Part shown: positions 1 to 44,815 of the stretch, one piece after another
How the letters are laid out: the number at the start of each line of letters is the position of its first letter
Position numbering within the stretch: the stretch's first letter is position 1
Assembly: GCF_005145025.1 (NCBI RefSeq)
Contig: NZ_CP039698.1
Span: 1-44,815, forward strand
Direction: 5' to 3'
DNA length: 44,815 bases
Source: Novosphingobium sp. EMRT-2
Lineage (GTDB): Bacteria > Pseudomonadota > Alphaproteobacteria > Sphingomonadales > Sphingomonadaceae
The notes under the pieces: generated by a model
The model's database searches: none
Told to the model about the DNA's origin: nothing
The model's input: only the letters and a program-made list of their open reading frames with translations
Position numbers and translations under genes: made by a program

Positions 1-38
1 GCCAGGCGACGATTTCGCGGCTACAGGAGCGGCCATGA
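1..38 (+). CDS. Serine resolvase, 3' end only (window edge)
   Basis: These are the last codons of the resolvase read complete at 26296-26862. The fragment is cut by the window edge and is not a truncated gene. Its stop overlaps the ATG of the next gene (ATGA). Confidence 0.85.
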   Translation, partial: QATISRLQERP

Positions 39-649
39 TGACGGAGCTGCAATGGCCTGGTGCCGCGATCGTCGTCAGCCTGGCTATCAGTCTGGCAGGA
101 TGCAGTCCGGCGAAAAAACCGGCGGCGGAAGGATCACCCCAACGAACAAGTTCGTCGGAATTGCCGCCGCCCCTCCCCGCCGGTGCCCGGTCCCAATTAT
201 CACGGGAACGGGAGTTCCATCGCTGTTGCTGGCGATCCGGACATTAGCGGCCTCGACGAAGCGCAGATCGATGTGATGTTCGATGAGGCGGTGGCCCGGG
301 CGCGACCGGGGGAAAGCAAGCGCGCAATTTGTGTCGGGCTGCAGGGCCTCACCGATAGCGCTGTGAAGGATGCTCCAGAAAGAACGATCCGGCGATTGGC
401 CGAGCTGCTGCGCTTGCCTGCTTTCCCCGCCTCCCAATGCAGGGATGGCGTCACGCCGTCCGTCACCGCGACCAGGGCCGAAGCGATCCTCTACACGGTG
501 AAGGTCGAATCCCGCGATCGGAAAGGCGTCCTGACGTTTGGGCTACCGCCGTGTTCGGGAATCTCGGAGCGGAGGGAATGCAATTCCGCCTTATCCGCCA
601 AGCTGGACGCTGGGTGCCTGAGCCTACCGGATTGTCAGTGTTGTCATGA
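35..649 (+). pseudogene. Lipoprotein 1, first copy, frame broken by indels
   Basis: Same gene as 26859-27476. Bases missing near 170 (proline run) and near 540 split the frame. The second copy is intact, so these are probably sequence errors of the contig end. Confidence 0.75.
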
Positions 650-1089
650 GGCGATCAATGCGCCAGCATCCCATCCTGTCGTTTTTGCTTTTAACCGCGA
701 TGGGGCTTGAGGGCTGCGCTACGAGTGTCAGTCCTTGCGCCCCGGCTCTTGACCGCTTCGCCAGTAAGCACGGTTGGAGGCGAAGCCCGGTTCGAAGGAG
801 GGCTTCACATTTGGGAAAACTGCATCGTCGTCGGATCGGGTCGAACACTTGCAATCTTCGACCCTTCAGTGCGCCTGACAGGAACAGGCGACGCCATTCT
901 CGATAGCAGGACCGGCGTACGGATTGCCGTCGGTGAGCATTTCAGCGCGTCAGCGGCATTTCTCCGCGACGAGGGCCGTGGATGGAGTCTTTCAGACATT
1001 AAGAAAGCGACCGGTGCGGATGTGTCGAAAGGCTGTGAAACCGACGCAATCGTCAGGTTGAGGAATATTCAAAGAGGCCCTCACGATGA
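646..1089 (+). pseudogene. Lipoprotein 2, first copy, frame broken by indels
   Basis: Same gene as 27473-27922. Bases are missing near 674 and 735-740. The loss is probably a sequencing artefact, because the second copy reads through. Confidence 0.75.
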
Positions 1090-1100
1090 GGAGACGTTTA

Positions 1101-1909
1101 GGGCCTGTGGGGATTCACAAGCCGGAGGATGTGATTCACACTGCGGATGGATCGCGATGTACTGACGGACGCCCAATGGGCGAAGATGGAACCCCATTGT
1201 CTTGGCAAGCCGACGGACCCTGGGCGAAGCGGGGAGAAACAACCGGTTGTTCATGGAGGCGGTGCTGTGGATTGTGCGGACGGGCAGCCCGTGGCGGGAT
1301 CTGCCGGAACGGTTCGGCAACTGGAGTACGGCGTTCCGGCGCTTCGCGATTGGCGTGAAGCCGATGTTTTCAGGCATATATTCGATGCGTTGTCGGACGA
1401 GCCGGACCTGGAATACGCCATGGTCGATGCCACGATCGTCAAGGTCCACCGTCACGGACAGGGCGCAAAAGGGGGACTCAGAGCCAGGCCATTGGTCGTT
1501 CCAAAGGTGGCATGACAACCAAGATCCTGGCCCTCACCGATGCCTTGGGCAATCTGGTGCGCTTTCGGCTTATGCCGGGCCAGCGCCACGACAGCGTCGA
1601 GGTGCCGCCGTTGATCGAGAACATCGCCTTTGACGGGCTGATCGCCGACAAGGCGTTCGACAGCAACGCACTGGTCGCCAAGTTGAACGAGCGTGGTGCC
1701 AGGATCGTAGTCTAGCACCCCGGCCGTTCGCAGAAACTCAAGATCGACGCCAGCATCTACACGTGGCGGCACCTCATCGAGAACTTCTTCTGCAAGCTGA
1801 AGGAGTTCAAGCGCATCGCAATGCGGGCCTGCAAAACCGACCGCAGCTTCCAGGCAATGATCTACCTGGCCGCCGCCGTCATCAACTCGCGGTGAATCCC
1901 CACAGCCCC
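1101..1909 (+). mobile_element. IS5-family insertion sequence (first copy)
   Basis: Same element as 27934-28747. Left end gggcctgtggggattcac and right end gtgaatccccacagcccc are near-perfect inverted repeats flanked by TA. It is a few bases shorter than the second copy because of indels. Confidence 0.85.
1147..1895 (+). pseudogene. IS5-family transposase, first copy with extra indels
   Basis: Corresponds to 27982-28733. Besides the shared slippery site, this copy has compensating indels near 1230 and 1345 and a two-base loss near 1714 that makes a stop. It is probably read error. Confidence 0.75.
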
Positions 1910-2239
1910 TAATCAACATCACGCGGCCCGCATCACTGATCGCCGCATCGGTGGCAGCTTCGCTCGCGATCAGCGCGGCCTCACTGCTGGCGCGCAGTCG
2001 TCAAGGGATCAGGCGCGCGTCGTCACCACGCCAGATGGCCGCACCGTGTATGTCGTGCCGGCGCAGCCTGGGGCTACCGGCACGAAGAGGCCCCTAGTGC
2101 GTACCGTGATTACGCCAGATGGTCGCACCGTTTACGTCGTGGAAGACCAGCTGTTGAGTTGCACTGAGAAGTGACCCGGGATTTTCATTGAGAGAAGTGA
2201 CCCGGGTGGGCGTGGATGTGCTGCCTGCGACGAGCAGGG

Positions 2240-3016
2240 TCAAGCGGGTGATTTGTCCTTTCTGGATTTTGGGGCGGCGGAACTGGCTCTGAAGCGGAAG
2301 CTGTCATTGCCGGTTTCAAGGATATGGCAATGATGCGTGAGGCGATCCAGCAGGGCGGTGGTCATTTTGGCATCGCCAAAGATACTGGACCACTCGCTGA
2401 AGCTCAGGTTGGTGGTGATAACAACGCTGGTCCGCTCATAGAGTTTGCTGAGCAGATGGAACAGCATGGCCCCGCCTGAAGGGCTGAAGGGTAGATATCC
2501 CAGCTCATCAAGGATGACGAGGTCGAGGCGCAACAGACGCTCGGCCAACTGGCCCGCTCTGTTTGCGGCCTTTTCCTGCTCCAACGCATTGACCAGATCG
2601 ACGGTGGAGAAGAAGCGGATCTTTTTGCGGTGATGCTCAACCGCCTGGACGCCCAAAGCCGTCGCGATGTGGCTTTTGCCGGTGCCTGGTCCGCCGATCA
2701 GTACGACGTTGTCGGCGCTATCCATAAAGTCACCACGGTGAAGTTGACGCACGAGCGCCTCGTTGACCTCACTGACGGCAAAGTCGAAGCCTGCCAGATC
2801 CTTGTAGGGAACCGGGCTGCCTTGATCTGGTAAGCAATGGACCTGACCTCCCGCTCGGACATCTCCGCCTTGAGAAGCTGTGAGAGATCGGAACGGCAGC
2901 ATCAAAGGCTGGCGCGCGCCCTGCTCGATCAGATCACCAGCGGCTTGCGCCATGCCATACATTTTGAGGCCACGTAGCATGACAACCACAGCGGCGCTGG
3001 CCGGATCATGACGCAT
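2240..3016 (-). CDS. istB: IstB-like ATPase, first copy, partly frame-shifted
   Basis: Open throughout, but residues of roughly 35-70 are out of frame relative to 29080-29859 because of compensating indels near 2810-2935. The Walker [10 protein letters not shown] and Walker [10 protein letters not shown] motifs are intact. Confidence 0.8.
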
Positions 3017-4532
3017 GGCGTAACGCCCTCAGCGTGTCGTAGCGTTCGACATCGGCAACAGGCTCCTGGGCGAGGCGCAGGGCCTGCGGGGCATCGATTG
3101 GGGATGCCGGTGGAGCCTTGCCATCGATCAGGCGGTGCAGAACATTGAGGATGTGGGTTTTGGTCGGCACCCCAGCTTCGAGGGCCAGTTCGACGGCGCT
3201 GAGCACAGCCTGTTCGTTATGCTGTAGAACAAGGGCGAGGATTTCGACCATCTCCCTGTCACCACCGAGCCGCTTGAGCAGATGCCCCTGCAGTTGCCGG
3301 AAGGCTTCGGGCATTTCGAGGAATGGCGCCCCATTGCGCAAAGCGCCAGGCTTGCGCTGAACAACTGCAGATAGTGCCGCCAGTCATAGATCGTCTGCCC
3401 CGGCTTCTGGTGAGAACGGTCGATAATCCGGTTGTGCTCGCACAAGATTTGCCCCTCGGCCGCGATGACCAACCGATCAGGATAGACCCGCAGGCTCACT
3501 GGCCGGTTCGCAAAGGATGCAGGAACGCTATAGCGATTGCGCTCGAACGCGATCAGGCAGGTCGGCGACACGCGCTTGGTATGTTCGACAAAGCCATCGA
3601 AGGCCCGCCCCATCGGCATCAGGCTGATAATCTCAACGGCGTGCACATCGGCAACTGTGCCGGGGAGGACGCCATGCTGGATTTCTCCCCATTGTGCGAT
3701 GCACCGCTCTTCCAACCAGGCATTGAGGGCATCAAGATCTGGGAAGTTGGGCATTGGCTGCCATAACCGTCGACGCGCATCCTGAACGTTTTTCTCGACC
3801 TGACCTTTCTCCCAGCCTGAGGCCGGATTGCAAAAATCCGTTTCGAACAGGTAGTGGCTGGCCATGGCAGCGAACCGCGCATTGACCTGTCGGACTTTGC
3901 CCTGGCCGATCCGGTCTACAGCCGTCTTCATATTGTCGAATATTCCACGCTGAGGCACGCCGCCCAGCACCCGGAAGGCCTGCGTCAGTGCGTCGAACAA
4001 CATCTCGTGCGTTTGCAGCAGATAGGCTCGCGTGATGAACGCCCGACTGTGGGAGAGCTTGGTATGGGCCACCTGCAGCTTGGTAGGCCGGCCATTCAGA
4101 AGGGCGTAATCTTCACTCCAATCGAACTGAAAGGCCTCACCGGGCTGGAAATCAGCGGTACGAATGTGCCGCGCCCACTGGTTTGCTTTTTCATATGGCG
4201 TTCGGTCTTCCACGAGCGGGCGAAGGCGGCAACACGGCTGTATGATCCCTCGTAGCCCAGCTTAACCAGATCTGCATGTAGCTGCTTGGCTGTTCGCTTC
4301 TGTTTGCGCGACTTGCCAGATTCCACCCGCAGCCACGTCGTCAGTTTTTCTGCAAACTGATCAAGCTTGCTCGGCCGTTTGGAACCTTGAACGTCGGCTC
4401 CACCGCGTCATCGCGCAGATATTTGCGGATCGTGTTGCGCGATAATCCAGTCCGCCGCCGGATCTCGCGAATGGGGATGCCTTGCCGAAAATGCCAGCGG
4501 CGGATCACACTGAGTAGGTCCATGTCGATCAC
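3006..4532 (-). pseudogene. istA: IstA-like transposase, first copy, broken into pieces
   Basis: Corresponds to intact istA 29849-31378. Indels near 3362, 4150-4190 and 4383 break it into four open segments. The intact second copy argues for sequencing error. Confidence 0.8.
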
Positions 4533-4627
4533 TCCGATGCCTCCTGACTGTCAGCCAGGGGCGAGGAAAACATGGGTCAATTCTCAGTGAAAACTTATAA
4601 CCCTCCCGGGTCACTTCTCAGTGCAAC

Positions 4628-5053
4628 TCAACACGCAGGCATGGCAGCGAGGCGCGTCAGCGCCGCCTCGCAGCGCCGTAGCAGCGTGGCGAAGCTCTCC
4701 GCCCCTTCCCCGTCGCAATAGTCCGGGTCCGCCTCGCGCCAATAGCGTTCGAGATGCGGCATCCGCTCCGCGCTGCGCGTGCCGTTCCAGCGCGCCGGTT
4801 GCAGATACGTAAATTCCTCTATCGGCCAGACTTCGACCGGCACGCCGGGAAAGCGCGCGATCGTCGGCGCGGCCGTCTGCCGGGTGCGGGTATAGGGCGA
4901 CGTGACGATGAGCGCGGGCGCTTGCGTCCAACTCGCCGCGACCGCCCTTGCCTGTTCGTGGCCGCGCTCCGTCAGCGCGATCGTCGCGAGATCATTGCAG
5001 GGCACGCCCGCGTTGCCGGTGGATTCGCCGTGGCGGATGAAGATTACGCGCAT
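4628..5053 (-). CDS. Histidine phosphatase, 3'-truncated by IS21 (first copy)
   Basis: Identical in extent to 31474-31899. The stop codon lies inside the IS21 terminal repeat. In this copy two bases are missing just upstream, so the preceding toxin gene runs into it in frame. That fusion is not present in the cleaner copy. Confidence 0.8.
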   Translation of the reverse strand: MRVIFIRHGESTGNAGVPCNDLATIALTERGHEQARAVAASWTQAPALIVTSPYTRTRQTAAPTIARFPGVPVEVWPIEEFTYLQPARWNGTRSAERMPHLERYWREADPDYCDGEGAESFATLLRRCEAALTRLAAMPAC

Positions 5054-5372
5054 GGCTTCAAACAGCTCCGCGTGAGTGCCGGCGCGCACGAAGTTCACCA
5101 GATTCCCCTCAATCGTATAGATCAGGAGGAAATCGCCGCCGATATGGCACTCGCGATGATCGCTCCAATCGCCTTTCAGCGGATGATCCAGCCATTCCGG
5201 GCCTAACGGCGCGTCGTTGGCGATGAGCATCATCATCGCTTCCTTGAGCTGTTTCATGTTGTAGCGCCCGCTGCGCGACAGCCGCTCCCAATCCTTGACG
5301 AACCTTTTTTCGTAGGACGCCTCTCTTGGGAACGAAGCCCGCTTACTGCTGGCGGGCTTCTTGGTCGGGCAT
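5054..5372 (-). pseudogene. YafQ-like toxin, first copy, frame broken
   Basis: Same gene as 31902-32222. An ag pair is missing near 5366 and two bases are missing at the stop. Probably a contig-end artefact. Confidence 0.7.
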
Positions 5373-5622
5373 CGAACATTTCCTGGGCATCGGTGAAACG
5401 GGCGCGGCGGGCCTTCATCGTCGCACGGGACGCCTCGATCGCGGCGCGCGTCTCGGCGTTCGGCACCTTCAGCTCGAACGGCAACGCATGATCCTTGGCA
5501 ACCCGCGTGAGGGTCATGCGGACCACATCCGAGACGGTCAGCCCCAGCTCGGCCAGCACGGCGGCAGCTTCATCCTTCACTGCTTCGTCGATGCGCGCGC
5601 GCACGAAAGCGGTAGCGGCCAT
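5343..5622 (-). pseudogene. DinJ/RelB-like antitoxin, first copy, C-terminus out of frame
   Basis: Same gene as 32191-32472. The two-base loss near 5366 changes the last residues and removes the stop. Confidence 0.7.
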
Positions 5623-5646
5623 TGGAACCTCCTTGGTCAAGCCGAT

Positions 5647-5675
5647 AATGTAGCTCAGTTGAGCAACAATTTCAA
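5647..5675 (-). promoter_or_regulatory. Toxin-antitoxin promoter with palindromic operator (first copy)
   Basis: Same as 32497-32525: minus-strand TTGAAA, 17-base spacer, TACATT, with GCTCA-gt-TGAGC in the spacer. Confidence 0.55.
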
Positions 5676-6037
5676 TCCAGGCAGAGGACATGCGCCTGCC
5701 GCTGGCGCGGCACCGTGGCCCTACTCGCTAAGCTCCCCAAGCCCGCAAGCGGTCTTGGCCCAAGGTGACGACTCACATGGCGGAGGGCGAGATCGCAAGC
5801 GGGATCTCGCTGCATGGTGCCGGCGTGCACCGGCGTCGCTCCTGTTTGAAGGGGAAAGGCGGTTCCGGCCGCCTCTCCCCCGCAACGGGATTAGACGGGG
5901 CCGTGCCTCGCTGCGCTGCGGCCGCTCCACCCCCATCGAATCCCGCTGCCCCCTCTCTCGCCGGCGTTCTTGGGCGTCCGTGTTCCGGCCGATGGCATGG
6001 CCATCGCCGGACAGGCGATTTGAAGGGAGTAAGGACG

Positions 6038-6679
6038 ATGACCCACCAAACCCGCGAAAGCTGGCTCAATGCCGTGGCGTTGGGCATGACTCCGCTGTTC
6101 GAGGCGCTGGACGCCCCCCTGCCCGACCGCGTGCGCGTGGCGATCGGCTTCACCAGCAGAGGCGCGAAGGGCAAGGCGATCGGCGAGTGCTGGGATAATC
6201 GGTTGAGCGCGGACGGGCATTTTGAAATCTTCATCCGCCCGGACCTGGCGCACGCGCCCGACGCCGATGCCGGCGCAGATCGCGGCCATCCTCGCGCATG
6301 AGCTGGTCCATGCCGCTGTCGGCATCCCGGCAGGGCATGGGAAGGCGTTAAACGGGTCGCCCTTGGGCTGGGCCTAGTCGGGCCGATGCGCGCCACCACC
6401 CCCGGCGAGGCGTTCCTTGCGGCCATCACGCCGATCCTCGCCGATGTTGGCCCCCCCCCATGCCCGTCTCGACACGGGACGGAGAGTCGACCGCACCCAA
6501 GAAGCAGAAAACCCGGATGCTCAAATGCGAGTGCGCGGCGTGCGGCTATACCGTGAGGGACCGCGCGCAAATGGCTTGAGCAGGCCGGAGCGCCGCTTTG
6601 CCCGATCGAGGATCACGGCCAGATGCAGCATGAACCGCTGGACGATGACAGCGAGGATGAGGGCGGCGAGGATAGCTAG
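6038..6679 (+). pseudogene. SprT-like zinc metalloprotease gene, first copy
   Basis: Corresponds to 32890-33530. It shares the missing-T frameshift (gcgttaaacgg) and has additional indels near 6263, 6450 and 6560 not seen in the other copy. Confidence 0.75.
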
Positions 6680-6770
6680 ACCGCCCTCCCTCCCGCAATT
6701 CGGGGTTTCATTGACGCTGCGCGCAAGTTCGGGGTTTCGTTGACGCAGCCGAACCGAGCCAATATGGCCA

Positions 6771-6806
6771 CATGCAAACATGCGGTCATGTAAGGATATT
6801 CACATG
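6771..6806 (+). promoter_or_regulatory. CATG array upstream of parA (first copy)
   Basis: CATG at 6771, 6779, 6787 and 6803: 8-base steps with one position skipped. The last includes the parA start codon. Confidence 0.7.
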
Positions 6807-7418
6807 CCAACAATCGCGATCATTAGCCAGAAGGGCGGCGCGGGCAAGACCACCCTCGCCCTGCATCTGGCCGCAGCCGCCGAGGATTCCGGGCATACCG
6901 CCCTTGTGATCGACCTCGACCCACAGGCGACGGCGAGCCAGTGGGCGGCATGGCGACAGGATGCGCCCCCGGTCGTGATTGACAGCGCACCCCCTCGCCT
7001 TGCCGCCAAGATCGAGCAGGCGACGGGCCAGGGCGCGGCGTTCATCGTGATCGACACCCCGCCCCATGCCGACAGCGCGGCGAGCGCCGCCGTCGAAGCG
7101 GCCGACCTGGTGCTGATCCCTTGCCGCCCCAGCGCGTTCGACCTGGCCGCGATCAAGACGACCGCCAGCCTTGTGAAGATGCGCGGCAAGCCCGCGTTCG
7201 TGATCTTCACGGCGGGAAGCCCGACCGCGCCGCGCATGTATGACGAGGCCGCGCAGCTCGTGCAGGATTATGGGCTGGACGCCTGCCCGCACCATATCGC
7301 CGATCGTGCCGCCTTTCGCCATGCGGCGGCCGAAGGCAAGACGGCGATGGAGATCGAGCCGAACGGCAAGGCGGCCGACGAGGTGCGCCAGCTTTACAAG
7401 TGGACATGCGGCATGTAA
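6804..7418 (+). CDS. parA: ParA-type partition ATPase (first copy)
   Basis: Same as 33657-34310 except that a lost G near 7409 gives an earlier stop, so the last 13 residues differ. The KGGAGKTT Walker A motif is intact. Confidence 0.88.
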   Translation: MPTIAIISQKGGAGKTTLALHLAAAAEDSGHTALVIDLDPQATASQWAAWRQDAPPVVIDSAPPRLAAKIEQATGQGAAFIVIDTPPHADSAASAAVEAADLVLIPCRPSAFDLAAIKTTASLVKMRGKPAFVIFTAGSPTAPRMYDEAAQLVQDYGLDACPHHIADRAAFRHAAAEGKTAMEIEPNGKAADEVRQLYKWTCGM

Positions 7419-7423
7419 ACATG
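7405..7423 (+). promoter_or_regulatory. CATG array at parA 3' end (first copy)
   Basis: CATG at 7405, 7412 and 7420. The first step is 7 here and 8 in the second copy, because of the base lost near 7409. Confidence 0.6.
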
Positions 7424-7452
7424 CAAGCATCGAAGAAGCGGAGGGCCAGCGC

Positions 7453-7770
7453 ATGAGCAGCCGGAAAGGATCATTGCTTGCATTGCGGGATCGCGATGCA
7501 GCACCAGCGCCGGCGACGGCCGAGCCGGAGGGGAGGGCGGCCGCACCGATCGCCCGCAGCTCTGGCACGGGCACCGGCAGCGGATCGAGCAGCAGCCCGG
7601 TTGCGCCGAGCCGTCAGGGCAAGAAGGCCATGACGGGCTATTTCAGCCCGGAGATGTCCTTCGCCATGCACATGACCGCTCGCAAGCACGGCATGAGCTT
7701 GCAGGACGCAATGGCCGAGGCGTTCAACGACTGGCTGCGAAAGATGGGGGAAAGCCCTGTAGGCAAGTAA
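7453..7770 (+). CDS. Putative ribbon-helix-helix centromere-binding protein (first copy)
   Basis: Identical in length (105 residues) to 34307-34624; see that entry. Start ATG is preceded by GGAGGG. Confidence 0.7.
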   Translation: MSSRKGSLLALRDRDAAPAPATAEPEGRAAAPIARSSGTGTGSGSSSSPVAPSRQGKKAMTGYFSPEMSFAMHMTARKHGMSLQDAMAEAFNDWLRKMGESPVGK

Positions 7771-7771
7771 C

Positions 7772-7807
7772 CATGTTCACATGCAAACATGCAGGCATGT
7801 GAACATG
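7772..7807 (+). promoter_or_regulatory. CATG array downstream of the partition genes (first copy)
   Basis: CATG at 7772, 7780, 7788, 7796 and 7804: five copies at exactly 8-base steps, lying between the partition operon and the convergent repA. Confidence 0.75.
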
Positions 7808-7828
7808 GCCGCTTGCCATAGGCGGGAA

Positions 7829-8936
7829 TCAGCGCAGCGGCTTGCGTTCGTGCCGTTTCTTGCAGAAGCCGAGGAAGGCGGCGCGGGGGCTTTTCAGTTC
7901 GGGCTTACCCATGTCGTGCCACCACGACACCCATTCGTCATAAAGCGCGTAAACGTCATAACCTGGCGCGGCCGTCTTGGCGTCGTGCATGGTTTCAGGG
8001 TCGATATAGGGCGCATCGTCGGCGACGGCGACCGGATCGGGCTTGGACTTGAGGCCCGAGCGGTTGCGGAACAGGATTACGTCATCGTCCATCGTCACGG
8101 CATAATCGGGGAAATGGCCGTGGTCCGCGTCATGCTCGCAGACCTTCTTGACCAAGGCCCGGAATACCCGGAGCGGGCTGTTCGAGCCGCATTTCTTTTG
8201 CAGCAGCTCTAGGCCGATCTTCCATTCGTCCTTCACGCCGCAATGCTTGCGCGCCAGCTCATACATGCGCCGCTCGAACGGCTTGCGGAGCCGGAAATAG
8301 TCCGGTGGAGCGTCAGGACGTTCTTGCTGATGACCGAGCGATAGACCCAATCCGACAGGGTGATTTCGAGATCGAGCATCCGCCCGTCGAACGTCTTGCG
8401 GGTAATCTTGGCTTCTTCGATCAGGCCGAAAATCCGCGTTTCCTCGATACCGCCCGTTTGAATGTTGGTCCGCACCGTGGTCCCGCGCAAGCGGGTGAGG
8501 GCGTCGGCCATCAGCCGATAGCCTTCGCCGCTGGTTTGCCGGTTGGTGGCGACGAGCATGTCATAGGCTTGCAGGCGCACCGTGCGGCTAGGTTGCTCGC
8601 CCTGGTTCATCTTCGCAACGAGCTGCGAAATGCAGTAGATCAATATGTCCTTGTCGTGGATCGTCGCCAGACCCTTGCCCGAGGGGATAATCTCGATGAC
8701 GTTGCCGTTATGCTCATAGCGTCGCGTCCGGTTGTCGGGCTTGGTCGAGAGCGAAAACACCGGGTGCTCCATCGAGGCCATGTCATCCTTGGGGATGGCG
8801 TCCAGCACGTCGCAGATGAACAAGTCCTGGTTGGGGTGGCGCACCGGCAGCAGCGGCGTGCGATCGTCGCCGTCCACGGCCGAGGCCGGCGCGACGATCG
8901 GGGCGTCAAACAGGGAAGGGCGGGGCCTATCGTCAT
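7829..8936 (-). pseudogene. repA: RepA replication initiator, first copy, frameshifted
   Basis: Same gene as 34684-35793. A C missing near 8303 and a G missing near 8918 break the frame. The second copy is intact, so this is probably a contig-end error. Confidence 0.85.
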
Positions 8937-9126
8937 TTCACTAACGCTTGGCCTACTATCGTCATTTCACTAACGCAAGCGGGATTATCGTCATTTCAGA
9001 TTCACCCCCGCGCTATCGTCATTTCGATTACGCTTGAGAGAGGGGCAAGGCAGGCCAGGCGCTATCGTCATAGTGGATTCGCCTTTTCGTCACTCTGGAT
9101 TCGCTTTTTCGTCAGAGCGGATTCAC
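8928..9126 (+). repeat. Replication iterons, seven copies (first copy)
   Basis: Same array as 35785-35983. The leftmost iteron overlaps the repA start codon. Confidence 0.85.
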
Positions 9127-9231
9127 CCCATGGCAAATTTGGCCCAAAAAACCGCGTATTTCCAATTGCTTCCGAGAAGGCGCGATTTCCGTAACACATC
9201 ACTAAACCCATATTTTAACACTAGGCGAGGC

Positions 9232-9240
9232 TGTGGATAA
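9232..9240 (-). promoter_or_regulatory. DnaA box (first copy)
   Basis: TGTGGATAA is the exact reverse complement of the consensus TTATCCACA. It lies at the far side of an AT-rich stretch (about 9130-9230) next to the iterons. Confidence 0.7.
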
Positions 9241-9764
9241 CTTCAGGCCGTTGCGCTTTCCGCCATGTCAAAAGGAAGAAAAGCACCGCCTCTTGGGGGC
9301 TTCGCCCCGCCGGCTCGCGGCCTTCGGCCGCCCCGGATCGCTGAAGCGATCCTCCCACCCGGCATCCCCATAATGAGCCGGCTTCGCCGGCACGCCTTTG
9401 TTTGTTTGGGGATGATGGCAACCGTCGCGCCTCTATCGCCAACACACAACCTAGCCCCACCGTTGCAAATGGCTTTCCAGAAAAGCCAAGCGGATAGGGG
9501 GGCGCCGATCGGAGAGGGCAGGGAAGGCGGGAACGTCCCCACAGGCGCGATTTCCGGCCCGTCTAGCCCCTTTCCGGGCGTTCGACAGGGTTTCGGGCGC
9601 CGGAACCGCCCAAGGCGCTCTACGGGCTTCCCAGGCGGCCGATTTCCCAAGCTCGATCCTTGCCATTCACCTGTCGCGCAGATGGTCCAGACCGGCTATA
9701 TTGGATCGGCCCAACGGCACGATCGCGACCGGACCCGCCGTGGCTGCTAACGCGGCGGGTCCAA
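9241..9764. other. Gene-free origin flank with hairpin series (first copy)
   Basis: No convincing gene. It holds the same hairpin series as 36152-36249 and a 10-base-stem inverted repeat before the traG stop (see 36589-36620). Confidence 0.5.
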
Positions 9765-11422
9765 TCACGCCTTATCGAACTTCCCGGCGAACTCGCGATC
9801 GGCATAATAGCGCAGCTTGGCGGCGACGATCGGCCGTTGCCCCGCGAGGAACAGGAACTGCAAATCGTCCCGAAGGGTGCGGACCTCATCGGGCGTGAGC
9901 AGCGGGCGGCCGACATGCTGCGCGCCGAACGAGATTCCGGTTTCGTCACTGTCGATCGCGCGGCTCATCGTCTCGAACACGACGGTCTCCTGGCCGAGCA
10001 GATCGGAGACGAGTTTCGCGCTGTCGTGATCGTTGACCCCAAACACCTGCAACACGCCGGCGTTGGACAGGAAGGTGCCGGCGCGGCGCTCGTAGAGCGC
10101 GCGGAGCTGGTGAACGTCCTGTAGGATCGGCCAGAGCTGGATGCCGTAGCCTGCCATGAGGCCATAGCGCGTTCGACGGGTTCGAGGCGGCCGAGGGCGG
10201 CGAACTCGTCGAGCAGGAACAGCACCGGGCGGGCAGGGGAGGCCGGCGCGCGCGCAAGATCGGTCAGACCTTGCGCGAGCATAAGGCGCAGCCAGCGGGC
10301 ATAGGTGGCGAGCCGATCGGGCGGCAGTACCAGATAGACGGTAGTGGGCTGCGCTTTCACATCGGCGAAGGTAAAATCCGAGTGCCCCAACACCGCCGTC
10401 ATGCGTGGGCTGTCGAGAAAATGGGTATGGCGCTGCGCGGCCGACAGCACGCCGGCAGCTTCACGATCGGATTTGCCGAGGTGCCGGTTGGCGGCGCGGG
10501 CGGCGAGGCCGCCTTGCGCCTGCATCGTTTCGAGCTGGGCGGTGAAAGCGGCGGGCGCGAGGGTGAGCCGGTCGCGCAGCGTGGCGAGATTGCGGGTCGG
10601 GGCCGGCTCGCTTGTGACGATCGACAGTATTAGGCCCGAGATCAGCGCCTTGGCTTCCTCGTTCCAATGCGCCTCGCCGGCTTCGCCGGGTGCGTCATAG
10701 ACCAGCGCGTCGGCCAGCGTCATGCAGTCGTCGGCGAGATCGAGGCTTGCCCCATCGATGCGATCGAGCGGGTTGAACGCGGCGCTGGCGATGCCCGTCA
10801 CCCCGAACGGATCGAGGACATGGACCGGGCCGAACTTCGCGTGGTGGCGCGCGGTGATGCGGGCATTTTCGCCCTTGGGGTCGATGCAGACGACCGGGCC
10901 GGGATAGTCGAGCAGGTTGGGAATGATCGTGCCCACACCCTTGCCGGTGCGCGTCGGCGCGATCGTCAGCAGGTGGGCGGGACCGGCATAGCGCAGCAGC
11001 TTGCCCGATTTCGGGTCGCGGCCGATCAGCAGGCCGTTGCCTTGGGCGAGAGGCCGCGTCTCGCGGTCGGTGGCAAAGCGGGCGGAACCGTGGGTGGCGT
11101 CGCTGGCAGGACCGCCATATTGCAGGATGAGGGGCTGGAAGAGGGCGCGCAGCGTGACAAGGATGATGACGAGGAACGTCAGCATCATGCCTATCTGGTA
11201 AAGATGAGAATCCCGGGCCAAGCCGAGCAGCGAGTGCAGGAGGAATTGCATTCCCCCGGCGAGGACCAGGCCGACGATCAGGAACAGGATCGCGACGCGC
11301 AGCAGATGGCGGACGAGCGCGATGGGGCTGAGGGTTAGCGCCGTGATCGCCCATATCGGATTATGACGGGCGATGCGGGCGAGGTTGCGGATCGCGCGAC
11401 CGAGCTGGTGCAGCCACTCCAT
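9765..11422 (-). pseudogene. traG: TraG/VirD4 coupling protein, first copy: frameshift and variant allele
   Basis: Corresponds to intact 36623-38281. A frameshift near 10165 (gccatagcg against gcccattgcg) splits it. Unlike the rest of the repeat, this copy differs by clusters of base substitutions, many of them synonymous, near 9806-9845, 9985-10200, 10300-10500 and 10920-11015. Examples of resulting changes are RYAGP for RYDGP, LLTIAPT for LLTMAPT, and VAAKLRYY for VAGKLAYY. That is divergence between two real alleles, not random read error. Confidence 0.85.
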
Positions 11423-11423
11423 G

Positions 11424-11729
11424 TCAGGCGGCTCTGCATGGGAGAGGGGGAGCCTTGCGAGGGTGGAGCGTCAGGCCGCGCACACCCGGCGCGGCGGCGA
11501 TGCGGCGTTCCAGTGCCGCGACCTCATCCACCTTGTCGCTGGACCAGTCGCGCGCGACGTGGACGCCACCGGCGTCGGTTTCGAGATCGAGGCAGGCCAG
11601 ATCGGGGCGAAGATCAAGCAGGCGCGTCAGGTCAGTGATCAGCTCAGGCGAGAGCGGGTCGGGCAGATTGCCCGTCATCACAAGCTGCCAGGATCGCTTT
11701 TCCCCATCGCCAGTCCTGCGCCTGCTCAT
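11424..11729 (-). CDS. Conserved-context small protein between SIMPL gene and traG
   Basis: A 101-residue protein from MSRRRTG to PLPCRAA. I do not recognise its family. It is hydrophilic and has no signal peptide or membrane segment; the middle (about residues 25-75) looks like a small alpha/beta fold with an acidic stretch. The start was chosen at ATG 11729, which has GGAGGACAGCACC before it; a TTG 18 bases upstream is less likely. It begins 14 bases after the SIMPL gene stop and its stop is one base from the traG start, so it belongs to the tra operon and may act with the coupling protein. That role is inference from position only. The second copy is at 38283-38588. Confidence 0.7.
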   Translation of the reverse strand: MSRRRTGDGEKRSWQLVMTGNLPDPLSPELITDLTRLLDLRPDLACLDLETDAGGVHVARDWSSDKVDEVAALERRIAAAPGVRGLTLHPRKAPPLPCRAA

Positions 11730-11743
11730 GGTGCTGTCCTCCC

Positions 11744-12469
11744 TCAATCCGCGTCCAGCGCGAAATCCACCCGCACCGTCACGATGCCGGCGTTCGTTCC
11801 AGTCATCACCGGGGGCGCTTGTGCTATCTGCGGTGCCACGACGGGGGGCGGGGCGACCATGCGGGCGTCCATCTCCGCCATTGGCGGCATGTAGCCGCCT
11901 TGGCCGCCGTCGTGGATCGCAAGCACGCGTGTGATGCGAAGCCCGGCGGCCTTCGCATAAGCGTCTGCCTTGGCGCGCGCGGCCTTGTAGGCAAGATCAT
12001 AGGCCCCCAGGTTCGCCTTTTCGGGGTCGGCGACCGACAGGTTGGGGCCAGACACGATATTAGCGCCGGCGGCCGTCACGGCCGCGATGGCCTGGCCGAC
12101 GCGATCGGTGTTGCGGACGCGCACGGCAAGGGTGTTGGCGGCTTCGTATTTCCCCCGGTTGTCGCCCCAGGTGATCCGGTTCACCGACAGGTTGCGCGTC
12201 TGGATATCGCGCGCCGGAATGTCGAGCTTGGCAAGCGCGGCGGTAATCTGCTGCATCGTTTCGGCATTGCGCGCGCTCGCGGCCTCAGCCGTCGCGGCGA
12301 TGCTCGACAGGCCGGCGGTGAACAGCGCCTGGTCGGGCGCAGCCTCGGCCCGTCCCGATCCGGTGACGGTGAGAAAGGTTTCATTCTCTTCCAGACCGCG
12401 CGGATCGGGCGCGCCGGGGGTGCAGCCGGCAAGCGCGATCAGCCCCGATACCACCAACAATTGCTTCAT
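11744..12469 (-). CDS. SIMPL-domain (DUF541) lipoprotein
   Basis: A 241-residue protein. It starts with a lipoprotein signal (MKQLLVVSGLIALAGC, lipidated Cys16), followed by a SIMPL/DUF541 domain recognisable by TVTGSGRAEAAPDQA, the NAETMQQ helix, and PARDIQTRNLSV. Members are periplasmic or outer-membrane proteins of mostly unknown role; BP26/OMP28-like members form channel-like multimers. The start at 12469 has GGAGGATCAGG before it and overlaps the traD stop by four bases (ATGA), so the two are translationally coupled. A proline-rich tail (about residues 195-225) precedes the last strand. Finding it inside a traC-traD-traG operon suggests an envelope role during transfer, which is inference. 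An intact second copy is at 38603-39328. Confidence 0.85.
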   Translation of the reverse strand: MKQLLVVSGLIALAGCTPGAPDPRGLEENETFLTVTGSGRAEAAPDQALFTAGLSSIAATAEAASARNAETMQQITAALAKLDIPARDIQTRNLSVNRITWGDNRGKYEAANTLAVRVRNTDRVGQAIAAVTAAGANIVSGPNLSVADPEKANLGAYDLAYKAARAKADAYAKAAGLRITRVLAIHDGGQGGYMPPMAEMDARMVAPPPVVAPQIAQAPPVMTGTNAGIVTVRVDFALDAD

Positions 12470-12777
12470 CCTGATCCTCCCGTCTGATTTTCTTCCGCTT
12501 CCGCATCGAACGCGCGTTTGCCGCGCCGCTTCCAAAGCGCCAGCACATCGCCGGCGTCGTCATCACGCGCCCGCCCAGCGAGTTCGAGCAGCGCGCCGTA
12601 GAGCGTCGCGCGATCGTCCTCGACCAGCTCGACCAGGCCGGCTTTCTGGACGAGCCCGCCCAGCTCGATCAGATGACGGGTGCGTTCGCGGCGTTGCACG
12701 ACCCAGCTCCGGTTGTCGGTGCGCGCGCGGGCCGATTCAGCGCGCCGCCTCGCCGTCAGATTGCGCCGCTCCGCCAT
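12466..12777 (-). CDS. traD: TraD-type conjugal transfer protein
   Basis: A 103-residue basic protein of the small Ti-plasmid TraD type, recognised by the RRERTRHLIELGGLVQKAGL region and the following acidic helix with TLYGALLELA. These proteins are encoded beside traC and traG and are thought to assist DNA processing at oriT; their biochemical role is poorly known. The start MAERRN at 12777 lies 41 bases inside the end of traC, and the stop overlaps the SIMPL gene start by four bases. An upstream in-frame extension exists, but it only shadows traC. An intact second copy is at 39325-39636. Confidence 0.8.
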   Translation of the reverse strand: MAERRNLTARRRAESARARTDNRSWVVQRRERTRHLIELGGLVQKAGLVELVEDDRATLYGALLELAGRARDDDAGDVLALWKRRGKRAFDAEAEENQTGGSG

Positions 12778-13042
12778 CGCCCTCGCCTTGAGCAGCGCCG
12801 CCAGCTTTGCGCCCGCGCCGTTGAAAGAAGGCAGCGCCCTTCGCGCGCCACGCCTCCTTCGCACTGGTGTCTTTCGACCCGACCGCATCGAGCAGCGCGC
12901 CGGCAAGCATTTCGGCATCGAGCGCATCGGCTCCGGTGGCGACGACAAGCTGGCCGAACTGTTCCACCTTCCGCGCCTTCAATGCACGGGCCTTGTCGTT
13001 CAGCGCCTTCAACTCGGCATCGTAATCGCGGACCTTACGCAT
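12737..13042 (-). CDS. traC: TraC-type conjugal transfer protein
   Basis: A 101-residue protein beginning MRKVRDYDAELKALNDKARA. This heptad-rich basic helix is followed by VEQFGQLVVATGADALDAE and a C-terminal region ending in a charged glycine-rich tail. It matches the small TraC/TraD-like mobilization accessory proteins of Ti-type plasmids (accessory DNA-binding component of the relaxosome). The start at 13042 has GGAGG nine bases upstream and overlaps the end of the GFA gene by eight bases; the reading frame upstream of that ATG is a shadow. An intact second copy is at 39596-39901. Confidence 0.8.
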   Translation of the reverse strand: MRKVRDYDAELKALNDKARALKARKVEQFGQLVVATGADALDAEMLAGALLDAVGSKDTSAKEAWRAKGAAFFQRRGRKAGGAAQGEGDGGAAQSDGEAAR

Positions 13043-13466
13043 CCCAGCTTTCCTCCGTTTCTCGTTCTGGCAGACCGGCCCCACAGTCGGCCCAGGGTAG
13101 GCGGCCCTCGACGCCATAATGATAGGCCGGTGTGACGCGCCCGGGATGATCGAGCGTGCCGACATGGAAGGCGACTTCCTCTGTCGCTACGCCGCTCGCC
13201 TCGTCGTAATGGATCGTGAGCGGCGAGCCGCAGTCGCCGCAGAACGACCGGACCGCGATCGGCGATGAGCGGTAGGATATCTGCGTGTCACCGATCCAGC
13301 CCACATCGTCCCAGCGCACCCAGGCGAGAATGGCGAAGGCGCTGCCGGTCGATCGCCGGCACATTGAGCAGTGGCAATAATGAACGCGGGGCGGAGCGTG
13401 CAGCACATAGCGCATGGCCCCGCAGAGGCATCCGCCTTCAAGCTCTTGATGCTCGCTGCCATCCAT
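13035..13466 (-). CDS. GFA/CENP-V-family zinc protein
   Basis: A 143-residue protein of the glutathione-dependent formaldehyde-activating (GFA)/CENP-V family. Zinc-binding cysteines are visible in the family order: GGCLCGAMRY near residue 12, HYCHCSMCRRSTGSAF near residues 40-55, and FCGDCGSPL near residue 85. Family members often have unknown substrates, so formaldehyde handling should not be assumed. The start MDGSEH (13466) was chosen for GAGGG upstream and because the family core begins a few residues later. It is the first gene of the minus-strand tra operon, overlapping traC by eight bases, which is an odd place for a metabolic enzyme. An intact second copy is at 39894-40325. Confidence 0.85.
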   Translation of the reverse strand: MDGSEHQELEGGCLCGAMRYVLHAPPRVHYCHCSMCRRSTGSAFAILAWVRWDDVGWIGDTQISYRSSPIAVRSFCGDCGSPLTIHYDEASGVATEEVAFHVGTLDHPGRVTPAYHYGVEGRLPWADCGAGLPERETEESWDA

Positions 13467-13578
13467 TAGCCAGCCCTCGCGCCCATGAACCGGAGCGGCA
13501 GAGTAGCAGGATCGCGGCAGGAAGGTAGCGCCCGAGCCAAGAAATGCGGCGAAGTCAATCACGCGAACGGCAGAGAGT

Positions 13579-13619
13579 GTGAGTGCGCGCTTATACGTCG
13601 TTGCCGACGTGCGCTTGAG
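13579..13619 (+). other. Candidate oriT between the divergent tra operons (first copy)
   Basis: Contains ttatACGTCGttgcCGACGT, a six-base stem with a four-base loop at 13595-13610, flanked by repeated gcgctt. It sits about 20 bases before traA. The ATACGTCG core and the placement between traA and the traC-D-G operon resemble Ti/MOBQ transfer origins. The nick site is not assigned. Confidence 0.55.
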
Positions 13620-13639
13620 AAGGCAGTATAGCGGCCGTC

Positions 13640-16573
13640 ATGGCGATCTACCATTTCTCGGCCAAGGTCATCAGCCGTGTGAGCGGATCGAGCGCCGTTG
13701 CGAGCGCCGCCTATCGTTCGGCATCCGAGCTGTATGATGAGCGGCTTGGGCGGAACCATGATTTTTCGAATAAGGCCGGTGTCGTCCATTCGGAAATCTT
13801 GGCTCCCGAAGGTGCGCCGGAGCGTTTAAACGATCGCGAAACGCTGTGGAACGAGGTGGAGGCCGGGGAGAAACGCAAGGACGCGCAGCTCGCCCGTGAG
13901 GTGGAGTTCTCGATTCCGCGCGAGATGAGCGAAAAGCAGGGTGTTAGCCTCGCGCGCGACTTTGTCGAAAAACAGTTTGTCGAGCGCGGGATGGTGGCCG
14001 ACCTCAACGTGCATTGGGACAAGGCGAAGGACGGCAGTCCGAAGCCGCACGCGCATGTCATGCTGTCGATGCGCGACGTGGGGCCGGAGGGGTTCGGCAA
14101 GAAGAACCGCGACTGGAACGGCACCGAGCTGTTGAAGGAATGGCGCGAGGCATGGGCCGCCCACGTCAACGAACGCATGGCCGAGCTGGGCCTTGAGGGG
14201 CGGATCGACCATCGTTCCTATGAGGCGCAGGGGATCGAACTGGAGCCCCAGCACAAGATCGGTCCGATGGGAAAACGGCACGAGCTTGAGGGCGAGGCTC
14301 ACCGACGCGGCGACGATCATCTTCGTATCGCGCGCGAGAATGGCGAGAAGATCATCGCCAATCCCAGCGTGGCATTGGATGCGATCACGCGGCAACAGGC
14401 GACGTTCACCACCCGCGACCTGGCGATGTTCGTCCACCGGCACAGCGACGGCAAGGAGCAGTTCGACCAAGCCATGAGCGCCGTGCGGTCCTCGCCCGAG
14501 CTGGTGGCGCTCGGCAAGGATGGCCGCGATCAGGAGCGGTTCACGTCGCGCGAGATGATCGCGGTGGAGAACCGGCTTGAGCGCAGCGCCGGCGAACTGG
14601 CGAGCCGGGTAGAGCATGGCGTTAGCGATCGGCAGCGTGACGCCGCGTTGGCATCGGCCGAAGGCAGGGGGCTCACCCTATCGGCCGAGCAGCGCGACGC
14701 GCTCGACCACATCACCGGCAGAGAAGGACTGGCGTCTGTCGTCGGCTATGCCGGTTCGGGCAAATCCGCCATGCTGGGTGTCGCGCGCGAGGCTTGGGAG
14801 GGGCAGGGCTACAACGTGCGCGGTGCGGCCCTGTCGGGCATTGCCGCCGAAAATCTTGAGGGTGGTTCCGGCATCGCCTCGAGGACGATCGCCAGTCTCG
14901 AGCACGCATGGGGGCAGGGGCGCGAGCAGCTAGGCCCTAGGGACGTGCTGGTGGTGGACGAGGCGGGCATGATCGGCTCGCGCCAGATGGAGCGGGTGCT
15001 GTCCCAGGCCCGCGATGCCGGCGCGAAGGTGGTGCTGGTGGGCGACCCCGAGCAGTTGCAGGCGATCGAGGCAGGCGCGGCGTTCCGGTCGATCACCGAG
15101 CGCCATGGCGCGGCCGAGATCACCGAGATTCGGCGGCAGCGCGAGGATTGGCAGCGCGACGCGACGAAGGCGCTGGCGACAGGCCGGACGGCCGAGGCGA
15201 TCCACGCCTATGACGGTCGTGGCATGGTCCATGCGGCCGACACGCGCGAGACTGCGCGCGGCGAGCTGGTGGACGGTTGGGATCGGCAGCGCCAGGCCGA
15301 GCCGGACAAATCCCGTGTCATCCTCACCCACACCAACGCCGAGGTCCGCGAGCTGAACGAGGAGGCGCGGGGCCGGCTTCGCGCGACCGGCGACTTGGGC
15401 GAGGATGTGCGGTTCGCGGCCGAGCGAGGCTCGCGCGACTTCGCGCGCGGCGACCGCTTGATGTTCCTGCGGAACGAGCGGTCGCTGGGGGTGAAGAACG
15501 GCACCTTGGGGACGATCGAGCAGGTATCGGCCGAGGGCATGAAGGTTCGGCTCGACAGCGGCCAGCGCGTCGCGTTCGAGGCCAAGGACTATTCGCACGT
15601 CGATCACGGCTATGCGGCGACGTTCCACAAGGCGCAGGGCGTGACGGTCGATCAGGCGCATGTGCTGGCGACCCCCGGCATGGACCGGCACAGCGCCTAT
15701 GTCGGCCTGTCGCGGCATCGCGACGGCGTGCAGCTCCATTACGGCCGTGACGACTTTGCCGATCAGCGGCAGCTCGCCCGCACCCTGTCGCGCGACCGCG
15801 GTAAGGACATGGCGGGCGACTATGCCGCCGTCCGTGATGAGCAGGCCCAGGCCCGTGCGTTCGCCGAGCGGCGCGAGATCCGGTTCCCGGAACGCGCGCG
15901 TGAGATGGTCGCCAAGGTGCAGGCGAAGGCCAAGGGCATGTTCGCCGGGTTCAGGCCCAAACCGTCCTCGCCCGAGCTGGCGCGCGATGGAAAAGGGGGT
16001 CCGATTAACACCACCCCCGAGCCCGGATCGGCAGCGCCGAGCCAGGCCAGGGCGATCGAACGCTACGCGCGCGCGCAGGCCGATATGGACCGGATGCGCG
16101 AGAAGGGCTTGCCGGTGCTGCCGCACCAGAAACAGGCGCTGGCGAAGGCCGGCGACGCGCTCGATCAGGTGCGGCCCCATGCCGCCCAGGATTTGGCGTC
16201 CGCGTTCGAGCGCAATCCCGCGCTGGTGCGCGAGGCGGCCGAGGGCAAGGCCGGCGGCGCGGCACGAGCGATGGCGCAAGAGGCCCAGGTCCGCACCAAT
16301 CCCGAGCTTCGCGCCGATCGGTTCGTGGAGCGCTGGCAGGGCATGGCGCGCGAGCGGGCCGACCTTGCACGCAGCGGGGATCGTGAGGCCGCGCAGCGCA
16401 CCGGCAAGAGGATGGAGAGCCTGGCCGGTACGCTGCACCGCGATCCCCAGCTCGAATCCATGTTGCGGCGTCGTGCGCCCGAGCTGGGGCTGGAAATGGG
16501 TCGGGATCGCAGCATCGGGCAGGAATTGACCCGTTCGCTGGAAATCGGCCGCGATCGGGGGTTAAGCCGGTAA
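13640..16573 (+). CDS. traA: TraA-type MOBQ relaxase-helicase
   Basis: A 977-residue Ti-type TraA. It nicks oriT, stays bound to the transferred strand and unwinds the plasmid during mobilization. The N-terminal MobA/MobL relaxase domain has a candidate catalytic tyrosine in SAAYRS (Y25) and the metal-binding histidines of PKPHAHVML (H137, H139). The central RecD/TraI-like helicase has Walker A GYAGSGKS (369-376) and Walker B LVVDEA (437-442), with later motifs such as GDPEQLQ and TFHKAQGVTVDQ. A long charged, alanine-rich tail follows from about residue 740. The start ATG lies just after the oriT-like hairpin. It heads an operon with four or five downstream genes. The second copy (40499-43427) is broken by indels. 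Confidence 0.95.
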   Translation: MAIYHFSAKVISRVSGSSAVASAAYRSASELYDERLGRNHDFSNKAGVVHSEILAPEGAPERLNDRETLWNEVEAGEKRKDAQLAREVEFSIPREMSEKQGVSLARDFVEKQFVERGMVADLNVHWDKAKDGSPKPHAHVMLSMRDVGPEGFGKKNRDWNGTELLKEWREAWAAHVNERMAELGLEGRIDHRSYEAQGIELEPQHKIGPMGKRHELEGEAHRRGDDHLRIARENGEKIIANPSVALDAITRQQATFTTRDLAMFVHRHSDGKEQFDQAMSAVRSSPELVALGKDGRDQERFTSREMIAVENRLERSAGELASRVEHGVSDRQRDAALASAEGRGLTLSAEQRDALDHITGREGLASVVGYAGSGKSAMLGVAREAWEGQGYNVRGAALSGIAAENLEGGSGIASRTIASLEHAWGQGREQLGPRDVLVVDEAGMIGSRQMERVLSQARDAGAKVVLVGDPEQLQAIEAGAAFRSITERHGAAEITEIRRQREDWQRDATKALATGRTAEAIHAYDGRGMVHAADTRETARGELVDGWDRQRQAEPDKSRVILTHTNAEVRELNEEARGRLRATGDLGEDVRFAAERGSRDFARGDRLMFLRNERSLGVKNGTLGTIEQVSAEGMKVRLDSGQRVAFEAKDYSHVDHGYAATFHKAQGVTVDQAHVLATPGMDRHSAYVGLSRHRDGVQLHYGRDDFADQRQLARTLSRDRGKDMAGDYAAVRDEQAQARAFAERREIRFPERAREMVAKVQAKAKGMFAGFRPKPSSPELARDGKGGPINTTPEPGSAAPSQARAIERYARAQADMDRMREKGLPVLPHQKQALAKAGDALDQVRPHAAQDLASAFERNPALVREAAEGKAGGAARAMAQEAQVRTNPELRADRFVERWQGMARERADLARSGDREAAQRTGKRMESLAGTLHRDPQLESMLRRRAPELGLEMGRDRSIGQELTRSLEIGRDRGLSR

Positions 16574-16582
16574 GGAGAGGGA

Positions 16583-17347
16583 ATGGCGGACGAGGAGCAG
16601 GAGGAGAGCGGCGGCGCGGCGGAGGCATTCGAGCGGCTAAGCGCCACGATCGAGCAGATGCGTGGCGAGCAGGCATTGATGCGCCGTGCCATAGAGGGGT
16701 TGGCGGCCGAGCGCGCCAGCATCGACGTGCCCGACTATTCCGAGACGCTGGGGCATATCGCCCAGGGGCTGGACGGCATCAACGGACGGATCGACCAGAT
16801 TGTGGGGGCGATCGTGAAGTCGCCGGCGCTGGCGATGACGCCGGCGCAGATATCGGCGCAGATCGGGCGGGCGGCGACAGAGGTTCGCAGCGCCGACCAT
16901 GCCGCGCTCGCGACCGCGACGAACGAGATGAAGCAGCAGGCACGCGAGCTGCATGGCGTCGTGCGATCGGCGCGGGCGGCCGAGAAGCAGCGCGACCGGG
17001 AGCTATGGTTCGGATTGGGTGGGTTCCTCATCGGCGTGCTCCTGTGGACGTTCCTGCCCGGTATGGTCGCGCGCGAGATCGCGCCGGCGAGCTGGCGCTG
17101 GCCCGAGCGCATGGCGGCGGGGATGCTCGACATGCCGATGTGGGAGGCGGGCTCGCATTTGATGGCGACGGATTCGCCGGCGAGCTGGAACGGGCTGGTG
17201 TCGAGCAGCCGGATCATGAGCGCCAACAGCGAAACGATCGAAAGGTGCCAGAAGGCCGCGAACCGGGCAGGAGAGCCGGTGCGATGCACGATCAGGATCG
17301 GCGCAGCGTCGGGCAGCGTTGAGGCGGGAAGGAAGCAGGATCAATGA
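16583..17347 (+). CDS. DUF6118-like membrane protein
   Basis: A 254-residue protein resembling the DUF6118 proteins often found beside relaxases on alphaproteobacterial plasmids; this family call is from memory. The N-terminal part (about 1-140) is helical and probably coiled coil (EAFERLSATIEQMRGEQ). One membrane segment follows, LWFGLGGFLIGVLLWTFLPGMV at about 146-168. The C-terminal part has MSANSETIERCQKAANRAG and a cysteine-containing strand. The start at 16583 has GGAGAGGG upstream, nine bases after the traA stop, and its stop overlaps the next ATG (ATGA). It may anchor transfer proteins at the membrane, which is inference. A broken second copy is at 43437-44197. Confidence 0.8.
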   Translation: MADEEQEESGGAAEAFERLSATIEQMRGEQALMRRAIEGLAAERASIDVPDYSETLGHIAQGLDGINGRIDQIVGAIVKSPALAMTPAQISAQIGRAATEVRSADHAALATATNEMKQQARELHGVVRSARAAEKQRDRELWFGLGGFLIGVLLWTFLPGMVAREIAPASWRWPERMAAGMLDMPMWEAGSHLMATDSPASWNGLVSSSRIMSANSETIERCQKAANRAGEPVRCTIRIGAASGSVEAGRKQDQ

Positions 17348-17481
17348 CCAGGGCAGGTGAAAAGCTCTATGGCGATTGGGAACGCCGGTGCGATGGACCG
17401 CCCTCGCGTCCAGTCTGGCCGTGGCTGTTGATCGTGGCCCTGGCGATTGTGGTGGCGGTCGCGGCATGGAGGATGAGATGA
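17344..17481 (+). CDS. 45-residue single-pass membrane peptide
   Basis: MTRAGEKLYG at the start, then a hydrophobic segment WPWLLIVALAIVVAVAAW (about 25-42) and a basic end RMR. Both ends overlap the neighbouring genes by ATGA, so it lies in a translationally coupled chain, which supports it being real. No family is recognised. It may be a partner of the DUF6118-like membrane protein. A frameshifted second copy is at 44194-44331. Confidence 0.65.
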   Translation: MTRAGEKLYGDWERRCDGPPSRPVWPWLLIVALAIVVAVAAWRMR

Positions 17482-17750
17482 ACGCGCTTCCCTATCGCTC
17501 GACGCCGGTGTTCGATGAAACGACGCTTCCCGCCGCGCTGCGAAGCGAGCATCGCACCAAGGCCGGCGTGTGGGGCGTGATCCGGGTGATCGAAGGGAGC
17601 TTGAGGCTGACCTATCTCGACCCCGCTTCAGAAATGATTGTCACGCCCGATCGGCCAGCGCTGATCCTGCCCGAACAACCGCATTTCGTCGAACCGCTCG
17701 GAGTCATGAGGATGCAGGTCGATTTCTACGATCAGCGGCCAAGCCTCTAG
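17478..17750 (+). CDS. DUF1971 (TehB N-terminal-like) cupin-type protein
   Basis: A 90-residue protein that looks like the DUF1971 domain found alone or fused to TehB methyltransferases. Recognisable segments are LPYRSTPVFDETTLPAALR, TKAGVWGVIRVIEG, and PEQPHFVEPLGVMRMQVDFY. Stand-alone members are small cupin-like proteins of unknown function; a link to tellurite is not shown. The start ATG overlaps the previous stop (ATGA), and the stop is eight bases from the serpin start. It therefore belongs to the traA operon. The second copy, frame-broken, is at 44328-44596. Confidence 0.75.
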   Translation: MNALPYRSTPVFDETTLPAALRSEHRTKAGVWGVIRVIEGSLRLTYLDPASEMIVTPDRPALILPEQPHFVEPLGVMRMQVDFYDQRPSL

Positions 17751-17758
17751 GGAGAGCC

Positions 17759-19054
17759 ATGCCTAAAACAGCCTTGTCATTCCCGCTTCTTGCCATCCTC
17801 GCGCTTGGTGGCTGTGCGACGCGCGAACCGGCATCCAATTTCGGCCCGCCTCCCTCCGGGCAGTCGGAGCGAAGCGGCGAGGTCACGCCTTGGGGGCTGA
17901 CTTATGGCGCGGCGTTAATGACCTCCAAGGTCTACCCGCACCTGGCAGCGGCGGCCGATGCAAACGCCAACCTGTTCATTTCCCCTGTCAGCCTCTCTCA
18001 GGGTCTTGGGCTTGCCTTCATTGGAGCGCGGGGCGGCACGCGCGAGGAGATCGGGCGCGTGCTTGGCTGGGATTCGGCCCGCAACGTCCCTGCGCTCATT
18101 AAGTCCTACAATGCCCAGCTCACCGACACCGGCGATGCCGATACCACGCTCGGCATCGCGAACGCGCTGTGGCTGGCGAAGGGATTGCCGATCCGAAACG
18201 AGTATGTCGCCGAGGCCCGTTCCGGCTTCGGGGCGGCTCCGGAAACGGTCGATTATGCCGGTGATCCCACCGGAGCGGCCGCACGGATCAATGGCTGGGT
18301 CTCGCGCGAGACGAAGGGCAGGATTTCGGAGATCGTCTCTTCGAGCGGCTTCGGGGATGACACCGCCGCTGTGCTAACCAACGCGCTTTACTTCAAGGCG
18401 AAGTGGCAGGTGCCGTTCGAGGAGACGGAAACGCGGTCCTTCACTCGTGGCGACGGCACGCGCATCCCGATCACGATGATGAAGCGGATCGGCCGGTTCG
18501 ACTATCGCGAGACCCGGGAAGGGCAGGCGATCGCCTTGCCCTATGGCAGCGATGGGCGCTTCGTGATGGAGGTCTTCCTGCCGCGCGATGCAGCGACGCT
18601 GCGCCGCTGGGAGCGCGACATGAGGGGCGTCGACTTCTTCGCCGGCGAGCAAGGGAGCAACGATCGCTTCGCTCTGGCGGCGGAGCAGGAACGCGAGGTG
18701 CGGATCATTCTGCCGCGCTTCGAAGCGCGGTTCGATGAAAGCGTGAAGGCCGCACTGATCGCCGCAGGAATGCCGAGTGCTTTTGACAGTTCGCGCGCGG
18801 ACCTGTCGGGGATCGCAAGCGGCATGCACCTGGCGATCGACGACGTGGCGCATGCCACGTTCCTGCGTGTCGATGAGGAGGGCACCGAGGCTGCGGCCGC
18901 AACGGCTGTCACCGTCCAAGTGGTGAGCGCGCCGATTAAGCGTGACGTTCCGGAGATGGTGGTTGATCGTCCTTTCCTTGCCACCGTGCGAGACCGAAAG
19001 AGCGGCGCGGTGCTGTTTTTCGGGCGCATCGCTGATCCCACCGCAATTCCATAG
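17759..19054 (+). CDS. Lipoprotein serpin (serine protease inhibitor)
   Basis: A 431-residue serpin, a normal length for the fold plus a lipoprotein signal (ILALGGC, lipidated Cys19). Family marks: NLFISPVSLSQGL near 71, NALYFKAKW at 208-216, and the C-terminal VDRPFLATVRD near 402. The reactive-centre loop hinge is EEGTEAAAATA (373-383), with Gly at P15, Thr at P14 and alanines at P12-P9. This is the small-residue hinge of inhibitory serpins, which trap a protease by loop insertion. Counting from P15 puts the scissile bond at Val389-Ser390, suggesting an elastase-like target. The start at 17759 has GGGAGAG upstream. It is the fifth gene of the traA operon and should sit on the cell envelope. 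The second copy is cut by the window end. Confidence 0.93.
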   Translation: MPKTALSFPLLAILALGGCATREPASNFGPPPSGQSERSGEVTPWGLTYGAALMTSKVYPHLAAAADANANLFISPVSLSQGLGLAFIGARGGTREEIGRVLGWDSARNVPALIKSYNAQLTDTGDADTTLGIANALWLAKGLPIRNEYVAEARSGFGAAPETVDYAGDPTGAAARINGWVSRETKGRISEIVSSSGFGDDTAAVLTNALYFKAKWQVPFEETETRSFTRGDGTRIPITMMKRIGRFDYRETREGQAIALPYGSDGRFVMEVFLPRDAATLRRWERDMRGVDFFAGEQGSNDRFALAAEQEREVRIILPRFEARFDESVKAALIAAGMPSAFDSSRADLSGIASGMHLAIDDVAHATFLRVDEEGTEAAAATAVTVQVVSAPIKRDVPEMVVDRPFLATVRDRKSGAVLFFGRIADPTAIP

Positions 19055-19101
19055 GCAATAGGGCCATGCTCCGTTCAGCCGTGCGGGCATAGCCTTCCGG
19101 C

Positions 19102-19635
19102 ATGATGATGGTGTCGCTACCGCGAACGATTGGCACGGCCCTGGCCGGCGCGGCGCTAAGCGCGTCCACGCCCGCCCTGGCGTGCTCATGCATCCTGCCC
19201 GACAACATTGAGGCAGCGGGACGCGCGGCGTTCGCCAAAGCCGATCTTGTTGGTGAGTTGGAGATAGGGCGGGCACCGGTGACGGCACCGCGCAGTTTCT
19301 GGTGCGGGTCGGACGGAAGAGCGCGACCGTGGTTCAGGCCCGGACATAAGATCGAGCAGAGCCGCCCCGCGCGCGTTATCAGCGTCACGAAGGGCCGCGT
19401 CTCGGGACCAATCAGCATCCGCACCAGTCCGGTGATGAACATAGGGGGCCGGTGCGGCATGACCGGGAATAGCTGCCAGGTTTCTCTCGGCCGAAGCACC
19501 GTTCGGACCGGCCCCATGCTGTTTCGGCGCGTTGCGCCGGGCACCTACGAACCCTTGGACGTTTGCACCCAATCGGCGTTCACCACCTGGCTCGAACAGC
19601 GCCAGAAGCGTCGCGCACTCACGCAGACACGGTAA
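19102..19635 (+). CDS. Secreted six-cysteine protein, TIMP/NTR-like N-terminus
   Basis: A 177-residue exported protein. The signal peptide ends PALA|CSC, a good AXA signal-peptidase I site and a poor lipobox, giving a mature N-terminus C-S-C. After it comes AAFAKADLVGELEIG, which resembles the start of tissue inhibitors of metalloproteinases (CxC, then AF-x-ADVV). The mature chain has exactly six cysteines (28, 30, 68, 118, 125, 155), the number in a TIMP N-domain. In TIMPs the N-terminal cysteine chelates the protease zinc. The family call is inference from pattern only. It starts 47 bases after the serpin, same strand, without a clear ribosome-binding site; three consecutive ATGs make the exact start uncertain. 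Confidence 0.6.
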   Translation: MMMVSLPRTIGTALAGAALSASTPALACSCILPDNIEAAGRAAFAKADLVGELEIGRAPVTAPRSFWCGSDGRARPWFRPGHKIEQSRPARVISVTKGRVSGPISIRTSPVMNIGGRCGMTGNSCQVSLGRSTVRTGPMLFRRVAPGTYEPLDVCTQSAFTTWLEQRQKRRALTQTR

Positions 19636-19731
19636 CGATGCGAGGAACCATCGATTGCCTGAATCACCAGCGTGCCATTGATTCAGGAAAGTCGCCGGAC
19701 TTTGAGAGGCTTATTTTGTAGGCTCCGCGCC

Positions 19732-20016
19732 ATGAATGGCGCGAACCTGTCCTTGCCCGAGCCGATCGAGCTGGTGGCGCTCGATCCGGCGCGCAACATC
19801 CGCCGGCGCTACAGCATCACCGCGAGCCTCGATCTTTTCGGTATGATCGTTGTGGAAACCCGCTGGGGCCGGATCGGCTCACACGGCCAGGCCCAGCGGC
19901 ACGCCTTCGCCGATCGCGCGACGGCCGACCGCCACATTGCCGCGACCCTGCGGCGGCGCGGCACGGCCGAAACCCGGATCGGGGTGCCTTATGAGCTGGT
20001 GCCTACCGAGGTTTGA
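19732..20016 (+). CDS. WGR-domain protein
   Basis: A 94-residue protein consisting mainly of a WGR domain: RRYSITASLDLFGMIVVETR, then the signature TRWGRIGSHGQ and the following helix with ADRHIAATLRRR. WGR domains bind nucleic acid ends in PARPs. Short bacterial stand-alone versions are common on plasmids and of unknown role. The start is at MNGANLS (19732); an upstream in-frame ATG at 19672 is possible. Its 3' half is repeated 726 bases downstream as a remnant. Confidence 0.8.
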   Translation: MNGANLSLPEPIELVALDPARNIRRRYSITASLDLFGMIVVETRWGRIGSHGQAQRHAFADRATADRHIAATLRRRGTAETRIGVPYELVPTEV

Positions 20017-20070
20017 GCCGCCACCGTCAGTAGACCGTTGGCCGCTTCAAGAAACGGCCGAATGCTACGG
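19861..20070 (+). repeat. Direct repeat spanning WGR 3' half, copy 1
   Basis: Bases from cgctggggcc through the WGR stop and about 50 bases beyond recur at 20587-20795 with scattered substitutions. Together the repeats bracket the VOC gene. Confidence 0.8.
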
Positions 20071-20153
20071 CCCGCATCGAGTATCGCGATAATTGTTGCT
20101 GTAGAGCGGAGGACGCGCAAAGCTGCGTCTCCCGAAGCGGCGAAAGGTGCGAC

Positions 20154-20528
20154 ATGGCTACCGACAAGAAAGCACTCGGCGGACGGGGGACGGACTTATT
20201 CGCGGGCATTCCTGTTAATGACTTCAAGTCCTCGCTCGAATGGTATCAGCAACTATTCGGCGCGCCGCCGAGCTTCTTCCCCAACGACCGCGAAGCGGTT
20301 TGGGAGATCGCGCAGAACCGATGGGTCTATATCATCGTTCAGCCCGATCGTGCGGGCGGCTCGGTGCAGACGATCATGCTTGATGATCTTGAGGCGCAGA
20401 TCGAGCAAATCGCCGAACGTGGCATCCGTTTCAGCAAGGAGGAAACCCCGGCTGAGAATGTCCGCAAGGTGATGTATTACGATCCCGACGGCAACGAACT
20501 TGGACTCGGCCGAGCCCCTTCCGAATAA
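20154..20528 (+). CDS. VOC-superfamily (glyoxalase-like) protein
   Basis: A 124-residue single vicinal-oxygen-chelate fold: DLFAGIPVNDFKSSLEWYQQ opens the first beta-alpha unit, WVYIIVQPDRAGGS follows, and the end MYYDPDGNELGL is the typical last metal-ligand strand, with Glu in GNELG. Substrate is unknown; relatives include lyases, dioxygenases and antibiotic-binding proteins. The start ATG has GAAAGG upstream. It is flanked by a direct repeat of the WGR gene, so it may have arrived, or be lost, by recombination between repeats. Confidence 0.85.
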   Translation: MATDKKALGGRGTDLFAGIPVNDFKSSLEWYQQLFGAPPSFFPNDREAVWEIAQNRWVYIIVQPDRAGGSVQTIMLDDLEAQIEQIAERGIRFSKEETPAENVRKVMYYDPDGNELGLGRAPSE

Positions 20529-20586
20529 CGCGCGGCCGATCGAAACCGCTGGCGCGCTGCTGTTCGACCGACAGAGAAGGATGCGC

Positions 20587-20743
20587 CGCTGGGGCCGAAT
20601 CGGGGCACACGACCAAGCCCAACGGCACGCCTTCGCCGATCGCGCGACGGCCGACCGCGATATCGCCACGATCCTGCGGCGGCGCGGCACGGCCGAAACC
20701 CGGATCGGGGTGCCTTTACGAGCTGGTGCCTACCGAGGTTTGA
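20587..20743 (+). pseudogene. WGR gene remnant (3' half only)
   Basis: Encodes RRWGRIGAHDQAQRHAFADR and the following helix, closely like residues about 43-90 of the WGR protein at 19732-20016. It has no start region, and a one-base insertion near 20714 moves the last residues out of frame. It lies inside repeat copy 2. Confidence 0.75.
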
Positions 20744-20795
20744 GCCGCCACCGTCACGTCGGCTGCTTGGAATTGGCCGGTGCTACGGCCAGCAT
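20587..20795 (+). repeat. Direct repeat spanning WGR 3' half, copy 2
   Basis: Partner of 19861-20070; the similarity fades after about 20795. Confidence 0.75.
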
Positions 20796-20804
20796 GTTGC
20801 CGGC

Positions 20805-21098
20805 TCAAGCGGCGCATCCTCTCCTGGACGACAGCCCTGACGACCATCGGCCGACCGTAGCGCTCCGCATTCTAGCTGAAAATGGTTCAGCAGGACAGGA
20901 TGCCGGCGGACCCTTGCACGTCGGGCGTTCGCCTGTGAGCGCTACGGCAGCGATGGTCATGGCGCGCTCGCGTCGAAATGGGCGTTCTGGGAAAGCCTCG
21001 CGCCAGATCTTTTCGGCCATTGATGCAAGCTCCTGCGGTGTCGGCGGCCGAGCTTCACGAATGCACGCTATCAAGGCGCGCGGGAACAGACGCTCCAT
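20805..21098 (-). CDS. Small hypothetical protein divergent from sigma factor
   Basis: A 97-residue protein starting MERLFPRALIACIREARPPT, with ELASMAEKIWREAFPE and RAMTIAAVALTG after it. No family is recognised. The first 60 residues look like a real helical domain; the rest is low in hydrophobic order and could be a degenerate end. The start at 21098 has GGAGAG six bases upstream, which is why it is preferred over the long upstream extension antisense to the sigma factor. It is transcribed away from the sigma gene. Confidence 0.55.
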   Translation of the reverse strand: MERLFPRALIACIREARPPTPQELASMAEKIWREAFPERPFRRERAMTIAAVALTGERPTCKGPPASCPAEPFSARMRSATVGRWSSGLSSRRGCAA

Positions 21099-21251
21099 CG
21101 TCTCTCTCCGATTGCGATATGGGAGCCCTATAGCACGGATGCAGCCCTGATCGATCGTGACGGGACGAAGCGGGCCTTGAAGCGGTCTGGCCGGCAACAT
21201 CGGCGGCTCGCGTGCCCTATATCGGGCAGGAGAGCCCTGCCCGGAGATGAG

Positions 21252-21884
21252 ATGCCGCCCGCTGCGCCTGCCCGTGTTCCTTTGCCGATCGCCATGCCCG
21301 ATGATGAGTTCGGTGCCGCGTTGCTTGAGCAGGCAGCCGCGCTTAGCGCCTATGCCCGGCGACTGACCGGAGGCGGCGCGGACGCCGACGATCTCTTGCA
21401 GGACACCATGCTTCGGTGCTGGACCGCGCGCGCCAGCTTTACGGCCGGAACAAGCCTTGCCGCCTGGGCTCGAACCGTGATGAAGAACAGCTTCCTCACC
21501 GGCCGCCGCCGCGCCCGCTTTCATGCGGACTTGCCCGAGGATGCGCGCGACCGGATGCTGAAGGTGGATGAGACCCAGAGCCTCGCCATCTGGCTGCGCG
21601 ATACGGATTGGGCGCTCGGCGAACTCCCGCCCCACCAACGCGAGGCGGTTCTGCTGGCGAGCCAAGGCGTGTCCATCGAGGACGGAGCGGCGCAGCTCGG
21701 CATTGCCGCAGGCACGTTCAAGAGCCGCATCGCACGTGGGCGGACTCGGCTGCGCGCCCTCATCGAGGAACGATCGACGCCGCTGCTGGCCGACAGAACC
21801 GACCGCGATACGCCTCCGCCAGCGGTCAAGCGGCCCATCCACCTGCGGAAAAAGCGCGACTGGCGGGGCGTCAAGATCGGCTGA
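21252..21884 (+). CDS. EcfG-like ECF sigma factor
   Basis: A 210-residue ECF sigma factor. Region 2 runs from ALLEQAAALSAYARRLTG through DADDLLQDTMLRCWTAR to TVMKNSFLTGRRRARF. Region 4 is LGELPPHQREAVLLASQGVS with the helix-turn-helix AAQLGIAAGTFKSRIARGR. The MPDDEF opening and the DDLLQDT motif resemble EcfG, the general stress response sigma of Alphaproteobacteria. A basic tail of about 40 residues follows region 4. The start at 21252 (MPPAAP) has CCGGAGATGAG upstream; longer versions lack one. No NepR or PhyR gene is adjacent, so it would depend on chromosomal regulators or act freely. Confidence 0.88.
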   Translation: MPPAAPARVPLPIAMPDDEFGAALLEQAAALSAYARRLTGGGADADDLLQDTMLRCWTARASFTAGTSLAAWARTVMKNSFLTGRRRARFHADLPEDARDRMLKVDETQSLAIWLRDTDWALGELPPHQREAVLLASQGVSIEDGAAQLGIAAGTFKSRIARGRTRLRALIEERSTPLLADRTDRDTPPPAVKRPIHLRKKRDWRGVKIG

Positions 21885-21949
21885 TCCCCGGTGCGCCTGT
21901 CGGCTTATTGCTTTTCTTAACAGTTTGCCGGTAGCGTGCGCGCACCTGC

Positions 21950-22108
21950 GGAGACGCGGGTGGAGGCGTGGAAACCTCCTGAAACACGAGCCGGTCGAGC
22001 TTCATCGACCGGGTGGCGGGCGCGCATGTCCAAGCCACCCGGCCAAAGGCGTCCGCGCCTGACGTGTTTCAGGTTTCCAACACCCGGTTCAGTGGCCGGC
22101 ACGTCTCC
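21950..22108. other. Multibranched inverted-repeat structure (possible structured RNA or ssDNA site)
   Basis: A long interrupted stem closes around three hairpins. Stem: 21950-21956 with 22102-22108 (GGAGACG/CGTCTCC), 21958-21962 with 22081-22085 (GGGTG/CACCC), 21969-21977 with 22071-22079 (TGGAAACCT/AGGTTTCCA), 21981-21988 with 22063-22070 (GAAACACG/CGTGTTTC). Hairpins inside: 21991-22012 (8-base stem), 22013-22038 (GTGGC/GCCAC) and 22047-22060 (AGGCG/CGCCT, loop TCCG). All listed pairs are Watson-Crick, so either strand folds. It lies between the sigma and GGDEF genes and matches no RNA class I can recognise. Confidence 0.7.
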
Positions 22109-22190
22109 GAAATGGGGCGTGCCGCCGGCTGCACAGGAACACTTGGGGCGGGAATGAGCTTGGAGAACCTTTTGACCGAGTAGGACATGC

Positions 22191-23108
22191 GTGAGTAGTC
22201 ATCTGCCTGTCGGCCGCCTCGCCGATCGTCTTCATTCCCTGCCGCGCGAACGCGCCTGGTTCGCGATCCTCCTCAGCGTCACGGCGCTTGCGCTGGCGGA
22301 CGCACATTTTCCCCGGATAGGTCTCGCGCCCTTCTATATCCCGATCGTCTGCGCCGCCTGCTGGGCGCTGGGTAGCCGCGCCGGCTATCTGGTGGCGATC
22401 GTCGCGGCGGTCCTCGCCGTCGTCCCGCATCTCGCCGAGTTGCCAGGGCTTTCCCCCGCCCTGCTGGGGGCGAGGATGGCCGTGCGCGCCGTCACCTATG
22501 TTTTCGTCGCCGCCATTATTCTCAGCTTTCGCCGGTCCTTCGACCGGGAGCACCATCTGGCGGCGCGCGACCGCATGACCGATGCGCTCAACAAGGAGAC
22601 GTTCCGCGAGCGCGTGATCCATCGTCTCGATCCAGCGGTGCCTGCCCGGCAATCCTTCCTGCTCGCGATCCTTGATCTCGACGATTTCAAGGGCATCAAC
22701 AACCGCCACGGCCATGTTGCCGGGGACGAGGTGCTGCGCACCTTCGCACAGGGCGCGCGGAAGATCATCCGGCACGAGGATGATTTCGGGCGGATTGGCG
22801 GCGACGAGTTCGCCTTTTTGCTTCCCGTCCATTCGGCCGAGGAAGGGGTGTATTTCGCCCGTTTGCTCCACAAGCGCCTGTCATCGGTTCTGGCCGGCAC
22901 GCCTTATCCGGTGACGTGCAGCATGGGCGCGCTGCTGATTCAGCCTGATACCCCGCGTGACGAACCCTCGTTGATGCACGCGGTCGATCAGCTCATGTAC
23001 GCGGTCAAGCGCGCCGGGAAAAACGCCGTGGAGATCGGCCGCGGAACGATTGACCGGGGCCGGGACACCCCTGTTCCGTCCAGGCTCCGGGTGATGGGAA
23101 CCACATAA
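22191..23108 (+). CDS. Membrane diguanylate cyclase (GGDEF)
   Basis: A 305-residue protein that should make cyclic di-GMP from GTP. The N-terminal 115 residues carry about four hydrophobic segments (a MASE-like sensor), e.g. FAILLSVTALALADAHF and YLVAIVAAVLAVV. The GGDEF domain has ILDLDDFKGINNRHGHVAGD and an intact RIGGDEF active site. RHED five residues before GGDEF is a complete inhibitory I-site, so product inhibition is expected. No EAL domain is present. The start is GTG at 22191 with GTAGGA upstream; the nearby ATG is out of frame. It follows the multibranched structure by 82 bases. Confidence 0.9.
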   Translation: MSSHLPVGRLADRLHSLPRERAWFAILLSVTALALADAHFPRIGLAPFYIPIVCAACWALGSRAGYLVAIVAAVLAVVPHLAELPGLSPALLGARMAVRAVTYVFVAAIILSFRRSFDREHHLAARDRMTDALNKETFRERVIHRLDPAVPARQSFLLAILDLDDFKGINNRHGHVAGDEVLRTFAQGARKIIRHEDDFGRIGGDEFAFLLPVHSAEEGVYFARLLHKRLSSVLAGTPYPVTCSMGALLIQPDTPRDEPSLMHAVDQLMYAVKRAGKNAVEIGRGTIDRGRDTPVPSRLRVMGTT

Positions 23109-23197
23109 CGGGCGAGCAGCCGGACAAGGCTCATCCGAGCGAAGGGTGGAGCTTTCGTGGTCTGGCTACAGTTCACATCCCTTCGCAGGAGAGACGC

Positions 23198-23398
23198 ATG
23201 GACGAGCGGGCACAGGAGATCGCAACTGCGATCAGCCTCATGAAGAGGGCGATGGCTTCGCTCGACAAGGCCGACGAGCGCGGCAATGTCGCCGTGCACC
23301 TTCAAGCGGCACTTGACGCGGCCGAGGACAAGTCCCCCGAGCAGCAACGCGCCGAAGCCGCTGCCCTTGAGGCGCGGCTGTTCCCTCCTGAGGAATGA
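23198..23398 (+). CDS. Small helical hypothetical protein
   Basis: A 66-residue acidic, alanine-rich helical protein (AQEIATAISLMKRAMASLDK, then HLQAALDAAED) with a strong ribosome-binding site (AGGAGAGACGC) before ATG. I do not recognise a family. The repeated helical pattern suggests a helical hairpin. It lies alone between the GGDEF gene and a convergent response regulator gene. Confidence 0.7.
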   Translation: MDERAQEIATAISLMKRAMASLDKADERGNVAVHLQAALDAAEDKSPEQQRAEAAALEARLFPPEE

Positions 23399-23519
23399 CT
23401 GTGCAGTCACTCGATGCTTGCTGCCGGAAGCGGGAATAGGAGCCCCTATGGTCCATTGGTCCCTTGGCCTGTCCCATCAGGCCAAAGTCCTTGCGACCCG
23501 AGGGGGCGCGTCGGCCTAG

Positions 23520-23888
23520 CTATGCGGGATCGAGCGCGCGGCAGAGCGCGCTGATCAGAAACTCGCCCGAGGCGGGCTTATGGCAGATCGGCCGCGAGGC
23601 GTGGACAGCCGGGATCATGCTGGCCGCGCCCGTGGCGAAGATGAAGGGCACGCCGCGCCGGTCCAGTTCGTCCGCAATCGGAAACGAGGTTTCGGAGCCA
23701 AGTTGCACATCGAGGCTGGCGACATGAGGCGAAGAGTCCAGCGCCGCGAGGGCGTCCCGCACGCAATCGACAGGGCCGACGACTTCCGCGCCGGCATCGG
23801 ATATTATCTCAACCAGCGTGGCCGCGACCCAATAATCATCTTCGACAACCAGCACGCGAAGGCCGCTGATCCCGTCTCGTGTAGTCAT
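23520..23888 (-). CDS. Single-domain response regulator
   Basis: A 122-residue receiver domain with no output domain. It has acidic pocket residues in VLVVEDDY near 12-19, the phospho-acceptor Asp in VASLDVQLG near residue 60, a Thr/Ala switch region in FIFATGAA, and the conserved Lys in CHKPAS near 104. It is divergent from the HWE-like kinase gene 140 bases away, its probable partner. Such stand-alone receivers act as phosphate shuttles or sinks in alphaproteobacterial stress signalling. Confidence 0.88.
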   Translation of the reverse strand: MTTRDGISGLRVLVVEDDYWVAATLVEIISDAGAEVVGPVDCVRDALAALDSSPHVASLDVQLGSETSFPIADELDRRGVPFIFATGAASMIPAVHASRPICHKPASGEFLISALCRALDPA

Positions 23889-24029
23889 GTCGCACCAAGC
23901 ATTTACGCAGCCGTTCTACCGACCAGCGCAACAACGCGGCGTCTGGCTCTGTGCTCCACGCGGAGGTGCAAAATGTTCGTCTTAGGCGATCGATTGATCT
24001 AAGTAGCCGGGTAGGGGGCGCGTAGAGTT

Positions 24030-24632
24030 ATGGTCGATACTGAAACCCGGATTCGCGAGCTTGAGCATCGGTTCAGGAACATTCTCACTATCGTTCGATC
24101 CCTTGTCAGCCAGAGCTTGCAGGCGGCCGATTCGATCGAAGACGCCCGATCTACCATTGACGAGCGATTGGCGGCGCTGGGCAACGCGACCGAGCAGCTT
24201 CTATCTCACAACTGGCAGGCGGCGCCCCTGCCCGCGCTCGCAGAAAACGCGTTGGGCCATTTCACCCTCTACGCGGAGCGGCTTCGCCTCAACGGCCCCA
24301 CGGTGACGATCGGCCCCAAGGCGGCGATGACGTTGACCCTCGCCTTTCACGAGCTGGCGACGAACGCGATAAAATATGGTGCGCTGTCCAACGAAACGGG
24401 CACGATCGAGCTGACCTGGAAAGTGCTGGGGTCGGGCACCGAGGCCGAGCTTTGGATGCAATGGGCCGACTGTGGCGGCCCGCCGGTCGTCAAGCCCGAG
24501 CGGCGGGGCTTTGGATCGCGGCTGATATGCACGGCCGTAAGCCGCAGCTTGCGCGGCCATGCCGAGATGGAATTTCCCGCCTCGGGCGTCGTGTGGACCT
24601 TGCTCGCTCCTCTGGCTGCGGTCGAGCTATGA
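24030..24632 (+). CDS. HWE/HisKA_2-type histidine kinase, no sensor domain
   Basis: A 200-residue minimal kinase. The H-box is ELEHRFRNILTIVRSL with His13 as the probable phosphorylation site. The N-box is LAFHELATNAIKYGAL, and the G-box region has GGPPV and GFGSRLI. The order and the AIKYGAL motif are those of HWE-family kinases common in Sphingomonadaceae. The family's WxE motif reads WAD here. It has no transmembrane or PAS domain, so it is cytosolic and probably receives signal from a partner. It is divergent from the single-domain response regulator. Confidence 0.87.
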   Translation: MVDTETRIRELEHRFRNILTIVRSLVSQSLQAADSIEDARSTIDERLAALGNATEQLLSHNWQAAPLPALAENALGHFTLYAERLRLNGPTVTIGPKAAMTLTLAFHELATNAIKYGALSNETGTIELTWKVLGSGTEAELWMQWADCGGPPVVKPERRGFGSRLICTAVSRSLRGHAEMEFPASGVVWTLLAPLAAVEL

Positions 24633-24779
24633 TCGAATCCGGATACGGGATACCCCGCCGCTAAGCCTTGGGTTCATCGCACATGCCTGTCTCTCCGGCC
24701 CACGCTTCTTGCCCCACTGGATCCCTCTCGCCACTTTGATCGTCTCTTTTATCAGGGTCTGAATCCGGAGCACGTCTGT

Positions 24780-25226
24780 ATGTCCAAACCGCTCTCCCCC
24801 GAAACAATGGCTTTGGTGAAAGCTACGGCGCCTGCGCTCCAGCAGCACGGCGTGGAGATCACTACGCGCATGTATCAGCGCTTGTTCGTCGATCCGGAGA
24901 TCAAGGCGCTGTTCGACATGGCCGCGCACGAATCCGGCGCGCAGCCTAAACGGCTAGCGGCCGCGATCCTCGCCTTCGCGCAGAACGTCGATAAGCTCGA
25001 CGTGCTGAAACCCGCGATCGAGCGCATCGCCGCGCGCCATGTCGAGACCCATATCAAGCCCGAACATTATCCTGCGGTCGCCAATGCGCTGCTGCCGGCG
25101 ATCCGCGACATATTGGGCGAGGCGGCAACCGATGAGATTCTGAACGCCTGGGGGGAGGCCTACTGGTTCCTGGCCGATATCCTTATCAACCGTGAGGCGC
25201 AGCTCTACCAGACCGAGGCGGCATGA
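24780..25226 (+). CDS. Single-domain bacterial haemoglobin (flavohaemoglobin-like globin)
   Basis: A 148-residue globin like Vitreoscilla haemoglobin and the haem domain of flavohaemoglobins, without a reductase domain. Visible family marks are the B-helix tyrosine in TTRMYQRLFVDPE, the QPKRLAAAILAFA E-helix, and the proximal histidine in ARHVETHIKPEHYPAV. It should bind O2 or NO and help against hypoxia or nitrosative stress. The start is at ATG 24780, with GGAG 12 bases upstream. Confidence 0.9.
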   Translation: MSKPLSPETMALVKATAPALQQHGVEITTRMYQRLFVDPEIKALFDMAAHESGAQPKRLAAAILAFAQNVDKLDVLKPAIERIAARHVETHIKPEHYPAVANALLPAIRDILGEAATDEILNAWGEAYWFLADILINREAQLYQTEAA

Positions 25227-25306
25227 TCGCCGCAGCGGACTACTCCTCCCAAAGGATGTGAGAAGCCGGTCCTAAAACTGGTGGCCAATGCGGCCAGCCA
25301 AGATGC

Positions 25307-25630
25307 TCATTGTTCGACGCCATTTGCGAGTTTCAGAAGCTTGGTCTCGATGCCTTTCAGGCCGGCAATGGCCTCATGGTCGGCGACTGACCAACCATCG
25401 CTTTTTGCGTCTTCTTGGTTCCGCTGCATCCTTGCGATGATCGAGGCTGCCTCATACACCTCTTTCGCCCCGCCGTGACCACCAACATCGAGTTGGTGCG
25501 CGAGCGTCGTGAGGCGATCCACAAAGTTCGTCCGGCCTGCGGCGCCAGTGCTGCGGGCGAGAGCCTTCGGCCCTGCTTTGAGGGCGTCTCCCAAGGTTTT
25601 CAGCGCTTCATGATGAGGGGAATCGGACAC
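25307..25630 (-). CDS. Hypothetical cytosolic protein
   Basis: A 107-residue soluble, helical protein from a GTG start (MSDSPHHEALKTLGDALKAG) with LTTLAHQLDVGGHGGAKEVY and IIARMQRNQEDAKSDGWSVA later. No family is recognised. GGAG lies upstream of the start. It is in the same direction as the PRC-barrel gene but separated from it by a terminator-like hairpin. Confidence 0.6.
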   Translation of the reverse strand: MSDSPHHEALKTLGDALKAGPKALARSTGAAGRTNFVDRLTTLAHQLDVGGHGGAKEVYEAASIIARMQRNQEDAKSDGWSVADHEAIAGLKGIETKLLKLANGVEQ

Positions 25631-25674
25631 GGCAGCTCCGAGGGATCGTCATCATCGTTCATAATCACGAAAGC

Positions 25675-25705
25675 GGAGGGACGACGGGTTCCCCGCCGTC
25701 CCTCC
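25675..25705 (-). terminator. Terminator-like hairpin after PRC-barrel gene
   Basis: A nine-base perfect stem GGAGGGACG/CGTCCCTCC (25675-25683 with 25697-25705). On the minus strand it falls just after the stop of the PRC-barrel gene, followed by a short T run (gcttt). Confidence 0.6.
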
Positions 25706-25708
25706 GTC

Positions 25709-26080
25709 TCAGATGGGATAGGTCGAGCCGTAATAGCCATAGACCTGCTCGCCATAGGCCCGATCGAAGGCGGGTTCCTCGCCCGCCCGATAGCGCGGCG
25801 CGCCTTCGAGCCGTTCCTTCGTCAGATCGACGACATAGCCGCCCTGGTTCGTATCATAGGTGAGCTGGTCCCAAGGCAGCGGATGATATTCCTCGCCGAT
25901 GCCGAGGAAGCCGCCAAAGGACATGACCGCATATTCGACGCGGCCCGCGCGCTTATCGACCATGAAGTTGTAAACCGAGCCGAGCCGGTTGCCATTGCGG
26001 TCGTAGACCGCCGTGCCCTCGACCTTGTTGGAGGCGATCAGTCGGTTGGTTTCATCGGTAGCGATGTTGGTGTCTGCCAT
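25709..26080 (-). CDS. PRC-barrel domain stress protein
   Basis: A 123-residue protein with a PRC-barrel: LIASNKVEGTAVYDRNGNRL, VYNFMVDKRAGRVEYAVMSF, GEEYHPLPWDQLTYD and GGYVVDLTKERLEGAP are the usual strands, with a tyrosine-rich tail. Such stand-alone proteins are typical stress-induced genes in sphingomonads and rhizobia. The start has AAAGGAG upstream. A promoter resembling the EcfG type lies 27-51 bases ahead, linking it to the sigma factor on this plasmid. Confidence 0.85.
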   Translation of the reverse strand: MADTNIATDETNRLIASNKVEGTAVYDRNGNRLGSVYNFMVDKRAGRVEYAVMSFGGFLGIGEEYHPLPWDQLTYDTNQGGYVVDLTKERLEGAPRYRAGEEPAFDRAYGEQVYGYYGSTYPI

Positions 26081-26106
26081 TTTGGAGTCTCCTTTCGTTT
26101 AAGGAG

Positions 26107-26131
26107 AACGACACAGCCCTGATGGGTTTCC
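26107..26131 (-). promoter_or_regulatory. EcfG-like promoter of the PRC-barrel gene
   Basis: On the minus strand GGAAA, 16 bases, CGTT. The known EcfG consensus is GGAAC-N16/17-CGTT, so one base of the -35 differs. The position upstream of a stress gene fits. Confidence 0.5.
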
Positions 26132-26220
26132 GGCGAAATCGAGCAATGGGTGGCGCAGAACGATAGAGCGGGCGAGCGCCTTCAATTTGACGGCATCCCC
26201 CAGATGACTAGCGGGCGCTC

Positions 26221-26302
26221 TGATCCAAAAATCACAAGTTTTGCATCACTCGGAAAAGCGAGAAAATCCGCGCCCTTCCCTGATGCAAAAATCTGATGCA
26301 GA
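26221..26302. other. Candidate res (resolution) site
   Basis: A 28-base unit at 26221-26248 has inverted arms tgatccaaaa and ttttgcatca (9 of 10 match), the length of a Tn3-type res subsite I. A related arm tgatgcaaaa recurs at 26281-26290, and ctgatgca follows. It lies directly upstream of the resolvase start, as res sites do. Confidence 0.6.
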
Positions 26303-26862
26303 ATCGCGCGATGATTTACGGCTATGCGCGCGTCTCGACCAACGGCCAGGACCTGGCCCAGCAGCTCGCCCAGCTTGAGGCGGCCGGCTGCACGAAGATC
26401 TACCGCGAGAAGATCAGCGGCGCGTCGGCCGAGCGCCCCCAGCTCAAGCGCGCGATCGGCGCGCTCGATCCAGGCGACGTGCTGATGGTGACGGCGACCG
26501 ATCGCCTCGCCCGCAACACGCGCGACCTGCTCAACATCCTGCACGCGGTCAAGGAGGCCGGCGCCGGCTTCCGCTCGATCGCCGAGCCGATGCTGGACAC
26601 GACCTCGCAGCTCGCCGAGGTTGTGATTGCCGTTCTAGGCGTCGCGGCCAGCTACGAGCGCCAGCGGATCGCCGAGCGCACCAGCGCGGGCCGCGCCCAG
26701 GCCAAGGCGCGCGGGGTCAAGTTCGGCCGCAAGAGCGCCCTCACCCCGCACCAGCAGGCCGAGGCGCGGCGCAAGCTCGACGCCGGCGACACGCAGCGCT
26801 CCGTCGCGGCGCTGTTCAACGTCAGCCAGGCGACGATTTCGCGGCTACAGGAGCGGCCATGA
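26296..26862 (+). CDS. Serine resolvase/invertase
   Basis: A 188-residue small serine recombinase. The catalytic domain opens IYGYARVSTNGQDL with Ser14 as nucleophile and has the arginine motif TDRLARNTRDL near 72. It continues to the E-helix ERQRIAERTSAGRAQAK, and the C-terminal helix-turn-helix is QRSVAALFNVSQATISRL. It probably resolves plasmid dimers at the res-like site just upstream. A second ATG at 26311 gives the more usual N-terminus MIYGYARVST. Its stop overlaps the next gene's start (ATGA). Confidence 0.93.
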   Translation: MQNRAMIYGYARVSTNGQDLAQQLAQLEAAGCTKIYREKISGASAERPQLKRAIGALDPGDVLMVTATDRLARNTRDLLNILHAVKEAGAGFRSIAEPMLDTTSQLAEVVIAVLGVAASYERQRIAERTSAGRAQAKARGVKFGRKSALTPHQQAEARRKLDAGDTQRSVAALFNVSQATISRLQERP

Positions 26863-27476
26863 TGACGGAGCTGCAATGGCCTGGTGCCGCGATCGTCGTC
26901 AGCCTGGCTATCAGTCTGGCAGGATGCAGTCCGGCGAAAAAACCGGCGGCGGAAGGATCACCCCAACGAACAAGTTCGTCGGAATTGCCGCCGCCCCCTC
27001 CCCCGCCGGTGCCCGGTCCCAATTATCACGGGAACGGGAGTTCCATCGCTGTTGCTGGCGATCCGGACATTAGCGGCCTCGACGAAGCGCAGATCGATGT
27101 GATGTTCGATGAGGCGGTGGCCCGGGCGCGACCGGGGGAAAGCAAGCGCGCAATTTGTGTCGGGCTGCAGGGCCTCACCGATAGCGCTGTGAAGGATGCT
27201 CCAGAAAGAACGATCCGGCGATTGGCCGAGCTGCTGCGCTTGCCTGCTTTCCCCGCCTCCCAATGCAGGGATGGCGTCACGCCGTCCGTCACCGCGACCA
27301 GGGCCGAAGCGATCCTCTACACGGTGAAGGTCGAATCCCGCGATCGGAAAGGCGTCCTGACGTTTTGGGCTACCGCCGTGTTCGGGAATCTCGGAGCGGA
27401 GGGAATGCAATTCCGCCTTATCCGCCAAGCTGGACGCTGGGTGCCTGAGCCTACCGGATTGTCAGTGTTGTCATGA
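26859..27476 (+). CDS. Hypothetical lipoprotein 1
   Basis: A 205-residue protein with a lipoprotein signal (VVSLAISLAGC, lipidated Cys23), a proline-rich linker PPPPPPPVP near 44-50, and a soluble domain from about residue 65 (DISGLDEAQIDVMFDEAVAR onward) ending RWVPEPTGLSVLS. No family is recognised. It starts within the resolvase stop codon (ATGA) and overlaps the next lipoprotein gene by four bases, so resolvase and lipoprotein genes may be co-transcribed. The first copy at 35-649 is frame-broken. Confidence 0.75.
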   Translation: MMTELQWPGAAIVVSLAISLAGCSPAKKPAAEGSPQRTSSSELPPPPPPPVPGPNYHGNGSSIAVAGDPDISGLDEAQIDVMFDEAVARARPGESKRAICVGLQGLTDSAVKDAPERTIRRLAELLRLPAFPASQCRDGVTPSVTATRAEAILYTVKVESRDRKGVLTFWATAVFGNLGAEGMQFRLIRQAGRWVPEPTGLSVLS

Positions 27477-27922
27477 GGCGATCAATGCGCCAGCATGACC
27501 CCATCCTGTCGTTTTTGCTTTTAACCGCGATGGGGCTTGAGGGCTGCGCTACGAGTGTCAGTCCCTTGCCGCCCCGGCTCTTGACCGCTTCGCCAGTAAG
27601 CACGGTTGGAGGCGAAGCCCGGTTCGAAGGAGGGCTTCACATTTGGGAAAACTGCATCGTCGTCGGATCGGGTCGAACACTTGCAATCTTCGACCCTTCA
27701 GTGCGCCTGACAGGAACAGGCGACGCCATTCTCGATAGCAGGACCGGCGTACGGATTGCCGTCGGTGAGCATTTCAGCGCGTCAGCGGCATTTCTCCGCG
27801 ACGAGGGCCGTGGATGGAGTCTTTCAGACATTAAGAAAGCGACCGGTGCGGATGTGTCGAAAGGCTGTGAAACCGACGCAATCGTCAGGTTGAGGAATAT
27901 TCAAAGAGGCCCCTCACGATGA
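27473..27922 (+). CDS. Hypothetical lipoprotein 2
   Basis: A 149-residue protein with a lipoprotein signal (LLLTAMGLEGC, Cys25) and a beta-rich domain: HIWENCIVVGSGRTLAIFDP, GTGDAILDSRTGVRIAVGEH and GWSLSDIKKATG. No family is recognised. Both ends overlap neighbours by ATGA: the previous lipoprotein, and the exported-protein gene that IS5 interrupts. The three genes once formed a coupled unit. Confidence 0.72.
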   Translation: MRRSMRQHDPILSFLLLTAMGLEGCATSVSPLPPRLLTASPVSTVGGEARFEGGLHIWENCIVVGSGRTLAIFDPSVRLTGTGDAILDSRTGVRIAVGEHFSASAAFLRDEGRGWSLSDIKKATGADVSKGCETDAIVRLRNIQRGPSR

Positions 27923-27981
27923 GGAGACGTTTAGGGCCTGTGGGGATTCACAAGCCGGAGCGGATGTGATTCACACTGCGG

Positions 27982-28733
27982 ATGGATCGCGATGTACTGA
28001 CGGACGCCCAATGGGCGAAGATGGAACCCCATTGTCTTGGCAAGCCGACGGACCCTGGGCGAAGCGGGAGAAACAACCGGTTGTTCATGGAGGCGGTGCT
28101 GTGGATTGTGCGGACGGGCAGCCCGTGGCGGGATCTGCCGGAACGGTTCGGCAACTGGAGTACGGCGTTCCGGCGCTTCCGCGATTGGCGTGAAGCCGAT
28201 GTTTTCAGGCATATATTCGATGCGTTGTCGGACGAGCCGGACCTGGAATACGCCATGGTCGATGCCACGATCGTCAAGGTCCACCGTCACGGACAGGGCG
28301 CAAAAGGGGGACTCAGAGCCAGGCCATTGGTCGTTCCAAAGGTGGCATGACAACCAAGATCCTGGCCCTCACCGATGCCTTGGGCAATCTGGTGCGCTTT
28401 CGGCTTATGCCGGGCCAGCGCCACGACAGCGTCGAGGTGCCGCCGTTGATCGAGAACATCGCCTTTGACGGGCTGATCGCCGACAAGGCGTTCGACAGCA
28501 ACGCACTGGTCGCCAAGTTGAACGAGCGTGGTGCCAGGATCGTAGTCTCGCAGCACCCCGGCCGTTCGCAGAAACTCAAGATCGACGCCAGCATCTACAC
28601 GTGGCGGCACCTCATCGAGAACTTCTTCTGCAAGCTGAAGGAGTTCAAGCGCATCGCAATGCGGGCCTGCAAAACCGACCGCAGCTTCCAGGCAATGATC
28701 TACCTGGCCGCCGCCGTCATCAACTCGCGGTGA
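27982..28733 (+). CDS. IS5-family DDE transposase made by -1 frameshift
   Basis: Two overlapping frames (27982-28350 and 28347-28733) together encode about 250 residues. The first holds the helix-turn-helix-like N-terminus (LTDAQWAKMEPH) and the first catalytic Asp in AMVDATIVK. The second has the Asp in LIADKAFDSN and the Glu in HLIENFFCKLKEFKR. A -1 slip in the run AAAAGGGGG (28302-28310) restores family sequence GTQSQAIGRSKGGMTTK. Both copies of the plasmid keep this run, so the shift is probably programmed, as in IS427 relatives. Confidence 0.88.
28302..28310 (+). promoter_or_regulatory. Slippery run for transposase frameshift
   Basis: AAAAGGGGG where zero frame reads GCA AAA GGG GGA. 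A -1 shift joins the two transposase frames in family-consistent order. Confidence 0.6.
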
Positions 28734-29079
28734 ATCCCCACAGCCCCTAATCAACATCACGCGGCCCGCATCACTGATCGCCGCATCGGTGGCAGCTTCG
28801 CTCGCGATCAGCGCGGCCTCACTGCTGGCCGCGCAGTCGTCAAGGGATCAGGCGCGCGTCGTCACCACGCCAGATGGCCGCACCGTGTATGTCGTGCCGG
28901 CGCAGCCTGGGGCTACCGGCACGAAGAGGCCCCTAGTGCGTACCGTGATTACGCCAGATGGTCGCACCGTTTACGTCGTGGAAGACCAGCTGTTGAGTTG
29001 CACTGAGAAGTGACCCGGGATTTTCATTGAGAAGTGACCCGGGTGGGCGTGGATGATGTGCTGCCTGCGACGAGCAGGG

Positions 29080-29859
29080 TCAAGCGGGTGATTTGTCCTT
29101 TCTGGATTTTGGGGCGGCGGAACTGGCTCTGAAGCGGAAGCTGTCATTGCCGGTTTCAAGGATATGGCAATGATGCGTGAGGCGATCCAGCAGGGCGGTG
29201 GTCATTTTGGCATCGCCAAAGATACTGGACCACTCGCTGAAGCTCAGGTTGGTGGTGATAACAACGCTGGTCCGCTCATAGAGTTTGCTGAGCAGATGGA
29301 ACAGCATGGCCCCGCCTGAAGGGCTGAAGGGTAGATATCCCAGCTCATCAAGGATGACGAGGTCGAGGCGCAACAGACGCTCGGCCAACTGGCCCGCTCT
29401 GTTTGCGGCCTTTTCCTGCTCCAACGCATTGACCAGATCGACGGTGGAGAAGAAGCGGATCTTTTTGCGGTGATGCTCAACCGCCTGGACGCCCAAAGCC
29501 GTCGCGATGTGGCTTTTGCCGGTGCCTGGTCCGCCGATCAGTACGACGTTGTCGGCGCTATCCATAAAGTCACCACGGTGAAGTTGACGCACGAGCGCCT
29601 CGTTGACCTCACTGACGGCAAAGTCGAAGCCTGCCAGATCCTTGTAGGCCGGGAACCGGGCTGCCTTGATCTGGTAAGCAATGGACCTGACCTCCCGCTC
29701 GGACATCTCCGCCTTGAGAAGCTGTGAGAGGATCGGAACGGCAGCATCAAAGGCTGGCGCGCCCTGCTCGATCAGATCACCAGCGGCTTGCGCCATGCCA
29801 TACATTTTGAGGCCACGTAGCATGACAACCACAGCGGCGCTGGCCGGATCATGACGCAT
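29080..29859 (-). CDS. istB: IstB-like helper ATPase of IS21
   Basis: A 259-residue AAA+ ATPase that assists IstA in target selection and transposition. Walker A is GGPGTGKSH near 109-117 and Walker B is [12 protein letters not shown] near 167-178. A sensor region [12 protein letters not shown] and the C-terminal [20 protein letters not shown] are family hallmarks. The start overlaps the end of istA by 11 bases, allowing coupled translation. Confidence 0.95.
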
Positions 29860-31378
29860 GGCGTAACGCCCTCAGCGTGTCGTAGCGTTCGACATCGGCA
29901 ACAGGCTCCTGGGCGAGGCGCAGGGCCTGCGGGGCATCGATTGGGGATGCCGGTGGAGCCTTGCCATCGATCAGGCGGTGCAGAACATTGAGGATGTGGG
30001 TTTTGGTCGGCACCCCAGCTTCGAGGGCCAGTTCGACGGCGCTGAGCACAGCCTGTTCGTTATGCTGTAGAACAAGGGCGAGGATTTCGACCATCTCCCT
30101 GTCACCACCGAGCCGCTTGAGCAGATGCCCCTGCAGTTGCCGGAAGGCTTCGGGCATTTCGAGGAATGGCGCCCCATTGCGCAAAGCGCCAGGCTTGCGC
30201 TGAACAACTGCCAGATAGTGCCGCCAGTCATAGATCGTCTGCCCCGGCTTCTGGTGAGAACGGTCGATAATCCGGTTGTGCTCGCACAAGATTTGCCCCT
30301 CGGCCGCGATGACCAACCGATCAGGATAGACCCGCAGGCTCACTGGCCGGTTCGCAAAGGATGCAGGAACGCTATAGCGATTGCGCTCGAACGCGATCAG
30401 GCAGGTCGGCGACACGCGCTTGGTATGTTCGACAAAGCCATCGAAGGCCCGCCCCATCGGCATCAGGCTGATAATCTCAACGGCGTGCACATCGGCAACT
30501 GTGCCGGGGAGGACGCCATGCTGGATTTCTCCCCATTGTGCGATGCACCGCTCTTCCAACCAGGCATTGAGGGCATCAAGATCTGGGAAGTTGGGCATTG
30601 GCTGCCATAACCGTCGACGCGCATCCTGAACGTTTTTCTCGACCTGACCTTTCTCCCAGCCTGAGGCCGGATTGCAAAAATCCGTTTCGAACAGGTAGTG
30701 GCTGGCCATGGCAGCGAACCGCGCATTGACCTGTCGGACTTTGCCCTGGCCGATCCGGTCTACAGCCGTCTTCATATTGTCGAATATTCCACGCTGAGGC
30801 ACGCCGCCCAGCACCCGGAAGGCCTGCGTCAGTGCGTCGAACAACATCTCGTGCGTTTGCAGCAGATAGGCTCGCGTGATGAACGCCCGACTGTGGGAGA
30901 GCTTGGTATGGGCCACCTGCAGCTTGGTAGGCCGGCCATTCAGAAGGGCGTAATCTTCACTCCAATCGAACTGAAAGGCCTCACCGGGCTGGAAGATCAG
31001 CGGTACGAATGTGCCGCGCCCACTGGTTTGCTTTTCATATTGGCGTTCGGTCTTCCACGAGCGGGCGAAGGCGGCAACACGGCTGTATGATCCCTCGTAG
31101 CCCAGCTTAACCAGATCTGCATGTAGCTGCTTGGCTGTTCGCTTCTGTTTGCGCGACTTGCCAGATTCCACCCGCAGCCACGTCGTCAGTTTTTCTGCAA
31201 ACTGATCAAGCTTGCTCGGCCGTTTGGGAACCTTGAACGTCGGCTCCACCGCGTCATCGCGCAGATATTTGCGGATCGTGTTGCGCGATAATCCAGTCCG
31301 CCGCCGGATCTCGCGAATGGGGATGCCTTGCCGAAAATGCCAGCGGCGGATCACACTGAGTAGGTCCATGTCGATCAC
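29849..31378 (-). CDS. istA: IstA-like transposase of IS21
   Basis: A 509-residue DDE transposase. N-terminal helix-turn-helix: [20 protein letters not shown]. The catalytic core has Asp in [13 protein letters not shown], Asp in [11 protein letters not shown], and Glu in [19 protein letters not shown] beta-barrel-like C-terminal part follows ([20 protein letters not shown]). Reads intact here; the first copy is broken at several indels. Confidence 0.95.
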
Positions 31379-31473
31379 TCCGATGCCTCCTGACTGTCAG
31401 CCAGGGGCGAGGAAAACATGGGTCAATTCTCAGTGAAAACTTATAACCCTCCCGGGTCACTTCTCAGTGCAAC

Positions 31474-31899
31474 TCAACACGCAGGCATGGCAGCGAGGCG
31501 CGTCAGCGCCGCCTCGCAGCGCCGTAGCAGCGTGGCGAAGCTCTCCGCCCCTTCCCCGTCGCAATAGTCCGGGTCCGCCTCGCGCCAATAGCGTTCGAGA
31601 TGCGGCATCCGCTCCGCGCTGCGCGTGCCGTTCCAGCGCGCCGGTTGCAGATACGTAAATTCCTCTATCGGCCAGACTTCGACCGGCACGCCGGGAAAGC
31701 GCGCGATCGTCGGCGCGGCCGTCTGCCGGGTGCGGGTATAGGGCGACGTGACGATGAGCGCGGGCGCTTGCGTCCAACTCGCCGCGACCGCCCTTGCCTG
31801 TTCGTGGCCGCGCTCCGTCAGCGCGATCGTCGCGAGATCATTGCAGGGCACGCCCGCGTTGCCGGTGGATTCGCCGTGGCGGATGAAGATTACGCGCAT
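31474..31899 (-). CDS. Histidine phosphatase (phosphoglycerate-mutase-like), 3'-truncated
   Basis: A 141-residue histidine-phosphatase-superfamily protein with the phospho-histidine motif FIRHGESTGN (His8) and downstream ALTERGHEQARAVA and VTSPYTRTRQTA with its catalytic arginine. Homologues are usually longer (about 180-220 residues). This one ends PAC at a TGA inside the IS21 terminal repeat and lacks the second-histidine region, so activity is doubtful. It starts three bases after the toxin stop and was probably part of the toxin-antitoxin operon's transcript. Confidence 0.85.
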   Translation of the reverse strand: MRVIFIRHGESTGNAGVPCNDLATIALTERGHEQARAVAASWTQAPALIVTSPYTRTRQTAAPTIARFPGVPVEVWPIEEFTYLQPARWNGTRSAERMPHLERYWREADPDYCDGEGAESFATLLRRCEAALTRLAAMPAC

Positions 31900-31901
31900 G
31901 G

Positions 31902-32222
31902 CTATTCAAACAGCTCCGCGTGAGTGCCGGCGCGCACGAAGTTCACCAGATTCCCCTCAATCGTATAGATCAGGAGGAAATCGCCGCCGATATGGCACTC
32001 GCGATGATCGCTCCAATCGCCTTTCAGCGGATGATCCAGCCATTCCGGGCCTAACGGCGCGTCGTTGGCGATGAGCATCATCATCGCTTCCTTGAGCTGT
32101 TTCATGTTGTAGCGCCCGCTGCGCGACAGCCGCTCCCAATCCTTGACGAACCTTTTTTCGTAGGACGCCTCTCTTGGGAACGAAGCCCGCTTACTGCTGG
32201 CGGGCTTCTTGGTCGAGGGCAT
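31902..32222 (-). CDS. YafQ-family toxin (RelE/ParE superfamily)
   Basis: A 106-residue protein whose core SYEKRFVKDWERLSRSGRYN, PLGPEWLDHPLKGDW, HRECHIGGDFLLIYTIE and VNFVRAGTHAELF matches YafQ-type ribosome-dependent endoribonucleases. The family's histidines HxLKG, HREC and GTHAELF are present. The start at 32222 lies 32 bases inside the antitoxin gene, with AGGAAA eight bases upstream; an upstream ATG at 32240 is possible. It should cleave mRNA when the antitoxin is lost, so plasmid-free cells are poisoned. Confidence 0.87.
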   Translation of the reverse strand: MPSTKKPASSKRASFPREASYEKRFVKDWERLSRSGRYNMKQLKEAMMMLIANDAPLGPEWLDHPLKGDWSDHRECHIGGDFLLIYTIEGNLVNFVRAGTHAELFE

Positions 32223-32472
32223 CGAACATTTCCTGGGCATCGGTGAAACGGGCGCGGCGGGCCTTCATCGTCGCACGGGACGCCTCGATCGCGGCGCGCG
32301 TCTCGGCGTTCGGCACCTTCAGCTCGAACGGCAACGCATGATCCTTGGCAACCCGCGTGAGGGTCATGCGGACCACATCCGAGACGGTCAGCCCCAGCTC
32401 GGCCAGCACGGCGGCAGCTTCATCCTTCACTGCTTCGTCGATGCGCGCGCGCACGAAAGCGGTAGCGGCCAT
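32191..32472 (-). CDS. DinJ/RelB-family antitoxin
   Basis: A 93-residue protein. The N-terminal ribbon-helix-helix is TAFVRARIDEAVKDEAAAVL then GLTVSDVVRMTLTRVAKD. The C-terminal toxin-wrapping segment is ASRATMKARRARFTDAQEMF. The start at 32472 has AAGGAGG upstream; the 23 residues before it in frame are not family-like. It probably binds the palindrome inside its own promoter. Confidence 0.88.
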   Translation of the reverse strand: MAATAFVRARIDEAVKDEAAAVLAELGLTVSDVVRMTLTRVAKDHALPFELKVPNAETRAAIEASRATMKARRARFTDAQEMFDALDQEARQQ

Positions 32473-32496
32473 TGGAACCTCCTTGGTCAAGCCGAT

Positions 32497-32525
32497 AATG
32501 TAGCTCAGTTGAGCAACAATTTCAA
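32497..32525 (-). promoter_or_regulatory. Toxin-antitoxin promoter with operator in spacer
   Basis: Minus-strand -35 TTGAAA (32520-32525), 17-base spacer, -10 TACATT (32497-32502). The palindrome GCTCA-gt-TGAGC (32503-32514) fills most of the spacer, so a ribbon-helix-helix antitoxin bound there would block RNA polymerase. Confidence 0.65.
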
Positions 32526-32540
32526 TCCAGGCAGAGGACA

Positions 32541-32889
32541 TGCGCCTGCCGCTGGCGCGGCACCGTGGCCCTACTCGCTAAGCTCCCCAAGCCCGCAAGC
32601 GGTCTTGGCCCAAGGTGACGACTCACATGGCGGAGGGCGAGATCGCAAGCGGGATCTCGCTGCATGGTGCCGGCGTGCACCGGCGTCGCTCCTGTTTGAA
32701 GGGGGAAAGGCGGTTCCGGCCGCCTCTCCCCCGCAACGGGATTAGACGGGGCCGTGCCTCGCTGCGCTGCGGCCGCTCCACCCCCATCGAATCCCGCTGC
32801 CCCCCTCTCTCGCCGGCGTTCTTGGGCGTCCGTGTTCCGGCCGATGGCATGGCCATCGCCGGACAGGCGATTTGAAGGGAGTAAGGACG
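32541..32889. other. Gene-free spacer with several hairpins
   Basis: No supported gene. Hairpins: GCGAGATC/GATCTCGC (32637-32644 with 32653-32660) and GGGGGAAAGGCGG with CCGCCTCTCCCCC (32701-32732). A GCCGG/CCGGC pair lies near 32670-32685. They could end transcription or form a structured leader for the SprT-like gene. Confidence 0.45.
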
Positions 32890-33530
32890 ATGACCCACCA
32901 AACCCGCGAAAGCTGGCTCAATGCCGTGGCGTTGGGCATGACTCCGCTGTTCGAGGCGCTGGACGCCCCCCTGCCCGACCGCGTGCGCGTGGCGATCGGC
33001 TTCACCAGCAGAGGCGCGAAGGGCAAGGCGATCGGCGAGTGCTGGGATAATCGGTTGAGCGCGGACGGGCATTTTGAAATCTTCATCCGCCCGGACCTGG
33101 CGCACGCGCCCGACGCGATGCCGGCGCAGATCGCGGCCATCCTCGCGCATGAGCTGGTCCATGCCGCTGTCGGCATCCCGGCAGGGCATGGGAAGGCGTT
33201 AAACGGGTCGCCCTTGGGCTGGGCCTAGTCGGGCCGATGCGCGCCACCACCCCCGGCGAGGCGTTCCTTGCGGCCATCACGCCGATCCTCGCCGATGTTG
33301 GCCCCCTCCCCCATGCCCGTCTCGACACGGACGGAGAGTCGACCGCACCCAAGAAGCAGAAAACCCGGATGCTCAAATGCGAGTGCGCGGCGTGCGGCTA
33401 TACCGTGAGGACCGCGCGCAAATGGCTTGAGCAGGCCGGAGCGCCGCTTTGCCCGATCGAGGATCACGGCCAGATGCAGCATGAACCGCTGGACGATGAC
33501 AGCGAGGATGAGGGCGGCGAGGATAGCTAG
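32890..33530 (+). pseudogene. SprT-like zinc metalloprotease gene with frameshift
   Basis: The first frame (32890-33228) has the metalloprotease motif AHELVHAAVGIPAGHGK, then stops. The second (33237-33530) continues the family with MRATTPGEAFLAAITPILAD and a C-terminal zinc ribbon (LKCECAACGYTVRTARKWLE, then APLCPI). One T missing in gcgttaaacgg (33197-33207 region) explains the break: gcgtttaaacgg would read through as KAFKRVALGLGLVGPM. Both plasmid copies share it, so it may be a true mutation. Reinitiation at 33237, eight bases after the stop, is conceivable. The start has GGAGTAAGGACG upstream. Confidence 0.75.
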
Positions 33531-33623
33531 ACCGCCCTCCCCTCCCCGCAATTCGGGGTTTCATTGACGCTGCGCGCAAGTTCGGGGTTTCGTTGACGCA
33601 GCCGAACCGAGCCAATATGGCCA

Positions 33624-33659
33624 CATGCAAACATGCGGTCATGTAAGGATATTCACATG
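33624..33659 (+). promoter_or_regulatory. CATG array upstream of parA (four units)
   Basis: CATG at 33624, 33632, 33640 and 33656: exact 8-base steps with one empty position (33648). The last CATG contains the parA start codon, so a protein bound here would block translation or transcription initiation of parA. Confidence 0.75.
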
Positions 33660-34310
33660 CCAACAATCGCGATCATTAGCCAGAAGGGCGGCGCGGGCAA
33701 GACCACCCTCGCCCTGCATCTGGCCGCAGCCGCCGAGGATTCCGGGCATACCGCCCTTGTGATCGACCTCGACCCACAGGCGACGGCGAGCCAGTGGGCG
33801 GCATGGCGACAGGATGCGCCCCCGGTCGTGATTGACAGCGCACCCCCTCGCCTTGCCGCCAAGATCGAGCAGGCGACGGGCCAGGGCGCGGCGTTCATCG
33901 TGATCGACACCCCGCCCCATGCCGACAGCGCGGCGAGCGCCGCCGTCGAAGCGGCCGACCTGGTGCTGATCCCTTGCCGCCCCAGCGCGTTCGACCTGGC
34001 CGCGATCAAGACGACCGCCAGCCTTGTGAAGATGCGCGGCAAGCCCGCGTTCGTGATCTTCACGGCGGGAAGCCCGACCGCGCCGCGCATGTATGACGAG
34101 GCCGCGCAGCTCGTGCAGGATTATGGGCTGGACGCCTGCCCGCACCATATCGCCGATCGTGCCGCCTTTCGCCATGCGGCGGCCGAAGGCAAGACGGCGA
34201 TGGAGATCGAGCCGAACGGCAAGGCGGCCGACGAGGTGCGCCAGCTTTACAAGTGGACATGCGGGCATGTAAACATGCAAGCATCGAAGAAGCGGAGGGC
34301 CAGCGCATGA
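33657..34310 (+). CDS. parA: ParA-type partition ATPase
   Basis: A 217-residue small ParA/MinD-type ATPase, the size of type Ib partition proteins without an N-terminal DNA-binding domain. The deviant Walker A is SQKGGAGKTTLALHLA at 8-23, Walker A' has VIDLDPQATASQW, and Walker B has FIVIDTPPHAD. It should form a nucleoid-bound gradient that moves the plasmid. The start at 33657 has AAGGA upstream; the upstream ATG at 33633 lies in the CATG array. Its stop overlaps the next gene (ATGA). Confidence 0.93.
   Translation: MPTIAIISQKGGAGKTTLALHLAAAAEDSGHTALVIDLDPQATASQWAAWRQDAPPVVIDSAPPRLAAKIEQATGQGAAFIVIDTPPHADSAASAAVEAADLVLIPCRPSAFDLAAIKTTASLVKMRGKPAFVIFTAGSPTAPRMYDEAAQLVQDYGLDACPHHIADRAAFRHAAAEGKTAMEIEPNGKAADEVRQLYKWTCGHVNMQASKKRRASA
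34258..34277 (+). promoter_or_regulatory. CATG array in parA 3' end (three units)
   Basis: CATG at 34258, 34266 and 34274, exact 8-base steps, inside the last codons of parA and 30 bases before the downstream gene. CATC continues the phase at 34282. Confidence 0.65.
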
Positions 34311-34624
34311 GCAGCCGGAAAGGATCATTGCTTGCATTGCGGGATCGCGATGCAGCACCAGCGCCGGCGACGGCCGAGCCGGAGGGGAGGGCGGCCGCAC
34401 CGATCGCCCGCAGCTCTGGCACGGGCACCGGCAGCGGATCGAGCAGCAGCCCGGTTGCGCCGAGCCGTCAGGGCAAGAAGGCCATGACGGGCTATTTCAG
34501 CCCGGAGATGTCCTTCGCCATGCACATGACCGCTCGCAAGCACGGCATGAGCTTGCAGGACGCAATGGCCGAGGCGTTCAACGACTGGCTGCGAAAGATG
34601 GGGGAAAGCCCTGTAGGCAAGTAA
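34307..34624 (+). CDS. Putative ribbon-helix-helix centromere-binding protein (ParB/ParG analogue)
   Basis: A 105-residue protein. Residues about 1-55 are disordered, rich in Ala, Ser, Gly and Pro. The C-terminal part GKKAMTGYFSPEMSFAMHMT followed by ARKHGMSLQDAMAEAFNDWL fits strand-helix-helix, as in ribbon-helix-helix proteins such as ParG. Position right after parA, with ATGA overlap and GGAGGG upstream, makes it the likely centromere-binding partner; the flexible N-terminus would stimulate ParA, as in ParG. Dimers of this fold can bind tandem 8-base boxes (as MetJ does), matching the CATG arrays. Confidence 0.75.
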   Translation: MSSRKGSLLALRDRDAAPAPATAEPEGRAAAPIARSSGTGTGSGSSSSPVAPSRQGKKAMTGYFSPEMSFAMHMTARKHGMSLQDAMAEAFNDWLRKMGESPVGK

Positions 34625-34625
34625 C

Positions 34626-34661
34626 CATGTTCACATGCAAACATGCAGGCATGTGAACATG
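34626..34661 (+). promoter_or_regulatory. CATG array downstream of partition operon (five units), candidate parS
   Basis: CATG at 34626, 34634, 34642, 34650 and 34658: five copies at exact 8-base steps immediately after the ParB-like stop. It is the longest of the three clusters and the best candidate centromere. Confidence 0.75.
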
Positions 34662-34683
34662 GCCGCTTGCCATAGGGCGGGAA

Positions 34684-35793
34684 TCAGCGCAGCGGCTTGC
34701 GTTCGTGCCGTTTCTTGCAGAAGCCGAGGAAGGCGGCGCGGGGGCTTTTCAGTTCGGGCTTACCCATGTCGTGCCACCACGACACCCATTCGTCATAAAG
34801 CGCGTAAACGTCATAACCTGGCGCGGCCGTCTTGGCGTCGTGCATGGTTTCAGGGTCGATATAGGGCGCATCGTCGGCGACGGCGACCGGATCGGGCTTG
34901 GACTTGAGGCCCGAGCGGTTGCGGAACAGGATTACGTCATCGTCCATCGTCACGGCATAATCGGGGAAATGGCCGTGGTCCGCGTCATGCTCGCAGACCT
35001 TCTTGACCAAGGCCCGGAATACCCGGAGCGGGCTGTTCGAGCCGCATTTCTTTTGCAGCAGCTCTAGGCCGATCTTCCATTCGTCCTTCACGCCGCAATG
35101 CTTGCGCGCCAGCTCATACATGCGCCGCTCGAACGGCTTGCGGAGCCGGAAATAGTCCCGGTGGAGCGTCAGGACGTTCTTGCTGATGACCGAGCGATAG
35201 ACCCAATCCGACAGGGTGATTTCGAGATCGAGCATCCGCCCGTCGAACGTCTTGCGGGTAATCTTGGCTTCTTCGATCAGGCCGAAAATCCGCGTTTCCT
35301 CGATACCGCCCGTTTGAATGTTGGTCCGCACCGTGGTCCCGCGCAAGCGGGTGAGGGCGTCGGCCATCAGCCGATAGCCTTCGCCGCTGGTTTGCCGGTT
35401 GGTGGCGACGAGCATGTCATAGGCTTGCAGGCGCACCGTGCGGCTAGGTTGCTCGCCCTGGTTCATCTTCGCAACGAGCTGCGAAATGCAGTAGATCAAT
35501 ATGTCCTTGTCGTGGATCGTCGCCAGACCCTTGCCCGAGGGGATAATCTCGATGACGTTGCCGTTATGCTCATAGCGTCGCGTCCGGTTGTCGGGCTTGG
35601 TCGAGAGCGAAAACACCGGGTGCTCCATCGAGGCCATGTCATCCTTGGGGATGGCGTCCAGCACGTCGCAGATGAACAAGTCCTGGTTGGGGTGGCGCAC
35701 CGGCAGCAGCGGCGTGCGATCGTCGCCGTCCACGGCCGAGGCCGGCGCGACGATCGGGGCGTCAAACAGGGAAGGGGCGGGGCCTATCGTCAT
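34684..35793 (-). CDS. repA: RepA-type replication initiator
   Basis: A 369-residue plasmid initiator of the RepA type found on alphaproteobacterial plasmids. Recognisable parts are HPNQDLFICDVLDAIPKDDM near the N-terminus, the winged-helix region with YCISQLVAKMNQGEQPSRTV and SGEGYRLMADALTRLRGTTV, and SDWVYRSVISKNVLTLHRDY followed by RLRKPFERRMYELARKHCG. It binds iterons and opens the origin. The start ATG (35793) lies inside the first iteron, so RepA should repress its own gene. It is convergent with the partition operon. Confidence 0.9.
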   Translation of the reverse strand: MTIGPAPSLFDAPIVAPASAVDGDDRTPLLPVRHPNQDLFICDVLDAIPKDDMASMEHPVFSLSTKPDNRTRRYEHNGNVIEIIPSGKGLATIHDKDILIYCISQLVAKMNQGEQPSRTVRLQAYDMLVATNRQTSGEGYRLMADALTRLRGTTVRTNIQTGGIEETRIFGLIEEAKITRKTFDGRMLDLEITLSDWVYRSVISKNVLTLHRDYFRLRKPFERRMYELARKHCGVKDEWKIGLELLQKKCGSNSPLRVFRALVKKVCEHDADHGHFPDYAVTMDDDVILFRNRSGLKSKPDPVAVADDAPYIDPETMHDAKTAAPGYDVYALYDEWVSWWHDMGKPELKSPRAAFLGFCKKRHERKPLR

Positions 35794-35983
35794 TTCACTA
35801 ACGCTTGGCCTACTATCGTCATTTCACTAACGCAAGCGGGATTATCGTCATTTCAGATTCACCCCCGCGCTATCGTCATTTCGATTACGCTTGAGAGAGG
35901 GGCAAGGCAGGCCAGGCGCTATCGTCATAGTGGATTCGCCTTTTCGTCACTCTGGATTCGCTTTTTCGTCAGAGCGGATTCAC
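35785..35983 (+). repeat. Replication iterons, seven units
   Basis: Units start at 35785, 35814, 35843, 35871, 35920, 35942 and 35964. The first two are identical TATCGTCATTTCACTAACGC. The next two keep TATCGTCATTTC. The last three keep only TCGTCA and GGATTC. Spacing is 29, 29, 28, 49, 22 and 22, so the array has a long-step and a short-step half. Confidence 0.88.
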
Positions 35984-36088
35984 CCCATGGCAAATTTGGC
36001 CCAAAAAACCGCGTATTTCCAATTGCTTCCGAGAAGGCGCGATTTCCGTAACACATCACTAAACCCATATTTTAACACTAGGCGAGGC
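35984..36088. other. AT-rich origin segment
   Basis: About 100 bases between iterons and DnaA box with A/T runs (caaatttggcccaaaaaacc, catattttaacac), far less GC-rich than the rest of the plasmid. Probable unwinding region. Confidence 0.6.
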
Positions 36089-36097
36089 TGTGGATAA
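36089..36097 (-). promoter_or_regulatory. DnaA box
   Basis: TGTGGATAA, exact reverse complement of TTATCCACA, at the border of the AT-rich region. Confidence 0.75.
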
Positions 36098-36588
36098 CTT
36101 CAGGCCGTTGCGCTTTCCGCCATGTCAAAAGGAAGAAAAGCACCGCCTCTTGGGGGCTTCGCCCCCGCCGGCTCGCGGCCTTCGGCCGCCCCGGATCGCT
36201 GAAGCGATCCTCCCACCCGGCATCCCCATAATGAGCCGGCTTCGCCGGCACGCCTTTGTTTGTTTGGGGATGATGGCAACCGTCGCGCCTCTATCGCCAA
36301 CACACAACCTAGCCCCACCGTTGCAAATGGCTTTCCAGAAAAGCCAAGCGGATAGGGGGGCGCCGATCGGAGAGGGCAGGGAAGGCGGGAACGTCCCCAC
36401 AGGCGCGATTTCCGGCCCGTCTAGCCCCTTTCCGGGCGTTCGACAGGGTTTCGGGCGCCGGAACCGCCCAAGGCGCTCTACGGGCTTCCCAGGCGGCCGA
36501 TTTCCCAAGCTCGATCCTTGCCATTCACCTGTCGCGCAGATGGTCCAGACCGGCTATATTGGATCGGCCCAACGGCACGATCGCGACC
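36098..36588. other. Gene-free origin flank
   Basis: No supported gene: an open plus frame of 172 codons has no ribosome-binding site or domain-like sequence. It holds the hairpin series at 36152-36249 and a small hairpin GGCTTT/AAAGCC at 36329-36345. Confidence 0.5.
36152..36249. repeat. Series of four short GC-rich hairpins
   Basis: GGGGGC-ttc-GCCCCC (36152-36166), GCGGCC-ttc-GGCCGC (36175-36189), GGATCGC-tgaa-GCGATCC (36193-36210) and GCCGGC-ttc-GCCGGC (36235-36249). Different stems with a similar small loop suggest a structural element like REP sequences or a transcription stop near the origin. Confidence 0.65.
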
Positions 36589-36620
36589 GGACCCGCCGTG
36601 GCTGCTAACGCGGCGGGTCC
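36589..36620 (-). terminator. Terminator-like inverted repeat after traG
   Basis: Perfect 10-base stem GGACCCGCCG/CGGCGGGTCC (36589-36598 with 36611-36620) just downstream of the traG stop. No T run follows on the minus strand, so intrinsic termination is uncertain. Confidence 0.5.
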
Positions 36621-36622
36621 AA

Positions 36623-38281
36623 TCACGCCTTATCGAACTTCCCGGCGAACTCGCGATCGGCATAATAGGCGAGCTTGCCGGCGACGATCGGCCGTTGCCC
36701 GGCGAGGAACAGGAACTGCAAATCGTCCCGAAGGGTGCGGACCTCATCGGGCGTGAGCAGCGGGCGGCCGACATGCTGCGCGCCGAACGAGATTCCGGTT
36801 TCGTCACTGTCGATCGCGCGGCTCATCGTCTCGAACACGACGGTCTCCTGCCCGAGCAGATCGGAGACGAGTTTCGCGCTGTCGTGATCGTTGACGCCGA
36901 ACACCTGTAGGACGCCGGCGTTTGACAGGAAGGTGCCGGCGCGGCGCTCGTAGAGCGCGCGGAGCTGGTGAACGTCTTGCAGGATCGGCCAGAGCTGGAC
37001 GCCGTAGCCGGCCATGAGGCCCATTGCGCGCTCGACGGGGGCCAGATGGCCGAGGGCGGCGAACTCATCGAGCAGGAACAGCACCGGGCGGGCAGGGGAG
37101 GCCGGCGCGCGCGCAAGATCGGTCAGACCTTGCGCGAGCATAAGGCGCAGCCAGCGGGAATAGGTGGCGAGCCGATCGGGCGGCAGTACCAGATAGACGG
37201 TAGTGGGCTGCGCTTTCACATCGGCGAAGGTAAAATCCGAGTGCCCCAACACCGCCGTCATGCGCGGGCTGTCGAGGAAATGGGTATGGCGCTGCGCGGC
37301 CGAGAGGACGCCGGCCGCCTCGCGGTCGGATTTGCCGAGGTGGCGGTTTGCAGCGCGGGCGGCGAGGCCGCCTTGCGCCTGCATCGTTTCGAGCTGGGCG
37401 GTGAAAGCGGCGGGCGCGAGGGTGAGCCGGTCGCGCAGCGTGGCGAGATTGCGGGTCGGGGCCGGCTCGCTTGTGACGATCGACAGTATTAGGCCCGAGA
37501 TCAGCGCCTTGGCTTCCTCGTTCCAATGCGCTTCGCCGGCTTCGCCGGGTGCGTCATAGACCAGCGCGTCGGCCAGCGTCATGCAGTCGTCGGCGAGATC
37601 GAGGCTTGCCCCATCGATGCGATCGAGCGGGTTGAACGCGGCGCTGGCGATGCCCGTCACCCCGAACGGATCGAGGACATGGACCGGGCCGAACTTCGCG
37701 TGGTGGCGCGCGGTGATGCGGGCATTTTCGCCCTTGGGGTCGATGCAGACGACCGGGCCGGGATAGTCGAGCAGGTTGGGGATGATGGTTCCCACCCCTT
37801 TGCCGGTGCGCGTCGGTGCCATCGTCAGCAGATGGGCCGGGCCGTCATAGCGCAGGAGCTTGCCCGATTTCGGGTCGCGGCCGATCAGCAGGCCGTTGCC
37901 TTGGGCGAGAGGCCGCGTCTCGCGGTCGGTGGCAAAGCGGGCGGAACCGTGGGTGGCGTCGCTGGCAGGACCGCCATATTGCAGGATGAGGGGCTGGAAG
38001 AGGGCGCGCAGCGTGACAAGGATGATGACGAGGAACGTCAGCATCATGCCTATCTGGTAAAGATGAGAATCCCGGGCCAAGCCGAGCAGCGAGTGCAGGA
38101 GGAATTGCATTCCCCCGGCGAGGACCAGGCCGACGATCAGGAACAGGATCGCGACGCGCAGCAGATGGCGGACGAGCGCGATGGGGCTGAGGGTTAGCGC
38201 CGTGATCGCCCATATCGGATTATGACGGGCGATGCGGGCGAGGTTGCGGATCGCGCGACCGAGCTGGTGCAGCCACTCCAT
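36623..38281 (-). CDS. traG: TraG/VirD4-type coupling protein (T4CP)
   Basis: A 552-residue inner-membrane ATPase that delivers relaxase-bound DNA to a type IV secretion channel. Two N-terminal membrane segments (about 41-66 and 76-97) precede the motor domain, with Walker A APTRTGKG (155-162) and Walker B VLFLLDEF (400-407). The family segments CIDPKGENARIT and HVLDPFGV lie between. It is the last gene of the tra operon, its start one base from the preceding stop. Because the plasmid has no secretion-channel genes, it must use another element's channel. This is the intact copy; the first copy is a diverged, frameshifted version. Confidence 0.94.
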   Translation of the reverse strand: MEWLHQLGRAIRNLARIARHNPIWAITALTLSPIALVRHLLRVAILFLIVGLVLAGGMQFLLHSLLGLARDSHLYQIGMMLTFLVIILVTLRALFQPLILQYGGPASDATHGSARFATDRETRPLAQGNGLLIGRDPKSGKLLRYDGPAHLLTMAPTRTGKGVGTIIPNLLDYPGPVVCIDPKGENARITARHHAKFGPVHVLDPFGVTGIASAAFNPLDRIDGASLDLADDCMTLADALVYDAPGEAGEAHWNEEAKALISGLILSIVTSEPAPTRNLATLRDRLTLAPAAFTAQLETMQAQGGLAARAANRHLGKSDREAAGVLSAAQRHTHFLDSPRMTAVLGHSDFTFADVKAQPTTVYLVLPPDRLATYSRWLRLMLAQGLTDLARAPASPARPVLFLLDEFAALGHLAPVERAMGLMAGYGVQLWPILQDVHQLRALYERRAGTFLSNAGVLQVFGVNDHDSAKLVSDLLGQETVVFETMSRAIDSDETGISFGAQHVGRPLLTPDEVRTLRDDLQFLFLAGQRPIVAGKLAYYADREFAGKFDKA

Positions 38282-38282
38282 G

Positions 38283-38588
38283 TCAGGCGGCTCTGCATGG
38301 GAGAGGGGGAGCCTTGCGAGGGTGGAGCGTCAGGCCGCGCACACCCGGCGCGGCGGCGATGCGGCGTTCCAGTGCCGCGACCTCATCCACCTTGTCGCTG
38401 GACCAGTCGCGCGCGACGTGGACGCCACCGGCGTCGGTTTCGAGATCGAGGCAGGCCAGATCGGGGCGAAGATCAAGCAGGCGCGTCAGGTCAGTGATCA
38501 GCTCAGGCGAGAGCGGGTCGGGCAGATTGCCCGTCATCACAAGCTGCCAGGATCGCTTTTCCCCATCGCCAGTCCTGCGCCTGCTCAT
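38283..38588 (-). CDS. Small tra-operon protein (second copy)
   Basis: Same 101-residue protein as 11424-11729. GGAGGA precedes the ATG. Confidence 0.68.
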   Translation of the reverse strand: MSRRRTGDGEKRSWQLVMTGNLPDPLSPELITDLTRLLDLRPDLACLDLETDAGGVHVARDWSSDKVDEVAALERRIAAAPGVRGLTLHPRKAPPLPCRAA

Positions 38589-38602
38589 GGTGCTGTCCTC
38601 CC

Positions 38603-39328
38603 TCAATCCGCGTCCAGCGCGAAATCCACCCGCACCGTCACGATGCCGGCGTTCGTTCCAGTCATCACCGGGGGCGCTTGTGCTATCTGCGGTGCCACGA
38701 CGGGGGGCGGGGCGACCATGCGGGCGTCCATCTCCGCCATTGGCGGCATGTAGCCGCCTTGGCCGCCGTCGTGGATCGCAAGCACGCGTGTGATGCGAAG
38801 CCCGGCGGCCTTCGCATAAGCGTCTGCCTTGGCGCGCGCGGCCTTGTAGGCAAGATCATAGGCCCCCAGGTTCGCCTTTTCGGGGTCGGCGACCGACAGG
38901 TTGGGGCCAGACACGATATTAGCGCCGGCGGCCGTCACGGCCGCGATGGCCTGGCCGACGCGATCGGTGTTGCGGACGCGCACGGCAAGGGTGTTGGCGG
39001 CTTCGTATTTCCCCCGGTTGTCGCCCCAGGTGATCCGGTTCACCGACAGGTTGCGCGTCTGGATATCGCGCGCCGGAATGTCGAGCTTGGCAAGCGCGGC
39101 GGTAATCTGCTGCATCGTTTCGGCATTGCGCGCGCTCGCGGCCTCAGCCGTCGCGGCGATGCTCGACAGGCCGGCGGTGAACAGCGCCTGGTCGGGCGCA
39201 GCCTCGGCCCGTCCCGATCCGGTGACGGTGAGAAAGGTTTCATTCTCTTCCAGACCGCGCGGATCGGGCGCGCCGGGGGTGCAGCCGGCAAGCGCGATCA
39301 GCCCCGATACCACCAACAATTGCTTCAT
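38603..39328 (-). CDS. SIMPL-domain lipoprotein (second copy)
   Basis: Same as 11744-12469; lipobox LAGC and DUF541 domain intact. Confidence 0.85.
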   Translation of the reverse strand: MKQLLVVSGLIALAGCTPGAPDPRGLEENETFLTVTGSGRAEAAPDQALFTAGLSSIAATAEAASARNAETMQQITAALAKLDIPARDIQTRNLSVNRITWGDNRGKYEAANTLAVRVRNTDRVGQAIAAVTAAGANIVSGPNLSVADPEKANLGAYDLAYKAARAKADAYAKAAGLRITRVLAIHDGGQGGYMPPMAEMDARMVAPPPVVAPQIAQAPPVMTGTNAGIVTVRVDFALDAD

Positions 39329-39636
39329 CCTGATCCTCCCGTCTGATTTTCTTCCGCTTCCGCATCGAACGCGCGTTTGCCGCGCCGCTTCCAAAGCGCC
39401 AGCACATCGCCGGCGTCGTCATCACGCGCCCGCCCAGCGAGTTCGAGCAGCGCGCCGTAGAGCGTCGCGCGATCGTCCTCGACCAGCTCGACCAGGCCGG
39501 CTTTCTGGACGAGCCCGCCCAGCTCGATCAGATGACGGGTGCGTTCGCGGCGTTGCACGACCCAGCTCCGGTTGTCGGTGCGCGCGCGGGCCGATTCAGC
39601 GCGCCGCCTCGCCGTCAGATTGCGCCGCTCCGCCAT
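39325..39636 (-). CDS. traD: TraD-type protein (second copy)
   Basis: Same as 12466-12777; the stop overlaps the SIMPL gene start by four bases. Confidence 0.8.
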   Translation of the reverse strand: MAERRNLTARRRAESARARTDNRSWVVQRRERTRHLIELGGLVQKAGLVELVEDDRATLYGALLELAGRARDDDAGDVLALWKRRGKRAFDAEAEENQTGGSG

Positions 39637-39901
39637 CGCCCTCGCCTTGAGCAGCGCCGCCAGCTTTGCGCCCGCGCCGTTGAAAGAAGGCAGCGCCCTT
39701 CGCGCGCCACGCCTCCTTCGCACTGGTGTCTTTCGACCCGACCGCATCGAGCAGCGCGCCGGCAAGCATTTCGGCATCGAGCGCATCGGCTCCGGTGGCG
39801 ACGACAAGCTGGCCGAACTGTTCCACCTTCCGCGCCTTCAATGCACGGGCCTTGTCGTTCAGCGCCTTCAACTCGGCATCGTAATCGCGGACCTTACGCA
39901 T
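39596..39901 (-). CDS. traC: TraC-type protein (second copy)
   Basis: Same as 12737-13042; overlaps traD by 41 bases. Confidence 0.8.
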   Translation of the reverse strand: MRKVRDYDAELKALNDKARALKARKVEQFGQLVVATGADALDAEMLAGALLDAVGSKDTSAKEAWRAKGAAFFQRRGRKAGGAAQGEGDGGAAQSDGEAAR

Positions 39902-40325
39902 CCCAGCTTTCCTCCGTTTCTCGTTCTGGCAGACCGGCCCCACAGTCGGCCCAGGGTAGGCGGCCCTCGACGCCATAATGATAGGCCGGTGTGACGCGCC
40001 CGGGATGATCGAGCGTGCCGACATGGAAGGCGACTTCCTCTGTCGCTACGCCGCTCGCCTCGTCGTAATGGATCGTGAGCGGCGAGCCGCAGTCGCCGCA
40101 GAACGACCGGACCGCGATCGGCGATGAGCGGTAGGATATCTGCGTGTCACCGATCCAGCCCACATCGTCCCAGCGCACCCAGGCGAGAATGGCGAAGGCG
40201 CTGCCGGTCGATCGCCGGCACATTGAGCAGTGGCAATAATGAACGCGGGGCGGAGCGTGCAGCACATAGCGCATGGCCCCGCAGAGGCATCCGCCTTCAA
40301 GCTCTTGATGCTCGCTGCCATCCAT
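39894..40325 (-). CDS. GFA/CENP-V-family zinc protein (second copy)
   Basis: Same as 13035-13466; all family cysteine motifs are present. Confidence 0.85.
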   Translation of the reverse strand: MDGSEHQELEGGCLCGAMRYVLHAPPRVHYCHCSMCRRSTGSAFAILAWVRWDDVGWIGDTQISYRSSPIAVRSFCGDCGSPLTIHYDEASGVATEEVAFHVGTLDHPGRVTPAYHYGVEGRLPWADCGAGLPERETEESWDA

Positions 40326-40437
40326 TAGCCAGCCCTCGCGCCCATGAACCGGAGCGGCAGAGTAGCAGGATCGCGGCAGGAAGGTAGCGCCCGAGCCAAG
40401 AAATGCGGCGAAGTCAATCACGCGAACGGCAGAGAGT

Positions 40438-40478
40438 GTGAGTGCGCGCTTATACGTCGTTGCCGACGTGCGCTTGAG
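40438..40478 (+). other. Candidate oriT (second copy)
   Basis: Same as 13579-13619; the stem ACGTCG/CGACGT lies at 40454-40459 and 40464-40469, about 30 bases before traA. Confidence 0.55.
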
Positions 40479-40498
40479 AAGGCAGTATAGCGGCCGTC

Positions 40499-43427
40499 AT
40501 GGCGATCTACCATTTCTCGGCCAAGGTCATCAGCCGTGTGAGCGGATCGAGCGCCGTTGCGAGCGCCGCCTATCGTTCGGCATCCGAGCTGTATGATGAG
40601 CGGCTTGGGCGGAACCATGATTTTTCGAATAAGGCCGGTGTCGTCCATTCGGAAATCTTGGCTCCCGAAGGTGCGCCGGAGCGTTTAAACGATCGCGAAA
40701 CGCTGTGGAACGAGGTGGAGGCCGGGGAGAAACGCAAGGACGCGCAGCTCGCCCGTGAGGTGGAGTTCTCGATTCCGCGCGAGATGAGCGAAAAGCAGGG
40801 TGTTAGCCTCGCGCGCGACTTTGTCGAAAAACAGTTTGTCGAGCGCGGGATGGTGGCCGACCTCAACGTGCATTGGGACAAGGCGAAGGACGGCAGTCCG
40901 AAGCCGCACGCGCATGTCATGCTGTCGATGCGCGACGTGGGGCCGGAGGGGTTCGGCAAGAAGAACCGCGACTGGAACGGCACCGAGCTGTTGAAGGAAT
41001 GGCGCGAGGCATGGGCCGCCCACGTCAACGAACGCATGGCCGAGCTGGGCCTTGAGGGGCGGATCGACCATCGTTCCTATGAGGCGCAGGGGATCGAACT
41101 GGAGCCCCAGCACAAGATCGGTCCGATGGGAAAACGGCACGAGCTTGAGGGCGAGGCTCACCGACGCGGCGACGATCATCTTCGTATCGCGCGCGAGAAT
41201 GGCGAGAAGATCATCGCCAATCCCAGCGTGGCATTGGATGCGATCACGCGGCAACAGGCGACGTTCACCACCCGCGACCTGGCGATGTTCGTCCACCGGC
41301 ACAGCGACGGCAAGGAGCAGTTCGACCAAGCCATGAGCGCCGTGCGGTCCTCGCCCGAGCTGGTGGCGCTCGGCAAGGATGGCCGCGATCAGGAGCGGTT
41401 CACGTCGCGCGAGATGATCGCGGTGGAGAACCGGCTTGAGCGCAGCGCCGGCGAACTGGCGAGCCGGGTAGAGCATGGCGTTAGCGATCGGCAGCGTGAC
41501 GCCGCGTTGGCATCGGCCGAAGGCAGGGGGCTCACCCTATCGGCCGAGCAGCGCGACGCGCTCGACCACATCACCGGCAGAGAAGGACTGGCGTCTGTCG
41601 TCGGCTATGCCGGTTCGGGCAAATCCGCCATGCTGGGTGTCGCGCGCGAGGCTTGGGAGGGGCAGGGCTACAACGTGCGCGGTGCGGCCCTGTCGGGCAT
41701 TGCCGCCGAAAATCTTGAGGGTGTTCCGGCATCGCCTCGAGGACGATCGCCAGTCTCGAGCACGCATGGGGCAGGGGCGCGAGCAGCTAGGCCCTAGGGA
41801 CGTGCTGGTGGTGGACGAGGCGGGCATGATCGGCTCGCGCCAGATGGAGCGGGTGCTGTCCCAGGCCCGCGATGCCGGCGCGAAGGTGGTGCTGGTGGGC
41901 GACCCCGAGCAGTTGCAGGCCGATCGAGGCAGGCGCGGCGTTCCGGTCGATCACCGAGCGCCATGGCGCGGCCGAGATCACCGAGATTCGGCGGCAGCGC
42001 GAGGATTGGCAGCGCGACGCGACGAAGCGCTGGCGACAGGCCGGACGGCCGAGGCGATCCACGCCTATGACGGTCGTGGCATGGTCCATGCGGCCGACAC
42101 GCGCGAGACTGCGCGCGGCGAGCTGGTGGACGGTTGGGATCGGCAGCGCCAGGCCGAGCCGGACAAATCCCGTGTCATCCTCACCCACACCAACGCCGAG
42201 GTCCGCGAGCTGAACGAGGAGGCGCGGGGCCGCTTCGCGCGACCGGCGACTTGGGCGAGGATGTGCGGTTCGCGGCCGAGCGAGGCTCGCGCGACTTCGC
42301 GCCGGCGACCGCTTGATGTTCCTGCGGAACGAGCGGTCGCTGGGGGTGAAGAACGGCACCTTGGGGACGATCGAGCAGGTATCGGCCGAGGGCATGAAGG
42401 TTCGGCTCGACAGCGGCCAGCGCGTCGCGTTCGAGGCCAAGGACTATTCGCACGTCGATCACGGCTATGCGGCGACGTTCCACAAGGCGCAGGGCGTGAC
42501 GGTCGATCAGGCGCATGTGCTGGCGACCCCCGGCATGGACCGGCACAGCGCCTATGTCGGCCTGTCGCGGCATCGCGACGGCGTGCAGCTCCATTACGGC
42601 CGTGACGACTTTGCCGATCAGCGGCAGCTCGCCCGCACCCTGTCGCGCGACCGCGGTAAGGACATGGCGGGCGACTATGCCGCCGTCCGTGATGAGCAGG
42701 CCCAGGCCCGTGCGTTCGCCGAGCGGCGCGAGATCCGGTTCCCGGAACGCGCGCGTGAGATGGTCGCCAAGGTGCAGGCGAAGGCCAAGGGCATGTTCGC
42801 CGGGTTCAGGCCCAAACCGTCCTCGCCCGAGCTGGCGCGCGATGGAAAAGGGGGTCCGATTAACACCACCCCCGAGCCCGGATCGGCAGCGCCGAGCCAG
42901 GCCAGGGCGATCGAACGCTACGCGCGCGCGCAGGCCGATATGGACCGGATGCGCGAGAAGGGCTTGCCGGTGCTGCCGCACCAGAAACAGGCGCTGGCGA
43001 AGGCCGGCGACGCGCTCGATCAGGTGCGGCCCCATGCCGCCCAGGATTTGGCGTCCGCGTTCGAGCGCAATCCCGCGCTGGTGCGCGAGGCGGCCGAGGC
43101 AAGGCCGGCGGCGCGGCACGAGCGATGGCGCAAGAGGCCCAGGTCCGCACCAATCCCGAGCTTCGCGCCGATCGGTTCGTGGAGCGCTGGCAGGGCATGG
43201 CGCGCGAGCGGGCCGACCTTGCACGCAGCGGGGATCGTGAGGCCGCGCAGCGCACCGGCAAGAGGATGGAGAGCCTGGCCGGTACCTGCACCGCGATCCC
43301 CAGCTCGAATCCATGTTGCGGGCGTCGTGCGCCCGAGCTGGGGCTGGAAATGGGTCGGGATCGCAGCATCGGGCAGGAATTGACCCGTTCGCTGGAAATC
43401 GGCCGCGATCGGGGGTTAAGCCGGTAA
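40499..43427 (+). pseudogene. traA: TraA relaxase, second copy, frame broken by indels
   Basis: Matches intact 13640-16573 to about 41720. Indels near 41722, 41770, 41920, 42027, 42232, 42302, 43100, 43287 and 43320 then break the frame. They cluster toward the window end and are absent from the first copy, so they are probably sequence error. Confidence 0.88.
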
Positions 43428-43436
43428 GGAGAGGGA

Positions 43437-44197
43437 ATGGCGGACGAGGAGCAGGAGAGAGCGGCGGCGCGGCGGAGGCATTCGAGCGGCTAAGCGCCAC
43501 GATCGAGCAGATGCGTGGCGAGCAGGCATTGATGCGCCGTGCCATAGAGGGGTTGGCGCCGAGCGCGCCAGCATCGACGTGCCCGACTATTCCGAGACGC
43601 TGGGGCATATCGCCCAGGGGCTGGACGGCATCAACGGACGGATCGACCAGATTGTGGGGGCGATCGTGAAGTCGCCGGCGCTGGCGATGACGCCGGCGCA
43701 GATATCGGCGCAGATCGGGCGGGCGGCGACAGAGGTTCGCAGCGCCGACCATGCCGCGCTCGCGACCGCGACGAACGAGATGAAGCAGCAGGCACGCGAG
43801 CTGCATGGCGTCGTGCGATCGGCGCGGGCGGCCGAGAAGCAGCGCGACCGGGAGCTATGGTTTCGGATTGGGTGGGTTCCTCATCGGCGTGCTCCTGTGG
43901 ACGTTCCTGCCCGGTATGGTCGCGCGCGAGATCGCGCCGGCGAGCTGGCGCTGGCCCGAGCGCATGGCGGCGGGGATGCTCGACATGCCGATGTGGGAGG
44001 CGGCTCGCATTTGATGGCGACGGATTTCCCGGCGAGCTGGAACGGGCTGGTGTCGAGCAGCCGGATCATGAGCGCCAACAGCGAAACGATCGAAAGGTGC
44101 CAGAAGGCCGCGAACCGGGCAGGAGAGCCGGTGCGATGCACGATCAGGATCGGCGCGCGTCGGGCAGCGTTGAGGCGGGAAGAAGCAGGATCAATGA
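43437..44197 (+). pseudogene. DUF6118-like protein, second copy, frame broken
   Basis: Corresponds to 16583-17347, with indels near 43457, 43558, 43862, 44004, 44155 and 44181. Confidence 0.75.
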
Positions 44198-44331
44198 CCA
44201 GGGCAGGTGAAAAGGCTCTATGGCGATTGGAACGCCGGTGCGATGGACCGCCCTCGCGTCCAGTCTGGCCGTGGCTGTTGATCGTGGCCCTGGCGATTGT
44301 GGTGGCGGTCGCGGCATGGAGGATGAGATGA
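44194..44331 (+). pseudogene. 45-residue membrane peptide, second copy, frame shifted internally
   Basis: Corresponds to 17344-17481. An extra G near 44213 and a lost G near 44230 scramble residues 8-12; the membrane segment remains. Confidence 0.55.
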
Positions 44332-44596
44332 ACGCGCTTCCCTATCGCTCGACCGGTGTTCGATGAAACGACGCTTCCGCCGCGCTGCGAAGCGAGCATC
44401 GCACCAAGGCCGGCGTGTGGGGCGTGATCCGGGTGATCGAAGGGAGCTTGAGGCTGACCTATCTCGACCCGCTTCAGAAATGATTGTCACGCCCGATCGG
44501 CCAGCGCTGATCCTGCCCGAACAACCGCATTTCGTCGAACCGCTCGGAGTCATGAGGATGCAGGTCGATTTCTACGATCAGCGGCCAAGCCTCTAG
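44328..44596 (+). pseudogene. DUF1971 protein, second copy, frame broken
   Basis: Corresponds to 17478-17750; four single-base losses (near 44353, 44378-44380 and 44470). Confidence 0.65.
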
Positions 44597-44604
44597 GGAG
44601 AGCC

Positions 44605-44815
44605 ATGCCTAAAACAGCCTTGTCATTCCCGCTTCTTGCCATCCTCGCGCTTGGTGGCTGTGCGACGCGCGAACCGGCATCCAATTTCGGCCGCCTCCCT
44701 CCGGGCAGTCGGAGCGAAGCGGCGAGGTCACGCCTTGGGGGCTGACTTATGGCGCGGCGTTAATGACCTCCAAGGTCTACCCGCACCTGGCAGCGGCGGC
44801 CGATGCAAACGCCAA
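44605..44815 (+). CDS. Serpin lipoprotein, 5' part cut by window end
   Basis: First 70 codons of the serpin read complete at 17759-19054. One C is missing near 44690, which breaks the frame after about 28 codons, and the window ends here. Confidence 0.7.

What the first reader, a model, noticed from the sequence alone, without database searches (positions are those of the whole stretch)
33624..34661. CATG boxes at a strict 8-base pitch in three clusters around the partition genes
CATG occurs at 33624/32/40/56, 34258/66/74 and 34626/34/42/50/58, always in 8-base steps: four before parA (the last covering its start codon), three at the parA end, five after the ParB-like gene. Ribbon-helix-helix dimers can bind tandem 8-base boxes (MetJ does), and the downstream protein has such a domain. 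This suggests a centromere plus two operators read by one protein, with an unusual three-site layout I cannot match to a described parS.
Basis: partly seen in the sequence, partly recalled or inferred. Interest (0 to 1): 0.8.

Follow-up and report, generated by a model that had tools for sequence, protein, structure and literature searches.

The report
Eight-base ruler sites for plasmid partition
The repeated CATG boxes look like landing strips for the plasmid's own partition protein; related plasmids keep the 8-base spacing while the letters can change, so this is a new variant of a known plasmid-inheritance system rather than a new kind of thing.

Summary
In the 4.77 Mb host genome, three CATG boxes at 8-base pitch occur only at this par locus, which the window holds twice. 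The locus is a type Ib partition operon: a 217-aa ParA, then a 105-aa ribbon-helix-helix ParB (PF20605). In the closest relatives (class I) CATG arrays pass a shuffle test in 43 of 43 distinct regions upstream of parA, 43 of 43 at the parA-parB junction and 45 of 46 downstream of parB. More distant relatives, cyanobacterial ones included, mostly keep the pitch upstream and at the junction, while box and spacer letters change; a few of the most distant show no clear arrays. Upstream boxes are mostly in register with the parA start codon, itself usually a CATG box. A TP228-type IncX1 locus (ParF/ParG) has the same pitch with ACTC boxes, and seventeen 8-bp repeats are reported for a Psychrobacter plasmid (PMC3346939). 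Binding is untested; the downstream array is the variable part.

The parts
33593..33621 (+). possible promoter TTGACG-17 nt-TATGGC ending just before the first box
   Evidence: read by eye; not listed by the consensus scan, so weak
33624..33643 (.). upstream array, three contiguous CATG boxes (33624, 33632, 33640)
   Evidence: arrays pass in 43 of 43 distinct class I regions
33648..33651 (+). skipped box position (GATA), next to a ribosome-binding-site-like AAGGA
   Evidence: the same position is purine-rich in several relatives, by eye
33656..33659 (+). in-register CATG box holding the parA start codon
   Evidence: register test
33657..34310 (+). parA, 217-aa ParA-type partition ATPase
   Evidence: NF041546 214 bits, cut-off 180; PDB hits include ParF 4dzz
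34258..34277 (.). junction array inside the parA 3' end, boxes 34258/66/74 (degenerate in-phase edges CAAG at 34250 and CATC at 34282)
   Evidence: codon constraint
34307..34624 (+). parB, 105-aa ribbon-helix-helix protein; start overlaps the parA stop (ATGA)
   Evidence: PF20605 residues 54-103, E 4.3e-16; alignment
34626..34661 (.). downstream array, five contiguous CATG boxes
   Evidence: arrays pass in 45 of 46 distinct class I regions
34684..35793 (-). repA, replication initiator (PF10134), converging on the array
   Evidence: 297.9 bits
6771..7807 (.). second copy of the same par locus in the redundant part of the contig

Best explanation
This is the partition locus of a circular plasmid of about 26.8 kb. 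ParB, a ribbon-helix-helix dimer, binds each palindromic 8-bp unit centred on CATG, one dimer per unit, and neighbouring dimers touch because the pitch is exactly 8 bp. The array over the parA leader and start codon, and the array inside the parA end before parB, act as autorepression operators and as part of the partition site. The five-box array after parB adds a centromere-type cluster. ParB on these arrays recruits and activates ParA, which moves the plasmid on the nucleoid. Shown here: gene identities, the arrays, their pitch, register and conservation. Inferred: binding, one dimer per box, autorepression, and which array is the centromere.
For: Gene identities. Own-genome specificity. 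In class I (ParB beta-strand AMTGYF or close; 64 loci, fewer distinct regions) CATG arrays beat 200 shuffles at P<=0.05 in 43/43 upstream, 43/43 junction and 45/46 downstream regions. Tetramer repeats peak at lags 8, 16 and 24 in 15 unlike class I upstream regions (87, 53, 64, against a mean of 6.3 and maximum of 21 at other lags), but not in control DNA 426-560 bp upstream (lag 8: 26; other lags mean 21.7, maximum 46). Upstream CATG boxes are in register with the parA start codon: 131 of 132 in class I, 30 of 38 in II, 5 of 9 in III, 6 of 6 in IV, 39 of 42 in V. In 18 of 58 upstream regions, picked to have unlike flanks, the array block has mean majority frequency 0.90 against 0.42 in the flank (the choice lowers the flank value). 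Inside parA the residue before Cys is Thr in 34 and Ala in 10 of 44 ORFs, yet the codon ends in CA in 44 of 44, keeping the box, whereas ACA is 104 of 544 Thr codons elsewhere in the same ORFs. Same pitch in a TP228-type ParF/ParG locus.
Against: No binding data. The downstream array is not family-wide: CATG-scored it passes in 1 of 19 class II, 1 of 5 class III and 0 of 4 class IV regions; with class-fitted profiles, which had no shuffle control, 4 of 19 class II and 4 of 5 class III regions score above 8. Some far PF20605 relatives lack clear arrays: L037 neither region; L038 upstream P 0.02, junction 0.18; L042 0.001 and 0.51; L039 0.25 and 0.14; L033 and L036 have none at the junction. Controls are not all clean: class I control DNA 400-510 bp downstream has 34 and 31 repeats at lags 16 and 24 against a maximum of 23 at other lags (lag 8: 19), perhaps because split arrays reach it in L001 and L028; class III control DNA downstream has 13 at lag 8, equal to its largest shuffle. 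A cruder identity measure did not single out lag 8 in the window's upstream stretch (18, against 20 at lag 15). The register with the parB start holds in class I (113 of 119 boxes) but not in II, III or V. The AlphaFold monomer has low mean confidence (64.6) and no modelled beta-strand, and its best PDB match is not significant (E 0.82).
Confidence: 0.86

Rival explanations
1. The arrays are only operators for autoregulation of parA-parB; the real centromere lies elsewhere on the plasmid.
For: The two widespread arrays sit over the parA leader/start codon and just before parB, as operators would; the downstream array is missing in most class II loci (1 of 19; 4 of 19).
Against: No other exact three-box site exists in the whole genome; in class I the downstream array has 3-6 contiguous units in 38 of 42 regions scored, where no promoter was listed (window only); in pSM19035 and TP228 repeats of this kind serve partition and regulation (PMC9499535 and PMC5016525, passages seen).
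Confidence: 0.12
2. The boxes are iterons for the neighbouring RepA initiator.
For: The five-box array ends about 22 bases from the end of repA in the window.
Against: Arrays lie at both ends of parA, and upstream and junction arrays are present where the gene listed after parB is not a replication gene (L013, L014, L152) or where it lies on the same strand instead of converging (L019).
Confidence: 0.03
3. The pattern is chance plus duplication of the contig.
For: The window holds the locus twice, which inflates the window count.
Against: Conserved array blocks between unlike flanks, codon constraint, start-codon register, and lag-8 counts in class I, II and V control DNA that stay within their shuffles.
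Confidence: 0.01

Closest known systems
ParF-ParG-parH of plasmid TP228 and its IncX1 relatives
   Same: Small ParA (27% identical to the IncX1 ParF), ribbon-helix-helix partner encoded next to it, tetramer boxes at 8-base pitch running to the parA start codon (by eye) and a weaker cluster between the two genes (P 0.042). One of two fetched ParG loci was measured (L148; L149 was only printed).
   Different: Box is ACTC/GAGT, asymmetric; here it is palindromic CATG. ParG is Pfam PF09274, this protein PF20605; profile comparison with one ParG gives probability 14%, E 0.002. No 8-pitch array was noticed just after parG in L148 (by eye).
par locus of Psychrobacter plasmid pP62BP1 (PMC3346939, passages seen)
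   Same: Seventeen adjacent 8-bp repeats between the -10 box and the parA ribosome-binding site, ParG-domain partner.
   Different: Identical AATACTCA repeats in one block; ParG family protein; described there as a putative site.
omega / parS of pSM19035 (PMC9499535, passages seen)
   Same: Ribbon-helix-helix ParB on contiguous short repeats that overlap promoters of its own genes; four or more contiguous repeats needed for full ATPase activation.
   Different: 7-bp non-palindromic repeats at promoters of separate genes.
MetJ and met boxes (recalled)
   Same: Ribbon-helix-helix dimers on tandem palindromic 8-bp boxes.
   Different: Biosynthesis repressor with another box sequence; no ParA partner.

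Membership tests
Type Ib plasmid partition (small ParA + ribbon-helix-helix ParB) | Small ParA without an N-terminal DNA-binding domain | tested here: met
   217 aa, Walker motif near residue 10, NF041546 214 bits over cut-off 180, ParF among PDB hits
Type Ib plasmid partition (small ParA + ribbon-helix-helix ParB) | Short downstream gene for a ribbon-helix-helix DNA-binding protein in the same operon | tested here: met
   PF20605 59.3 bits; start overlaps the parA stop codon
Type Ib plasmid partition (small ParA + ribbon-helix-helix ParB) | Short repeats next to the operon | tested here: met
Type Ib plasmid partition (small ParA + ribbon-helix-helix ParB) | Protein binds the repeats; plasmid stabilised; ParA ATPase activated | not testable with these tools
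   needs bench work
ParF-ParG-parH (TP228) | ParG family protein (PF09274) | tested here: not met
   only PF20605 found; the IncX1 ParG control scores 163.4 bits with PF09274
ParF-ParG-parH (TP228) | Tetramer boxes with 4-base spacers (8-base pitch) | tested here: met
   TP228-type control
ParF-ParG-parH (TP228) | ACTC box with AT-rich spacers (ACTC recalled, seen in L148) | tested here: not met
   box is CATG; spacers such as CAGG and CGGT occur
omega/parS of pSM19035 | 7-bp repeat unit | tested here: not met
   pitch is 8
MetJ met-box operators | Palindromic 8-bp units in tandem | tested here: met
   fitted unit CATGTnnA in four classes, i.e. ACATGT across units
MetJ met-box operators | MetJ protein and met box sequence | tested here: not met
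   Pfam match is PF20605 only

The most novel reading that the evidence does not exclude
The PF20605 ParBs and their sites form a family across at least two phyla in which the 8-base pitch is fixed while the letters read change with the ParB beta-strand: CATG box with loose spacers in class I, T[AC]GA spacers with a looser box in class II, G-T-A positions in class III, and other boxes in far relatives (GGCA/TGCC-like in L032 and L035, by eye). The upstream array is built in register with the parA start codon, and the junction array is written through the parA coding sequence. Plasmids could thus gain new partition specificity, and so compatibility, by changing letters on a fixed ruler.
Probability: 0.5. 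Interest if true: 0.65.

Novelty: new variant of a known kind. Interest (0 to 1): 0.5.

Why it matters
It gives a natural series of matched partition proteins and sites on one geometric ruler, which makes two questions testable: how ribbon-helix-helix partition proteins switch DNA specificity, and which of several arrays in one operon acts as centromere. It also suggests that candidate partition sites can be located by pitch and start-codon register in many alphaproteobacterial and some cyanobacterial plasmids.

Tried and rejected
Chance and contig duplication: rejected. RepA iterons: rejected as unlikely, since the arrays sit at both ends of parA and occur without a replication gene after parB. 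A general register with the parB start codon: seen in class I (113 of 119 boxes) but not in II, III or V, so not claimed. A downstream array as a family rule: rejected for class II (1 of 19 CATG-scored; 4 of 19 with a fitted profile) and class IV (0 of 4); class III is unclear (1 of 5 CATG-scored, 4 of 5 with a fitted profile without shuffle control, and 14 lag-8 repeats against a shuffle maximum of 9). A standard promoter: the consensus scan lists none at the expected place, so the TTGACG/TATGGC reading stays weak. Structure: the AlphaFold monomer is of low confidence overall and the PDB search gave no hit with E below 0.001; the first ten hits are Arc, DinJ-YafQ complex, CopASO or AmrZ chains, which I know as ribbon-helix-helix proteins (family labels, and Arc for entry 1myl, recalled). 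The weak PF20605 hit on contig C2 of the host (L060) is, by eye, a lone ribbon-helix-helix-like ORF among transposase-like ORFs with no parA seen in the stretch listed.

Limits of the sample: classes were set by a sequence pattern for the beta-strand; 115 of 144 stretches held it, in 116 rows. Six rows were copies of the window locus and one was a second ORF in L022; these were left out, leaving 109. One of the 109, L032 in class 'other', is a wrong-frame pattern match, so its row means nothing; it was read properly. Of the 28 loci of other genomes, thirteen of the fourteen over the family cut-off were read further (L045 was not), six of them again on the other strand; L030, L032 and L035 have upstream and junction repeats, L033 and L036 upstream only, L037 neither, and L031, L040, L041 and L043 showed no parA. 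Four of 48 distinct parA ORFs fell outside the codon count because the tail pattern did not match. Shuffles kept base composition only, not dinucleotides. Related sequences are not independent, so counts are not probabilities. One search stopped on a script error and was rerun.

Literature: ten searches, of which I saw listings, and passages of PMC7308502, PMC9499535, PMC3346939, PMC3832669 and PMC5016525, showed me no description of CATG boxes at 8-base pitch or of PF20605 as a partition protein; PMC5002424 gave no passage for the terms tried. The library lacks most subscription papers and the two TP228 papers I asked for.

Full report
What is there. The twelve CATG boxes lie exactly as described: 33624/32/40 and 33656 before and over the start of parA, 34258/66/74 inside the 3' end of parA, and 34626/34/42/50/58 directly after parB. 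The one 16-base step (33640 to 33656) skips a position next to the ribosome-binding-site-like AAGGA. The window count of CATGN4CATG is 15 against 1.17 expected, but the window is a redundant contig: 1-17970 repeats 26825-44815 at 99.3% with 61 gap openings, which suggests a circular plasmid of about 26.8 kb read 1.7 times. Over the whole 4.77 Mb host genome the three-box pattern has nine forward sites, all in the two copies of this locus, none elsewhere, and the reversed control pattern has none.

The genes. The first is a 217-aa ParA (NF041546, 214 bits over a cut-off of 180) whose PDB relatives include ParF. [quoted passage not shown] Its start codon overlaps the parA stop. A RepA-type initiator (PF10134) converges on the downstream array.

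Conservation of the pitch. Plasmid records, 80 loci kept from a genome scan that found 208 and three from a viral-contig scan, with a few loci, gave 109 rows with a readable ParB beta-strand, one of them (L032) a wrong-frame match. I sorted them by that strand: class I AMTGYF-like (64), II QIAGFF-like (19), III AVSAYF-like (5, two of them from viral contigs), IV the cyanobacterial and Methylococcus type with one viral-contig locus (4), V AISGYF-like (14), other (3). With CATG-scored arrays and 200 shuffles per region, P<=0.05 was reached for upstream, junction and downstream regions in 43/43, 43/43, 45/46 (I); 14/19, 13/19, 1/19 (II); 5/5, 5/5, 1/5 (III); 2/2, 2/2, 0/4 (IV); 13/14, 12/14, 9/14 (V); 1/1, 1/1, 0/3 (other).

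Without assuming any word, tetramer repeats peak at lag 8 and its multiples in class I, II, III and V upstream regions. In control DNA of the same loci lag-8 counts stay within their shuffles for classes I, II and V; for class III the downstream control (13) equals its largest shuffle. Lags 16 and 24 are raised in the class I downstream control (34 and 31, other lags at most 23), which may come from split arrays lying there in L001 and L028. Five further relatives (Scytonema, Calothrix, Nostoc, Caulobacter, Marinibacterium) show lag-8/16 repeats at the junction in all five (P<=0.001) and upstream in four of five (P<=0.007; Marinibacterium 0.096).

Register with the start codon. Upstream CATG boxes fall in the same 8-base phase as the C before the parA ATG in 131 of 132 (I), 30 of 38 (II), 5 of 9 (III), 6 of 6 (IV), 39 of 42 (V) and 2 of 3 (other) cases, and the start codon is itself written CATG in 78 of 83 distinct regions. 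The five later relatives also have CATG at the parA start. The parB start is in register in class I (113 of 119 boxes) but not in II, III or V.

The array inside parA is kept at the DNA level. In 44 of 48 distinct class I parA ORFs read for codons (one of the 44 being the frameshifted redundant copy of the window), the residue before the first Cys of the tail changes between Thr (34) and Ala (10), but the codon always ends in CA, completing the CATG box; elsewhere in these ORFs ACA is 104 of 544 Thr codons. A Val in the spacer is GTA in 41 of 43 cases against 70 of 526 elsewhere. The ORFs are related, so these are not independent events.

What changes. A profile fitted to each of classes I, II, III and V gives consensus CATGTnnA, but information sits in different columns: the box in class I (1.1, 2.0, 1.9, 1.1 bits; spacer 0.3-0.5), the spacer T and G in class II (1.6, 0.9), G4-T5-A8 in class III, C1-A2-A8 in class V (no shuffle control). 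Farther out, L030 has 8-pitch repeats upstream (0 of 1000 shuffles) and at the junction (P 0.019); L032 and L035 have repeats that look GGCA/TGCC-like by eye (upstream 1 and 0 of 1000 shuffles, junction 0 of 1000 each); L033 and L036 have upstream repeats without junction ones. L037 has neither, and L038, L039 and L042 have at most one region below 0.05. So the pitch outlasts the letters, up to a limit.

How it most likely works. Each palindromic box is read by one ParB dimer, and the 8-base pitch sets neighbouring dimers side by side, as recalled for MetJ. The upstream array covers the leader and the start codon, the junction array lies before parB: both fit autorepression. The downstream array of five contiguous boxes is my best candidate for an added centromere cluster, since in pSM19035 at least four contiguous repeats are needed to activate the ParA ATPase efficiently (PMC9499535, passages seen). 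Against assigning it alone: class II mostly lacks it, and with degenerate edge units the junction array also reaches four or five contiguous units in class I. None of the binding steps is shown.

Comparison with the known. In a TP228-type IncX1 plasmid the 300 bp upstream of parF have 17 tetramer repeats at lag 8 against 0-4 at other lags except 16 (10) (0 of 1000 shuffles in the last 130 bp), with ACTC/GAGT boxes running to the start codon, and a weaker cluster between parF and parG (P 0.042). PMC7308502 (passages) describes parH as degenerate tetramer boxes with AT-rich spacers; PMC3346939 (passages) reports seventeen adjacent 8-bp repeats before a parA with a ParG-domain partner. The 8-base pitch is therefore known. 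Not seen in the papers searched, and so possibly new, are the palindromic CATG box, the PF20605 partner, the coding-sequence array kept by codon choice, the start-codon register across classes, and the series of letter changes on one ruler.

Verdict. A real, conserved, type Ib partition locus of a ParG-like working type but not a ParG family member; new variant of a known kind.

Noticed in passing
window 1-17970 and 26825-44815: The two stretches are the same sequence at 99.3% with 61 gap openings: the contig looks like a circular plasmid of about 26.8 kb read about 1.7 times, with indel-type differences as in unpolished sequence.
   Followed up: partly
window 7405-7420: In the first copy of the locus one base is missing in the middle cluster, which breaks the 8-base pitch and shortens the parA frame; probably a sequence error.
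   Followed up: partly
L001 4297-4745, L028 2175-2710, L025 2175-2815: Accessory sequence sits inside what looks like a split downstream array: CATG boxes at 8-base pitch remain on both sides of the inserted stretch (by eye).
   Followed up: partly
L022 95-140: A second 8-pitch array about 1.1 kb upstream of parA runs in register into another ATG, like a copy of the parA operator.
   Followed up: no
window 33555-33598: Two copies of GGGGTTTCRTTGACG, 29 bases apart, lie just upstream of the first array; function unknown.
   Followed up: no
window 31902-32541, minus strand: Two overlapping ORFs match, by position only, the YafQ-type toxin and RelB/DinJ antitoxin annotated upstream of parA in L001.
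   Followed up: no
Sphingomonas taxi STP1/STP2 (L016, L023) and Sphingobium amiense records (L022; NZ_AP018669.1 by identity only, not fetched): These hosts carry two plasmids with ParBs of different classes (II and III; apparently I and III), as expected if class sets compatibility; not tested.
   Followed up: no
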